Assembly (NCBI GenBank): GCA_003242955.1
Contig: QJPH01000380.1
Coordinates: forward strand, 1 to 50,157
Direction of reading: 5' to 3'
DNA length: 50,157 nucleotides
From: Candidatus Methylumidiphilus alinenensis
GTDB taxonomy: Bacteria; Pseudomonadota; Gammaproteobacteria; Methylococcales; Methylococcaceae
Shown: piece after piece, positions 1 to 50,157 of the stretch
Layout of the letters: every line of letters starts with the position of its first letter
Numbering within the stretch: position 1 is the stretch's first letter
Position numbers and translations under genes: made by a program
The notes under the pieces: model-generated
Told to the model about the DNA's origin: nothing
Seen by the model: only the letters and a program-made list of their open reading frames with translations
Databases searched by the model: none

Positions 1-663
1 CCCGTCTTCCATATGCAGAACCCGATCCATGCGATTGGCTAGATGAGAGTCATGGGTGACGACAAGAAAACTGACGCTGTACTCCCGGTTCAATTCAAGC
101 ATCAATTCATAGACTTTCTCGGCGGTTTTGCTGTCCAGATTGCCGGTTGGCTCATCGGCCAGTACACAAAGGGGGCGTGTCACCAAAGCACGGGCGATGG
201 CAGCGCGTTGCCGTTCGCCTCCTGACAATTCGCCGGGCTTGTGCTCTACGCGCCCATCCAGCCCCACCCTAGCCAATACTTCAAAAGCCTTCCGTTTGGC
301 TTCGGCTACTCCTTCGCCGCCAATCAACAAAGGCATCGCAACATTTTCCAAAATGCTGAATTCGCCCAATAGGTGATGGAACTGGTAGACAAAGCCCAAC
401 GCCCGATTGCGAAGCCGGGCCAGTTTTTTCTCACCCAAAGCACCAATGTCCATGCCATCCAAAACAACTTGGCCTTGAGTTGGGGATTCCAGACCACCCA
501 ATAAGTGTAGCAAAGTGGATTTTCCAGAGCCGGAAGCACCCATGATTGCGACTCTTTCACCTGCCTGGATGGATAGGTTGACCCCTTGCAACACATCCAC
601 ATTCAAGCCACCCTGGTTGAAGCTCTTGTATAGGTTGGCACACTCCAAAACTGGCCTATTCAT
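1..663 (-). CDS. lolD: Lipoprotein-releasing ABC transporter ATPase LolD (3' end cut by window)
   Basis: ATP-binding subunit of the LolCDE complex, which extracts outer-membrane lipoproteins from the inner membrane and hands them to LolA. The frame is open from an ATG at 663 to the window edge, 221 codons, so only a few C-terminal residues are missing. Visible motifs are Walker [10 protein letters not shown], the Q-loop region ([12 protein letters not shown]), the ABC signature LSGGERQR, Walker [13 protein letters not shown] and the switch His in VVTHD. The QFHHLLGEF stretch is typical of LolD among MacB/FtsE-type ATPases. The start codon overlaps the end of lolC by 8 bases, so the two are translationally coupled in one operon. 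Any lolE or further gene would lie left of the window. Confidence 0.96.
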
Positions 664-1903
664 AGCGCAACTCCTCGGCAGGTTTAATGCGCGAAGCCTG
701 CCATGCCGGATAAATTGTCGCAAGCAGGGACAACAGGAAGGCCATGCCAGTGATTTGAAGGACATCCGTCCATAGCAATTTGGAAGGCAATTCGCTGATA
801 TAATAAACATCGGCTGACATGAAATGTGTTCCAAAAAGCCGTTCGATGAAGGGGACGATGGTCTCCACGTTGAGTGCCAATGCCACCCCCCCCACACAGC
901 CCAGCATCGCCCCGAATAGACCGATGACTGTCCCCAAAACCATGAAAATCCCCATCACGGCAGCGGGTGTCATGCCTTGGGTGCGCAGAATGGCAATGTC
1001 CGCGCGCTTGTCTGTCACCACCATCACCAAAGTGGACACAATGTTGAAGGCGGCAACCGCGACAATCAGCAACAAAATAATAAACATGACCCGCTTTTCG
1101 GTTTGGATGGCGCGGAAGAAATTGCTATGTGCCTGGGTCCAGTCCGAGATATAGTATCGACCGGGCAATTTCGGACTGATTGCTTGGACGATTTCACGGA
1201 CATAAAACAAATCGTCAATCTTTAGCCTAAGGCCGGACACGGCATCATCCATGCGCAGCAACTTGGCGGCATCGTCGATTTGAATCAAGGCCAAATTGCG
1301 GTCAAATTCAAACATGCCCACTTTGAACATGCCAACCACAGTGAACCGCTTCAAACGAGGCAAAATCCCGGCGGGGGTCGAGGTAAGCTGAGGCGTGATG
1401 ACCGTAACCTTGTCACCAACCATGACCCCGAGATAGGTAGCCAATTCCTCGCCCAACACGATGCCGAACTCGCCTGACTTTAGACTGTCAAGCTTGCCGG
1501 CGACGATATGCTTGGTCACTTCTGAAACCTTGGATTCCAATGTCGGCATGATGCCGCGCAGCATAGTTCCGCTAACACGATGCTCGGAACTCAGCATGGC
1601 TTGGCCTTCGATATAAGGTGCCCAACCCAACACCCGTTTTTCCTCCTTTAATGAAGGTTCCAGAGCGGGCCAGTCGCGCAATTCATTGTTTTCGCCAGTG
1701 ATAGATGCGTGAGAGGTCATACCGAGTATGCGTTCGCGCAGTTCAGCCTCGAACCCATTCATCACTGAAAGCACGGTAATCAATGCTGTGATGCCCAAGG
1801 CTATCCCCAACACTGAAGTCAGCGTGATGAAAGAGATGAAACGGGTGCGCCGCTTGGCTCTTGTGTAGCGCAGGCCAATATAAACGATGAGTGGTTTGAA
1901 CAT
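656..1903 (-). CDS. lolC: Lipoprotein-releasing ABC transporter permease LolC/LolE
   Basis: Inner-membrane permease of the lipoprotein export complex, 415 residues, the usual length for LolC/E. The N-terminus ([18 protein letters not shown]) followed by the first membrane segment and [19 protein letters not shown] is characteristic of the family. A large periplasmic domain (about residues 45-265) contains the conserved stretch [19 protein letters not shown], and three further membrane segments follow in the C-terminal third. It overlaps lolD by 8 bases. Whether it is LolC, LolE or a single LolF-type subunit cannot be decided here, because the other side of lolD is outside the window. Confidence 0.95.
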
Positions 1904-1970
1904 TTTCCTTTGGGGGAGTTAGGTAGCAGAATTGAATTTGCTATGGATGCGGAACAAAAATATTTTTATA

Positions 1971-2023
1971 AGGGCGAATTCATTTGCCATTTATACATCA
2001 ATTTGGCGAATGAATTCGCCCCT
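1971..2023. repeat. Inverted repeat between lolC and fur
   Basis: Two 18-19 base arms (AGGGCGAATTCATTTGCC and its near-perfect complement at 2005-2023) surround a 16-base AT-rich loop. It lies between the divergent-looking ends of lolC (start side) and fur (stop side), where it may act as a transcription terminator for fur, although no T-run follows on that strand. The outer sequence resembles the GGGCG...CGCCCCTAC repeats seen elsewhere in the window. Confidence 0.6.
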
Positions 2024-2030
2024 ACGGATG

Positions 2031-2483
2031 TCAATCGCAGGGCAAACATTCCTGGCATGGCCCACACAAGCCGTAAAGACAAAGCGAGTGGTCGGTGAGC
2101 TTGAAACTCAGCGAACTGGCAATTTCCCTTTGGCGCTGCTCAATCGATTCATCGCTGAATTCTTCCACACGCCCACATTTAATACAAACAAGGTGGTCGT
2201 GATGCCGTCCGCTTTCCAACTCAAATACTGAGTTGCCGCCCTCAAAATGATGGCGCTTAACGAGACCGGCAGTTTCAAACTGGGTCAATACCCTGTACAC
2301 TGTCGCCAAGCCGATTTCGACACCCTCCTGCAACAGTGTTTTGTAAACATCCTCAGCGGTCAGATGACGCTCGGCGTTGGACCGGTTTTCAAGCATCTCA
2401 AGAATCTTGACTCTAGGCGAGGTGACTTTGAGTCCAGCCTTTTTGATGTGCTGGCTTTCCTTCTTAGTGATATTTTCTGGCAC
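2031..2483 (-). CDS. fur: Ferric uptake regulator Fur
   Basis: Iron-responsive transcriptional repressor of 150 residues. The N-terminal winged helix (LKVTSPRVKILEMLE, then EIGLATVYRVLTQFETAGLV) and the metal-binding part (GRHHDHLVCIKCGRVEEF, C-terminal CGPCQECLPC) match classical Fur. A GTG at 2483 is the start I favour, because AGGAGG lies 9 bases upstream; the nearby ATG (8 bases further upstream) is out of frame. It is divergent from bamE with 87 bases between them, a gene pair common in gammaproteobacteria. Confidence 0.97.
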   Translation of the reverse strand: MPENITKKESQHIKKAGLKVTSPRVKILEMLENRSNAERHLTAEDVYKTLLQEGVEIGLATVYRVLTQFETAGLVKRHHFEGGNSVFELESGRHHDHLVCIKCGRVEEFSDESIEQRQREIASSLSFKLTDHSLCLYGLCGPCQECLPCD

Positions 2484-2570
2484 GATGCCATACCTCCTGC
2501 TCGTTTTTTGTCACTTGAATCGGGTATCATGGTGTTTTAAGCACCAACCTACTATTAATATCATCATAAC

Positions 2571-3002
2571 ATGCGCAAGCATCTTGTTCTAATCGCCTGT
2601 TTGGCGAATTTATCCTGCTCCAACGATTTTCAGATGCCTTTCATTTACCGGGTTGACATTTACCAAGGCAACATCTTCTCTCAGAGCATGGTCAACCAAC
2701 TCAAACCTGGCATGACCAAGCGCCAAGTTGCCTTCACCATGGGAACCCCGCTTTTGGAAGACGCCTTGCATAGTGACCGTTGGGATTATATTTATTCCAG
2801 CGAGCCAGGCGGCGAAGACCGTGTGCAGAAAAAATTCACCGCCCGATTCAAAGGTGACGAATTGATCGGTGTTGAAGGTGATTTGCGTCCGACCAACACC
2901 CCTGTCAACGACCCATCCAAAAAGGATGTCACCGTCATGGTTCCCAAGATTGAGAGAGACAAAACAGTATGGGAAGCCATCACTGGACTTTTTGGCAATT
3001 AG
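2571..3002 (+). CDS. bamE: Outer membrane assembly lipoprotein BamE (SmpA/OmlA)
   Basis: Small lipoprotein of the BAM complex that folds outer-membrane beta-barrels. The 143 residues contain the SmpA/OmlA core: MPFIYRVDIYQGN, then LKPGMTKRQVAFTMGTPLL, then RWDYIYSS. The N-terminus is a short signal peptide. The lipidated Cys is probably Cys16 (in LSCSND), although the -3 position is an unusual Asn; Cys10 is a second possibility. The C-terminal extension of about 40 residues after the core is hydrophilic. It is transcribed divergently from fur, which is the usual arrangement. Confidence 0.93.
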   Translation: MRKHLVLIACLANLSCSNDFQMPFIYRVDIYQGNIFSQSMVNQLKPGMTKRQVAFTMGTPLLEDALHSDRWDYIYSSEPGGEDRVQKKFTARFKGDELIGVEGDLRPTNTPVNDPSKKDVTVMVPKIERDKTVWEAITGLFGN

Positions 3003-3007
3003 GCTAG

Positions 3008-3040
3008 AGACCGACTCGGCTTTAAAAACCGAGTCGGTCT
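3008..3040. repeat. Palindrome GACCGACTCGG...CCGAGTCGGTC after bamE
   Basis: The arms AGACCGACTCGG and CCGAGTCGGTCT enclose a short AT-rich loop just after the bamE stop and before mak. It can form a strong hairpin but has no T-run, so any terminator role is uncertain. The same arms recur at 11263-11340 inside the alpha-2-macroglobulin gene and at 18985-19049, so it is a dispersed element rather than a local feature. Confidence 0.7.
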
Positions 3041-3063
3041 GGCAACAACAGGTAGGGGACGGC

Positions 3064-3969
3064 ATGGTCGGAATCAAAATTGGCATTGATCTAGGCGGGA
3101 CCAAAATCGAACTGATCGCGTTGGACGGAATCGGCAGCGAAGTCCTGCGACGGCGTATACCCACCCCTCAGGGAGACTACTCTGCAACCCTAGATGCCAT
3201 CCAGAGATTGTTCGAGGATGCCTGTGCCGGACTAGGCATGGAAGCCAGCCTAGGCATTGGCACGCCGGGAGCGATTTCCAGGGCCACAGGGCTGTTGAAA
3301 AACTCCAACTCGACTTGCCTGAACGGCATGCCTTTATTGCTGGATTTGGAAAAGCGCCTAGGACGACCCGTCCGCATCGCCAATGATGCCGACTGCTTTG
3401 CCCTTTCCGAAGCCACCGACGGTGCGGCGGCGGGTGCCAATAGCGTGTTTGGGGTGATCCTCGGGACAGGCGTAGGCGGGGGTATTATCGTGAACGGCAA
3501 ACCGCTGTCCGGTCCCAATGCCATCGCAGGTGAATGGGGACACAACCCCCTGCCTTGGCCTAATGATGACGAACGACCTGGCCCATCTTGCTACTGCGGT
3601 CAATCAGGCTGCATCGAAACATTCGTCTCAGGCCCCGGCCTTTCCCGCTTCCACCTCCAAGCCACGGGGCAAAACCTTAGCGCCGTTGAGATCGTAGCCA
3701 AAGCCGAAACCGGCATCAAGGACTGCGAACAAAGCTTGCAGATTTACGAAGACCGTCTCGCCCGCGCCTTGGCCCATGTCATCAACATCTTAGACCCGGA
3801 TGTCATCACCTTGGGCGGTGGGCTGTCCAATATCCTCCGCTTGTACCACAACGTACCCAAACTTTGGGGGCCTTATGTTTTCTCTGACCGGGTGGACACA
3901 CTTTTAGTCCCGCCAAAATTTGGCGACTCCAGCGGGGTTAGGGGTGCGGCGTGGTTGTGGGGGAAATAA
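3064..3969 (+). CDS. mak: Fructokinase, ROK family (Mak-like)
   Basis: ROK-family sugar kinase of 301 residues that phosphorylates fructose (and weakly other hexoses) with ATP. I chose the ATG at 3064 because it gives the normal N-terminus MVGIKIGIDLGGTKIELIAL; the open frame continues upstream through the palindrome and bamE without homology. Family motifs: phosphate loop DLGGTK, the catalytic region IANDADCFALSEA, GTGVGGGI, EWGHNPLPW, and the zinc-binding Cys cluster CYCGQSGCIE (Cys176, 178, 183). The C-terminal GDSSGVRGAAWLW matches E. coli Mak very closely from memory. It lies 61 bases downstream of bamE. Confidence 0.93.
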   Translation: MVGIKIGIDLGGTKIELIALDGIGSEVLRRRIPTPQGDYSATLDAIQRLFEDACAGLGMEASLGIGTPGAISRATGLLKNSNSTCLNGMPLLLDLEKRLGRPVRIANDADCFALSEATDGAAAGANSVFGVILGTGVGGGIIVNGKPLSGPNAIAGEWGHNPLPWPNDDERPGPSCYCGQSGCIETFVSGPGLSRFHLQATGQNLSAVEIVAKAETGIKDCEQSLQIYEDRLARALAHVINILDPDVITLGGGLSNILRLYHNVPKLWGPYVFSDRVDTLLVPPKFGDSSGVRGAAWLWGK

Positions 3970-4074
3970 GGCGATTTCCGATAAATAAATCTCTTAAATA
4001 AGTTTTCGTCATAGGCCGCATAGCCCAACCCAATCAGATGATTATGGTTTTTGTCCTGTGCTTAGGGCAAAATA

Positions 4075-4212
4075 TTAAACCTTCGTGCGATCCGGCTGTC
4101 TATGCTCTTGTCAGCAAGCATGCCCTATTGGGAGGGCGGTAGATGCAGGGGTTATGGCCCGGCAACTGACTACATCCACAATAACAATGTAATCCCCTGA
4201 GGTGTTTCTCTT
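4075..4212 (+). promoter_or_regulatory. Possible structured 5' leader of the downstream secreted protein
   Basis: About 140 bases upstream of the ATG at 4213 can fold: TGCCC/GGGAGGGC-type stems around 4120-4140 and a long-range pairing of CAGGGGTTA (near 4145) with TAATCCCCTG (near 4190). I do not recognise it as any named riboswitch. The rest of the 3970-4212 gap shows no gene. Confidence 0.25.
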
Positions 4213-4695
4213 ATGAATCTTAATTCAAATGTTGTTAAAGGTTTTTTGGCTTTTTTGCTTGTGTTGCCGCTTTCGCCTTTGGCGCAGGCCAGTTGTTCCT
4301 CGGCAGACGCACAGCGGCTTGAAAAGGTCGCCCAGGCGGTGGTGGGTGCCTTCCCAACTGTGAATTATTCAGCGGCCCGGCGAGGTCGGTTTAAGGTTTC
4401 AGGGGATCAGGCCACGGGAGCCTTGGAAGTTAAATTTTCCAATTTGCGGAGAACCCTGTTCAAGCAAACCTTAAACCTCCAGGAACTGGCCCCTGATGTA
4501 GCGCCGGGATGCCAGTTGGTGGGGCGTCCTGCCCAGGGTAGGCCCGCCAATGGTTTATTTTTGCGGATGTCCTGTCAGGCGCCTCAAGCAACCCCCGGCT
4601 GCGCCATCGTCATACAACCCGGCTTGAACCGCTCCGGCCAATCCGGTTGGAGTTTCCGCGTGACGGGCAATCGGATGATAATGCCTGCCCGATAA
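4213..4695 (+). CDS. Secreted protein of unknown function
   Basis: The 160-residue product has a clear Sec signal peptide (residues 1-26: hydrophobic GFLAFLLVLPLSPLAQA followed by a signal peptidase I site). The mature part has four Cys residues spread as possible disulphide pairs, is basic and contains no membrane segment. I do not recognise the family. The ATG is preceded by GAGGTG at a plausible distance. It is convergent with atpC, with a palindromic repeat between the stop codons. Confidence 0.7.
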   Translation: MNLNSNVVKGFLAFLLVLPLSPLAQASCSSADAQRLEKVAQAVVGAFPTVNYSAARRGRFKVSGDQATGALEVKFSNLRRTLFKQTLNLQELAPDVAPGCQLVGRPAQGRPANGLFLRMSCQAPQATPGCAIVIQPGLNRSGQSGWSFRVTGNRMIMPAR

Positions 4696-4729
4696 TGGTT
4701 GGGCGGGCCAGCCCTTAAGTTTGTAGCCA

Positions 4730-4804
4730 AGTAGGTCGGGCGCATCTCTTTGGCGAACGCCCGACGTTGGAATGTTGGGCAACAGTGAAGCTGTTGCCCA
4801 ACCT
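4730..4804. repeat. Composite palindromic repeat (GTAGGTCGGGC / GTTGGGCAACAG)
   Basis: Contains GTTGGGCAACAG at 4774-4785 with its complement CTGTTGCCCAAC at 4791-4802, next to a GTCGGGCG/CGCCCGAC pair at about 4737-4764. It sits between two converging genes and could terminate transcription from both sides. Repeats of this GTAGGTTGGGC type are common dispersed elements in gammaproteobacteria. Confidence 0.6.
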
Positions 4805-4810
4805 ACGCGT

Positions 4811-5212
4811 CTACCCGCCACCCCCCAATTTCAACAGCCGTTTCAACATCTCCTGTTCCAACTGGGCTAAGCTCTGCCTGACCTCTTGCGAGGCTTCCTC
4901 CTCGCGCAATAACTGGCTGGTCAACGTATCGGTGATGCGTTCGTAATCATCGTCAATGAAATATCGCCGGGTAGACAAACTTAGCAGATTGTCCCTGAAA
5001 TAAAGCACCGCCCCTGGCATGGCGAGGTATTGCCAAGGTTCATCGGCACGGCGGAAACGGGCAAGCCCCAACTCCAAAATGCTCATAATCCGGGCATGAC
5101 CTGGCAGAATGCCAAAACTGCCGGAGGCATCCTCGCCCACGAAAGAGACCACCCCGTCAATGCGTTTGGCGGAGGATGAATCGCGCAACATTAATGTAAA
5201 ATTTTGGCTCAT
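4811..5212 (-). CDS. atpC: Alternate (N-type) F1Fo ATPase epsilon subunit AtpC
   Basis: The 133 residues match the epsilon subunit: an N-terminal beta-sandwich with GSFGILPGHARIMSILE (the conserved FGxLPGH region) and a C-terminal helical part (YERITDTLTSQLLREEE to the end). The closeness to atpD of the alternate, often Na+-linked N-ATPase type supports that assignment. It is downstream of atpD, but separated by 191 bases that carry a hairpin and the end of a MITE-like repeat. The repeat end TACAGCG...: complement abuts the ATG, so no Shine-Dalgarno sequence is visible. No Fo or other F1 genes follow. Confidence 0.8.
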   Translation of the reverse strand: MSQNFTLMLRDSSSAKRIDGVVSFVGEDASGSFGILPGHARIMSILELGLARFRRADEPWQYLAMPGAVLYFRDNLLSLSTRRYFIDDDYERITDTLTSQLLREEEASQEVRQSLAQLEQEMLKRLLKLGGGG

Positions 5213-5403
5213 ACAGCGTTTTCAACATCAAATTGTTAGGTGATTTCCAATAATGAATCCACCAAAACCGAAATGAATTGTCCACGAAAATCACGAACAA
5301 TTCCTCCGCAAATCACCTTGCCAAGCTGGGGCTTGGCGTTCCTTCTGGGAGCGCCAAGCCCCAGCTTGGCCTTTGGATGGGATGTTCTTTATTGAATATC
5401 ACC
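5213..5403. repeat. Repeat-filled gap between atpD and atpC
   Basis: Two elements are seen. At 5213-5232 is ACAGCGTTTTCAACATCAA, the terminal repeat of the MITE-like family at 42013-42296, directly touching the atpC start codon. At 5321-5369 is a perfect 18-base inverted repeat (CCAAGCTGGGGCTTGGCG) around a 13-base loop. No gene is visible. Confidence 0.75.
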
Positions 5404-6813
<1,410 letters not shown>

Positions 6814-6876
6814 TTATTCCCTTGTGGGATATGTGCAATGAGTATGATTCAAAAACGCAGCAATTCTCATTATGAA

Positions 6877-7030
6877 GGCTACCAACTTAAGGCGGGACAG
6901 TTCAAGGCCGTTCGTGGTGAGTTTGTCGAACCATGAACGGCTTAACCGTCCACCCTTCGACTGCTCGACAGGCTCGCAGCTCAGGGCGAACGGTTAAGCT
7001 TTGCGCCTGTCCCGCCTTAAGCTGATAGCC
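6877..7030. mobile_element. MITE-like element with 24-base terminal inverted repeats
   Basis: The ends read GGCTACCAACTTAAGGCGGG... and, on the other strand, GGCTATCAGCTTAAGGCGGG..., about 22 of 24 positions matching. The interior holds a second dispersed repeat (GTTCGTGGTGAG...GTCGAACCATGAACGG type and its inverted partner). There is no coding capacity. It lies upstream of the atpD start and of the alpha-2-macroglobulin gene. Confidence 0.65.
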
Positions 7031-7034
7031 CATT

Positions 7035-7103
7035 TTGAATTACATTACCTGCGTAGGGGCGGGTTCCAAACCCGCCCTTATTAATCTTTGCCAAAATGAG
7101 AAT
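7035..7103 (-). repeat. GTAGGGGCGGGTT hairpin repeat, copy 1 (left of alpha-2-macroglobulin)
   Basis: Read on the minus strand: AATTCTCATTTTGGCA, then TAAGGGCGGGTTTGGAACCC..., then CGTAGGTAATTAATTC-like tail. The central hairpin is at 7055-7079. A second copy in opposite orientation lies at 13710-13778, beyond the 3' end of the same gene and the adjacent Uma2 gene. Confidence 0.75.
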
Positions 7104-7217
7104 TGTGCTTCCGCCAACGACAAGCTTTGGCATAATGAGAATTACTGCCCTATAATGAGAGTAAGATCAGTTAATAAAAAAATGGAAAAAGAAATGATTC
7201 CGTTAGGAGGCATGGCT

Positions 7218-10200
7218 GTGCGCACTATATTGCTGTTTTTAGTTATTACCTGTCTGGCTGTAAATGGTTTTACCGCTTCGGCTGAGACAACACAGCCTAG
7301 CGTGGAACTCTTCACCCCACAGGGGACGGTCAAAAACGTCCGCCAAGTGACCGCACGGTTTGCCCACGCGATGGTGCCCTTCGGAGACATTCGATTGGAA
7401 TCGCCGTTCGAAGCCGATTGCCCCGCCAAAGGCACAGGGCGATGGGTGGATGGGCAACAGTGGGTATTCGATTTCGAAAAGGATTTGCCTGCGGGCATAC
7501 GCTGTTCGTTCAAGCTGAAGCCGGGGCTGAAAACCTTATCCGGGCTACCCATCGTCGGACCTAGCCAATTTTCTTTCGACACCGGTGGGCCGTCAATCAC
7601 CGACAGCCTTCCTGGGCAAGACTCCGACGACATTGACGAAAACCCTCTATTCATATTGAAACTGGATGCCCCAGCTTCGCAAGAATCCGTCGCAGCCCAT
7701 GCCCATTGCGAAGTGGATGGCTTGCAAGAACGCATTGACACTAATCTGTTACAGGGCGAGGAAAGAAGCAAACTGTTATCAGGTCCGCTCAAAGACCGGT
7801 ACGACTATTTCTTTACAGACACTCCTGACGATAGGCTTCTAATTTTACAATGTCGGCGCAACTTTCCGCCAAACGCAAAAGTGCGCTTGGTGTGGGGGGC
7901 GGGTATCGCCTCCACTACTGGCATAGCCACCCGAGAAGACCAGGTTTTTAATTACACCGTCCGCCCCTCTTTCAGCGCCCAATTTCAATGCGAAAAGGTC
8001 AACGCCAAGTCGAATTGTATACCTTTCCTGCCCATGACACTGGATTTTAGCGCTCCCGTGCCGGCGGAGAAAGCCAAAGGAGTGCAATTATTTGACAGCC
8101 AAGGCAAACTCTACCCTGCCGAAACTATCGACCCTTCCAAAACACCCTATGTGGAAGCTATCAAATTCAAAGGCCCATTCCCGGAAAACACCCGTTTCAG
8201 GATAGTCTTGCCAACGGATTTGTTCGATGACGCAGGAAGGCCACTGGAAAATGCCAGCCGATTTCCACTTGCCGTGGAAACTGACGACTACCCGCCGTTA
8301 GCCAAGTTCAACGGTGAATTTGGCATTATCGAAGCAAAGGAAGGGGGCATACTGCCTGTCACCCTGCGCAATCTAGAGCCTACTGTGGCGGGGCGGCGCT
8401 CCATGCCGGGGCAGGAAGGCATTCCCGGCAAACTGCAAAGGCTGGGGCAAAACGATCAGGCCATTGCCGCATGGCTGCGAAAAGTAAACCATGCCGGTAA
8501 TGCGCATTTTGAGGAACTGCCCAAGGCCAATCAAAATGACGAAACGCATTTCCGCAACCTCACAGGAACCGAATCGGTGTTTGGACCCACCGAAAAAACC
8601 GAATCCTTTGACTTGCCCAAAGCGGACGGCGCAAAGGCATTTGAGGTTTTGGGCATTCCTCTCAAAATTCCTGGGTTTTATGTGGTCGAACTGGCCAGCC
8701 CTCGCCTAGGCGCAGCCCTGCTTGGTGAGGAAAGGCCCCGCTATGTCGCCACTTCCGCTCTAGTCACCAATATGTCCGTGCATTTCAAATGGGGACGGGA
8801 GTCCTCGTTGGTCTGGGTGACCACGTTAGACCAAGCCAAACCGGTTGCCGATGCCGAGGTGCGAGTCAGCGACTTTTGCAGCGGGGCTGAATTCTGGCAT
8901 GGCCGCACCGGCCCGGACGGAACGGCTAAAATTACCGGTACTGGCGTGTTGCCCGAAGTCGATTCCAGCAATGATTGCTACGAAGGATCATCGTCGCATC
9001 CGCTATTCATCAGCAGCCGTTCAGGCGAAGACATGAGTTTTGTGGTATCTGGTTGGAGCAAAGGCATCACACCTTACGACTTCCAACTGACGGTCGGCAA
9101 CGAGCGCGAAACCAAGCTGGCCCATACGGTCTTTGACCGCAGCCTCTTCCGTGCCGGCGAAACCGTGTCGATGAAATTATTCCTGCGCAAGCGCACGTCA
9201 GAAGGCTTTGCCCTCTATAGCGATAAAGTGCCGGATACATTAACAATTAGCCATGCCGGTAGTGATGAGAACTACAACATACCCATCAGTGTTGACGGAA
9301 AGGGCATAGGCGAGGCAAGTTGGACCATTCCTAAAGAAGCCAAGCTTGGTGCTTATAGTGTGGAATTGGATGGGGGCAATGCGGGGTCTTTCCGTGTGGA
9401 GCAGTTCCGCCTCCCGACCATGAAAGCGGCAATCCAACCTGCCGCCGACTATTTGGTCAACGCCAAAGAAGCGCAGCTTGATTTGTTCGTCAACTATCTC
9501 TCTGGCGGCGGGGCATCCCACATACCAGTCAAACTACGCAGTCAAGTCCGCTCCCGTCAACTCGCTTTTCCAGATTACGAAGATTTTCAATTTGGTGGCA
9601 ATGATATAAAAGAAACTGGACTACAGGAGGATAGGCAAAACGATGAAGAGGAAACCGAGGAAAGCTCCACCGCCCAAGTCTTGCCACTGACCCTGGACAA
9701 AGCCGGGGCTGCACGAGCGACTATCCCCAATCTGCCGTCGGCGGATTCCCCCAAGGAGTTGTTGACCGAACTGGAATACCAAGATGCCAACGGACAACTG
9801 CTCTCGGTATCCCGCACCATCCCGTTATTGCCGTCCAAAGTGGTGTTAGGCATTAAACAGGAAGCTTGGATTGCCAACAAAGATCAACTGCGGTTTCAAG
9901 TCATCGCCTTGGACCCAGCCGGCAAACCAGTGAAAAACCAGAAGCTCAAGGTGGAGCTATTCAAAAAATTCACCTATTCCTATCGCAAACGCCTAATCGG
10001 AGGCTTTTACGATTATGAAAATAAGAGTGAATATAAAAAATTGGACAAACTTTGCGAAGACAGCACCGACAAGGCGGGTATTGTGGTCTGCGATATAAAG
10101 CCAGGGGTTTCGGGGGAAGTAATCCTGCGCGCCACCGCCCAAGATGGCGACGGCAACACCGCACTGACAACCCAGGATGCTTGGGTGGCAGGCGGCGAAA

Positions 10201-13064
10201 ACCTTTGGTTTAACAACGGACCCAGTGACCGCATGGATGTGTTGCCGGAAAAGAAAGCTTGGGAGCACGGCCAGACCGCACGATTGCAGGTGCGCATGCC
10301 GTTCCGTGAAGCCACCGCACTGGTGACGGTGGAACGGGAAGGTGTGCTGGACTCCTATGTTTTGCCGATTTCAGGCAAAGAGCCTGTGATCGAAGTGCCG
10401 ATCAAACCTAACTACGCACCCAATATTTATGTCTCCGTGCTGGCCGTGCGTGGCAGAGCTAGGGACTATTTCGCTTGGTTCAGGGAGTTGGCAGCCAAAC
10501 TAGGGTTCAAACTGGAGGACAAGGCCATCACTGCCCTAGTGGACTTGAACAAACCGGCCTTCAAGCTGGGCCTTGCACAACTTGACGTAGGATGGGCACC
10601 CAACCGCTTGAACGTCAAAGTGCAACCAGACAAAGACGTTTACAAAGTGCGCGACAAATCCGTCGTCAAAATCAAAGTTGAAAGGGCTGACGGTGGGCCA
10701 TTGCCGCAAGATGCGGAAATTGCCCTAGCCGCAGTGGATGAAGGTTTGTTGGAACTCAAACCCAACACCTCATGGAAATTGCTAGATGCCATGATGGGCA
10801 AACGCGGCATTGAAGTTTTCACTTCCACCGCCCAGATGCAGGTAGTAGGCAAGCGCCACTATGGGCGCAAAGCCATACCCCATGGCGGCGGGGGCGGACG
10901 GCAAACCGCACGGGAGTTGTTTGACACCCTGCTAATTTGGCGTGGGCGCGTTCCTGTCAACGTACAGGGCGAAGCGGAAATCGAAGTGCCGCTTAACGAT
11001 TCATTGACCGCTTTCCGCATGACCGCTGTAGCTAATGCGGGAATCGGCTTTTTCGGAACCGGCGATGCAACGATCCGCACCACTCAGGATGTCATGTTAC
11101 ATTCGGGATTGCCTCCTTTAGTGCGCGAGGACGACGTATTTAAAGCCATATTTACGCTACGCAACGCATCCAATCGCAAATTGGCCCTGACAGCCAAAGC
11201 CAAGTGGTCGGCAGATTCGGCTACGGTTGCCAAACAACCGCCCTCCCAGAACTCCCCCTGCAAGACCGACTCGGTTTTGGGAAATCCCCCCAACCCCCCT
11301 TTGCAAAGGGGGGCAGGGGGGATTTCCTCAGAGTCGGTCTGCGGGGTTTCATGGAAAGAACTTCCACCCATCCCAGTGGAATTGGAACCCGGCGCAGCGA
11401 AGGAACTGGCTTGGGATGTCGAAGTGCCAGCGGATACGTCCAAATTGTCTTGGGAAGTCAGTGCCGAAACCACTGACGGGGCTGCCCATGATCAAGTCAA
11501 GCTAACCCAAGATGTCATCCCGGTTTGGCCTGTAAGGGTATATCAAGCCAAGTTGGCGCAAGTTGACAAACCCTTCGATTTGACTGTGGAGCCTCCAGCG
11601 GGTGCCATACCGGGCCGTGGCGGCTTGCGTATATCCTTACGCGCCAAACTGGGCGAGGGCCTTGTTGGCGTACTCGACTACATGCGCCGATATCCCTATT
11701 CCTGCATGGAACAGCGCACTTCCAAGGCGATTGCCCTGCGTGATAAAACGATGTGGGACGCTAACATGGACGCACTGCCCGCCTTCATCGACGCTGACGG
11801 GTTGCTCAAATACTTTGCCACTGATTGGCTGCATGGTAGCGATGTGCTGACTTCTTATGTGCTATCCATAGCCCACGAAGCCGGCTGGACGATACCGGAA
11901 GAATCCTTGAAGCGTCTGCAAGATGGGCTTAAAGACTTCGTTGCTGGTAAAGTCAAACGCAACTTTTCGCTTGCCGCCGCCGATCTGGCAATCCGCAAGC
12001 TTGCCGCCATTGAGGCACTTTCCCGTTACGGGCTTGCCACGCCTGAAATGTTGGGTTCGATCACTCTAGACCCTAATCTGTGGCCAACTTCGGCGGTGTT
12101 GGACTGGTTCAACATCCTCAAGCGGGTCCCGGCTATCCCGCAGCGGGACAGTCGGTTGGCGCAAGCCGGACAGATCATACGCTCGCGCTTGAACCTGCAA
12201 GGCACGACCATGGGGTTTTCCAACGAAGATAATGACCGACTCTGGTGGTTGATGGTCTCTATCGACCAAAATGCTGTGCGCACCCTTTTGACGCTACTAG
12301 ACCAGCCGCAGTGGAGGGCCGATATCCCTAGGCTAGTGACCGGGGCGATGGGCAGGCAACATCATGGACATTGGGACACCACCCCTGCAAACGCCTGGGG
12401 AACCTTGGCTATGGAGAAATTCAGCGCGGCTTTTGAATCCGTGCCAGTGACAGGTTACACCGAGGCCGAATTGGCGGGTGTCAAAAAAGGCATGCAATGG
12501 GCCGAGTCTACCAAGCAAAATGCGCTTAACTTCCCTTGGGGAGACGGACCTGAAACCCTTGCGGTGAAACACACAGGCGAAGGCAAACCTTGGGCAATCA
12601 TCCAAAGCCGTGCCGCCCTGCCCCTTAAACAAGCACTGTTTACAGGTTTTAGCATCAAGCGCAGCGTCGAACCGGTCGAGCAAAAGCAAACTGGTGTTTG
12701 GAGCAAGGGCGATGTGGCCCGGATCAAATTGGAGATGGATGCTCAAGCCGACATGACTTGGGTCGTGGTGGACGACCCTGTCCCGGCGGGCGCGACCATC
12801 TTAGGCTCGGGCTTGGGCGGGGATTCGCAATTGCTGGCAAAGGGAGAGAAAAAGGAGGGTTGGGTCTGGCCCGCATACGAGGAACGCCGCTTTGATGCCT
12901 TCCGGGCTTACTACGAGTATGTGCCTAAGGGCCAATGGTCGTTTGAATACACCGTGCGCCTGAACAATCCCGGCAAGTTCGCACTGCCATCCACCCGCGT
13001 TGAGGCTTTGTACGCGCCGGAAATGTTCGGGGAACTGCCGAATGGGGTTTGGGAGATACGCTGA
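7218..13064 (+). CDS. Bacterial alpha-2-macroglobulin with thioester motif
   Basis: Large periplasmic or surface protease-trap protein, 1948 residues from a GTG at 7218; I prefer this start because AGGAGG lies 7 bases upstream, while the ATG at 7212 is only 1 base from it. The first 23 residues are a signal peptide (RTILLFLVITCLAVNGFTASA) with no lipobox, unlike E. coli YfhM. MG-type beta domains fill the first 1100 residues, a Gly-rich loop (HGGGGGRQTARELFDT) precedes the A2M domain, and the thioester motif CMEQ is at about residue 1496 within YPYSCMEQRTSKAI, followed by the helical thioester domain. Two oddities: no pbpC partner is adjacent, and a 78-base dispersed repeat lies in frame at 11263-11340 (residues about 1349-1375). 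Family assignment is firm; the protease target is unknown. Confidence 0.92.
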   Translation: MRTILLFLVITCLAVNGFTASAETTQPSVELFTPQGTVKNVRQVTARFAHAMVPFGDIRLESPFEADCPAKGTGRWVDGQQWVFDFEKDLPAGIRCSFKLKPGLKTLSGLPIVGPSQFSFDTGGPSITDSLPGQDSDDIDENPLFILKLDAPASQESVAAHAHCEVDGLQERIDTNLLQGEERSKLLSGPLKDRYDYFFTDTPDDRLLILQCRRNFPPNAKVRLVWGAGIASTTGIATREDQVFNYTVRPSFSAQFQCEKVNAKSNCIPFLPMTLDFSAPVPAEKAKGVQLFDSQGKLYPAETIDPSKTPYVEAIKFKGPFPENTRFRIVLPTDLFDDAGRPLENASRFPLAVETDDYPPLAKFNGEFGIIEAKEGGILPVTLRNLEPTVAGRRSMPGQEGIPGKLQRLGQNDQAIAAWLRKVNHAGNAHFEELPKANQNDETHFRNLTGTESVFGPTEKTESFDLPKADGAKAFEVLGIPLKIPGFYVVELASPRLGAALLGEERPRYVATSALVTNMSVHFKWGRESSLVWVTTLDQAKPVADAEVRVSDFCSGAEFWHGRTGPDGTAKITGTGVLPEVDSSNDCYEGSSSHPLFISSRSGEDMSFVVSGWSKGITPYDFQLTVGNERETKLAHTVFDRSLFRAGETVSMKLFLRKRTSEGFALYSDKVPDTLTISHAGSDENYNIPISVDGKGIGEASWTIPKEAKLGAYSVELDGGNAGSFRVEQFRLPTMKAAIQPAADYLVNAKEAQLDLFVNYLSGGGASHIPVKLRSQVRSRQLAFPDYEDFQFGGNDIKETGLQEDRQNDEEETEESSTAQVLPLTLDKAGAARATIPNLPSADSPKELLTELEYQDANGQLLSVSRTIPLLPSKVVLGIKQEAWIANKDQLRFQVIALDPAGKPVKNQKLKVELFKKFTYSYRKRLIGGFYDYENKSEYKKLDKLCEDSTDKAGIVVCDIKPGVSGEVILRATAQDGDGNTALTTQDAWVAGGENLWFNNGPSDRMDVLPEKKAWEHGQTARLQVRMPFREATALVTVEREGVLDSYVLPISGKEPVIEVPIKPNYAPNIYVSVLAVRGRARDYFAWFRELAAKLGFKLEDKAITALVDLNKPAFKLGLAQLDVGWAPNRLNVKVQPDKDVYKVRDKSVVKIKVERADGGPLPQDAEIALAAVDEGLLELKPNTSWKLLDAMMGKRGIEVFTSTAQMQVVGKRHYGRKAIPHGGGGGRQTARELFDTLLIWRGRVPVNVQGEAEIEVPLNDSLTAFRMTAVANAGIGFFGTGDATIRTTQDVMLHSGLPPLVREDDVFKAIFTLRNASNRKLALTAKAKWSADSATVAKQPPSQNSPCKTDSVLGNPPNPPLQRGAGGISSESVCGVSWKELPPIPVELEPGAAKELAWDVEVPADTSKLSWEVSAETTDGAAHDQVKLTQDVIPVWPVRVYQAKLAQVDKPFDLTVEPPAGAIPGRGGLRISLRAKLGEGLVGVLDYMRRYPYSCMEQRTSKAIALRDKTMWDANMDALPAFIDADGLLKYFATDWLHGSDVLTSYVLSIAHEAGWTIPEESLKRLQDGLKDFVAGKVKRNFSLAAADLAIRKLAAIEALSRYGLATPEMLGSITLDPNLWPTSAVLDWFNILKRVPAIPQRDSRLAQAGQIIRSRLNLQGTTMGFSNEDNDRLWWLMVSIDQNAVRTLLTLLDQPQWRADIPRLVTGAMGRQHHGHWDTTPANAWGTLAMEKFSAAFESVPVTGYTEAELAGVKKGMQWAESTKQNALNFPWGDGPETLAVKHTGEGKPWAIIQSRAALPLKQALFTGFSIKRSVEPVEQKQTGVWSKGDVARIKLEMDAQADMTWVVVDDPVPAGATILGSGLGGDSQLLAKGEKKEGWVWPAYEERRFDAFRAYYEYVPKGQWSFEYTVRLNNPGKFALPSTRVEALYAPEMFGELPNGVWEIR
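11263..11340. repeat. In-frame nested palindromic repeat inside the alpha-2-macroglobulin gene
   Basis: Outer arms AGACCGACTCGG / GAGTCGGTCT (the family of 3008-3040 and 18985-19049) enclose an inner palindrome GGAAATCCCCCCAACCCCCC... / ...GGGGGGATTTCC. The length is 78 bases, a multiple of three, with no stop in the gene's frame. It encodes a Pro/Gly/Ser-rich peptide (KTDSVLGNPPNPPLQRGAGG and following residues). Confidence 0.85.
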
Positions 13065-13110
13065 TGATTCAATCGTGTTATCTGTTATAAATTTATTGGA
13101 GTAACGAAAC

Positions 13111-13683
13111 ATGCCTGCCGTCGCCGCATTTTCACCCCAACGCCACCGCCTTACCGTGGACCAATACTATCGCATGGCCGAAGCGGGGATATTTAAAGAA
13201 GATGACCGGGTTGAACTGATTGAAGGGGAGATTATTGATATGCCGCCAATAGGTATCGACCATGCTTATTTTGTCAACCGCTTGACATCCCTTTTCATTC
13301 AAAGTGTAGGTCTTCAGGCTAATGTATCTTCTCAGAACCCTATCCGGCTGAACTCAAGATCAGAACCGCAACCGGATATCGCCCTGCTTCGCTATCGGGA
13401 AGATTTTTATCGCCATACCCGGCCAGGCCCTAAAGACATACTCTTACTGGTCGAAGTGTCCGACACCACCCTGCGTTATGATACGGAGGTGAAACTCCCC
13501 TTGTACGCCCGGCATGAAATCCCAGAAGTTTGGATCGTGGATTTGGAGCATCAGCGGCTTGAAGTTTTCCGCCGACCTGAGGGGGGCGTTTACGTGGAAA
13601 TGTTTAGCCCGAACCGGGACGAAACCATCGCACCGATTGGTTTGGTGGAGGCCAATGTAAATTTGAGAAATTTGTTCATATAA
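13111..13683 (+). CDS. Uma2 family (DUF820) PD-(D/E)XK nuclease-like protein, copy 1
   Basis: 190 residues with the Uma2 pattern: YYRMAEAGIFKEDDRVELIEGEIIDM at the start, then SEPQPDIALLR, then the core DILLLVEVSDTTLRYDTEVK and YARHEIPEVWIVDLE. These supply the acidic residues of the restriction-nuclease-like fold. Proteins of this family are very abundant in cyanobacteria and some gammaproteobacteria, and their role is not settled. It starts 46 bases after the alpha-2-macroglobulin stop. A close relative is at 15203-15772. Confidence 0.85.
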   Translation: MPAVAAFSPQRHRLTVDQYYRMAEAGIFKEDDRVELIEGEIIDMPPIGIDHAYFVNRLTSLFIQSVGLQANVSSQNPIRLNSRSEPQPDIALLRYREDFYRHTRPGPKDILLLVEVSDTTLRYDTEVKLPLYARHEIPEVWIVDLEHQRLEVFRRPEGGVYVEMFSPNRDETIAPIGLVEANVNLRNLFI

Positions 13684-13709
13684 CTAATTCCTTAGCCAAG
13701 CACCCGCAG

Positions 13710-13778
13710 CAATTCTCATTTTGGCAACGATAAATAAGGGCGGGTTTGGAACCCGCCCCTACGCAAGGTAGTTAATTC
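13710..13778 (+). repeat. GTAGGGGCGGGTT hairpin repeat, copy 2 (right of alpha-2-macroglobulin)
   Basis: AATTCTCATTTTGGCA, a spacer, AAGGGCGGGTTTGGAACCCG..., CCCCTACG and an AATTCC tail. It matches the element at 7035-7103 in opposite orientation, so the two form a widely spaced inverted pair around the alpha-2-macroglobulin and first Uma2 genes. Confidence 0.75.
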
Positions 13779-13820
13779 CAAATTACCAATGCATTCTAAA
13801 CAGGATACGGTACATCGATT

Positions 13821-13848
13821 CGTAGGGGCGGGTTCCAAACCCGCCCGG
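13821..13848. repeat. Short copy of the GTAGGGGCGGGTT hairpin
   Basis: CGTAGGGGCGGGTTCCAAAC followed by CCGCCC: only the hairpin core of the repeat at 7035 and 13710, in the orientation of the 7035 copy. Confidence 0.6.
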
Positions 13849-13849
13849 T

Positions 13850-14461
13850 TCTGTTCAACATGAAAATTGCTGAAGCACCCGTTAAACCCTCACAATTACC
13901 AAAAGAATCGTCGTCGCTTGGCAACGACCTTAATTTTTCAAAGCACCTATTGCTTAAGACTACCCCAAAAAGATTAGCCCCTAACTTCCTTTTAAAAAAA
14001 AAGGGTTAAGGTGGGGGCTTCCCGTCCACAGTGATAGCTCCGGCATTCAACCCCCTAACCCCTTTTTTGCAAAAAAGATAAATATTTTGGCAATCTCGCA
14101 AGTTGTCGCCAAGGGAAGACAGCTTTTGACGGTGCAGGTGGGCTAAACCATGACCTATAGCCGTATAGAACCCTGTTAAATGAATGTCGCATTGCAAAAT
14201 GCAACGAAAATCATCCAATACCCCCCGTAATCCGCACTTTTCCAGGCTTCTCACAAGTAAAAAAGTACATGGCATGTAAGCTGCGTTTAGATGTCTGGCA
14301 GGCATTCCATGATTTGATGTGGGAAGCCATAGCCTAAACTGGCATCTTTGCGTTCAGCAGCCACTAAGCGAAAGGTAAGGCCAGAATACACCCCCCACCC
14401 CGACTCTGTTAATTACGACAAAGATCGGGAACTTTTTCAAATTTTTAATCTGGATTAAAGC
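13850..14461. other. Non-coding stretch, no recognised gene
   Basis: No convincing gene. A CCCCTAACCCC/AAAAAAGG-rich low-complexity repeat is at about 13980-14075. A 99-codon open frame on the minus strand (14006-14305) has no recognisable domain and no ribosome binding site. The region before 14461 carries the untranslated leader of the following gene. Confidence 0.4.
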
Positions 14462-15087
14462 ATGAAATCATCTTCAGTTTTTTTTGCCATTGCCCTCGCT
14501 AGTTCAGCAAGCTTGACCCATGCTTTGAATTAGTCACCAATGGCAGTTTTGAAAACCCTGCGCTTGGTGGCGGGTGGGAAGCCGTTTCCAATCTCCAAGG
14601 CTGGGTGAACACCACTGAAAGCACCATTGAGATTCAAACCAGTGGCCTTGGGTACATCACGGCTGCGAATGGCAATCAATATATGGAGTTGAATGGCAAT
14701 TTACCTTCATATGTCCACACCACCGCATTGGCAACGGTTGCAGGTGACAGCTACACCTTTTCGTTTGCCTACGCAGGCAGAAGTGATGGTGGAACTAACA
14801 CCATAGACGTGTTGTGGGATGGTAGTGTCATCCAAGCGGCTCTTCATGCACCCAGCACCAGTGCGTGGACTTACTACAACTTCACGGTCACCGCACAGGG
14901 TAATGATACCGCAGGCTTCAGCTCCATACCCTATGGCGATGGTAGTTATGGCAACTTCATCGACAATGTGTCTGTTGTCGGACCAACAGCCACCCCCCTT
15001 CCCGCCGCTCTGCTTTTCGTAGCACCGGCTTTAGCGGGAGTGTTTGGGTTTTCGCGGCGCAAAGCTGCCAATGGTGTGCAAGCCTGA
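14462..15087 (+). pseudogene. VPLPA/PEP-CTERM-type exported protein, frameshifted after the signal peptide
   Basis: ATG at 14462 opens a signal peptide (MKSSSVFFAIALASSASLTHA) that stops at a TAG at 14531-14533. The mature protein continues in another frame from TTT at 14524: FELVTNGSFENPALGGGW, a DUF642-like beta-sandwich, and a C-terminal sorting signal, TPLPAALLFVAPALAGVFGF followed by SRRK. One missing T in the run at 14524-14526 (GCTTTGAA for GCTTTTGAA) explains the break. The C-terminus is the pattern handled by exosortases, which attach or release such proteins at the outer surface. It is either a recent pseudogene, a sequencing error in a homopolymer, or a phase-variable gene. No exosortase is in the window. 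Confidence 0.8.
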
Positions 15088-15110
15088 AACACTGGCTTAG
15101 CCTATAGCTA

Positions 15111-15136
15111 AACCGCCCTTCGGGGCGGTTTTTTTG
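15111..15136 (+). terminator. Rho-independent terminator after the CTERM gene
   Basis: AACCGCCC-TTCG-GGGCGGTT hairpin followed by a run of T residues (15129-15136). It is 24 bases after the stop codon of the frameshifted gene. Confidence 0.9.
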
Positions 15137-15202
15137 TTTCTACGGCATACGGCATCAGGAGTGTTACAATACCAGATTATAGATCGAAAGGAGCAACCCA
15201 TC

Positions 15203-15772
15203 ATGTCTGCCGTCCTTGCTTTTTTACCCCAACGCCATCGCATCACAACGGACGAATACTATCGCATGGGTGAAGCAGGTATATTCAAAGCGGATGACCG
15301 GGTGGAGTTAATTGAAGGGGAAATTTTTGACATGTCGCCGATTGGTATAGACCATGCCTATGTGGTCAAACGCTTGAATTCGATTTTCATGCAATCTGTG
15401 GGCATGAAAGCCATTGTTTCAGTTCAAGACCCCATTCACCTTAACGCGCGTTCGGAACCACAACCGGATATCGCACTGCTTCGCTATCGTGATGATTTCT
15501 ACCGTCATGCACACCCCAGACCGGAAGACATTATTCTATTGGTCGAAGTGTCCGACACCACCCTGCGTTATGATACGGAGGTTAAACTCCCCTTGTACGC
15601 CCGGCATGATATCCCTGAAGTTTGGATATTGGATTTGGAGCATCAGCGGCTTGAAGTTTTCCGCCGACCTGATGAGGGCGTTTACTTGGAAATGTTTTGC
15701 CCGAACCGAGACGAAACCATCGCACCGGCCGGTTTGACGGAGTGCAGGGTGGATTTAAGTAATTTATTCTGA
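15203..15772 (+). CDS. Uma2 family (DUF820) PD-(D/E)XK nuclease-like protein, copy 2
   Basis: 189 residues from the ATG at 15203, which has AAGGAG about 10 bases upstream; the longer open frame from 15134 has no support. It is closely related to the product at 13111-13683 over its whole length. The DNA encoding VEVSDTTLRYDTEVKLPLYA is nearly identical in both genes (13448-13520 and 15540-15612), while flanking parts differ more, which suggests duplication with later gene conversion. The same acidic core residues are present. Confidence 0.85.
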   Translation: MSAVLAFLPQRHRITTDEYYRMGEAGIFKADDRVELIEGEIFDMSPIGIDHAYVVKRLNSIFMQSVGMKAIVSVQDPIHLNARSEPQPDIALLRYRDDFYRHAHPRPEDIILLVEVSDTTLRYDTEVKLPLYARHDIPEVWILDLEHQRLEVFRRPDEGVYLEMFCPNRDETIAPAGLTECRVDLSNLF

Positions 15773-15923
15773 ATGCGTTTTCGATAAATCTGAGCATTGA
15801 GATAGCGGGAATCAAATCATGATAGATAATGAAACAAGACTTATTAAACCCACAAATATAAGGGCTTTTGTGAAAAAAATTCCCGCAATGACTCCTAGTT
15901 ATTCTAGAGGGTTTTCACCAAGC

Positions 15924-16048
15924 TACTGTGTGAGAGATACAAGCTGTGTAATAGATCAAAACATAGTAAGTTGGGTAAAATTGTGTCTAGTAAACTGTGT
16001 GAGAGACACACGTAATATAAAATATTGGGTAAATAAGTGCCTAATAAA
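15924..16048 (+). repeat. Degenerate tandem duplication, two units of about 56-69 bases
   Basis: Unit 1 (15924-15992) and unit 2 (15993-16048) share ACTGTGTGAGAGA at the start, a GTTGGGTAAA-like middle and a CTAGTAAA/CTAATAAA end. The surrounding open frame 15819-16067 is not convincing as a gene. Confidence 0.45.
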
Positions 16049-16068
16049 AGCTCCAATTCTAAGATGAG

Positions 16069-16170
16069 ATGTTTAGCGACTCCCAAGACTTACTAAGCCG
16101 ACTTGCAGACGATGCCTTGGCTGAGCACTGGCAGAAGAAAACCAAACCATTGGACATAGATGCTTTGTGA
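16069..16170 (+). pseudogene. C-terminal remnant of a type II antitoxin-like protein
   Basis: Only 33 codons: MFSDSQDLLSRLADDALAEH and WQKKTKPLDIDAL. The phrase 'LLxxLADxALxxHxxxKTxPLDxDxL' resembles the tail of small antitoxins of the AbrB/Phd type, from memory. No N-terminal DNA-binding part is present upstream, where the tandem repeats lie, and no toxin follows. Likely a deletion remnant. Confidence 0.35.
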
Positions 16171-16234
16171 TTTCACATACCACTTCCTCCTTCCGTCAGC
16201 AAGTAGGACTAATTTCAGCTTGACGATTAGGCAC

Positions 16235-18456
<2,222 letters not shown>

Positions 18457-18459
18457 ACA

Positions 18460-18574
18460 CGTCGTTCCGGCAGGGAATGCCGGAACCCAGTAGCCATGGA
18501 GGGCAATCACCATTCACCTCCCTGTGTTCTGGATACCGGCGAACCCTCGCTTCGCTCTCCCTGCCGGTATGACG
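18460..18574. repeat. CGTCATTCCGGCAGGGA-type palindromic element
   Basis: Ends CGTCGTTCCGGCAGGGAATG and (CC)CTGCCGGTATGACG. The same family is found at 42352-42451, 47581-47711 (variant) and, as a partial copy, inside the CheR gene at 24491-24583. A CCCTCACCCTGCCC...CCCAAGGGGAAGGG tail follows at about 18593-18627. Confidence 0.8.
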
Positions 18575-18737
18575 GCTGTGTCAGCAATGGCCCCCTCACC
18601 CTGCCCTATCCCAAGGGGAAGGGTTCCTTATTGTTGCTCGTTCCCAAGCTCCTGCTCTCGCCGTTATACACAAGTCCGTCCGAGTCGAAATATTCCGTGC
18701 GTGGGATACGAGTAATACCATCGTTACAGGAAAAAGA

Positions 18738-18810
18738 AGTCTCACGCAAAGCTCGCAAAGGCGCAAAGAAGAGCGATTTTCTTTGCGCCTTTGCGTCTTT
18801 GCGTGAAACT
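18738..18810. repeat. Inverted repeat of CACGCAAAG/CTTTGCGTG units
   Basis: Left arm 18739-18770 and right arm 18778-18810, complementary over about 28 of 32 bases (CGCAAAGGCGCAAAGAA / TTCTTTGCGCCTTTGCG). Strong hairpin potential. It lies in the gene-free stretch 18457-19168, which otherwise holds only other repeats. Confidence 0.75.
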
Positions 18811-18952
18811 TGCTCTTTGGAATTGTCGAATATTTATGTGTACTGACAAGTATCACCACACTTGTGTATACGATGAGATATCCTGTTTGGTAATAGGGTT
18901 TTTGAAGCTCCAGCTTCCCGCAGAGCGGCCAAGCAGGAGCTTGCAAGATCAG

Positions 18953-18977
18953 GGTTCCCAAGCCGGAGCTTGGGAAC
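18953..18977. repeat. GGTTCCCAAGC hairpin
   Basis: GTTCCCAAGC-CGGA-GCTTGGGAAC. It directly precedes the GACCGACTCGG element at 18985. Confidence 0.6.
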
Positions 18978-18984
18978 CAGCCAA

Positions 18985-19049
18985 AAAACCGAGTCGGTCT
19001 TGGAGGCCTCGCCCGAACAGACCACACACCGTCGAGACCGACTCGGTTT
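18985..19049. repeat. Long-spaced copy of the GACCGACTCGG palindrome
   Basis: AAACCGAGTCGGTCT at 18986-19000 and AGACCGACTCGGTTT at 19035-19049, with a 34-base spacer. It lies downstream of the wspR-like stop codon and may help end that operon's transcript. Confidence 0.7.
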
Positions 19050-19168
19050 AGACGCTCCCCCGTTCTTTCGATAGTTACGCCGGTCAGGCCAAACTGAGAA
19101 TATTTGCATATGCGGGCTGAACGATAACCAAAGCCGGAATGTGATGGGTGATACGGCGATGTCCTGGT

Positions 19169-20215
19169 TCACAAATTGACGGGCATGTCTGATTCATCCA
19201 GATGCGCAATATGCAAGCGGTTGCGACCCGCTTCTTTTGACTTGTCCAGACAGTCCTCCGCCAACTTTAGCAATGCATCAATTTTTGTCCCGTGCGAGGG
19301 GATGGCATTGGCCACCCCTAGGCTAATGGTAAGATGGTAAGCAACTTCGCTCTTGCAATGAGGAATTTCTAAGTTTTCGACCCCCGACCGCACCAATTCT
19401 GCAACATGGATGGCTCCCTCTGCGTGGGTGGCAGGCAGCAGTGCGGTGAATTTTTCGCCAGTCAAACGGGCCAGCACATCTGACGGTCGGCGGATTGACT
19501 GGCGGAATACCCCGGTGATGGTTCTGATGGTTTCGTCTCCCTTCGGGTGTCCATAATGTTCATTGAACAGTCTGAAGTAGTCCAAATCCATCATTAACAG
19601 GGAAATGGGGATGTTATTGCGCACAGCCAAGCTCCACAACTCGTTGCACCGTTCCTCAAAGGTTTTCCGGTTAGCCAAACCTGTCAAAAGGTCGTTCCGG
19701 GTTAGTTCTGTGACTTGCCCGGACAGAAAGTCGATCCTCGCCTGACCGATTCGCAACGCCATTTTTGCCTTGTCCCTTTCCATTTTGACGAAGTAGGCGT
19801 TTGAGTGATGGCGCAAGCGGGCGATTAGCTCGATTTTGTCGGGCAATTTGATCAAGTAATCGTCGGCACCGGCTACGAATGCTTGCACCTTGACGAGAGG
19901 CTCATCGGAGCCGAACAGCATGATCACGGGTTTGTCGCGGGTTCTTGGGTGGGCACGGAGAAATCGACACAAGGTGAAACCGTCTATTTCGGGCATTGCC
20001 ACATCAAGCAATATGACCGATGGATCGACTTTCTCAGCCATTTCAAGGGCCTTGAACGGATCGGAACAGTAATGAAAATGGATATCAGCCTCGTCACTGA
20101 GCAACCGCCGCACGGCCTCGGCGGTGAAAGGACTGTCCTCCACCAACAGGATGACGAGGGCATGTTTGACTACACTCGAAACGCCTTCGCCAGGAAGGAT
20201 CAAACCGCTGGACAT
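19169..20215 (-). CDS. wspR: WspR-like response regulator with degenerate GGDEF domain
   Basis: Last gene of the Wsp-type operon, 348 residues, matching the 347 of Pseudomonas WspR. The receiver domain (residues 20-140) keeps Glu/Asp (LLVEDS), the phosphoacceptor Asp71 and Lys in DYLIKLPDK, but the conserved Thr/Ser is Phe101. The C-terminal GGDEF domain (about 175-340) has TGEKF at 252-256 instead of GGEEF, so one of the acidic active-site residues is Lys. The RxxD inhibitory site (RPSD, 243-246) is at the correct 5-residue distance. I infer loss or strong loss of diguanylate cyclase activity with possible retention of c-di-GMP binding. It is 6 bases downstream of the CheB-like gene. Confidence 0.9.
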   Translation of the reverse strand: MSSGLILPGEGVSSVVKHALVILLVEDSPFTAEAVRRLLSDEADIHFHYCSDPFKALEMAEKVDPSVILLDVAMPEIDGFTLCRFLRAHPRTRDKPVIMLFGSDEPLVKVQAFVAGADDYLIKLPDKIELIARLRHHSNAYFVKMERDKAKMALRIGQARIDFLSGQVTELTRNDLLTGLANRKTFEERCNELWSLAVRNNIPISLLMMDLDYFRLFNEHYGHPKGDETIRTITGVFRQSIRRPSDVLARLTGEKFTALLPATHAEGAIHVAELVRSGVENLEIPHCKSEVAYHLTISLGVANAIPSHGTKIDALLKLAEDCLDKSKEAGRNRLHIAHLDESDMPVNL

Positions 20216-20221
20216 GGCTGT

Positions 20222-21250
20222 TTATCCTCGCGCTTGTCCACTTGGCTTGGACTTCTCATAGTGCTTCAGTTCCTCCGCTATTTGAGAGAGGGGGAGAATA
20301 AGCTTAGCCGCACCCAACTCTATCGCCGCCTTGGGCATTCCGTAAACGGCGCAGCTTTCTTTGTCTTGGGCGATTGTATGCCAACTAGCGCGCCGAAGTG
20401 CCATCAATCCAGACGCACCATCCCTTCCCATGCCGGTCAGCAACACCGCTGCCGAAGGTTTGGGCCAGTTTTGCGCGACACTCGCAAAGAACACATCGAC
20501 TGAAGGCCGGTACGGATAATCCACAGGCTCCACCGTATAGGCTATGGTCCGGTCGGTTGTAAGCACCATATGATCGTTAGTGCTGGCAATAAGCACATGA
20601 CCGGCGAGCGGCCTGTCCCCAGCACGGGCGATATCGACTAACAGCTTGCAGTGTTGCCCCAACCAGTGGGCAATGCCCTCGGCAAATTGCTCGTCCACAT
20701 GTTGCACCACCAAGATAGCGGCATGAAATCCATTGGGCAAGGCAGCCAGGATAGTGGCAATGGCATTGGGTCCCCCAGTCGAAGCGCCGATGACGATCAA
20801 CGGCGGCAGGTTCTTTTCCTTACCAGTCAGGTCTTTAATGATGCTGTCTCTGCCATGCGCTGATGAGGCAATGCGTTTGCGGACGGCATCTATTTTTCTC
20901 AGTAACTCGAGCGCATCTTCAGCATTTCCGAATGCCGGGACATTGACCACATCCAAGGCACCCGCCCCCAAGACTTGGAATACCTCGGATATCTGCCGTT
21001 GGTAATTGACCGCCGCCACTAGTATGGGGCATGGCGTTTTTTTCATAATGCGCTGTGTGCAGTCAACGACCTCTGAAACCGACAGGGTCAAGCCCATCAA
21101 TAACAGGTCGGGGACATCCTCCGCGCACATGCGCACCGCTTCGGCGCTACCATTTACAATCCAAGCCAGATTATGTTCGGGGGCGAGCGACAACGCCAAT
21201 CGTAAAGATTCAATGGCAGCCGTCGGGGCATTGGCAATGGCAATTCGCAT
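20222..21250 (-). CDS. wspF: WspF-like CheB methylesterase with degenerate receiver
   Basis: Removes methyl groups from the receptors. 342 residues: receiver-like domain (1-120) and CheB catalytic domain (about 150-335). The catalytic Ser157 is in GASTGG, with His in VVQHVDEQFAEG and Asp in LTGMGRDGA. The receiver is degenerate: at the phosphoacceptor position the sequence is PDLLLMGLTLS (Gly53), where WspF has LMD, and the N-terminal acidic residue is also missing (ANAPTAAIES). Phosphorylation by the CheA-like kinase should therefore be impossible, leaving the esterase unregulated or differently regulated. It follows the CheA gene after 2 bases. Confidence 0.93.
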   Translation of the reverse strand: MRIAIANAPTAAIESLRLALSLAPEHNLAWIVNGSAEAVRMCAEDVPDLLLMGLTLSVSEVVDCTQRIMKKTPCPILVAAVNYQRQISEVFQVLGAGALDVVNVPAFGNAEDALELLRKIDAVRKRIASSAHGRDSIIKDLTGKEKNLPPLIVIGASTGGPNAIATILAALPNGFHAAILVVQHVDEQFAEGIAHWLGQHCKLLVDIARAGDRPLAGHVLIASTNDHMVLTTDRTIAYTVEPVDYPYRPSVDVFFASVAQNWPKPSAAVLLTGMGRDGASGLMALRRASWHTIAQDKESCAVYGMPKAAIELGAAKLILPLSQIAEELKHYEKSKPSGQARG

Positions 21251-21252
21251 TT

Positions 21253-23481
21253 TTAGGCATCTCCGATCAAGCTAGTGACCACCTCAAGCAGAGTATCGTC
21301 GTTGAAATTGCCCTTGGTCAGGTAATAATCGGCCCCGGCATCCAGCCCTCTAAGCCTATCTTCTTCCCAATCTTTGTAGGACATTATCACTACGGGCGTG
21401 GATTTTAACCCTGCATCCTGCTTGATCTTGGATACCAGTTCTATTCCATTCATTCTTGGCATGTCCACATCGGTGATGACAAGATCGAATCCACCGCTTC
21501 GCACGGCATTCCATCCATCCATTCCATCGACCGCCACTTCGACACGGTACTTCCTGTTCTCAAGCAGCTTACGTTCCACTTCCCGAACGACAAAGGAGTC
21601 ATCCACCACCAGAATGCGTTTGCCCAGTTTGGCAGCTTTGGATGGGCTTGCCCCGCCTTGTTGTAAGTGGTTCCTGCCTATCAGCCTGTCGATGGAACGG
21701 GTCAAATCGTCCACGTCTAGTATAAGCGCTGGCGTACCGTCTTCCAACAGGGTTTCGGCGGCAATGTCACGTAACTTACCCAAACCGGGGTCCAAGGGTC
21801 TTACGACCAAATTGCTTTCACCAATGAAGCGATCAACCACGACACCAAAACGCCCATCCCGGTCACTGATTACAACGATATTGTAACAGTCGGTCAAATC
21901 AGCGGTTTGCTGCAATTCAAGTACTTGGGCCGCTACCACTATCCCTACGGGTTTGCCGTTCAGGTAAAAAAAATCATTGCCTTGCAAAGAGGAAATATCA
22001 TGCTGCCCGAGAATCAAAACCTTTTCGACTCGCGTTAAGGGGAAAACGTAAGCCTCACCGGCTATTTGCGTAACCAAACCGCGCATGATCGAAAGGGTAA
22101 GAGGCAATTGGAGTTGAAAATGGGTTCCCTGCCCGACCTCGGAATGGGTTCTCACTGAACCGCGAATCTGTTGCAGGCTATTCATGACCACATCTAGCCC
22201 CACCCCGCGCCCGGAAATTTCCGTCACTTTGTCTTTGACGGTAAACCCCGGCAGGAAAAGGAAATCATAGAGTTCAACAGTACTCAGGCCAACTGCCGTT
22301 TCTTCGGAGACAAGTTTGCGCAAAACCACAAGGCGGCGCAACGCTTCAGGGTCAATCCCGCGTCCGTCGTCCTCTACAGCGACGAAGAGCATGCCCGCTT
22401 GATGCCTGGCTTCCAATCGGATGACGCCCTCAGCAGGCTTGCCTACGGCAAGCCTTTCATCGGGTGATTCTATGCCATGGTCTATGGCATTGCGCAACAG
22501 ATGATTAAGAGGTGACTGGAGTACGTCTAAAATATCCCGGTCCACCAACGTATTGTGTCCGCCAATAATAAGCTGTACTTGTTTTCCTAGTTCTCCTGCA
22601 ATATCCCTTACCATACGTGGAAAGTTCGCCACGCCTTCGGAAAATGGACGCATCCTGCTGGTCGTAGCCTCTTTGTAGAGTTGCCGTGACAACTGGCTTG
22701 AGCGACGCTCAAAACTTTCCAGAAACCGCCAGTTTCCGGCAATGCCGTCAGCGGTTTCGGCACTAATCTGTATGGCTACCCGCAACAGTTCAAGCTCATG
22801 CTCAATCTCGCCGATTCCCGCCAGATGCCTTTCTATACGTTCCAGCCGTCCAGTCAACCCGTTTAATTGTCGGACGGTGCGAAGCAAGGAATGCACAAAG
22901 GGAGCAAGGCGGCGCGACTCGACCAGAAACTCGGCGGCAAGCCCAATCAAACGGTCAAGGAGTTCGGCATTGATCCGCAACACCTTCTCTTCGCCATCTC
23001 CAAACGTGGCCGTCGTTATTACAGGCTCGGACGAGGTTTTTTCGATTGCCGCAGTGAAATGAATGTCAGGCATTTCAATCTGTCCTCCTGACATGGCATT
23101 GCTGATAGCCTCGGCTAGTTCATTATAAGTCTTTGAGTTGTTGGCTATCCAATCGCTGATTTTGCCTTCATCTAAAAGGGCGATGCGCGCCAAATGATCG
23201 GCACCTTTCAATAGAAGGTCGAAATGTGGGCGTTTAAGCGTAAAACCTTTCTGTGCCGCAATAAAGCAATCCTCCATGGCATGTGCCAGCACCACGGCAT
23301 TGGGAAGATTGACTATCCGTGCTGCACCCTTGATGGAATGGGATGCCCGCATCAAAGACTGGAGCACCTTCTGATTGTGTGCGTCACGCTCCAGTTCCAA
23401 CAACCCTTTGATGATTTCAGATGCCTGGTTTTCCGCCTCAACGCGGAAAAGCTCCAGCATGGAAACGTCGGCTAGGCTCAT
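21253..23481 (-). CDS. wspE: WspE-like CheA histidine kinase with C-terminal receiver
   Basis: Hybrid chemosensory kinase, 742 residues. Order: HPt (His48 in ASHSIKGAAR), dimerisation segment (about 165-290), ATPase (LNHLLRNAIDHGIES; VEDDGRGIDPEALR; EISGRGVGLDVV), CheW-like regulatory domain (about 485-610) and a receiver (622-742) with ILVVDDS, Asp671 in ITDVDMP, and Lys in YYLTKGNF. All catalytic motifs look intact. In the Pseudomonas Wsp system this kinase phosphorylates WspR and WspF; here both candidates are altered, while the divergent REC-PP2C protein is not. The start overlaps the WspD-like stop by 4 bases. Confidence 0.95.
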   Translation of the reverse strand: MSLADVSMLELFRVEAENQASEIIKGLLELERDAHNQKVLQSLMRASHSIKGAARIVNLPNAVVLAHAMEDCFIAAQKGFTLKRPHFDLLLKGADHLARIALLDEGKISDWIANNSKTYNELAEAISNAMSGGQIEMPDIHFTAAIEKTSSEPVITTATFGDGEEKVLRINAELLDRLIGLAAEFLVESRRLAPFVHSLLRTVRQLNGLTGRLERIERHLAGIGEIEHELELLRVAIQISAETADGIAGNWRFLESFERRSSQLSRQLYKEATTSRMRPFSEGVANFPRMVRDIAGELGKQVQLIIGGHNTLVDRDILDVLQSPLNHLLRNAIDHGIESPDERLAVGKPAEGVIRLEARHQAGMLFVAVEDDGRGIDPEALRRLVVLRKLVSEETAVGLSTVELYDFLFLPGFTVKDKVTEISGRGVGLDVVMNSLQQIRGSVRTHSEVGQGTHFQLQLPLTLSIMRGLVTQIAGEAYVFPLTRVEKVLILGQHDISSLQGNDFFYLNGKPVGIVVAAQVLELQQTADLTDCYNIVVISDRDGRFGVVVDRFIGESNLVVRPLDPGLGKLRDIAAETLLEDGTPALILDVDDLTRSIDRLIGRNHLQQGGASPSKAAKLGKRILVVDDSFVVREVERKLLENRKYRVEVAVDGMDGWNAVRSGGFDLVITDVDMPRMNGIELVSKIKQDAGLKSTPVVIMSYKDWEEDRLRGLDAGADYYLTKGNFNDDTLLEVVTSLIGDA

Positions 23482-24170
23482 TTGAGGGTTTTTTCCATGG
23501 CATGGAACATGAGTTCCTCATCCAGCAGGCCGATGCTTTGCCCTCCATCCTGCAATATACCCCGCACTAATTTGCCCAATGCGTGGGACAGTGATGCTGG
23601 AACGGGAAGAAGGTCAAGCTGTGCGTAACGGCAGGAACCAAGCACTTCGTCCACTAGCAATGCGAAGCGGCTTTCATTGCGACGAATGACCATCATGCGA
23701 GGGAATATCCGGCGTTTCCCATCCGCATCAGGTTTGAAATCCTCAATACCAAGCAATTTGACCATGGAAAAACATAGTCGCAACTGCCCATGGATATTGA
23801 CGATGCCCTTCAGAATATCCGTGGCATAATGCGGCAGGCGGTGAATCATCTCGGGTTGGCAAATTTCGTCAATGACACTAATAGGCAGCGATAGGAATTC
23901 ACACCCGACGCGAAACACCAGCACCGATGAATGCTCGGATATTCGCCGGTCAGGGGCCGGTTTGGAATAGTGGCGATACCATTCGTCTAGATAATTGGGC
24001 GGCAAGGACTGGCGTTCGAATATTTTGCTGGCCGATGCCGCAAAAACCTGGCAGTTGTGGCAATGGACAACTTCCTGCAATTTAGGGCAAGGGCTTTCGG
24101 CATGGCTCCAAACACCAATACGGTTCCAACAATCGTCAATGACCGTGAAGGAATGAACTGGGTCTTGCAT
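23478..24170 (-). CDS. wspD: WspD-like CheW coupling protein
   Basis: CheW-family adaptor linking receptors and kinase, 230 residues from the ATG at 24170, chosen because AGGAAC lies just upstream and it starts 2 bases after the CheR stop; an ATG at 24194 would overlap CheR by 23 bases. The N-terminal part (FTVIDDCWNRIGVW, then CPKLQEVVHCHNCQVFAAS) with its Cys/His cluster is the WspD type. The CheW domain starts at about residue 80 (SVLVFRVGCEFLSLPISVID) and includes GIVNIHGQLRLCFSMVKLLG. Confidence 0.92.
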   Translation of the reverse strand: MQDPVHSFTVIDDCWNRIGVWSHAESPCPKLQEVVHCHNCQVFAASASKIFERQSLPPNYLDEWYRHYSKPAPDRRISEHSSVLVFRVGCEFLSLPISVIDEICQPEMIHRLPHYATDILKGIVNIHGQLRLCFSMVKLLGIEDFKPDADGKRRIFPRMMVIRRNESRFALLVDEVLGSCRYAQLDLLPVPASLSHALGKLVRGILQDGGQSIGLLDEELMFHAMEKTLK

Positions 24171-24171
24171 C

Positions 24172-25500
24172 TCAGTTCCTAGTTTGCTTTCCATCAGCCT
24201 GCCTAGCCCGCAGCCGGAATAATTCTGCGGCCTTCATATCGCCGCGCTCTTCTGCGGCCAACGCCAGATGTGCGAGTGCCTGCACATGATCCGGTTGCAG
24301 ATAAACGGCTTTACGCAAGCAAATCTCCGCTTCCGCCGCAAAGCCTTGTGATTTTTGCAGCAATCCAAGCAAATAATAAGCGTCGGCCTTTGGAGGGCTA
24401 GTCGACAACGACGCTTCGCAAAGTTTGCGGGCATCTTCAGTCCGCCCTTTGTCGGCCATTTCAAAAGCCAACGCTAGAGAGTCCACCGAAACCTCCCTGT
24501 GTTCTGGATACCGGCAATCCCTGCCGGTATGGACGGCTTTGTCAACTACATTGACCTCGGCCCTCTCCCAAGGGGCGAGGGTGTTTCGTATTGCTTTACT
24601 TCCTCCGTTTTCTATAGCCCTTGCAGCCGTTCCAATCGTTCTCTTGTCATCCTGCCGTTGCTGCCTGATGCCCATAGAAGTAGGAAAATTTTGCCCAACA
24701 CACTGATTGCTCTTGCGGTAGGCAAAACAAAACGGATATCGAACCGGGGAATAGCCTCTATTCAGTGCTTGCAAGGACTCCGCATGGCCTACAAACAAAA
24801 CCCCGGAAGGAGAAAGCAACTTGTCGATGACTGCCATGGACTCGTCCTGCTGCTTCGGTGCCAGGTAAATCATCAAGTTGCGAAAAAACACCGCATCATA
24901 GGGGCCCTTGCCTACGGCGAAACCGGGCATCATCATATTGCCACGGGAAAAGGCCACACAGCGCCGGACTTTCTCGCCAAGTACATAGCCTTCGTCCGTC
25001 AAATGGAAATACCGCTCACGGAAGCCCATGTCCCGGCTGCGAAATGAATTGCGATGATATATCCCCATCTGGGCTTTTTCCAATGCTTGTCTGCTGATGT
25101 CAAAAGCTTCGATCCGCATTTGTTCCGGGCTGAGTCCAATGTCAAGCAAAGCCATCGCGATAGTATAGGGTTCTTCGCCGGAAGAGCAAGGAAGGCTCAA
25201 TATTTTGATTGGGATGTCAGGACATGAAGGCTTCCATTCTTCGCTGACATATTTCTGCAACAAAGCAAAAGGCTTTTCGTCGCGAAAAAACCAAGTCTCC
25301 GGCACCACGATGAGTTCAACCAACTCATCCAATTCTTCGGGTGATTTCCCGATTAGGTCGATATAACTTGCCTCGTCCGCCAGACCGCACTTGGCCATGC
25401 GCTCCTTCACCCCCCGCGCCAAGGGCGAGCCGCCAACCGTTGCCAAATCAATCCCGACTGACACCTTTATGAGATCATGGATTTGTTGAAGTATTCGCAT
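24172..25500 (-). CDS. wspC: WspC-like CheR methyltransferase with TPR domain
   Basis: SAM-dependent methyltransferase that methylates receptor glutamates, 442 residues. The CheR part (1-275) has VVPETWFFRD, LSLPCSSGEEPYTIAMALLD (SAM binding) and AVFFRNLMIYL. The C-terminal TPR region (about 350-440: ALAFEMADKGRTEDARKLC, AYYLLGLLQKSQGFAAEAE, ALAHLALAAEERGDMKAAEL) is the WspC arrangement. The linker between them contains residues encoded by a dispersed repeat (24491-24583, about residues 306-337), which keeps the frame. It follows the CheW gene after 11 bases. Confidence 0.94.
   Translation of the reverse strand: MRILQQIHDLIKVSVGIDLATVGGSPLARGVKERMAKCGLADEASYIDLIGKSPEELDELVELIVVPETWFFRDEKPFALLQKYVSEEWKPSCPDIPIKILSLPCSSGEEPYTIAMALLDIGLSPEQMRIEAFDISRQALEKAQMGIYHRNSFRSRDMGFRERYFHLTDEGYVLGEKVRRCVAFSRGNMMMPGFAVGKGPYDAVFFRNLMIYLAPKQQDESMAVIDKLLSPSGVLFVGHAESLQALNRGYSPVRYPFCFAYRKSNQCVGQNFPTSMGIRQQRQDDKRTIGTAARAIENGGSKAIRNTLAPWERAEVNVVDKAVHTGRDCRYPEHREVSVDSLALAFEMADKGRTEDARKLCEASLSTSPPKADAYYLLGLLQKSQGFAAEAEICLRKAVYLQPDHVQALAHLALAAEERGDMKAAELFRLRARQADGKQTRN
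24491..24583. repeat. In-frame repeat copy inside the CheR/WspC-like gene
   Basis: ACCTCCCTGTGTTCTGGATA, CCGGCAATCCCTGCCGGTAT and CCCTCTCCCAAGGGGCGAGG follow the order of the intergenic element at 18518-18627 and of the copy at 42352-42451. It encodes the linker residues between the methyltransferase and TPR domains, without stop codons in the CheR frame. Confidence 0.8.
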
Positions 25501-25511
25501 GATGCGGACCC

Positions 25512-25988
25512 TTAATCTTCCAACTCCAGCAAGGCGCGGGACTCTTCTGTCAAAAATTTGTCGGGATGGATGATTTGCAGGATTTCACCCTCATGCATCG
25601 CTAACATCCCCAAATAGGGTGCGCTTTCGCTCCAAACTCCGCTGACCCGCAACGTCTCTGGCAAAATTTTCACGGTTCCGGTCACGCCTTCCACCATCAA
25701 CCCCAAAATTCTCCTGATGCCATCCCTGCGCAGCACGGGGGTCAGCAGAATGCGGGTACTGACCACTGCTTTGCAAGGCTTTCCGGTCACCAAAGAGTTG
25801 ATATCCAGCACGACAACCGCTGTCCCCCGATAGTTCAAAACACCGGACACCCATCCTTGCGTCTGCGGCAACTGTTTCAATGTCAGCAACGGAAGCACCT
25901 CGATGAGATCCGCCGCAGGCAGGGCATAACGGTCACTGCCGATAGAAAAGACAACTGCATATAAGGGTTTGTCCGGGTCAAAAGCCAT
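25512..25988 (-). CDS. wspB: WspB-like CheW coupling protein
   Basis: Single CheW domain, 158 residues: YAVVFSIGSDRYALPAADLIEVLPL, then GVLNYRGTAVVVLDINSLVTG, then VEGVTGTVKILPETLR. It is the first CheW of the operon, directly downstream of the second receptor gene (5-base gap) and upstream of the CheR gene, as in the Pseudomonas wsp order A-B-C-D-E-F-R. Confidence 0.92.
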   Translation of the reverse strand: MAFDPDKPLYAVVFSIGSDRYALPAADLIEVLPLLTLKQLPQTQGWVSGVLNYRGTAVVVLDINSLVTGKPCKAVVSTRILLTPVLRRDGIRRILGLMVEGVTGTVKILPETLRVSGVWSESAPYLGMLAMHEGEILQIIHPDKFLTEESRALLELED

Positions 25989-25993
25989 GGAAT

Positions 25994-27484
25994 TTACCCC
26001 AATTCCTGGACGGCATTTTGCACATCACGCGTCGCATCGGTCAGTAATGTCACCATCTGCCGCGATCCATGGATAGACTGTACTGTTTGATGGATACCCT
26101 CGTTGAACTGTGACATGGACTCGGTGATTTGTAGTGTACCTAGGTTTTGCGCCTTCATCCCTTCATAAATCAGATCAAAATGTGGGCTGAGAACCATGGT
26201 TTGCTCAATGGATCCGTTCAATTTCCAGCTTATTTTGCGGACATCCTCCACAGTGAGGCCAATTTCCTTGGCAAACTTATCCATCCCCATTACGCTGATG
26301 GAAACTTGGGACTGGATTTCTTTGACAATTTGCCCAATATCAAACAGGGCAATCGAGGTTTGATCGGCAAGGCGGCGAATTTCCTTGGCCACCACGGAAA
26401 ACCCCATCCCGTATTCCCCGGCTTTTTCCGCTTCAATGGCGGCATTTAATGAGAGCAGGTTGGTTTGTTCGGCAATTTTTCCGATGAATTTCACCACAGC
26501 GCCAATATTGCTTGCCTTTTCGTCCAGCACCCCCAATTTGGCGGCAATGTCGTTTGAAGCCCTTGCCATATGCCGCATGGTTTCATCCAATTGATCCAAA
26601 CTGTCTTGGCTTTCTCCCGCCCATTGGCTAGTCTCAAGGGCTATACGGCTGATTTCATCCATGTTTTTGCCCAATCCCTTGGCAGTGGCGGAAATCTGCC
26701 TAGCGGATGCCACGATCTCATTGCCAGAGGCGGCCTGCTCTTCTACAGTCGCCTCCAACTGGTGGATCAAGGCTGCCAGTTCGTTGGCACTGGCATAGGT
26801 TTTTACACCAACTTGCTGCAATAGACGTAGCGTCTTGGAAAACCGCCGGGAAACTTGAAAAATCGCCAGCACTTGGAATAAAACAACCAACCCGATTGCA
26901 AGCTGGGTCCCAATACTTGCAGATGCCAGTGACCGTTCACTCTCATTACTGACTTCGCGCCCCGACGAGACATTGAATTTTACCAGTTCATCAATTGCTT
27001 TGGTGACTTCGGCCAATTTTTCCCTAGTACGGCCTCGCCAATAAGCCATAGCCTCGGCCTTTTGATTCTGTCTGGCAAGAGCAAGGATTTCGTTGGCAAC
27101 GACAAAATATCCGTCCATGGCCTTCTTGCTTTTATCGAATAGATTCCTTTCAACTTGAGTGCTGATAAGCTTGGCAAACGCCGCTTCATTTTCCCGATAA
27201 GCCTGAAATCGCTTGGTCAACTGCCCTTCAGTGTATTCGACCTCGTTAGGGTCGCTGGCTTCTATGCGCAATAGCAGCGCAACCCGGTAACTATTGAACG
27301 CGCTTTTCATTTCCGTTGCGGCCAAGGTCGCTGGCATCCACTTGGAATGAAGTTCCAAAACCGGTTTGTGGATACTTTCCAACTGACGGTTTGCATACCA
27401 TCCCAACAGCACCATGGTCAATAGAAAGAAGACGAAGGAAAAGACTAGCCAGTGATAAAATTTAATCTTAGAAAACCCATTCAT
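25994..27484 (-). CDS. WspA-like methyl-accepting chemoreceptor, paralogue 2
   Basis: 496 residues. Membrane segment 1 at about 11-30, a four-helix-bundle type periplasmic domain (about 35-185), membrane segment 2 at about 192-212, then a long coiled-coil signalling domain. The hairpin tip is IAEQTNLLSLNAAIEAEKAGEYG, followed by the WspA-like EIRRLADQTSIALFDIGQIV and SVMGMDKFAKEI. I see no clear HAMP domain between the second membrane segment and the signalling coil, only about 25 residues. It is about 60% similar over its length to the product of 27565-29052 and lies 81 bases downstream of it. Confidence 0.92.
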   Translation of the reverse strand: MNGFSKIKFYHWLVFSFVFFLLTMVLLGWYANRQLESIHKPVLELHSKWMPATLAATEMKSAFNSYRVALLLRIEASDPNEVEYTEGQLTKRFQAYRENEAAFAKLISTQVERNLFDKSKKAMDGYFVVANEILALARQNQKAEAMAYWRGRTREKLAEVTKAIDELVKFNVSSGREVSNESERSLASASIGTQLAIGLVVLFQVLAIFQVSRRFSKTLRLLQQVGVKTYASANELAALIHQLEATVEEQAASGNEIVASARQISATAKGLGKNMDEISRIALETSQWAGESQDSLDQLDETMRHMARASNDIAAKLGVLDEKASNIGAVVKFIGKIAEQTNLLSLNAAIEAEKAGEYGMGFSVVAKEIRRLADQTSIALFDIGQIVKEIQSQVSISVMGMDKFAKEIGLTVEDVRKISWKLNGSIEQTMVLSPHFDLIYEGMKAQNLGTLQITESMSQFNEGIHQTVQSIHGSRQMVTLLTDATRDVQNAVQELG

Positions 27485-27564
27485 TGTTCATGCCCCGGAA
27501 TGGTTGTAACCCCTTGAAAGCGCGACTTTTCGCATCTGTCGCGGTTAGAAATCACAGCCACGAA

Positions 27565-29052
27565 TTAACTTAAGGCCTTAACCACCCGTTGAACATCTTG
27601 CGAAGCATCGGTCAAAAGTGTCACTGTCTTCCGTGAATTGCGTATGGATTCGGCGGTCTGGTGGATGCCCTCGCTAAACAGCGACATTGATTCGGTGATT
27701 TGGCCAGTGCCAATATTCTGAGCTTGCATCCCCTCGAAAACACGCTCGATCCGCGGACTGAGTGCCTTGGTTTGCTCAATGAGTCCAGTCAATTGATGGC
27801 CGATTTTGCGGACATTCTCCACATTGCGGTGGATTTCCTCGGCAAACTTGTCCATACCCATCACGCTGACGGATACCTGCGATTGCATTTCCTTTAGAAT
27901 CTGTTCAATGTCGAACGTGGCAATCGAGGTTTGATCAGAAAGGCGGCGGATTTCCGTAGCCACCACGGAAAACCCCAAACCGTATTCGCCTGCCTTTTCC
28001 GCCTCAATGGCTGCGTTTAGTGAGAGCAGATTAGTCTGGTCGGCAATCTTGATAATCAAATTCACCACGGAATTGATGTTGCCTGCCTTATCGTTGAGAA
28101 TCGCCAATTTGGTGGAAATGACATTGGATGCATCGACCATCGAGCGCATGGTTTCGTCAAGTCGAGACAATCCTTGCTGGCTTTCCGTCGCCTTATGGCT
28201 GGTTTCTTCGGCTATTTGCGCGATTTCGTTCATATTGCTGCTTAACTCCTTAGCGGTGGAGGAAATCTCCTTGGCTGAGGCAACAATCTCATTGCTGGAC
28301 ATGGCCTGCTCCTCTATCGTTGCTTCCTGCTGGTGGATGACGGCCGCCAACTCATTGGAACTGGTGCAGGTATGCACACCCACTTTATGCAATAGACTCA
28401 CCGAATCGGAAAACACCTTGACGACATAAAACCCCATCAATTCAAACACGGCCAACACGCAAAGAATTACATAAATTTTCTGGCGACTGGATGCCAGCAA
28501 AATTGCGCTTTCTTGGGCTGTCCTTTGACCGCCTTCCACATTGAATTTGATATCTTGTTCGATGGCCGCGATAAATTCATCCTTTTTATCCCGTAACTTG
28601 CCTCTCATCAGCGCCAAAGCCTCAGCCCTTTTATTTTCATGGACAAGAACGAACATTTGCTCACTGCCTTTTAAATAGTCGTCGAACAGTTTACTGCTCT
28701 TGTCAAACAATTCCTGTTCCGTCTGATCGACGATTGTGGGCACATAAATCGACTCGCTTTTTCTATAGGCATCCAGCTTGTTTTTCATATCCTGTTCCGT
28801 ATAGGCAATCTCCCAAGGTTCCTCTGCAACCAAACGCTGAAAGGCAGCCGCCCGGTAGCCATTAAACCAATTTCTCATTTCGGTGAGCGTTTGGGTTGCT
28901 GGCATCCAATTAGACTGAATTTCATGGACTTTTTGGTTAATCGCTTCCAACTGTCTGAGCGAATAAAAGCTCATGAGTACGATGAGAACGAAAAAAGAAG
29001 CCAAGGAAATGATCAGTTTGTGGGAAAGTCTAATTGATGTAAACCACTTCAT
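27565..29052 (-). CDS. wspA: WspA-like methyl-accepting chemoreceptor, paralogue 1
   Basis: First gene of the operon, 495 residues. Membrane segments at about 10-28 and 190-212 flank a four-helix-bundle domain with YTEQDMKNKLDAYRKSES. The signalling tip is IADQTNLLSLNAAIEAEKAGEYG, then EIRRLSDQTSIATFDIEQIL and SVSVMGMDKFAEEI, all close to Pseudomonas WspA. In that system WspA forms membrane arrays that respond to surface contact. As in its neighbour, no HAMP domain is apparent. It is divergent from the REC-PP2C gene at 29189, with 136 bases between them. Confidence 0.93.
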   Translation of the reverse strand: MKWFTSIRLSHKLIISLASFFVLIVLMSFYSLRQLEAINQKVHEIQSNWMPATQTLTEMRNWFNGYRAAAFQRLVAEEPWEIAYTEQDMKNKLDAYRKSESIYVPTIVDQTEQELFDKSSKLFDDYLKGSEQMFVLVHENKRAEALALMRGKLRDKKDEFIAAIEQDIKFNVEGGQRTAQESAILLASSRQKIYVILCVLAVFELMGFYVVKVFSDSVSLLHKVGVHTCTSSNELAAVIHQQEATIEEQAMSSNEIVASAKEISSTAKELSSNMNEIAQIAEETSHKATESQQGLSRLDETMRSMVDASNVISTKLAILNDKAGNINSVVNLIIKIADQTNLLSLNAAIEAEKAGEYGLGFSVVATEIRRLSDQTSIATFDIEQILKEMQSQVSVSVMGMDKFAEEIHRNVENVRKIGHQLTGLIEQTKALSPRIERVFEGMQAQNIGTGQITESMSLFSEGIHQTAESIRNSRKTVTLLTDASQDVQRVVKALS

Positions 29053-29188
29053 TTGTTTAACCTGTATGGGCGGACTACTGATCGGGCTTCATAATCAATC
29101 CGAAGCGAGAAAAGATCACTTGGCATAAGGCATTCTTTAGCCAACTCGTTTATTATAATCCTTTGGATAAGGCACACGGCTAATTTTC
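29053..29188. promoter_or_regulatory. Divergent control region of the Wsp operon and REC-PP2C gene
   Basis: 136 bases separate the two start codons, so promoters for both the receptor operon and the phosphatase gene must lie here. I could not assign convincing -10/-35 boxes with confidence. The shared region suggests the two transcripts are co-regulated. Confidence 0.4.
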
Positions 29189-30400
29189 ATGAACACAGTA
29201 GAGACAACAGCAACCCAATCGGATATCAACGCTTCAGCACATCCTATAAGCGTGTTACTGGTTGACGACCAAGTGATCATTGGCGAAGCGGTGAGGAGAA
29301 TGTTGGCCGAAGAGCCTGACATCCGGTTCCACCATTGCCAAGATCCGACTCAGGCCATAGATCGGGCTAACGCATTCGGCCCGACGGTAATCCTGCAAGA
29401 CTTGGAAATGCCTGAATTGGACGGGTTGACGCTGATCAAGTTCTTCCGTGCCAACCCATCGACCCGGGATATCCCTCTAATTGTGCTCTCGTCGAGGGAG
29501 GAACCGTCGACCAAGGCAGAAGCTTTCGTTCTCGGTGCGAACGACTATTTGGTAAAATTGCCAGACCGGCTGGAAATGCTGGCCCGCATCCGTTATCACT
29601 CAAAGGGCTACGTTGCCCAACTCGAACGTAACGAAGCCTATCGCAAACTCGCCGATAGCCAACGGCAACTGGCGGAAGAAGTGGCAGAAGCTGCAAAGTA
29701 CGTCCGCTCGCTGCTTCCCGAACCAATTAAGAAAGGACCCGTTAGGATCGATTGGCGTTTCTTGCCATCGACACAACTTGGAGGAGACTCGTTTGGTTAC
29801 AATTGGCTGGACGACGATCATTTTGCCGTCTATCTGTTAGATGTGAGCGGTCACGGAGTGGGTTCGTCGTTAATGTCCGTCTCGGCCTTGAATATATTGC
29901 GCTCCCAAGCCCTACCGAGCACCGATTTCCGGGAACCAGGCCAAGTGCTGCGAAGTCTGAACATGGCCTTTGCAGAGGAATTGCATGACAACAAATACTT
30001 TACCATATGGTACGGCGTCTTCCGCATTAGCACTAAGCAGTTGGCTTATAGCGGCGGGGGCCATCCACCTGCCCTGCTGTGCAACGGAGGGCAACGGCAA
30101 GATACTGATTTGACCCGGCTCAATTCCAAGGGACCGATGATAGGAATCATGCCAGACATCCCGTTTGCCACACAAACCGTGCAAATAGAATCTCCCGCAA
30201 AAATATTCCTTTACAGCGACGGTGCCTATGAAATTAGGTTAGACAACGGAGAAATGTGGGAATTTGACAAATTCGTAAATTTCCTTGGCACCGCAGCCCA
30301 TGACACTCCCGTGATGGACCAATTGCTAACCCAGATTCGGAAATTGCAAAGGCTTGAGCAATTAGACGACGATTTTTCAATAATGGAAATCGACTTATGA
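29189..30400 (+). CDS. WspR-like receiver fused to PP2C (SpoIIE/RsbU-type) phosphatase
   Basis: 403 residues. The receiver (20-140) resembles Pseudomonas WspR: LLVDDQVIIGEAVRRMLAEE, Asp71 in VILQDLEMPELDG, Ser in IVLSSREEP, Lys in NDYLVKLPDR, and the helical linker RYHSKGYVAQLERNEAYRKL. All receiver catalytic residues are intact. Instead of GGDEF, the C-terminus (about 180-403) is a PP2C domain with metal-binding residues in QLGGDSFGY, LLDVSGHGVGSS, LYSDGAYEI and LDDDFSIMEI. Such phosphatases usually act on anti-sigma-factor antagonists (RsbV/SpoIIAA-type). I infer that the Wsp-like kinase phosphorylates this protein. It converges on the GGDEF gene with a 7-base gap. Confidence 0.92.
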   Translation: MNTVETTATQSDINASAHPISVLLVDDQVIIGEAVRRMLAEEPDIRFHHCQDPTQAIDRANAFGPTVILQDLEMPELDGLTLIKFFRANPSTRDIPLIVLSSREEPSTKAEAFVLGANDYLVKLPDRLEMLARIRYHSKGYVAQLERNEAYRKLADSQRQLAEEVAEAAKYVRSLLPEPIKKGPVRIDWRFLPSTQLGGDSFGYNWLDDDHFAVYLLDVSGHGVGSSLMSVSALNILRSQALPSTDFREPGQVLRSLNMAFAEELHDNKYFTIWYGVFRISTKQLAYSGGGHPPALLCNGGQRQDTDLTRLNSKGPMIGIMPDIPFATQTVQIESPAKIFLYSDGAYEIRLDNGEMWEFDKFVNFLGTAAHDTPVMDQLLTQIRKLQRLEQLDDDFSIMEIDL

Positions 30401-30407
30401 CAAGCCA

Positions 30408-32099
30408 TCACCGATGCCCACATCGAAACATTTGATAACGGCCCCCTCCCGCCTGCTTGGCGGAATACATGGCTTGGTCGGCATCTCTTAGCAATTGCTC
30501 GGGTTCGGATGGGTTGAGTGGAAACAGGGTGAAGCCAATGCTTGCCGAAACATAGGCTGCTTGGCCATTCATGTAGATCGGTAATTTAACCGATTCCAAA
30601 ATGCGCTTAAGGATGGCATGGCACTGCTTCAAACCATCGAAATTCAGTAGCAACAAAACAAATTCGTCACCGCCGACGCGCGCGACAGTGTCGTTTTCGC
30701 GAACACAGGCAGACAGGCGGCTTGCGACTTCCACCAACACCTGATCACCGGCCATATGCCCCAAGCTGTCGTTGATCGGTTTGAAGTCATCAAGGTCCAA
30801 CACACAGACGGCCATGCTCTTTTGGGTCTGCACTGTAAAGGTAATCGCCATGCGCATACGATCTGCTATCATGCGACGGTTATAGACACCGGTGAGCGGG
30901 TCAAAATTAGCCTCGCGCTGCAGAAGCATCTCCTTCTTCTTCAGGTGCGTAATGTCAGTGTAGATGGTGGTGTATTGCCGGATGTGTCCGGTGGCATCTT
31001 TGATGGCGGCTATGGACACCAATTGGGGAAGAATATCGCCGCCTTTGTTGCGATTCCAAACCTCACCACGCCAAAAGCCTGTTTCGATCAGGGATTGCCA
31101 CAGGTTTGCATAGAAGGCCACGTCGTGGCAATCGGATTTGAGCAATTTAGGCGTCTGTCCAAGCACCTCGTCGCGAACATAGCCAGTAACACGCGTGAAC
31201 GCTGGATTGACGTCAATAATGATGCCATCACCATCGGTTATCATGATGCTTTCTTGGGCGCTATCAAACACACTGGCCGCCGAGTGCAATTTCACCTCCA
31301 CTTCAATCTCCTCAGTGACATCCGTGACGAAGCCATGCCAAATGCAACTGCCGTCTGCTTCCCGTTGTACCTCGGCGTTGCCCTGAAACCAGCGTAGCCC
31401 ACCCCCAGAAAGACACAGGCGGAAGCGATTCCGCCACGGCTGTCCAGTTGTAGCGGATGCTTCCATCGACTCCATAAAACCCGCCTTGTCGTCCGGATGC
31501 AGCAAGGCAAATAACTTTTCGGCCTCTTGACACACCTCACCGGGTGTCAGTCCGGCAAGCTTGCGTATGCCTTCGCTGATGTAGGAAAAACACACACTGC
31601 CGTCAGCCCCCAAACGACATTGGTAAACCATGCCCGGCACTTGGTCGGTGACTTGCCGCAACAAGGCAGCCTGGGCTTTCAGAGTAAGATGGGTCTGCAC
31701 CCTTGCGCGTACCACGCAAGAGTTGACTGGTTTATGGATTAAATCCACCCCGCCTACTTCAAGCGCCAGTGCTTCATCCGTCGGTTCGCTTTGTCCTGTG
31801 ACGAAAATCACCGGGATATGTGTCGTGGCCGGGTCAGCCTTCAGTTGCCGGCATACTTCAAGACCATCCATATCGGGCATCATGATATCGAGCAGTATCA
31901 GGTCGGGAAGCACTTGGCGGCAGACACCAAGAGCCTGTTGGCCGGTAGTGGCCATGAAGACTTCATGATCGGTTTGGAATATCTGATAGAGTGCTTGAAT
32001 ATTGGCGGGTTGATCGTCCACCACCAGAAGGCGCGGTCGCACCGACTGGGGATAGAATGGGCTTGGACCATACTGGCTAGTTTTATTCGGTGTTGTCAT
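30408..32099 (-). CDS. REC-PAS-PAS-GGDEF diguanylate cyclase
   Basis: 563 residues making c-di-GMP from GTP. Receiver (22-140) with LLVVDDQ, Asp71 in LLDIMMPDMDG, Lys in DLIHKPV; first PAS (about 145-270), second PAS (about 275-395) and GGDEF (about 400-560). The active site GGDEF (476-480) is intact and the inhibitory site REND (467-470) is at the right distance, so it should be an active, product-inhibited enzyme. The first PAS is closely related to the first PAS of the adjacent giant protein (VPGMxYQ, SEGIRK, LHPxD, ILWHGF). Its start overlaps the stop of the giant gene by 4 bases; the two are one transcript. It may be the enzyme that replaces the missing WspR activity. Confidence 0.93.
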   Translation of the reverse strand: MTTPNKTSQYGPSPFYPQSVRPRLLVVDDQPANIQALYQIFQTDHEVFMATTGQQALGVCRQVLPDLILLDIMMPDMDGLEVCRQLKADPATTHIPVIFVTGQSEPTDEALALEVGGVDLIHKPVNSCVVRARVQTHLTLKAQAALLRQVTDQVPGMVYQCRLGADGSVCFSYISEGIRKLAGLTPGEVCQEAEKLFALLHPDDKAGFMESMEASATTGQPWRNRFRLCLSGGGLRWFQGNAEVQREADGSCIWHGFVTDVTEEIEVEVKLHSAASVFDSAQESIMITDGDGIIIDVNPAFTRVTGYVRDEVLGQTPKLLKSDCHDVAFYANLWQSLIETGFWRGEVWNRNKGGDILPQLVSIAAIKDATGHIRQYTTIYTDITHLKKKEMLLQREANFDPLTGVYNRRMIADRMRMAITFTVQTQKSMAVCVLDLDDFKPINDSLGHMAGDQVLVEVASRLSACVRENDTVARVGGDEFVLLLLNFDGLKQCHAILKRILESVKLPIYMNGQAAYVSASIGFTLFPLNPSEPEQLLRDADQAMYSAKQAGGGRYQMFRCGHR

Positions 32100-35000
32100 G
32101 TCAATAGTTCTCTAAGTTTGCGGCTTTCTGTGAGTGCCGCCGAAAAGTCCAGTCGGTTTATCGCAGCATGAAGCGGTGTCAATGGGTTTTGCGGCCCACT
32201 GCCGAACTCGCGTTTCAGCACGGCATGAATTTCCAAAGCCCGCAGATTATTTTCGGACAGCAGCGGATCCAACGCATCCAAGTAGGCAATGACCCGCACT
32301 GGATCGACCAAGGGTTCGGATGCAGCGGGAGGGTCGAAGGCATGGGCCAAATTTTTCAGCACATCGAAAGACTCATTCAATGCGGTGGCTAATCGAGCCA
32401 ACAGGTCTTCTGTTTTGTCCGGGGTGTTGCTAGTTTTTAGGCTAATTTCCGTTTCATTCGCCAAATAAGCAAGCGATTGCGCCCCCAATGTAGCGGCGAC
32501 CCCTTTGAGGGTGTGCAAGCAATGAGCGGCGGGCGAAGTGTCGCCTTGCTGCAAATGTTGGCGAATTTGATGGATGACGTCTTCCTGCTCGCCCAGAAAC
32601 TGGCGCACGGCTACCGCGTAAAGCTCTCGGTTGCAAGCAAATCGTTGCAACGCCGCTTCAAGTAAAAAGCCAGCGGGAACATCCGGCAAGCATGCCAAGG
32701 GGCCAGTGTCGTCTGTCGTGTTTGCCGAATGGGATAAACCTGCCGGGGTGGGAGTGCCTTCTTCGTTTATACAGTACTGCCGCACCAGAGCAATTAATGC
32801 TTCTACCTTGATGGGTTTGGCGATATGGGCATTCATGCCTGAGGCCAAACAATCAGCCTGGTCTGAGGCCAGCGCATTGGCGGTCATGGCGATAATCGGC
32901 ATCTGCGCCAGTGACTTATGCTGTCGTAGCATGCGAGTGGCGGCAAAACCGTCCATTTTCGGCATCTGCACGTCCATCAGCACGGCATCGAAGGGCTGCT
33001 GTGTCGTTAGGACACGCTCAACACCCTCTAAGCCGTCCCCGGCCACCTCGACTTGTGCACCTTCAAGGGTCAGAAGATTTTTCGCCACCATCTGGTTCAC
33101 TAGATTATCTTCTACCACCAACAAATGCAGCCCCTTCAGACGGTCTGTCCCGTGCCGCCCGACGGTGATGGACGAAGACGCTGTCAATTCATCGCCCACG
33201 TTGCCTATTGGGAATTCAAGTGTGAAGGCAAAACAGCTACCACACCCCGGAGTACTAACCACCGTCAGATCGCTCCCCATTAAACTGACTAGCCGCTGGC
33301 TGATCGTCAAACCCAACCCGGTGCCGCCAAAACGCCGAGTGGTAGAGGCCTCTGCTTGGTTGAATTCTCCGAAAATTGTTTCCAGCTTGTCAACGGGTAT
33401 GCCAATGCCGGTATCGCGCACGGCGAATTCGACCCATACCCGATCCAGCTTATGTTCCACGACACGCACGCTCACCACCACCTCGCCCCGTTCGGTAAAC
33501 TTGATGGCGTTGCTAGCGAGATTTAGCAGCACCTGCTGTAGCCGCAGACTGTCGCCTAACAAGGTGCGCGGGATGTCAGCATCGCAATCAATAACCAACT
33601 CAATGTCCTTGCCTTGAAGAGACGTGGATAACACCGATGACAGATTATTTAGCAAGCGATTAACCTGGAAAGGCGCATTCTCAAATTCCAGCCTGCCCGC
33701 CTCAATTTTTGAATAATCCAAAATATCGTTGAGGATGCCCAGCAGCGACTGTGCGGCCGACTGTGCCTTTCCTGTGTAATCCAGTTGTTGTTCCGAGAGT
33801 TCTGTAAATTGCAAGAGTTGCAGTATCCCCAACACCGCGTTCATCGGTGTGCGGATTTCATGCGACATGTTGGCCAAAAACTCGCTCTTGGCTTGGGCCA
33901 GTCTTTCAGCCTCTATTTTGGCTTTTAGAACCTCCACTTCCACCTGCTTACGGGCGGAAATATCAGAAAGCACACAATGGGTTCTGACAAAATTGCCGTC
34001 AATGTCGCGTTGGATGCGCCCTTCCAAAAGTGCGGTGATGCACCGCCCATCTTTCCCTATTAGGCTCAATTCCGTGGCAACTGCCCCATTGGATTTAAAT
34101 TCGTCAAATGCTGGATCGAAGGATGGCCGCAGATCATCCAGCCATACCTCATCGAATGCTTTGCCTAGAAGCTCATCCCTAGTGTAGCCCAACAGATCAC
34201 TCATTCTCTGATTGACATCAATGAATCGCCCTTGGATATCGAGGGATTGGTAAGCGACAGGCATGTTTTCAAACAGCGATCTGAAGCGGGATTCACTAGC
34301 GGACAACACGGCTTCGGCAGTTTTTCTTGTTGTCATATCAGTGTGTGTGCCAATCATTCGGGCAGGGTTGCCCTCGCTATCCCGGCTGACCATCATGCCG
34401 CGGGTCAGTATCCACTTGTAGCTGCCATCCTTGCACAGTAGGCGGTGTTCGTTGTCATAGGTTGCAGTCAACCCATCGAAATACGCTTGCAAATCGGTCA
34501 TAATCTGTGGTTCATCCATAGGGTGGATAAGGCGTTGCCAGTCTTTGATAGTGTCACCGATCTCGTCGTCGGCATAACCCAGCATGGCTTTCCATTGTTT
34601 GGAAAAATAGGCCCGATCCGTTTTGATATTCCAGTCCCACATGCCATCGCGGGAGCCTTCAAACGCAAAATTAAGGCGTTCTTCGCTTTCCCTTACTTTT
34701 TCCAAGGCATTGCGCTGATCGCTGATATCAATGCAAGAGCCGATATAACCGACGAAAGTACCGCTAAAATCATACAATGGCTCGCCATTGTCTTGAATCC
34801 AGCGGTATTCGCCATCACTTCGCTTGAGTCGGTATTCCATGCGGAAGGGTTCGCGGCGGTCGAAATGGCTGAGATAAATAGCCAAGCAGGGCTGGAAGTC
34901 ATCCGGGTGGACACCCTCCGCCCAGCCATTGCCAATTTCTTGCTCCATCGCACGACCGGTGAAATCCAGCCATTTTTGGTTGAACCAAGTGCAGAGTGTG

Positions 35001-38000
35001 TTGGTATCGGCCATCCAGATCAACACCGGGGCGTGGTTCGCCAAGCTACGAAAGCGATTCTCGCTTTCGCGCAACATTGCATCCATTTTCCTGCGCTCGG
35101 TGATATCGCGCGCAAAAACAAACATACGCCCTTCAGAACTGGGTAACAGCTTTATGGCAACCTCGACATCCAACAAACGACCCGATTTGTGGCGATGGCG
35201 CGTTTCAAAGCGATCAGCTCTTGATACTTTGATTTTATCTATACGCTCGCTGATTTCGGCGGACGATTCCATCGCTTCGATATCGCTAATCCTCATATCG
35301 AGCAGTTCTTCACGGGTGTAACCGACCATATCACAAAAAGCGGCATTAATATCCAAGAAGTGCCCTTTATCATCAACGACCCAGAAACCATCCGAGGCAG
35401 TATCAATGACGGTCCGGTATTCAATTTCAGTCCGCTTGCGTAGGTTGATATTGGAGATGAATCCATGCCACAGGATGGCACCGTCCGCCATGCGTTCCGG
35501 CATGGCACTGCCCTCGCGCCAAACCACGCCTTGCTGCGGCAGCACGACACGAAATTCGCAATGCCAAGGTGTCAATGTGTTTGCGGCCTGTAGCATAGAT
35601 GCTTTAAACAAATCGATATCTTCCGGGTGAAGACGCCCAAATATATATTTGGCACTGTTGCGCACATCCTCCGGCGCAAGTTCAAAAATCTTACGGATGC
35701 CCTCGCTGGAATAGGGAAAGCATGATTCGCCATCGGGTGACAGCAACAATTGATAGAGCATCCCCGGCACTTGCGAAGCCAGTTTTTCAAGCAAAGTTTG
35801 AGTGGCTTGCAACTCGCTGGTGCGTAACGACACCAAATGTTCGTTGTCGACCGCGGCGGCCATGGCCCACTTCTCGTCCATGCTCTTCATGGCGACCTGT
35901 TGGGCCAGTCCGTTCAGCAAGTTGAGCACGGCAGACTGATTATCCTGACCGATGGACGGGATAGCCATGAGAGAGGCAAGAATGCTTGCCTTGCTTGAAA
36001 CGAGCTCTGTCTCTTGGTCGGATGAATCTTTCTGCGCCTTCAGCGCGAGGGAGGCAAGCAATTCAGTCAAACCAGTGTTTTCAGATGTGAACACGCCATC
36101 GGCAAGCCGGTTCTCCAGATAGATTACGCCCCTAAGCCCCCCTTCATCGGTAATCGGGAAGCACAGGACCGAGCGTAGTCTCAACGATTGCACCTCGGTC
36201 ACCAGGGTAAAGTCGCCTTCCACGCAGGCATCACGCAGGACGATTTTCTGACCGGTGCGAAATACATAATTGACGATGGGTAGACACACATCAACCCCAA
36301 GGTTCAGACTGCGGCTTCGGGCCTTGACCGTCCGATGTTGATCAATGTGGCTTTCCGCTATAGCCGACACGGTGTCCCCATTCTTTTGCAGCAGAAAGCC
36401 ATGCTGGGCACCCGAATATTCCAGCACAACCTTTATGATATCGTTCTGTAGTTGCTGCAAGTCGGCATCGGTGGAAATGGCAAGCACCGATTTCATCAGG
36501 TAACTGATATCGAGACTTGTATTGCCCGGTTTTACTGGCGTTCTAACCGATAGTTCGGGTACGGGCTTAGCATCACGGTCGAGTTGCAAGGCTTCCCATA
36601 ACTGCGCTTCCTTGGCGGTAGCGCGACAGGCACGATATAGACGCAGTGCTTCGTTTAAGTAAAGGCTGCACGAGATTGGCCCGGACGGTTGCAGTAGCCT
36701 ACCTAAGCATTCATAGAGATGGGCACTGAGCAGCACATACCCTTGAACCTGCGCTTCGTCAATGGCATCTAGGTAGAGGTTGCGCGCCTCGCGTAATTCG
36801 CCGCGAGTGCGGGCCAGTTCAGCCTTGATGAAAGCGAGGTAAGGGCGCAGTAAAGGCCCTAAATGGCTCCATATTTCCACTTTTTGCAACCATGGCTTGA
36901 TCTCTTCTTCCAATTCCCCCCATGGGGCGGGCGTGGCGGAGGCTCGGTTCAAACCCAGCCGGTTAAGAATGCGGAACACAAACCAAAGGCGTTTGAGTAC
37001 ATTGTCGGTGAGACCGTTCAGGTAACGCTCCACCGCTGCCAAGGACTCCGCTGCGGCTTGGTAGTCCCCCAAATAATACTGGGCGAAACCGAGCAGGGCG
37101 AAATAGCTCCCCGCCAAAGCGACATGATTGTCTATGGCCCAACGTGCCAGCGTTTCTTCCATGGGTACTGGCTGTGCATCCCGCTGCATCGTTACAACCC
37201 AGCCCGCCAATACGGCCTCGGCCAAACCGACGGAGAACGAAAGCTGGTTCTTGCGCGAGAATTGCAGGCATTCCTCGGCATGTTCTTCAATCAGGCCCAG
37301 ATCATTGCCCAGTACGTGCAGGTTCCACATTAGAGGACCGTAGGACAATCCAGCATTGTAGAGGTCGCCGCAGTTTTTACCACATTGGATACCCTTCAGA
37401 CAGTATTCAACGATGTCTGCCGGGTGGCTGCGCGAATGCATGTTGCACCAGACGATTCCGTTCATGCCCCGAGTGGCGCCAAAGGTGTTTGGGTATTTAG
37501 CGCATAAGTGACGGGCCAAGTCCTCGTAGCGTGCCGCTTGGTCGAACCGTCCCTGCTCGCCTAGGTTTAGGCCCATGATGGAGAAAGAGTAAATCACCGA
37601 TTCGTCCATGTCACCCGCCAGACAGTGCCAGGTGGATTGCGCTGCGGCCAGGTAAAGCTGGGATACCAAACCGGACATATAAAGGTCTGGAATCAGTTCG
37701 CTGTAGAAGCTCAGTTCGATTTTGCTTCGACGATCTTGGGTAAAAGGCAGGTCCAGGATTTTGCCCCACACGTCGCCTTGTGCCTCTATCTGTCGCATCA
37801 GGGATTGTGTGCGTTGATTCGCCAATTCCGCGTCTTCCGGGATGGCTTGGTCGAAATAAGCCAGCCCACGATTGGCCGAGGCAATGGCTTCCTTGAAGCT
37901 GCCGAAGGAAGACAGCGTGGAGGTTTGTTCGGCCAATGCTTCCGACTTGTCCAATTCGCCTGTTGACCGTTCGATGAGTTGGTTGATCAGCGCCTCGGAT

Positions 38001-40399
38001 GCCTCGTAGCGGCCGCACATCAGTTCCGTCTTGGCAAGCCGCTGGTGGATGCGGTAAGTCATTTGGTAGGCCGCATCCCAAGCATCCGGGGGCAAGTTTT
38101 CAAAGGCCCTTCGGAAAAAACCGTTGGCTGCTTCGCTGGCAAGCGATTCCAGAGCCTTGTTGCCGGCATGGAAATTGACTTGCACCAAACGGTGGATACT
38201 GGGGAGGTCGACCTCCTGCGGGCATCCTCGGTTGAGATGGGTGGCGATGGCAAAAAGCTTGTCGGAGGTTTCCACGCCCTCATCGTCTGGAATGGCAGCG
38301 AGCAAGCGATTGCCGATGCACCAATGGATGCTGGCGCGAGCTTGTTCGTCCGTTTGGTTCAACACCGCCTCTTGCACACGATCATGCACGAATTGCAGAT
38401 CGGTTTTGTTTTCAAGCAACATACCCAGGCTTAGCACCGGTTTCAATTTTTCAAACAGAGCGACTGAATCGGTTTCCATGACACACACCATTTCTTCCAC
38501 GGTGAAACGGTTTCCCATGCAGGCACAATAATTGAGTATATGCAGAGTGTCCTTGGGCAACTGCCGCACTTTGGAACTGAACAATCCCACCACGCTGGTT
38601 GGCATCCGGGTTTCGCGGATCAGGTTCATGTCCCAATGCCATTGGTGATCGCTGTCCCTAAATAGGAGCTTTTCTTCATGCAGGTAGGACAAGCTCTCGC
38701 TCACGAACAGCGGGTTGCCCTCGGTTAGCTCTGCAATGAACCGGGCAAGCAGGTCAACTTCCTCTAAGCGCACATCAAGGATATAGGCCACCATCTCTTG
38801 ACAGTGCTGCCCGTTCAGTTCGCCAAGTCGAATTTCCTTGACAGGTGCCTGGATTTCTTTAATCTCTCGCAGTAATTTGCAAAATGGGTGGCTGGCATCC
38901 ACCTCGTTGTGGCGGTAGGCCCCCAAAAATAGCAGGGATTGGTATTCGCCGTGGTTGGCAAAGACATAGCGTAGAAGTTCGAGCGTGGCGGTATCGCACC
39001 ATTGCAGATCGTCGATGAATAGCACCAAAGGATGGTCTGTACAGGCAAGGCAACTGAGAAAGTTCGCAAATACTTGGTTGAAACGGTGACGCGCCTCAGC
39101 CGGAGGCAAGGGTGCGACTTCCGGTTGTACCCCGATGACTAATTCCAATTCTGGTATAACGTCGGTCAGTATGCGCCCAAGCTGTTCAACAGCCGCCAGT
39201 ATCCGCCTATTCCAATGATCAATCCGGCTGTCACTCTCAGTGAGGACGGTACGCAGGAGGCCACGCAAGGCTTGGATAAGCGAACTGTAAGGAATATTTT
39301 TCTGGTACTGGTCGAACTTGCCCGAGGTGAAATAGCCACGGTGTTCCACCAGTGGTTTTTGCAATTCCTGAATCAGCCTCGTCTTGCCGATGCCGGACAA
39401 GCCCGAGACGAACACCGACAGGAAGGCTCCCTGTGTAACTTGTAGATACTCGTCCAATATCAAATCAGCCTCGGCTTTGCGCCCGACCATTTTCGAGATA
39501 AAGATTATCCGTTTAGTGGAGTCCAGCAAGCCAAGTTGGAAAGGGATGATGGCGTTAGTTGCCAAGTATTCATCGCGACAACGAAGCAGATCGGCTAACA
39601 ATCCACCCGCGCTCTGGTAACGCCTTTCTGGGGATTTGCTTAGGAGCTTGGCGATAATTTCACTGATCTGCGACGGGACAGATGGATTGCATTCATGCGC
39701 GACAGGCTCGATTTCCGCCAAATGGGAGTGAATCAACTCCAGCGGGTCGGTGGATAAAAAAGGCAATCGCCCGGTTAGGAGTTCATAAAACACGACACCC
39801 AATGAGTAGAGATCGGTCGTAAAGTCCACGCGATGGTTGATGCGGCCGGTCTGTTCCGGGGACGTGTAAGCAAGCGTACCTCGCACGAAACCGGAATCAT
39901 AGATGAAATGGCTAATATCTCGGATGTCCAAGGGGGTGATGAAATCGGTCAGGCAAACGCTGAGAGTTTCTGCTTGTACCAAGATGTTGTGGGGCTTGAT
40001 CCCACCATGGACGATGCCCGCCTCATGCACAACCCGCAGGATGTCCGCCATGCTACAGGCGATGGAAAAAAAATCTGCCAACGCCAGTTTTTTTTGTCCC
40101 TCACTCCATGCATCCAAGGTGTTCCCGGCAAACCAAGGCTGAACGATAAAATGTCTTTCTAGATCAGATTCCATCGCTAGGGGCGTACAACTTCGCTTGT
40201 CACGAAGAACCTTAAGCCGCTCGATTTTTTGCCGTAGATAGCGCGACAAATCTGCCCAGCCAGACAGGAACTTGAGTTGCTTGAGTATCAAAGGAAGTTC
40301 CGGCTGTTCTTTGAGATAGGCCTTGTAAACCACCGCTTGAAGGCTTTCCCCCAGCTTTTCGGAAAGGATGTAGTTTTTCAGCTTCTGAGCGGCTTTCAT
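32096..40399 (-). CDS. Giant hybrid sensor: Ser/Thr kinase-like, AAA ATPase, GAF, five PAS, histidine kinase, REC, HPt
   Basis: 2767 residues, no membrane segment. Order: Ser/Thr kinase-like domain (1-280); AAA-type predicted ATPase (about 310-600; GLSGIGKTRL with Lys339, FIDDLQW); long helical/TPR region (620-1290); GAF (1305-1455); five PAS (1540-2165); HisKA with His2180 in MSHEIRTPMNA; HATPase (NAIKFTERGE, DTGIGIPVDK, GGTGLGLTIS); REC with Asp2476 (LMDVQMPKMDG); HPt with His2629 (LHTLKGVAATLG). The kinase-like domain has HGGIKPHNI, so the HRD Asp is Gly133, and DFI replaces DFG; it is probably a pseudokinase. The phosphorelay half looks fully active. This is the PknK/Pkn2-type architecture known from cyanobacteria and others, here with REC-HPt added. 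It likely signals to the downstream REC-PAS-PAS-GGDEF protein. Confidence 0.95.
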   Translation of the reverse strand: MKAAQKLKNYILSEKLGESLQAVVYKAYLKEQPELPLILKQLKFLSGWADLSRYLRQKIERLKVLRDKRSCTPLAMESDLERHFIVQPWFAGNTLDAWSEGQKKLALADFFSIACSMADILRVVHEAGIVHGGIKPHNILVQAETLSVCLTDFITPLDIRDISHFIYDSGFVRGTLAYTSPEQTGRINHRVDFTTDLYSLGVVFYELLTGRLPFLSTDPLELIHSHLAEIEPVAHECNPSVPSQISEIIAKLLSKSPERRYQSAGGLLADLLRCRDEYLATNAIIPFQLGLLDSTKRIIFISKMVGRKAEADLILDEYLQVTQGAFLSVFVSGLSGIGKTRLIQELQKPLVEHRGYFTSGKFDQYQKNIPYSSLIQALRGLLRTVLTESDSRIDHWNRRILAAVEQLGRILTDVIPELELVIGVQPEVAPLPPAEARHRFNQVFANFLSCLACTDHPLVLFIDDLQWCDTATLELLRYVFANHGEYQSLLFLGAYRHNEVDASHPFCKLLREIKEIQAPVKEIRLGELNGQHCQEMVAYILDVRLEEVDLLARFIAELTEGNPLFVSESLSYLHEEKLLFRDSDHQWHWDMNLIRETRMPTSVVGLFSSKVRQLPKDTLHILNYCACMGNRFTVEEMVCVMETDSVALFEKLKPVLSLGMLLENKTDLQFVHDRVQEAVLNQTDEQARASIHWCIGNRLLAAIPDDEGVETSDKLFAIATHLNRGCPQEVDLPSIHRLVQVNFHAGNKALESLASEAANGFFRRAFENLPPDAWDAAYQMTYRIHQRLAKTELMCGRYEASEALINQLIERSTGELDKSEALAEQTSTLSSFGSFKEAIASANRGLAYFDQAIPEDAELANQRTQSLMRQIEAQGDVWGKILDLPFTQDRRSKIELSFYSELIPDLYMSGLVSQLYLAAAQSTWHCLAGDMDESVIYSFSIMGLNLGEQGRFDQAARYEDLARHLCAKYPNTFGATRGMNGIVWCNMHSRSHPADIVEYCLKGIQCGKNCGDLYNAGLSYGPLMWNLHVLGNDLGLIEEHAEECLQFSRKNQLSFSVGLAEAVLAGWVVTMQRDAQPVPMEETLARWAIDNHVALAGSYFALLGFAQYYLGDYQAAAESLAAVERYLNGLTDNVLKRLWFVFRILNRLGLNRASATPAPWGELEEEIKPWLQKVEIWSHLGPLLRPYLAFIKAELARTRGELREARNLYLDAIDEAQVQGYVLLSAHLYECLGRLLQPSGPISCSLYLNEALRLYRACRATAKEAQLWEALQLDRDAKPVPELSVRTPVKPGNTSLDISYLMKSVLAISTDADLQQLQNDIIKVVLEYSGAQHGFLLQKNGDTVSAIAESHIDQHRTVKARSRSLNLGVDVCLPIVNYVFRTGQKIVLRDACVEGDFTLVTEVQSLRLRSVLCFPITDEGGLRGVIYLENRLADGVFTSENTGLTELLASLALKAQKDSSDQETELVSSKASILASLMAIPSIGQDNQSAVLNLLNGLAQQVAMKSMDEKWAMAAAVDNEHLVSLRTSELQATQTLLEKLASQVPGMLYQLLLSPDGESCFPYSSEGIRKIFELAPEDVRNSAKYIFGRLHPEDIDLFKASMLQAANTLTPWHCEFRVVLPQQGVVWREGSAMPERMADGAILWHGFISNINLRKRTEIEYRTVIDTASDGFWVVDDKGHFLDINAAFCDMVGYTREELLDMRISDIEAMESSAEISERIDKIKVSRADRFETRHRHKSGRLLDVEVAIKLLPSSEGRMFVFARDITERRKMDAMLRESENRFRSLANHAPVLIWMADTNTLCTWFNQKWLDFTGRAMEQEIGNGWAEGVHPDDFQPCLAIYLSHFDRREPFRMEYRLKRSDGEYRWIQDNGEPLYDFSGTFVGYIGSCIDISDQRNALEKVRESEERLNFAFEGSRDGMWDWNIKTDRAYFSKQWKAMLGYADDEIGDTIKDWQRLIHPMDEPQIMTDLQAYFDGLTATYDNEHRLLCKDGSYKWILTRGMMVSRDSEGNPARMIGTHTDMTTRKTAEAVLSASESRFRSLFENMPVAYQSLDIQGRFIDVNQRMSDLLGYTRDELLGKAFDEVWLDDLRPSFDPAFDEFKSNGAVATELSLIGKDGRCITALLEGRIQRDIDGNFVRTHCVLSDISARKQVEVEVLKAKIEAERLAQAKSEFLANMSHEIRTPMNAVLGILQLLQFTELSEQQLDYTGKAQSAAQSLLGILNDILDYSKIEAGRLEFENAPFQVNRLLNNLSSVLSTSLQGKDIELVIDCDADIPRTLLGDSLRLQQVLLNLASNAIKFTERGEVVVSVRVVEHKLDRVWVEFAVRDTGIGIPVDKLETIFGEFNQAEASTTRRFGGTGLGLTISQRLVSLMGSDLTVVSTPGCGSCFAFTLEFPIGNVGDELTASSSITVGRHGTDRLKGLHLLVVEDNLVNQMVAKNLLTLEGAQVEVAGDGLEGVERVLTTQQPFDAVLMDVQMPKMDGFAATRMLRQHKSLAQMPIIAMTANALASDQADCLASGMNAHIAKPIKVEALIALVRQYCINEEGTPTPAGLSHSANTTDDTGPLACLPDVPAGFLLEAALQRFACNRELYAVAVRQFLGEQEDVIHQIRQHLQQGDTSPAAHCLHTLKGVAATLGAQSLAYLANETEISLKTSNTPDKTEDLLARLATALNESFDVLKNLAHAFDPPAASEPLVDPVRVIAYLDALDPLLSENNLRALEIHAVLKREFGSGPQNPLTPLHAAINRLDFSAALTESRKLRELLT

Positions 40400-40409
40400 G
40401 CCGTTGCCT

Positions 40410-40853
40410 TTAGGGCGTGAACCTTACCGTCAGCACGTCACAAGGGGAGTGCGTCACCACACTGACAGCCGTCGAACCGAGCAACGAGCTGATCCCTTTT
40501 CGCCCATGGGCACCGATGACGATCAGATCGAAGCCCTCTTCTGAAGCAACCCTGACTATGATGTGCTTGGCCTGTCCGTTCTCAAACAATAACCTGTCAT
40601 CTGGAATGCCAAGACTATCGCCGAGTTCCATCAATTGTTGTATCGCAGCATCAAAAACGATTTGGTCCGGGCCCACCAGATTGAATGGATCAAGGGCTAT
40701 GGTGGCGGGATCAAGCATAGGAACATATTCAGCAACATGTAAAACACTCAACTGGGCATCGTATTTGTCGGCTATATCTTTCCCCCGTGCAATAATTTGC
40801 TGGCTAATCTCGGAAAAATCTGTGGCCAGAAGAATTTTTTTATAGTTTTTCAT
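40410..40853 (-). CDS. Universal stress protein UspA family
   Basis: 147 residues, one UspA domain. N-terminus KILLATDFSE; the ATP-binding motif G-x2-G-x9-G-[ST] is present in GAHGRKGISSLLGSTA, so nucleotide binding is likely. It lies 10 bases upstream of the giant hybrid sensor gene, on the same strand, so it is probably cotranscribed with that gene. Confidence 0.95.
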   Translation of the reverse strand: MKNYKKILLATDFSEISQQIIARGKDIADKYDAQLSVLHVAEYVPMLDPATIALDPFNLVGPDQIVFDAAIQQLMELGDSLGIPDDRLLFENGQAKHIIVRVASEEGFDLIVIGAHGRKGISSLLGSTAVSVVTHSPCDVLTVRFTP

Positions 40854-40895
40854 AGTTACGTTATTGTCTATTATTTGAGTTAAATGGGGGGATGC

Positions 40896-42005
40896 TCAGA
40901 AAAACCTGACATCCAAAAAAGTCAGGTCATCCTCTAACCGTATGTCATTGGAAAATCGCAACAAAGCCTTTTGCAAAGGTTCCATTTCAATATTGGATTG
41001 GGGGTAACCTAATGATTTTAAAATATTAATCAACCCTTCCGTTTTTAGCTGCTGCCCGTAGGCATTGTGAATTTCAATGGCTCCGTCGGTAAACATCAGC
41101 AGGCAGTCCCCTGGCGCATAGGTGAATTCAGTTTCATCGTAATCGGCATCAGCGAACATGCCAAATGGCAAACCAGGCGCATTTAACTGTCTGGCATCGC
41201 CGTCACGGTTCAGCAAGACTAGGGGTGGACCGCCAGCGGAGACAAACCGCACAGTCCTCTTGGCGGCATCAATAAGGCCGCAGACCGCCGTGGCAAATGA
41301 CTCGCCCTTGACGATCTTGCTTAACTCCCGGTTCATGTGGCTGGCAAATTCCGTTGGATCAAATAGGCTTTCCCGGTAACGTCCCCACAACGAACTCAAA
41401 TGCATAGTGTGAAGCGCGGCGGCTACGCCATACCCCATCACATCCGCCAAAAGGAACCCATAACAGTTTGCGTCAAGCTTACTGATGGCATAATAATCGC
41501 CCCCGATCATGTCATGCGGAAGATAGAAACTGGCGAAATTCAAGCGGTCGTCTTGAGGCAGATCGCATTCCAAAGAAAGCATCTGAATTTGCTTGGCGCG
41601 TTCCATATCCCGGTAGGTTTCGGAAAAGTCGTGGAAGCTCTCAACACCGCCCACCACCCGGCCTTCCCGGTCATGGATGGGAGAAACGGAAACCAACATC
41701 GGCACACGGCCCCCAGTTTTGGTTTGACCAAAGACAATCACAGGGCAAGTGCTTGCCGTGTTAGTGACCATGCACCTGTGCAATGGGCAAAATTCCTCGC
41801 CGCACAGCCGGTGACCATCCTTATCCTCATGGACGAGGATATTATCCATGCATCGGTGCCCCACAACCTCCTCCGCAGTCCATCCGGTGAGGCGCTCGGC
41901 GGATTTGCTCCAGTACACAATGCGGCGCGCCCGGTCACAGACATAGAGGCCGTCATTCAAAGAGTCCAAGATTATGTCGGTTAGGGGTAAGTGCAGGTTT
42001 TTCAT
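40896..42005 (-). CDS. PAS domain plus PP2C (SpoIIE/RsbU-type) phosphatase
   Basis: 369 residues. PAS domain at about 8-130 (LNDGLYVCDRARRIVYWSKSAE, with Cys-rich GEEFCPLHRCMV), then a coiled linker and PP2C domain (about 155-369) with metal-binding Asp residues in MIGGDYYAI, LADVMGYGVAAAL, FTDGAIEIHN and LEDDLTFLDV. It is the second phosphatase of this class in the island. The ATG at 42005 is only 8 bases from the end of a MITE-like repeat. No RsbV- or RsbW-like partner is in the window. Confidence 0.93.
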   Translation of the reverse strand: MKNLHLPLTDIILDSLNDGLYVCDRARRIVYWSKSAERLTGWTAEEVVGHRCMDNILVHEDKDGHRLCGEEFCPLHRCMVTNTASTCPVIVFGQTKTGGRVPMLVSVSPIHDREGRVVGGVESFHDFSETYRDMERAKQIQMLSLECDLPQDDRLNFASFYLPHDMIGGDYYAISKLDANCYGFLLADVMGYGVAAALHTMHLSSLWGRYRESLFDPTEFASHMNRELSKIVKGESFATAVCGLIDAAKRTVRFVSAGGPPLVLLNRDGDARQLNAPGLPFGMFADADYDETEFTYAPGDCLLMFTDGAIEIHNAYGQQLKTEGLINILKSLGYPQSNIEMEPLQKALLRFSNDIRLEDDLTFLDVRFF

Positions 42006-42012
42006 ACTCAGC

Positions 42013-42296
42013 TACAGCGTTTTCAACATCAAATATTTATTTGATGAATCGTATGGCTTTTAAAATAAATAATTTAATCTTAACTTTCTCGGTTATTCAT
42101 ACTTACAGCGTTTTTAATATCAATTGATTACATTGATTAAGTTTTGAAATAGTTGGCGGCAAAGGGTTGCCGCCCTACAGTCCTTGATACGCAGTAGGTC
42201 GGCAACCCTTTGCCGACATGGGGCGCATATATGTAAGTAACGAACAGATATTGAAAACGCTGTATTATGATTATTTTTAAACATGAAAACGCTGTA
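42013..42296. mobile_element. Outer MITE-like element with TACAGCGTTTTCA ends
   Basis: Left end TACAGCGTTTTCAACATCAA at 42013, right end TGAAAACGCTGTA at 42284-42296, i.e. inverted ends of at least 13 bases. It contains a second element with the same ends (42104-42264). No coding capacity. TA is present at both ends, as for IS630/Tc1-type insertions. A single end of the same family is at 5213-5232, against the atpC start codon. Confidence 0.7.
42104..42264. mobile_element. Inner MITE-like element, 161 bases, nested in the outer one
   Basis: Ends TACAGCGTTTTTAATATC and GATATTGAAAACGCTGTA, 17 of 18 positions complementary. The interior carries a palindrome GGCGGCAAAGGGTTGCCG/GGTCGGCAACCCTTTGCC-like pair (about 42154-42216). 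Confidence 0.8.
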
Positions 42297-42304
42297 AAAA
42301 TTTA

Positions 42305-42488
42305 CCTGATTAGCAAGATTGTTCAGCCAATTCTTAACACCTAGCCGTATTCGTCATTCCGGCAGGGATTGCCGGAATCCAGTCGCCATGGATGGCAATC
42401 TAGATTTACCTCCCTATGTTCTGGTTACTAGCAATCCATGCCGGTATGACGCGCTGGCCGGTTTAGCTGAAGAATCTTCCTAATCAGG
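42305..42488. mobile_element. Second MITE-like element carrying a CGTCATTCCGGCAGG repeat
   Basis: Left end CCTGATTAGCAAGATTGTTC at 42305 and an inverted end at 42463-42488 (CCTGATTAGGAAGATTCTTC on the other strand), about 22 of 26 positions matching. The interior 42352-42451 is a copy of the CGTCATTCCGGCAGGGATTG repeat family. It ends 4 bases before the stop of the next gene. Confidence 0.7.
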
Positions 42489-42492
42489 AAAA

Positions 42493-43254
42493 TTAAATCG
42501 TCGAACTCCATGTAACTTGGGTTATTTTATGCTCGTTTTTCGTGAATGACAAATCGCTTTTTAATGGGTTTATGTATATATCATGCATAGGCGATTCTTT
42601 GAAGTTTTTAACTACGAAGAGAAAATATCGCACTCCTAATATTTTAGCGACGGAATATTCCTTTTGGGTCAAAGATATAGAACCATGAAGATCATTGATT
42701 CCTTTGACTTCTAATGCTAGGAAGTCATATTCTGCACTTGAAGAAAGCTTGAAGTCAAACCCACAACCTAGATTTGTGGTATTCTCCATAGAATAACCAG
42801 AAAAACTTTCGATGGTTGGGAATTTATTGATAAAATATTTTTCCGCAGCCTGACCTGTGATGAGTCTCTTTGCAAAGGATGTTTCCAAATCAAAGTCAAC
42901 TTCTGTAGTCTGCTCTATTAACATATCAATATCTGGATTTTTATACAACGACTTCTTCAAAATTTTTGAGAGTGTATCCATGTCAACATCTTTGTATTCC
43001 TCATAAACTACTTTACAGCAATCCCTTATTTTTCTTTTGTGCCATCCTAATCGATCATTTGGAAATAATGGGTCGAATTCATCTCGGTAATTATGTATAG
43101 ATTTCTCAGGGACTCCTAGTGCTAACCCGATTACATTAAACGCCTCTTTGAAGCTATTAAAACCAAGATAACGTAAGCCATCGAAATCAAATTTTGACAA
43201 ATACAGTCCCGCAATAATTGATTTTTCTCGTACTGTTAATTGACTTTCTTTCAT
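42493..43254 (-). CDS. Putative PD-(D/E)XK nuclease, DUF3883-like
   Basis: 253 residues, AT-rich compared with the neighbours. The C-terminal half (about 130-250) has the DUF3883-like arrangement: AAEKYFINKFP, then GCGFDFKLSSSAEYDFLALEVKG (Asp...Glu-x-Lys core) and LTQKEYSVAKILGVRYFLFVVKNF. The N-terminal half is helical with no recognised domain. Such C-terminal domains accompany restriction and anti-phage systems. It lies 80 bases downstream of the HindVP-type gene on the same strand, and the low GC content suggests joint acquisition. I infer restriction or phage defence; exact function unknown. Confidence 0.6.
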   Translation of the reverse strand: MKESQLTVREKSIIAGLYLSKFDFDGLRYLGFNSFKEAFNVIGLALGVPEKSIHNYRDEFDPLFPNDRLGWHKRKIRDCCKVVYEEYKDVDMDTLSKILKKSLYKNPDIDMLIEQTTEVDFDLETSFAKRLITGQAAEKYFINKFPTIESFSGYSMENTTNLGCGFDFKLSSSAEYDFLALEVKGINDLHGSISLTQKEYSVAKILGVRYFLFVVKNFKESPMHDIYINPLKSDLSFTKNEHKITQVTWSSTI

Positions 43255-43334
43255 TATAGTTTTATTTGCATAATATAGGCCATGAATACTTTGTCTAAAT
43301 AAAGCACTACTTTATCGGATAATACTTCTATTCC

Positions 43335-44411
43335 TTATGCAGACTCAAATAAATTAGATGAAAACATAACATCATAAAAATCAAGCTTCGTGGTTAATAA
43401 CTTATGCCCACCACCAAGTACAATTTTCTTGATTTCATTCTTGTTGATAGCTGGACATATCAACCTTTTACAACTCATGTATTTGACTAACTTTGTCATA
43501 GGAAATGAGATTACGTTTCCGTTTTCGCAATCGGACAGCATTCCATCAAAGATTGGAGCTTGGTAAACCTTGGCATTTAAAGAGGATTGATAAATAAAGC
43601 GGGAAAGCCTTAAGGCGGCCCGCAATTGCCTGGAAATTCCTTGGTGGTTCAAGGCGTTTTTTGCCGAGTCTAGGAACAGATGCGTCAATGCGTAATCACT
43701 CCAAACAAAAATATCCAAGCAATTATCAACCAAAACCGGTGTCTTGCCTACCGTTTTCCAAATCGGCTGCATTAAAAATGGGGTTTGAAGCTGTTTAAAC
43801 TCATTTAAAAAATTTTGTAATGCATCAAGCACCCGTGGGGCAAGTTGTAACATTTCTGGTTTTGAGTCCCAGTTGCGCACTTTTGCCAGCGTAGGTTCAA
43901 AAATCTCGCGCACTTGCGATAAATTCTTTTGAAGGGAGCGAACCATGGATAATGCCATGTAACGAGTGGTGGCCGAACGGATTACGAGTTCAGACCCATA
44001 TTTATCCTCATCCAAAGATTCGGTGGTATTATCTGGAAGGGTTGTAAGTTTAATTTCCAAGGGCCGGGTTTTATGTTCCCGTTTTTTTTCGCAAATTACT
44101 AAGTCTATAGCAGGCAATTCGTCATGGACGTAATTTGCAAATGGGTCGAAGCGCGATTCAAAAGCAAAATATAGTTCCGAATTTGGTCGGTTAGTGCCAA
44201 AAACATCTGATACGTCCAACTCGCTAATCGTTGTACCTAATTCGTCTCGATAAGTGACATAGACCAGTGGAATGGAACGTGACCGCATATAACAAGCCAA
44301 TGCCACTGGAAAAGACGAATTGAACTGATTTTTACCCCAATAGTAAGGGTCAAAAAAATCACGGTTGCTATGTTCAATTCCAAAAAGTGAAGGTTTAATT
44401 ATATTGCCCAT
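43335..44411 (-). CDS. HindVP-family type II restriction endonuclease
   Basis: 358 residues. The N-terminus KPSLFGIEHSNRDFFDPYYW followed by GKNQFNSSFPVALACYM is, as far as I recall, diagnostic of the HindVP restriction enzyme family (Pfam RE_HindVP). The acidic/Lys residues in LPAIDLVICEKK and RPLEIKLTTL form a PD-(D/E)XK core (Asp, then Glu-x-Lys). It should cut DNA at a GRCGYC-like site if the family assignment holds. No matching cytosine methyltransferase is in the window. The start codon overlaps the stop of a truncated parE by one base (TGATG), so its translation may be coupled to the parD transcript. Confidence 0.75.
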   Translation of the reverse strand: MGNIIKPSLFGIEHSNRDFFDPYYWGKNQFNSSFPVALACYMRSRSIPLVYVTYRDELGTTISELDVSDVFGTNRPNSELYFAFESRFDPFANYVHDELPAIDLVICEKKREHKTRPLEIKLTTLPDNTTESLDEDKYGSELVIRSATTRYMALSMVRSLQKNLSQVREIFEPTLAKVRNWDSKPEMLQLAPRVLDALQNFLNEFKQLQTPFLMQPIWKTVGKTPVLVDNCLDIFVWSDYALTHLFLDSAKNALNHQGISRQLRAALRLSRFIYQSSLNAKVYQAPIFDGMLSDCENGNVISFPMTKLVKYMSCKRLICPAINKNEIKKIVLGGGHKLLTTKLDFYDVMFSSNLFESA

Positions 44412-44488
44412 CAGATATTAGCGGTAAAATTGCTCACCAGCGTATCAATATCGGTGTCGGCTCTTGGGCGCAGGCGGACCGGCTTCAT
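44411..44488 (-). pseudogene. ParE toxin remnant, 25 codons
   Basis: Starts with an ATG overlapping the parD stop (ATGA) and reads MKPVRLRPRADTDIDTLVSN, then FTANI and a stop. The first residues match the N-terminus of ParE/RelE-superfamily toxins (VRLRPRAxxDI), but about 75 residues are missing. The stop overlaps the HindVP-type start by one base. Confidence 0.7.
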
Positions 44489-44736
44489 TGAACTGGTTGC
44501 CGTTGTTTGAGTGCGTCGCGTTTGCCATTCCAATAAGCCTCATTGACGGGGATGGCAGGGCCAGACTCTAGACCTTCAAGCATCAGTGCTGCCAACTTCT
44601 GTTCTCCCTGTCTGATTTGATCATTACGGATCAACTCGCGGACATACTCGCTTGATGTGCTATAGCCACGCTCTTGCACCTGAGTGTCAATAAAATTTTT
44701 AAGCGATTCAGGAAGGGAAATGTTCATGGTTGCCAT
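44485..44736 (-). CDS. parD: ParD-family antitoxin (CopG/Arc/MetJ fold)
   Basis: 83 residues: NISLPESLKNFIDTQVQERG, then YSTSSEYVRELIRNDQIRQ, the ribbon-helix-helix typical of ParD. Its toxin partner has been reduced to 25 codons, so it is an orphan that can still autorepress. A perfect 7-base inverted repeat lies 34 bases upstream of the start. Confidence 0.88.
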   Translation of the reverse strand: MATMNISLPESLKNFIDTQVQERGYSTSSEYVRELIRNDQIRQGEQKLAALMLEGLESGPAIPVNEAYWNGKRDALKQRQPVQ

Positions 44737-44769
44737 GTTGCCACCTTAGAAAGGATACATGCTTAATAA

Positions 44770-44784
44770 TGGCAAACTTTGCCA
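44770..44784. promoter_or_regulatory. Possible ParD operator
   Basis: TGGCAAA-C-TTTGCCA, a perfect inverted repeat 34 bases upstream of the parD ATG, in the right place for autorepression by a ribbon-helix-helix antitoxin. The minus-strand TTGGCA could serve as a -35 box. Confidence 0.35.
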
Positions 44785-44809
44785 AGCCTGTCCACGAAAA
44801 AAATCGGCT

Positions 44810-44937
44810 TTGGTCATCGTTCAGCCCATGTGCATCGTCTGAATGTGGAGTGCTGCAACTCGTCGCCGCATGGCTCGAAAGGCGGCGACGAGTCGCCGCA
44901 CTCCAAACCTCACCCAACTGGGCTGAACGATGACCAA
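44810..44937. mobile_element. MITE-like element with 19-base inverted ends
   Basis: Ends TTGGTCATCGTTCAGCCCA and TGGGCTGAACGATGACCAA, perfectly complementary. Inside is a second palindrome, TGGAGTGCTGCAACTCGTCG / CGACGAGTCGCCGCACTCCA. No coding capacity. It lies between the parD promoter and mtaB. Confidence 0.75.
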
Positions 44938-44996
44938 GGTCACATTTGAATTTGGGCTATAATTTGAACTCAATTACTCTTCAACCTCAATAAAAT

Positions 44997-46307
44997 TTGA
45001 ATCCCTTGCGAATCAACCTGAAAACCCTAGGCTGCCGCCTCAACGAGGCCGAACTGGAAACTTGGGCGCGGCAGTTCCAGTCCGAAGGTCATCGTATCGT
45101 GCAAAAGTCCAGCGAGGCCGATTTGATCGTTTTCAATTCTTGTGCTGTCACCAACGATGCAGTGCGGAAATCCAAGCATTTGATCCGCCGCACCCACCGC
45201 GAAAACCCCTCTGCCAAACTGCTGGTCACAGGCTGCTACGCCAGCTTGAACAGCGACGAAGTCAAAGCGGCGCTGGGGGTCGATTTTGTCGTGACCAACT
45301 CCGACAAAGGCCGACTGGTCGAAATAGCCAAGGAAAATTTGGCTATTCCTACAATGCCATCGCTTGCCACCGAACCGGGCGAGGCATCTTTGTTTGCCCT
45401 TGGTCGCCAGCGTGCATTCGTCAAGGTGCAAGACGGCTGCCGCTACCGCTGCACCTATTGCATTGTCACTTTAGCGCGTGGCGAGGAAACTAGCCGGGGC
45501 ATAGCCGATATCTTAGAAGAAATCAATGCGCTACACGCCGAAGGCATACAGGAAGCAATACTGACCGGGGTCCACCTTGGCGGATGGGGCAACGACTTAG
45601 GGCTACGGTTGGAAGACTTGATATTAGCCATAATGGAAAATACGGACATTCCCCGCCTACGCCTAGGTTCCCTGGAGCCTTGGGAATTGACAGATAAGTT
45701 TTTCGATTTGCTGCAAAACGACAGGCTAATGCCACATCTGCACCTGCCGCTGCAAAGTGGGTCGGACACGGTGCTACGCCGGATGGCGCGGCGCTGCAAG
45801 ACCACCGAGTTCGCCCATTTGGCGGCCCGCGCCCGTCAAGCCTGCCCGGACATCAATCTCACCACCGATATCATCGTCGGGTTTCCCGGTGAGACCGAAA
45901 AGGAGTGGGAAGACAGCCTGAATTTCATAAGAGCGCAAGGGTTTGGCCACATACACCTATTCGGCTATTCGTCCCGCATTGGCACCAAGGCTGCAAGCAT
46001 GCCTGACCCAGTGCCCGCCGCAGTCATCAAACACCGTGTGCAACAGTTGCACAGGATCGCCGGCGAACAAAAGAGGGCAAACCTAAAGCGTTTTCTGGGA
46101 CGGGAATTCCCTGTGTTGTGGGAGGAAGGCCGCGAATCACAAGGGGGTGGCGACAAGCTATTTCCGGGCTACACTCCCAATTACCTGCGCGTTGAAACGA
46201 CCGCCGGACGGGAACGGGATTTGTGTCGACAAATAGCCACTGCGCGAATGGTCAGCGTAGCCGACGGCGGGGATTGTTTGATTGGGGAGTTGGTGTCCGG
46301 GTATTAA
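44997..46307 (+). CDS. mtaB: tRNA t6A37 methylthiotransferase MtaB
   Basis: Radical SAM enzyme of 436 residues that adds a methylthio group to N6-threonylcarbamoyladenosine at tRNA position 37. The N-terminal UPF0004 domain has Cys in LKTLGCRLNEAE, NSCAVT and GCYA (first Fe-S cluster). The radical SAM motif CRYRCTYC is at 148-155, followed by GVHLGGWG and LHLPLQSGSDTVLRRM. A C-terminal TRAM-like domain is recognisable (EGRESQGGGD onwards). The start is a TTG at 44997; another TTG at 45006 is equally possible. Confidence 0.95.
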   Translation: MNPLRINLKTLGCRLNEAELETWARQFQSEGHRIVQKSSEADLIVFNSCAVTNDAVRKSKHLIRRTHRENPSAKLLVTGCYASLNSDEVKAALGVDFVVTNSDKGRLVEIAKENLAIPTMPSLATEPGEASLFALGRQRAFVKVQDGCRYRCTYCIVTLARGEETSRGIADILEEINALHAEGIQEAILTGVHLGGWGNDLGLRLEDLILAIMENTDIPRLRLGSLEPWELTDKFFDLLQNDRLMPHLHLPLQSGSDTVLRRMARRCKTTEFAHLAARARQACPDINLTTDIIVGFPGETEKEWEDSLNFIRAQGFGHIHLFGYSSRIGTKAASMPDPVPAAVIKHRVQQLHRIAGEQKRANLKRFLGREFPVLWEEGRESQGGGDKLFPGYTPNYLRVETTAGRERDLCRQIATARMVSVADGGDCLIGELVSGY

Positions 46308-46329
46308 GGTTCGGTTAGTTCTTCCTAAT

Positions 46330-47484
46330 TCAAGTTGTCTCACTTGCCAGCAATTCCCCTTGAAAGGCGCGACCGAGCAGCGCGTTAAAGGTGGCTTCTG
46401 CCTTTTGTGTGGCGGCGGATTGTTGGTACTGGATAGATTGAATTTCTGCGACTCTATCTGAAAAAACGAGTTGCTCTTTTAGTGGAGGTAATTGAACCAT
46501 CATGCCCTCCAAACGCGATGTTTCAAGTTTTCGAGTTCCGTGGGCTGCTGTCGAAACCATATTCAGAAGATGGGGCTGCAATACCTTCAATATCCAAAGC
46601 AAATAGGAACCATGAAGGGATGGTACTGGTACGAGTGCTTTCATATCTTGATTAATTGTCAATGGCACCGATGAGCAAGCAATTGGCACGGTATGAATTA
46701 AAATCATTCCTCTGACTACAATAAGAACAGAACCGATAGGGACAAGCTTAATGCTCGTTTCTGCAAGAGTTTTTTCGTTTATATGGTCTATCGCATCATC
46801 GAGATAAGATTTTTTCATATCTTTTGGGCTTACCCATGGTAAATTCCCTTGCCAGAAATCTTTTCTAGCCTTTGACGGTGTGCCGCCACTCATAAATGTT
46901 GAGAGTTGCCCAAGCGATTGCATAGGCCACCCCTTTGGATTCGTCGCCGGATCGCCGAACATATCAATGAACAGTGCGGGAATTATTTCAGCGGCCTTTT
47001 TCTGTGCTTCACGTCGGAGCCGGACTATCCCCTCGGCGCGGGAGAGAATATCAACAATGCGGCGTTGTTCGTCTAACTCAGGCATCAATACACGAGTCGA
47101 TTCAAAATCGCCACGCACAACATGTTTCATGGTGGAACCGTGTGTTTTTGCTGATAGTTCAGAAATCACGCTTTTCAAAGCATAAAACAGATATTCAGGA
47201 TCGACATTTGAAGCAGGAAGCACTTTGAAAATGTGCTGATTAAGAACACCGCGAGACCCATTCCAGCGGTAAACATCAAGGGTTGCGCTCCACGATATAA
47301 GCAAATCACCTGATTCGACGATAAGATCAGGTTTTACCTGTCTCGTTGTATAATTGAATCGTTCTCCTGTTCCGGTAAGATTTTGGATGCGGATTATCGG
47401 CAAGCCGCTTTCTTCCCAGTCGGTAGGCTTGAACGCCGCTCCATTGATAAATCGTGCAACTTCACCGAGGCATATTTTCGTCAT
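46330..47484 (-). CDS. hsdS: Type I restriction-modification specificity subunit HsdS
   Basis: Determines the DNA site recognised by the HsdRMS complex. 384 residues from the ATG at 47484 (MTKICLGEVARFINGAAFKP); the open frame extends 34 codons further, but those are Arg/Gly-rich and lie next to repeat sequence, so I exclude them. Two target recognition domains: about 1-150 (LPIIRIQNLTGTGERFNY, GDLLISWSATLDVYRW) and 200-370 (LPWVSPKDMKKSYLDDA), each followed by a helical spacer (ELDEQRRIVDILSRAE; LKEQLVFSDRVAEIQ). hsdM lies upstream, separated from it by a toxin-antitoxin pair and a repeat. Confidence 0.93.
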   Translation of the reverse strand: MTKICLGEVARFINGAAFKPTDWEESGLPIIRIQNLTGTGERFNYTTRQVKPDLIVESGDLLISWSATLDVYRWNGSRGVLNQHIFKVLPASNVDPEYLFYALKSVISELSAKTHGSTMKHVVRGDFESTRVLMPELDEQRRIVDILSRAEGIVRLRREAQKKAAEIIPALFIDMFGDPATNPKGWPMQSLGQLSTFMSGGTPSKARKDFWQGNLPWVSPKDMKKSYLDDAIDHINEKTLAETSIKLVPIGSVLIVVRGMILIHTVPIACSSVPLTINQDMKALVPVPSLHGSYLLWILKVLQPHLLNMVSTAAHGTRKLETSRLEGMMVQLPPLKEQLVFSDRVAEIQSIQYQQSAATQKAEATFNALLGRAFQGELLASETT

Positions 47485-47580
47485 GCCCCGCCCTCTGAAA
47501 GAGCCAACCTTAACGTATCGACCTCTTCCAGAACCTCTGCCTTTCTCATCATTCACTCCGCTCATAGTTGGCAAAAACGC

Positions 47581-47711
47581 CGTCATACCGGCCGGGAAGC
47601 CGGTATCCAGCCACAGGGACGTGAAACTTCAAACTGACGACAAGGCTTGCAGTAGCCCATAGTTTGCCATCCCTAGCTGCTGGATTCCGGCTTCCCGACC
47701 GGTATGACGGG
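47581..47711. repeat. CGTCATACCGGNCGGGAAGCCGG inverted repeat between tumE and hsdS
   Basis: Left arm CCGTCATACCGGCCGGGAAG and right arm CTTCCCGACCGGTATGACGG, with VATCCAG/CTGGAT extensions. It is a variant of the family at 18460 and 42352. It lies 9 bases after the tumE stop. Confidence 0.75.
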
Positions 47712-47719
47712 GGCGAGTT

Positions 47720-48121
47720 TCATCGTTTTGGTTCAAACTGAAAATCGTTGTCGATGATGCGTAATATTTCGAATAGATCGACAGGCCCATGTGGTCGAAT
47801 ATTGGTTTCATCGGCATCGTGCAGATGGTGGGGGAAACTGCTGATTTCAGGGTGATGCGGGGCGTTGTCCCAACGGCGTATCAATTTGCCTTCGACATTC
47901 TGCCAATGGAAGCTATATTTTTCAGTCAGCAAGCCGCCGTCCAATTCGCGTTTGCGTTCAACGCATTGAATCAGCCCTCCATCTGCAAGCAGTATGCGGA
48001 TACGATACTGTGCTACAAGATGACCCGTTTCGATGTGGACAATATCGACATGTTCAGCGAGGGGCCATGTAATCAGATGCGCTTTGACTTCATCAAGCCA
48101 CAACGACAATGCATCATCCAC
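47720..48121 (-). CDS. tumE: TumE-family toxin (DUF6516)
   Basis: 133 residues with VERKRELDGGLLTEKYSFHW, RRWDNAPHHPEISSFPHHLH and DLFEILRIIDNDFQ, a combination found in TumE-type toxins (the HHxEIxxFPxHxH stretch is typical). It overlaps the preceding small gene by 8 bases. The pair sits between hsdM and hsdS, all on the minus strand, so it may be transcribed with the restriction genes. Confidence 0.72.
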   Translation of the reverse strand: MDDALSLWLDEVKAHLITWPLAEHVDIVHIETGHLVAQYRIRILLADGGLIQCVERKRELDGGLLTEKYSFHWQNVEGKLIRRWDNAPHHPEISSFPHHLHDADETNIRPHGPVDLFEILRIIDNDFQFEPKR

Positions 48122-48428
48122 GGGGAATACCAGCTTGTTTCAGTTTATCTTCAATGCTTGCCGTCAGTGCTGCGTAGCCATCCCAGTCGAACCATTCGGG
48201 CGCATCTCCGAGTTCACCTGAATCGAAGCGACGCTGGAATTCTTCGGTACTCATGTCATAGGTGCGCTCGAATTCTGCCAGTGTTTGGCGAAATCGACCC
48301 AGTTTGCGGATATCGTCTTCGAGTAGGCAGTCGATAACCTTGTCCAGCAGCCTGACTGTAGACTTCTGATCAGAACTTAGGGACTCGATCAAGTGAATTT
48401 TTTCAGCAATCATGTTCATGTTTCGCAC
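48114..48428 (-). CDS. tumA: TumA-family antitoxin
   Basis: 104 residues, mostly helical and acidic: LLDKVIDCLLEDDIRKLGRF, FERTYDMSTEEFQRRFDSGE, LGDAPEWFDWDGYAA. The MSTEEFxxRFxxGELGD...EWFDW pattern fits the partner of TumE-type toxins. Gene order (antitoxin first, short overlap) is normal for type II systems. It starts 23 bases downstream of the hsdM stop. Confidence 0.7.
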   Translation of the reverse strand: MRNMNMIAEKIHLIESLSSDQKSTVRLLDKVIDCLLEDDIRKLGRFRQTLAEFERTYDMSTEEFQRRFDSGELGDAPEWFDWDGYAALTASIEDKLKQAGIPRG

Positions 48429-48451
48429 CTCGAATTCTCTCTTTAAACACT

Positions 48452-50128
48452 CTATACATTAGACAACACTGCCCGCAATGCTTCCACCTCTTCCACAATC
48501 TCAGCCTCGATAGCCGCCAGTTCGTCAAGCAATTCGCGGGGGTTTCGATGTTCGACGGCGGCTTGATTCATGGGGCGATACCGCCCCGCCGAGAGGTTGA
48601 AGTCATTGGCGCGGAGCGTGGCCTCTTCCGCAAACCACCATTTTTGCGACCAGACTTGCGCCGCATCCCGCGCCATCCAGTCTAGCCAGCGTTCGCCTTG
48701 GTAGCGATAGGCCGCGACCAAATCGGGCAGATCGTCTTGCTCTATCGGTGCATCATGGTTGGCATCCATTTTGTAGCCGTCATTATCGGCATGAAGGAAC
48801 AGCACTCTTTCAGTATTGCCGCCTTTTTTGAAAAACAGTACGGAAGTTTTCACGCCGGAGTAAGGCTGAAATATCCCCCCAGGGAGAGACAGCACAGCCT
48901 CGACACGGTTGTTTTCGATCAACTGGCGGCGCAGCTCCTTATGCGCCGTCGTGGAGCCGAATAGTACGCCTTCCGGCACAATCACGCCGCAGCGGCCGCC
49001 CCCCTCACCCCCTACCGGCTTCGCCCCCCTCGCTACGCTCTCCCCAGAGGGCGAGGGGTTTCTTAGAGAGTCCATCATGTATTTTAGAAACAGCAATTCG
49101 GTTGCCGTGGACGTGCCGACCCTCACCTCGTCAACAATGCGGTCTTTGTCCAGTCGCCCCGAAAAGGGCGGATTGGCTAGTACGACATGATGACCCTCGG
49201 CAGGGAGCGACAATTCGGCGCGGCGTTCGGGGTCAAGCGTGGTCGTCAACACATTACGCAACAAAATGCGGACATTGGGCAAGCCGCGCAGGGTCAGGTT
49301 CATCGTGGCAAGGCGGATCATTTTCGGATCGACATCGTTACCGAAAAAGGTCGCCGTTTGCAGCGCGGACACTTGCGCCGACGACAGCTTATCGCCCAGC
49401 CCGCGCCGTTGCGTCTTGCCGTCTATTTCCGCTTCCTGAATCGCCGAGGGTGAAGAATTGGCAAGCCGGATATGGTTATAGGCCGCGACCAAAAAACCCG
49501 CCGTGCCAGCGGCAGGGTCATAAACGGTTTCCCCGATCTTGGGTTCTATGATTTCAACTATGGTGCGGATGATATGGCGCGGAGTGCGGAATTGACCGAG
49601 TTCACCAGCCTGTTTGATTTGTTTCAAGACATGCTCGAACAAATCGCCCTTGGTGTCGGAATCGGCCTGATCGAGCCGCAGGTTATCCACCAGATTGATG
49701 ACTTGGGTTAAGACAGTCGGCTCGTCAATCGTCAGACGCGCCCCGTGCATGAAGTTATGGGCGGACAGGTCGCCCAATTCGCCGAAAAAGGCGAACACTT
49801 CATCCCGCACGAAACGGACGAGGCTTTCGCCAGACAGCCCCTTAGCCCACACCGACCACTTGAACCGGTCACGCGGGATGGTTTTTTGTTCGTTGCTTGG
49901 CGCGTTCAGAGGGTTCCTGATCCTCCAACCGCCCGCGAATAGACTGGAATAGGCTTGCTTCAAGACCTTGGCCTTGAGCAGATTTTCCGCGTCGATGCCC
50001 TCGACCAGATAAAAGAAAAACAGAAACGAAAGCTGTTCCGCATTGGTCACGGGGTCAGGGTAGCCGCCGCCATAGAGGTAATCGCGTATTTGGTCAATCG
50101 ACCGGCGCATATCGGGGGTTAAGGGCAT
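48452..50128 (-). CDS. hsdM: Type I restriction-modification methyltransferase HsdM
   Basis: N6-adenine methyltransferase, 558 residues. N-terminal helical domain (1-150), then QFRTPRHIIRTIVEII, the SAM motif YDPAAGTAGFLVA, ATFFGNDVDPKMIRLATMNL and the catalytic VLANPPFSG (Asn319 in NPPF). C-terminal part contains VEAVLSLPGGIFQPYSGVKT and a coiled coil. The segment at about 355-378 (RNPSPSGESVARGAKPVGGE) is encoded by a dispersed repeat and sits between KYMMDSL and GGRCGVIVPEG, which are normally joined by a short loop. hsdR is not in the window and may lie to the right. Confidence 0.95.
   Translation of the reverse strand: MPLTPDMRRSIDQIRDYLYGGGYPDPVTNAEQLSFLFFFYLVEGIDAENLLKAKVLKQAYSSLFAGGWRIRNPLNAPSNEQKTIPRDRFKWSVWAKGLSGESLVRFVRDEVFAFFGELGDLSAHNFMHGARLTIDEPTVLTQVINLVDNLRLDQADSDTKGDLFEHVLKQIKQAGELGQFRTPRHIIRTIVEIIEPKIGETVYDPAAGTAGFLVAAYNHIRLANSSPSAIQEAEIDGKTQRRGLGDKLSSAQVSALQTATFFGNDVDPKMIRLATMNLTLRGLPNVRILLRNVLTTTLDPERRAELSLPAEGHHVVLANPPFSGRLDKDRIVDEVRVGTSTATELLFLKYMMDSLRNPSPSGESVARGAKPVGGEGGGRCGVIVPEGVLFGSTTAHKELRRQLIENNRVEAVLSLPGGIFQPYSGVKTSVLFFKKGGNTERVLFLHADNDGYKMDANHDAPIEQDDLPDLVAAYRYQGERWLDWMARDAAQVWSQKWWFAEEATLRANDFNLSAGRYRPMNQAAVEHRNPRELLDELAAIEAEIVEEVEALRAVLSNV
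48998..49063. repeat. In-frame repeat inside hsdM
   Basis: CCCCTCACCCCCTACCGGCT, then TCGCTACGCTCTCCCC, then AGAGGGCGAGGGGTTTCT: the 'CCCTCTCCC...GAGGG' gene-poor repeat type seen at 18593-18627 and in the CheR gene. No stop codon arises in the hsdM frame. Confidence 0.75.
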
Positions 50129-50157
50129 GGGGTTCCTGATGAGTTGAGGGTTATTTC

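Follow-up and report, generated by a model that had tools for sequence, protein, structure and literature searches.

The window, by which we mean the whole 50,157-nucleotide stretch of Candidatus Methylumidiphilus alinenensis DNA that was analysed, possesses a chemosensory gene cluster of the Wsp type. Gene calls and Pfam assignments place wspA1-A2-B-C-D-E-F and a WspR-like gene on the minus strand (19169–29052), and a gene for a receiver fused to a PP2C phosphatase (REC-PP2C) on the plus strand (29189–30400). The minus strand products are two 4HB MCPs, CheW, CheR-TPR, CheW, an Hpt-HATPase-CheW-REC kinase, CheB and REC-GGDEF, an order and content that agree with the set A-A′-B-C-D-E-F-R recognized by a first-pass annotation. 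The syntenic wspA-B-C-D-E-F core of the Wsp (WspR) system is present, as are the CheR-TPR protein and multidomain response regulator by which excerpts of PMC3447774 delimit ACF-class clusters. The features are as follows:

19169–20215, minus strand: WspR-like REC-GGDEF protein, TGEKF instead of GGEEF, RxxD (RPSD) retained
20222–21250, minus strand: wspF, CheB methylesterase (Pfam CheB_methylest only)
21253–23481, minus strand: wspE, hybrid kinase Hpt-HATPase-CheW-REC (Pfam), Hpt His and receiver Asp present
23478–24194, minus strand: wspD, CheW-like coupling protein (Pfam CheW)
24172–25500, minus strand: wspC, CheR methyltransferase with TPR (Pfam CheR and TPR)
25512–25988, minus strand: wspB, CheW-like coupling protein (Pfam CheW)
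25994–27484, minus strand: wspA2, second 4HB receptor (Pfam)
27565–29052, minus strand: wspA1, 4HB methyl-accepting receptor (Pfam 4HB_MCP_1 and MCPsignal)
29053–29188: 136 bp intergenic region of the divergent wspA1/REC-PP2C pair (gene calls)
29189–30400, plus strand: REC-PP2C, WspR-type receiver fused to SpoIIE/PP2C phosphatase (Pfam Response_reg, residues 22–134; SpoIIE, residues 208–401)
29252–29590, plus strand: REC-PP2C receiver domain (D26, D27, D71, S101, K123)
29810–30391, plus strand: SpoIIE/PP2C domain (D218, H222, D344, D394, D395; D200 lies just ahead of the domain)
30408–40399, minus strand: two genes (REC-PAS-GGDEF; 2767-residue multi-domain kinase) at the position of the sister genomes' STAS gene

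The wspA1 gene holds the same position in five sister genomes (71–78% identity), and wspA2 was found in all four sister loci with contig coverage, the L041 copy matching over the first 345 residues only. A search for sigma-70-like promoters at 28950–29250, around the divergent-gene gap, returned no matches (shuffled mean, 0.6). The assembly comprises 597 contigs with 4.4% estimated contamination, which could favor an artefactual joining of REC-PP2C to the wsp cluster; however, the wspA1/REC-PP2C junction is repeated in the five sister genomes, a receptor/REC-PP2C junction also occurs in records L146 and L151, and this recurrence rules out an artefact for all practical purposes.

All eleven REC-PP2C residues listed above, from D26 to D395, are identical in 65–67 of 67 relatives, the remainder being gaps. 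The Pfam SpoIIE match (6e-39) and the conserved Asp residues (66–67 of 67 relatives) identify the phosphatase domain as a SpoIIE/RsbU-type PP2C. The top PDB sequence matches are 3bre, which we take to be Pseudomonas WspR, and 3i5a, both spanning the receiver and linker (residues 17–164); 3eq2, a REC-PP2C protein, is a weaker match but covers the full length. The PDB matches, residues and strands bear out the annotation of an apparently intact WspR-type receiver fused to an apparently intact PP2C domain and divergent from the receptors. A REC-PP2C paralogue (G000 C24; L009 8145–9359) was considered as a second array output and rejected: its receiver is not WspR-type, with approximately 30% identity to the window's receiver in two sister copies, and the gene adjoins one for a hybrid histidine kinase.

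The window's WspR-like protein has TGEKF at the GGDEF motif, Phe at the receiver Ser/Thr position, and VEDS for VDDQ; an undamaged cyclase motif in the terminal REC-GGDEF protein, which is characteristic of the Wsp (WspR) system, is thus lacking. The damage to receiver and GGDEF domain described at first pass is therefore present in the window, but the defect in the receiver is not shared across the genus: the Phe is unique to this genome, and all four aligned sister proteins keep the Ser. Loss of the A-site motif together with retention of the RxxD I-site is a mark of c-di-GMP receptors. All five genus members display this pattern: GGEEF is retained in none of the five, versus 57 of 57 other WspR proteins, and RxxD is kept in all five. 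Given the loss of GGEEF in five of five species, the persistence of RxxD, and the confinement of the receiver defect to one genome, the WspR-like protein looks, from its residues, to have been repurposed and not merely damaged. The sister receivers keep the checked residues, and the phosphatase therefore need not be the sole output in sister genomes. The WspF receiver Asp is replaced by Gly in all five genus members, with the esterase motifs retained in the window.

The association of REC-PP2C with wsp genes was surveyed in 301 genomes of the window's order, with E below 1e-100 defining a full-length REC-PP2C match. Within the family, every genome with WspE also carries a full-length REC-PP2C (21/21), and 21 of the 22 genomes with REC-PP2C carry WspE. 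In all 15 genomes from other genera of the family, WspE and the REC-PP2C match share contig and strand, the match starting 0.07–1.4 kb past WspE. Eight such loci were examined: seven are arranged as wspB-C-D-E-F-REC-PP2C without wspR, the eighth (L050) has no recognized C and F, and no WspR-like gene was found in these operons. In the window and the four sister loci that cover it, the wspR slot is held by the WspR-like gene (64–77% identity to that of the window). The genome search for REC-PP2C beside wspA-F that the annotation had proposed thus returned the pairing in the family and in other phyla. A local origin of the PP2C output was accordingly rejected, as other genera and records from other phyla have it too.

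A wider scan of genome contigs kept 80 of 571 confirmed loci, two of which, with the gene cut at a contig edge, were not counted; the repeats L142 and L143 (of G087 and G052) were excluded from trees and residue counts. Among these loci, WspE was present in the examined DNA of 24 of 52 with a WspR-type REC-PP2C, versus none of 26 with another or no receiver. WspR-type REC-PP2C also accompanies WspE in records whose titles name six further phyla; most of the records from other phyla are metagenome bins. The annotation held that REC-PP2C homologues commonly found away from wsp genes would count against its reading, and taken literally this applies to 28 of the 52 WspR-type loci, which lack WspE in the examined DNA; yet WspE is present elsewhere in 17 of the 18 such genomes checked. 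Five of these 28 loci have WspF; the 18 checked come from the remaining 23 (all but L171, L182, L188, L190 and L198). In 18 control genomes, drawn from other phyla, WspE was matched in ten at 1e-80 and in two at 1e-150. From the 17 genomes with WspE elsewhere, 14 wsp regions were examined (G668, G680 and G682 omitted), and no wspR or PP2C gene was recognized in any of the 14.

Neighboring genes hint at what the phosphatase may act on. A STAS gene lies directly downstream of REC-PP2C in five of five sister genomes (in L133, at 3711–4058), providing the STAS antagonist gene within a chemosensory cluster that characterizes CrsR/CrsA-type systems; in the window's genome, no STAS gene adjoins REC-PP2C, the two other genes occupy the position, and the nearest STAS (C187) is 56% identical to that of G087. 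An RsbW-type gene precedes wspB in four of the eight family loci examined. In the scan of 80 of 571 loci, STAS or RsbW lies within 1.5 kb of 6 of 52 WspR-type loci, two of them from the window's genus, and the 26 loci with other receivers have STAS within 1.5 kb in 18 cases and RsbW in 19. The partner-switch link is therefore weaker for wsp-type than for ordinary phosphatases. Judging from the neighbors, a STAS protein is a likely substrate of REC-PP2C. Of the proposed chemosensory control of a partner-switching phosphatase, the PP2C output is favored by co-occurrence and gene slot, and the partner-switching part is tempered by the infrequency of STAS/RsbW neighbors outside the genus.

WspE rows split by output type in the WspE tree, with the PP2C group receiving a support of 89 (unstarred) when 11 long or output-less rows and approximately half of the GGDEF rows were excluded; with the long rows included, PP2C requires three changes and GGDEF five. 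For the class, 59 of 61 WspE places were examined (G605 and G469 omitted). WspE distances correlate with those of REC (0.69) and PP2C (0.74) across 34 loci (L147 and L162 excluded; none of 2000 permutations as high), a correlation that linked genes would also show if they simply descended together. The genus WspE fell on the GGDEF side, unstarred, in the first tree; in the tree without long rows it sits between the two groups, outside the starred GGDEF group, and its placement was dropped as proof of a GGDEF-system origin. Since the PP2C output is not local, the pairing recurring in other family genera and other phyla, and since the genus WspE lies between both groups, the claim that the array was rewired in this genome is not supported as it was put.

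A true rewiring, in which a GGDEF-output operon of the genus lost its cyclase after REC-PP2C arrived from a Planctomycetota-like donor, is nonetheless conceivable, if doubtful. The genus REC-PP2C is 63–66% (PP2C) and 76–81% (REC) identical to that of the Planctomycetota locus L146, which shares the divergent arrangement; WspE is only 46–48% identical, 2.4–2.7 sd below what the PP2C identity would predict, and some GGDEF-system WspE reach 51%. However, this scenario must contend with the intermediate position of the genus WspE, with the placement of the genus WspR-like receivers on the PP2C side of the receiver tree (on a long branch), and with a similar identity mismatch in the L217/L216 pair.

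Two further alternatives concern the WspR-like protein. Were the array to act mainly through it, by residual cyclase activity or c-di-GMP binding, REC-PP2C would be a bystander under another kinase; the retention of the gene in the wspR slot, the residues kept in sister receivers and the RxxD motif are compatible with this, as is G083 of the window's genus, which has two WspR-like matches (48–49%) and no WspE or full-length REC-PP2C match. Loss of GGEEF throughout the genus and the Phe in the window's receiver weigh against it, and a bystander phosphatase fails to explain either the 21/21 co-occurrence or the 14 wsp regions without a recognized output gene, leaving this reading improbable. Somewhat more plausible, though still the lesser prospect, are parallel outputs, with WspE phosphorylating both proteins and the WspR-like protein reporting c-di-GMP to the array or phosphatase: both genes are retained in the genus, and the lost A-site, kept RxxD and preserved sister receivers would suit such a role, but the window's own receiver is without Ser/Thr, and other family genera manage without the gene in their operons.

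Among described systems, Pseudomonas Wsp (WspA-F, WspR; gene order given in the portion of PMC8552884 at hand) resembles the window in gene set, order, domain content, and WspR-type receiver and linker; the window differs in its lost cyclase motif, the intact receiver on the PP2C protein, the second receptor, and a WspF receiver without Asp. Burkholderia cenocepacia WspH, as excerpted from PMC8552884, likewise combines a wsp core with an output other than a cyclase, encoded upstream of the operon in a unit of its own, but WspH is a REC-histidine kinase hybrid whereas the window's upstream gene encodes REC-SpoIIE. The same excerpts conclude that every Wsp system, within beta- and gammaproteobacteria, uses WspR or WspH, and the words ‘phosphatase’ and ‘SpoIIE’ are absent from the main text. 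In the parts of PMC9855816 available, Shewanella oneidensis Che1 with CrsR/CrsA joins a chemosensory cluster to a regulator and STAS antagonist partner switch, and is a precedent for the one proposed here; unlike the window, it lacks the Wsp gene set and is described as an array of class F7 with RpoS as its probable target. The F7 ‘stage 1’ clusters of PMC7184735 (in extract) are similar in that a serine phosphatase accompanies anti-sigma factor antagonists, but differ in chemosensory class and gene order. Phosphatases are among the output domains of CheR-TPR/ACF regulators in the extracts of PMC3447774, which do not link them to the wspR slot, to STAS partners or to a receiver of the WspR type. 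Vibrio fischeri SypE/SypA, per the sections of PMC8256260 consulted, offers a kinase/phosphatase regulator whose target is a STAS protein from a polysaccharide locus, with no chemosensory array input described there. In keeping with the annotators' remark, no Wsp system with this output is among the papers listed by the literature searches, although PMC3447774 has phosphatases as output domains in CheR-TPR clusters and the Che1 cluster of PMC9855816 includes a partner switch.

Taken together, co-occurrence, gene-slot replacement, STAS/RsbW neighbors at some of the loci, and the separation of WspE according to output make it probable that this is a Wsp-type chemosensory array with a protein phosphatase as its main output. 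We infer the phosphate flow and phosphatase activity of such an array as follows. By analogy with Wsp/Che biology, the WspA receptors, coupled via WspB/WspD and tuned by WspC/WspF methylation, would set the level of WspE autophosphorylation; WspE would phosphorylate Asp71 of REC-PP2C, raising or lowering SpoIIE/PP2C activity. As the neighboring genes suggest, the phosphatase may then act on a single-domain STAS protein, removing phosphate from its conserved Ser; once dephosphorylated, this protein may enter a partner switch involving an RsbW-type kinase or some other target. Since a polysaccharide cluster begins with a related STAS gene, exopolysaccharide synthesis is a candidate target process in the window's genus. 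The WspR-like protein would probably serve as a second, non-catalytic regulator, putatively binding c-di-GMP via RxxD.

Wsp serves as a model of surface sensing; in well-studied relatives of the window's array, the output is a small signaling molecule. That distant bacteria carry similar gene sets suggests a common signaling route that has drawn little notice. More speculatively, the Wsp family may comprise two old, separate branches, one for c-di-GMP and one for a STAS/RsbW partner switch in at least seven phyla, whose outputs met in the window's Methylococcaceae genus, an ex-cyclase becoming a c-di-GMP reader beside an exopolysaccharide-controlling phosphatase pathway. If a PP2C-output branch does exist in several phyla, the same array type can feed Ser/Thr phospho-signaling, and wsp operons without a recognized output, such as the 14 examined here, would gain a candidate. 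Output specificity, residing in the WspE-receiver pair, would be directly testable, for example in Desulfoferrobacter suflitae DRH4 (L164), and the view of WspR and WspH as the sole Wsp outputs, as set out in the excerpts of PMC8552884, would be extended.

The window carries the chemosensory array that the first-pass annotation had described, the same genes being found in the same order, with a divergently transcribed gene for a receiver fused to a phosphatase (REC-PP2C).

29052 down to 19169 (-): two 4HB chemoreceptors, CheW, CheR with TPR, a second CheW, Hpt-HATPase-CheW-REC kinase, CheB and REC-GGDEF, in the order A-A'-B-C-D-E-F-R
29189-30400 (+): receiver and SpoIIE/PP2C phosphatase (REC-PP2C), divergent from the wsp genes across 136 bases
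32096-40399 (-): multidomain protein of 2767 aa (Ser/Thr kinase, AAA, GAF, PAS, histidine kinase, receiver, Hpt), adjoining a REC-PAS-GGDEF gene

The top solved-structure sequence matches of REC-PP2C, extending across receiver and linker, are the REC-GGDEF proteins 3bre and 3i5a, the former being Pseudomonas WspR. Among 67 REC-PP2C proteins with a WspR-type receiver, D26, D27, D71, S101 and K123 of the receiver and D200, D218, H222, D344, D394 and D395 of the phosphatase are invariant, except that at certain positions one or two sequences have a gap; these are the phospho-site and metal-binding residues of the two families, and the earlier description of the phosphatase as intact holds. Another SpoIIE phosphatase, carrying PAS, is encoded at 40896-42005 (-); three sister genomes of the genus have it close to the cluster too, at 70-72% identity. 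Sequence reading also picked out look-alikes of type I restriction-modification M and S subunits at 48452-50128 and 46330-47586 (-).

Of 301 genomes of the order Methylococcales, 22 matched REC-PP2C over its full length at E below 1e-100, and 22 matched WspE at an E of 1e-120 or lower. REC-PP2C is present in 21/21 WspE genomes of the family; the 22nd WspE genome, G002 from another family, has an operon with a WspR-type REC-GGDEF. No WspE match was found in G089, whose REC-PP2C gene starts 865 bases from a contig end. The same-genus genome G083 matched neither protein at these thresholds; it holds two WspR-like matches at 48-49% (L062, L138, L139). REC-PP2C is divergent from wspA1 in all six genus genomes that have it, the window included; in G081 wspA1 is cut off by the contig end, and a different contig carries wspE together with the WspR-like gene. 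In other genera of the family, match coordinates place REC-PP2C downstream of WspE in 15/15 genomes, always within one contig and in the same orientation. Eight of these loci were read: in seven the order is wspB-C-D-E-F-REC-PP2C and REC-PP2C occupies the wspR slot, and the eighth, L050, has no recognised C or F. Other REC-PP2C genes occur in G000: a paralogue adjoining a hybrid histidine kinase (L009 8145-9359, C24), with a similar linker, a related phosphatase but an ordinary receiver, was matched in six genomes of the genus, and a further one (L011 7033-8310, C123) has an RsbW-type gene downstream and exopolysaccharide-synthesis-like genes beside it.

Beyond the family, genome_contigs was scanned once with the phosphatase part as query, and all scan counts refer to the 80 loci kept of 571 confirmed. 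Their receivers were WspR-type in 52 (61-82% identical to that of the window) and other or unrecognised in 26; at the remaining two loci the gene is truncated by a contig edge. REC-PP2C does recur beside wsp genes in other genomes: in the DNA at hand around each locus, WspE was found at 24/52 WspR-type loci, and E, F or C at 29/52; with long flanks on both sides, the WspE count was 11/16. WspE was found around 0/26 loci with other or unrecognised receivers. By record title, the 24 WspE-linked loci, mostly from metagenome bins, comprise Planctomycetota (13), Pseudomonadota (2, the window's genus), Acidobacteriota (2), Ignavibacteriota (2), Thermodesulfobacteriota (1), Verrucomicrobiota (1), Chlamydiota (1) and two unassigned. 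Where WspR-type REC-PP2C was unlinked, WspE was present elsewhere in 17/18 genomes checked; control genomes, in which PP2C is joined to other receivers, gave WspE matches in 10/18 at 1e-80 and 2/18 at 1e-150, a contrast that is no more than indicative, because the controls were drawn from other groups. In 14 wsp regions fetched from those 17 genomes (L318-L331), no GGDEF or PP2C gene was recognised beside wspE. The pairing of the Wsp array with REC-PP2C is real and conserved. Cyclase output predominates in the class Gammaproteobacteria: WspE occurs in 62/369 sampled genomes, and of 61 places outside G000 and G003, 59 were fetched, with WspR-type REC-GGDEF at 55, REC-PP2C at one (L294) and no complete output gene at three.

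A WspE tree, from which 11 long or output-less rows were excluded and in which about half of the GGDEF rows were used, separates PP2C-output (28 rows, support 89) from GGDEF-output (26 rows, 97, starred) kinases, with the five genus rows (100, starred) placed between them. With long rows included, three changes are needed for PP2C rows and five for GGDEF rows; the receiver tree, built on few columns, needs two for each, and in it the genus WspR-like receivers, which sit on a long branch, fall to the PP2C side. Over 34 loci, distances between WspE proteins correlate with those between REC domains (0.69) and between PP2C domains (0.74). Genus REC-PP2C is nearer to the Planctomycetota L146 protein than WspE identity predicts, which hints at a mixed ancestry of the genus locus.

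The WspR-like protein had been called damaged in receiver and active site alike. In the window, TGEKF replaces GGEEF, Phe occupies the receiver Ser/Thr position and VEDS replaces VDDQ. Loss of GGEEF extends to all five genus proteins; the receiver defect is confined to the window, as the four sisters keep Ser and both receiver acids. GGEEF is present in 57/57 other aligned WspR proteins, 55 of them with RxxD, and RxxD is found in all five genus proteins. Since RxxD is kept despite GGEEF loss, the gene is open in five genus loci and sister proteins are 64-77% identical to the window's, the protein may be retained for a non-catalytic role, most simply putative c-di-GMP binding. The WspF receiver Asp is lost in 5/5 genus members; outside the genus it is kept at 47/51 loci with WspR, 24/31 with REC-PP2C and 3/3 with neither.

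No description of a Wsp array with PP2C output appeared among the open-licence literature matches listed, which agrees with the earlier claim of novelty without proving absence. The Wsp outputs found by Kessler 2021 (PMC8552884) are WspR and WspH only, and phosphatases are named among the output domains in CheR-TPR clusters (PMC3447774); chemosensory clusters with partner-switch parts include Shewanella Che1 with CrsR/CrsA (PMC9855816) and F7 stage-1 clusters (PMC7184735), and the regulator SypE acts on the STAS protein SypA of a polysaccharide locus (PMC8256260).

We infer the mechanism linking array to phosphatase, of which a STAS switch would be the last and least certain step. A STAS gene directly follows REC-PP2C in 5/5 sister genomes with REC-PP2C; four are 67-78% identical to the query from G087, and copies whose sequence was inspected contain FIDSSG. 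In the window its place is occupied by 30408-40399, encoding the REC-PAS-GGDEF protein and the 2767-aa kinase; a universal-stress gene follows STAS in the sisters and this segment in the window. In the five sister loci read, the interval from REC-PP2C to the universal-stress gene holds STAS and neither of these two genes. Among the eight other-genus family loci, an RsbW-type ATPase gene lies upstream of wspB in four, and STAS genes lie near the wsp operon in G011, G029, G070 and G077, next to a chemoreceptor in G029 and a Peripla_BP_5 protein in G077. At loci L128, L129, L130 and L054 of these other genera, the placing of STAS with a chemoreceptor or Peripla_BP_5 binding protein near the operon suggests that solutes may feed into it. 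In the scan, STAS or RsbW lay within 1.5 kb of only 6/52 WspR-type loci; at loci with other receivers, STAS did so in 18/26 and RsbW in 19/26. A second genus STAS, 53-58% identical to that of G087, precedes a polysaccharide-export-like gene in five genus genomes read (Pfam was run on the window genome's copy and its neighbours), and this placement suggests that matrix production may be under STAS control.
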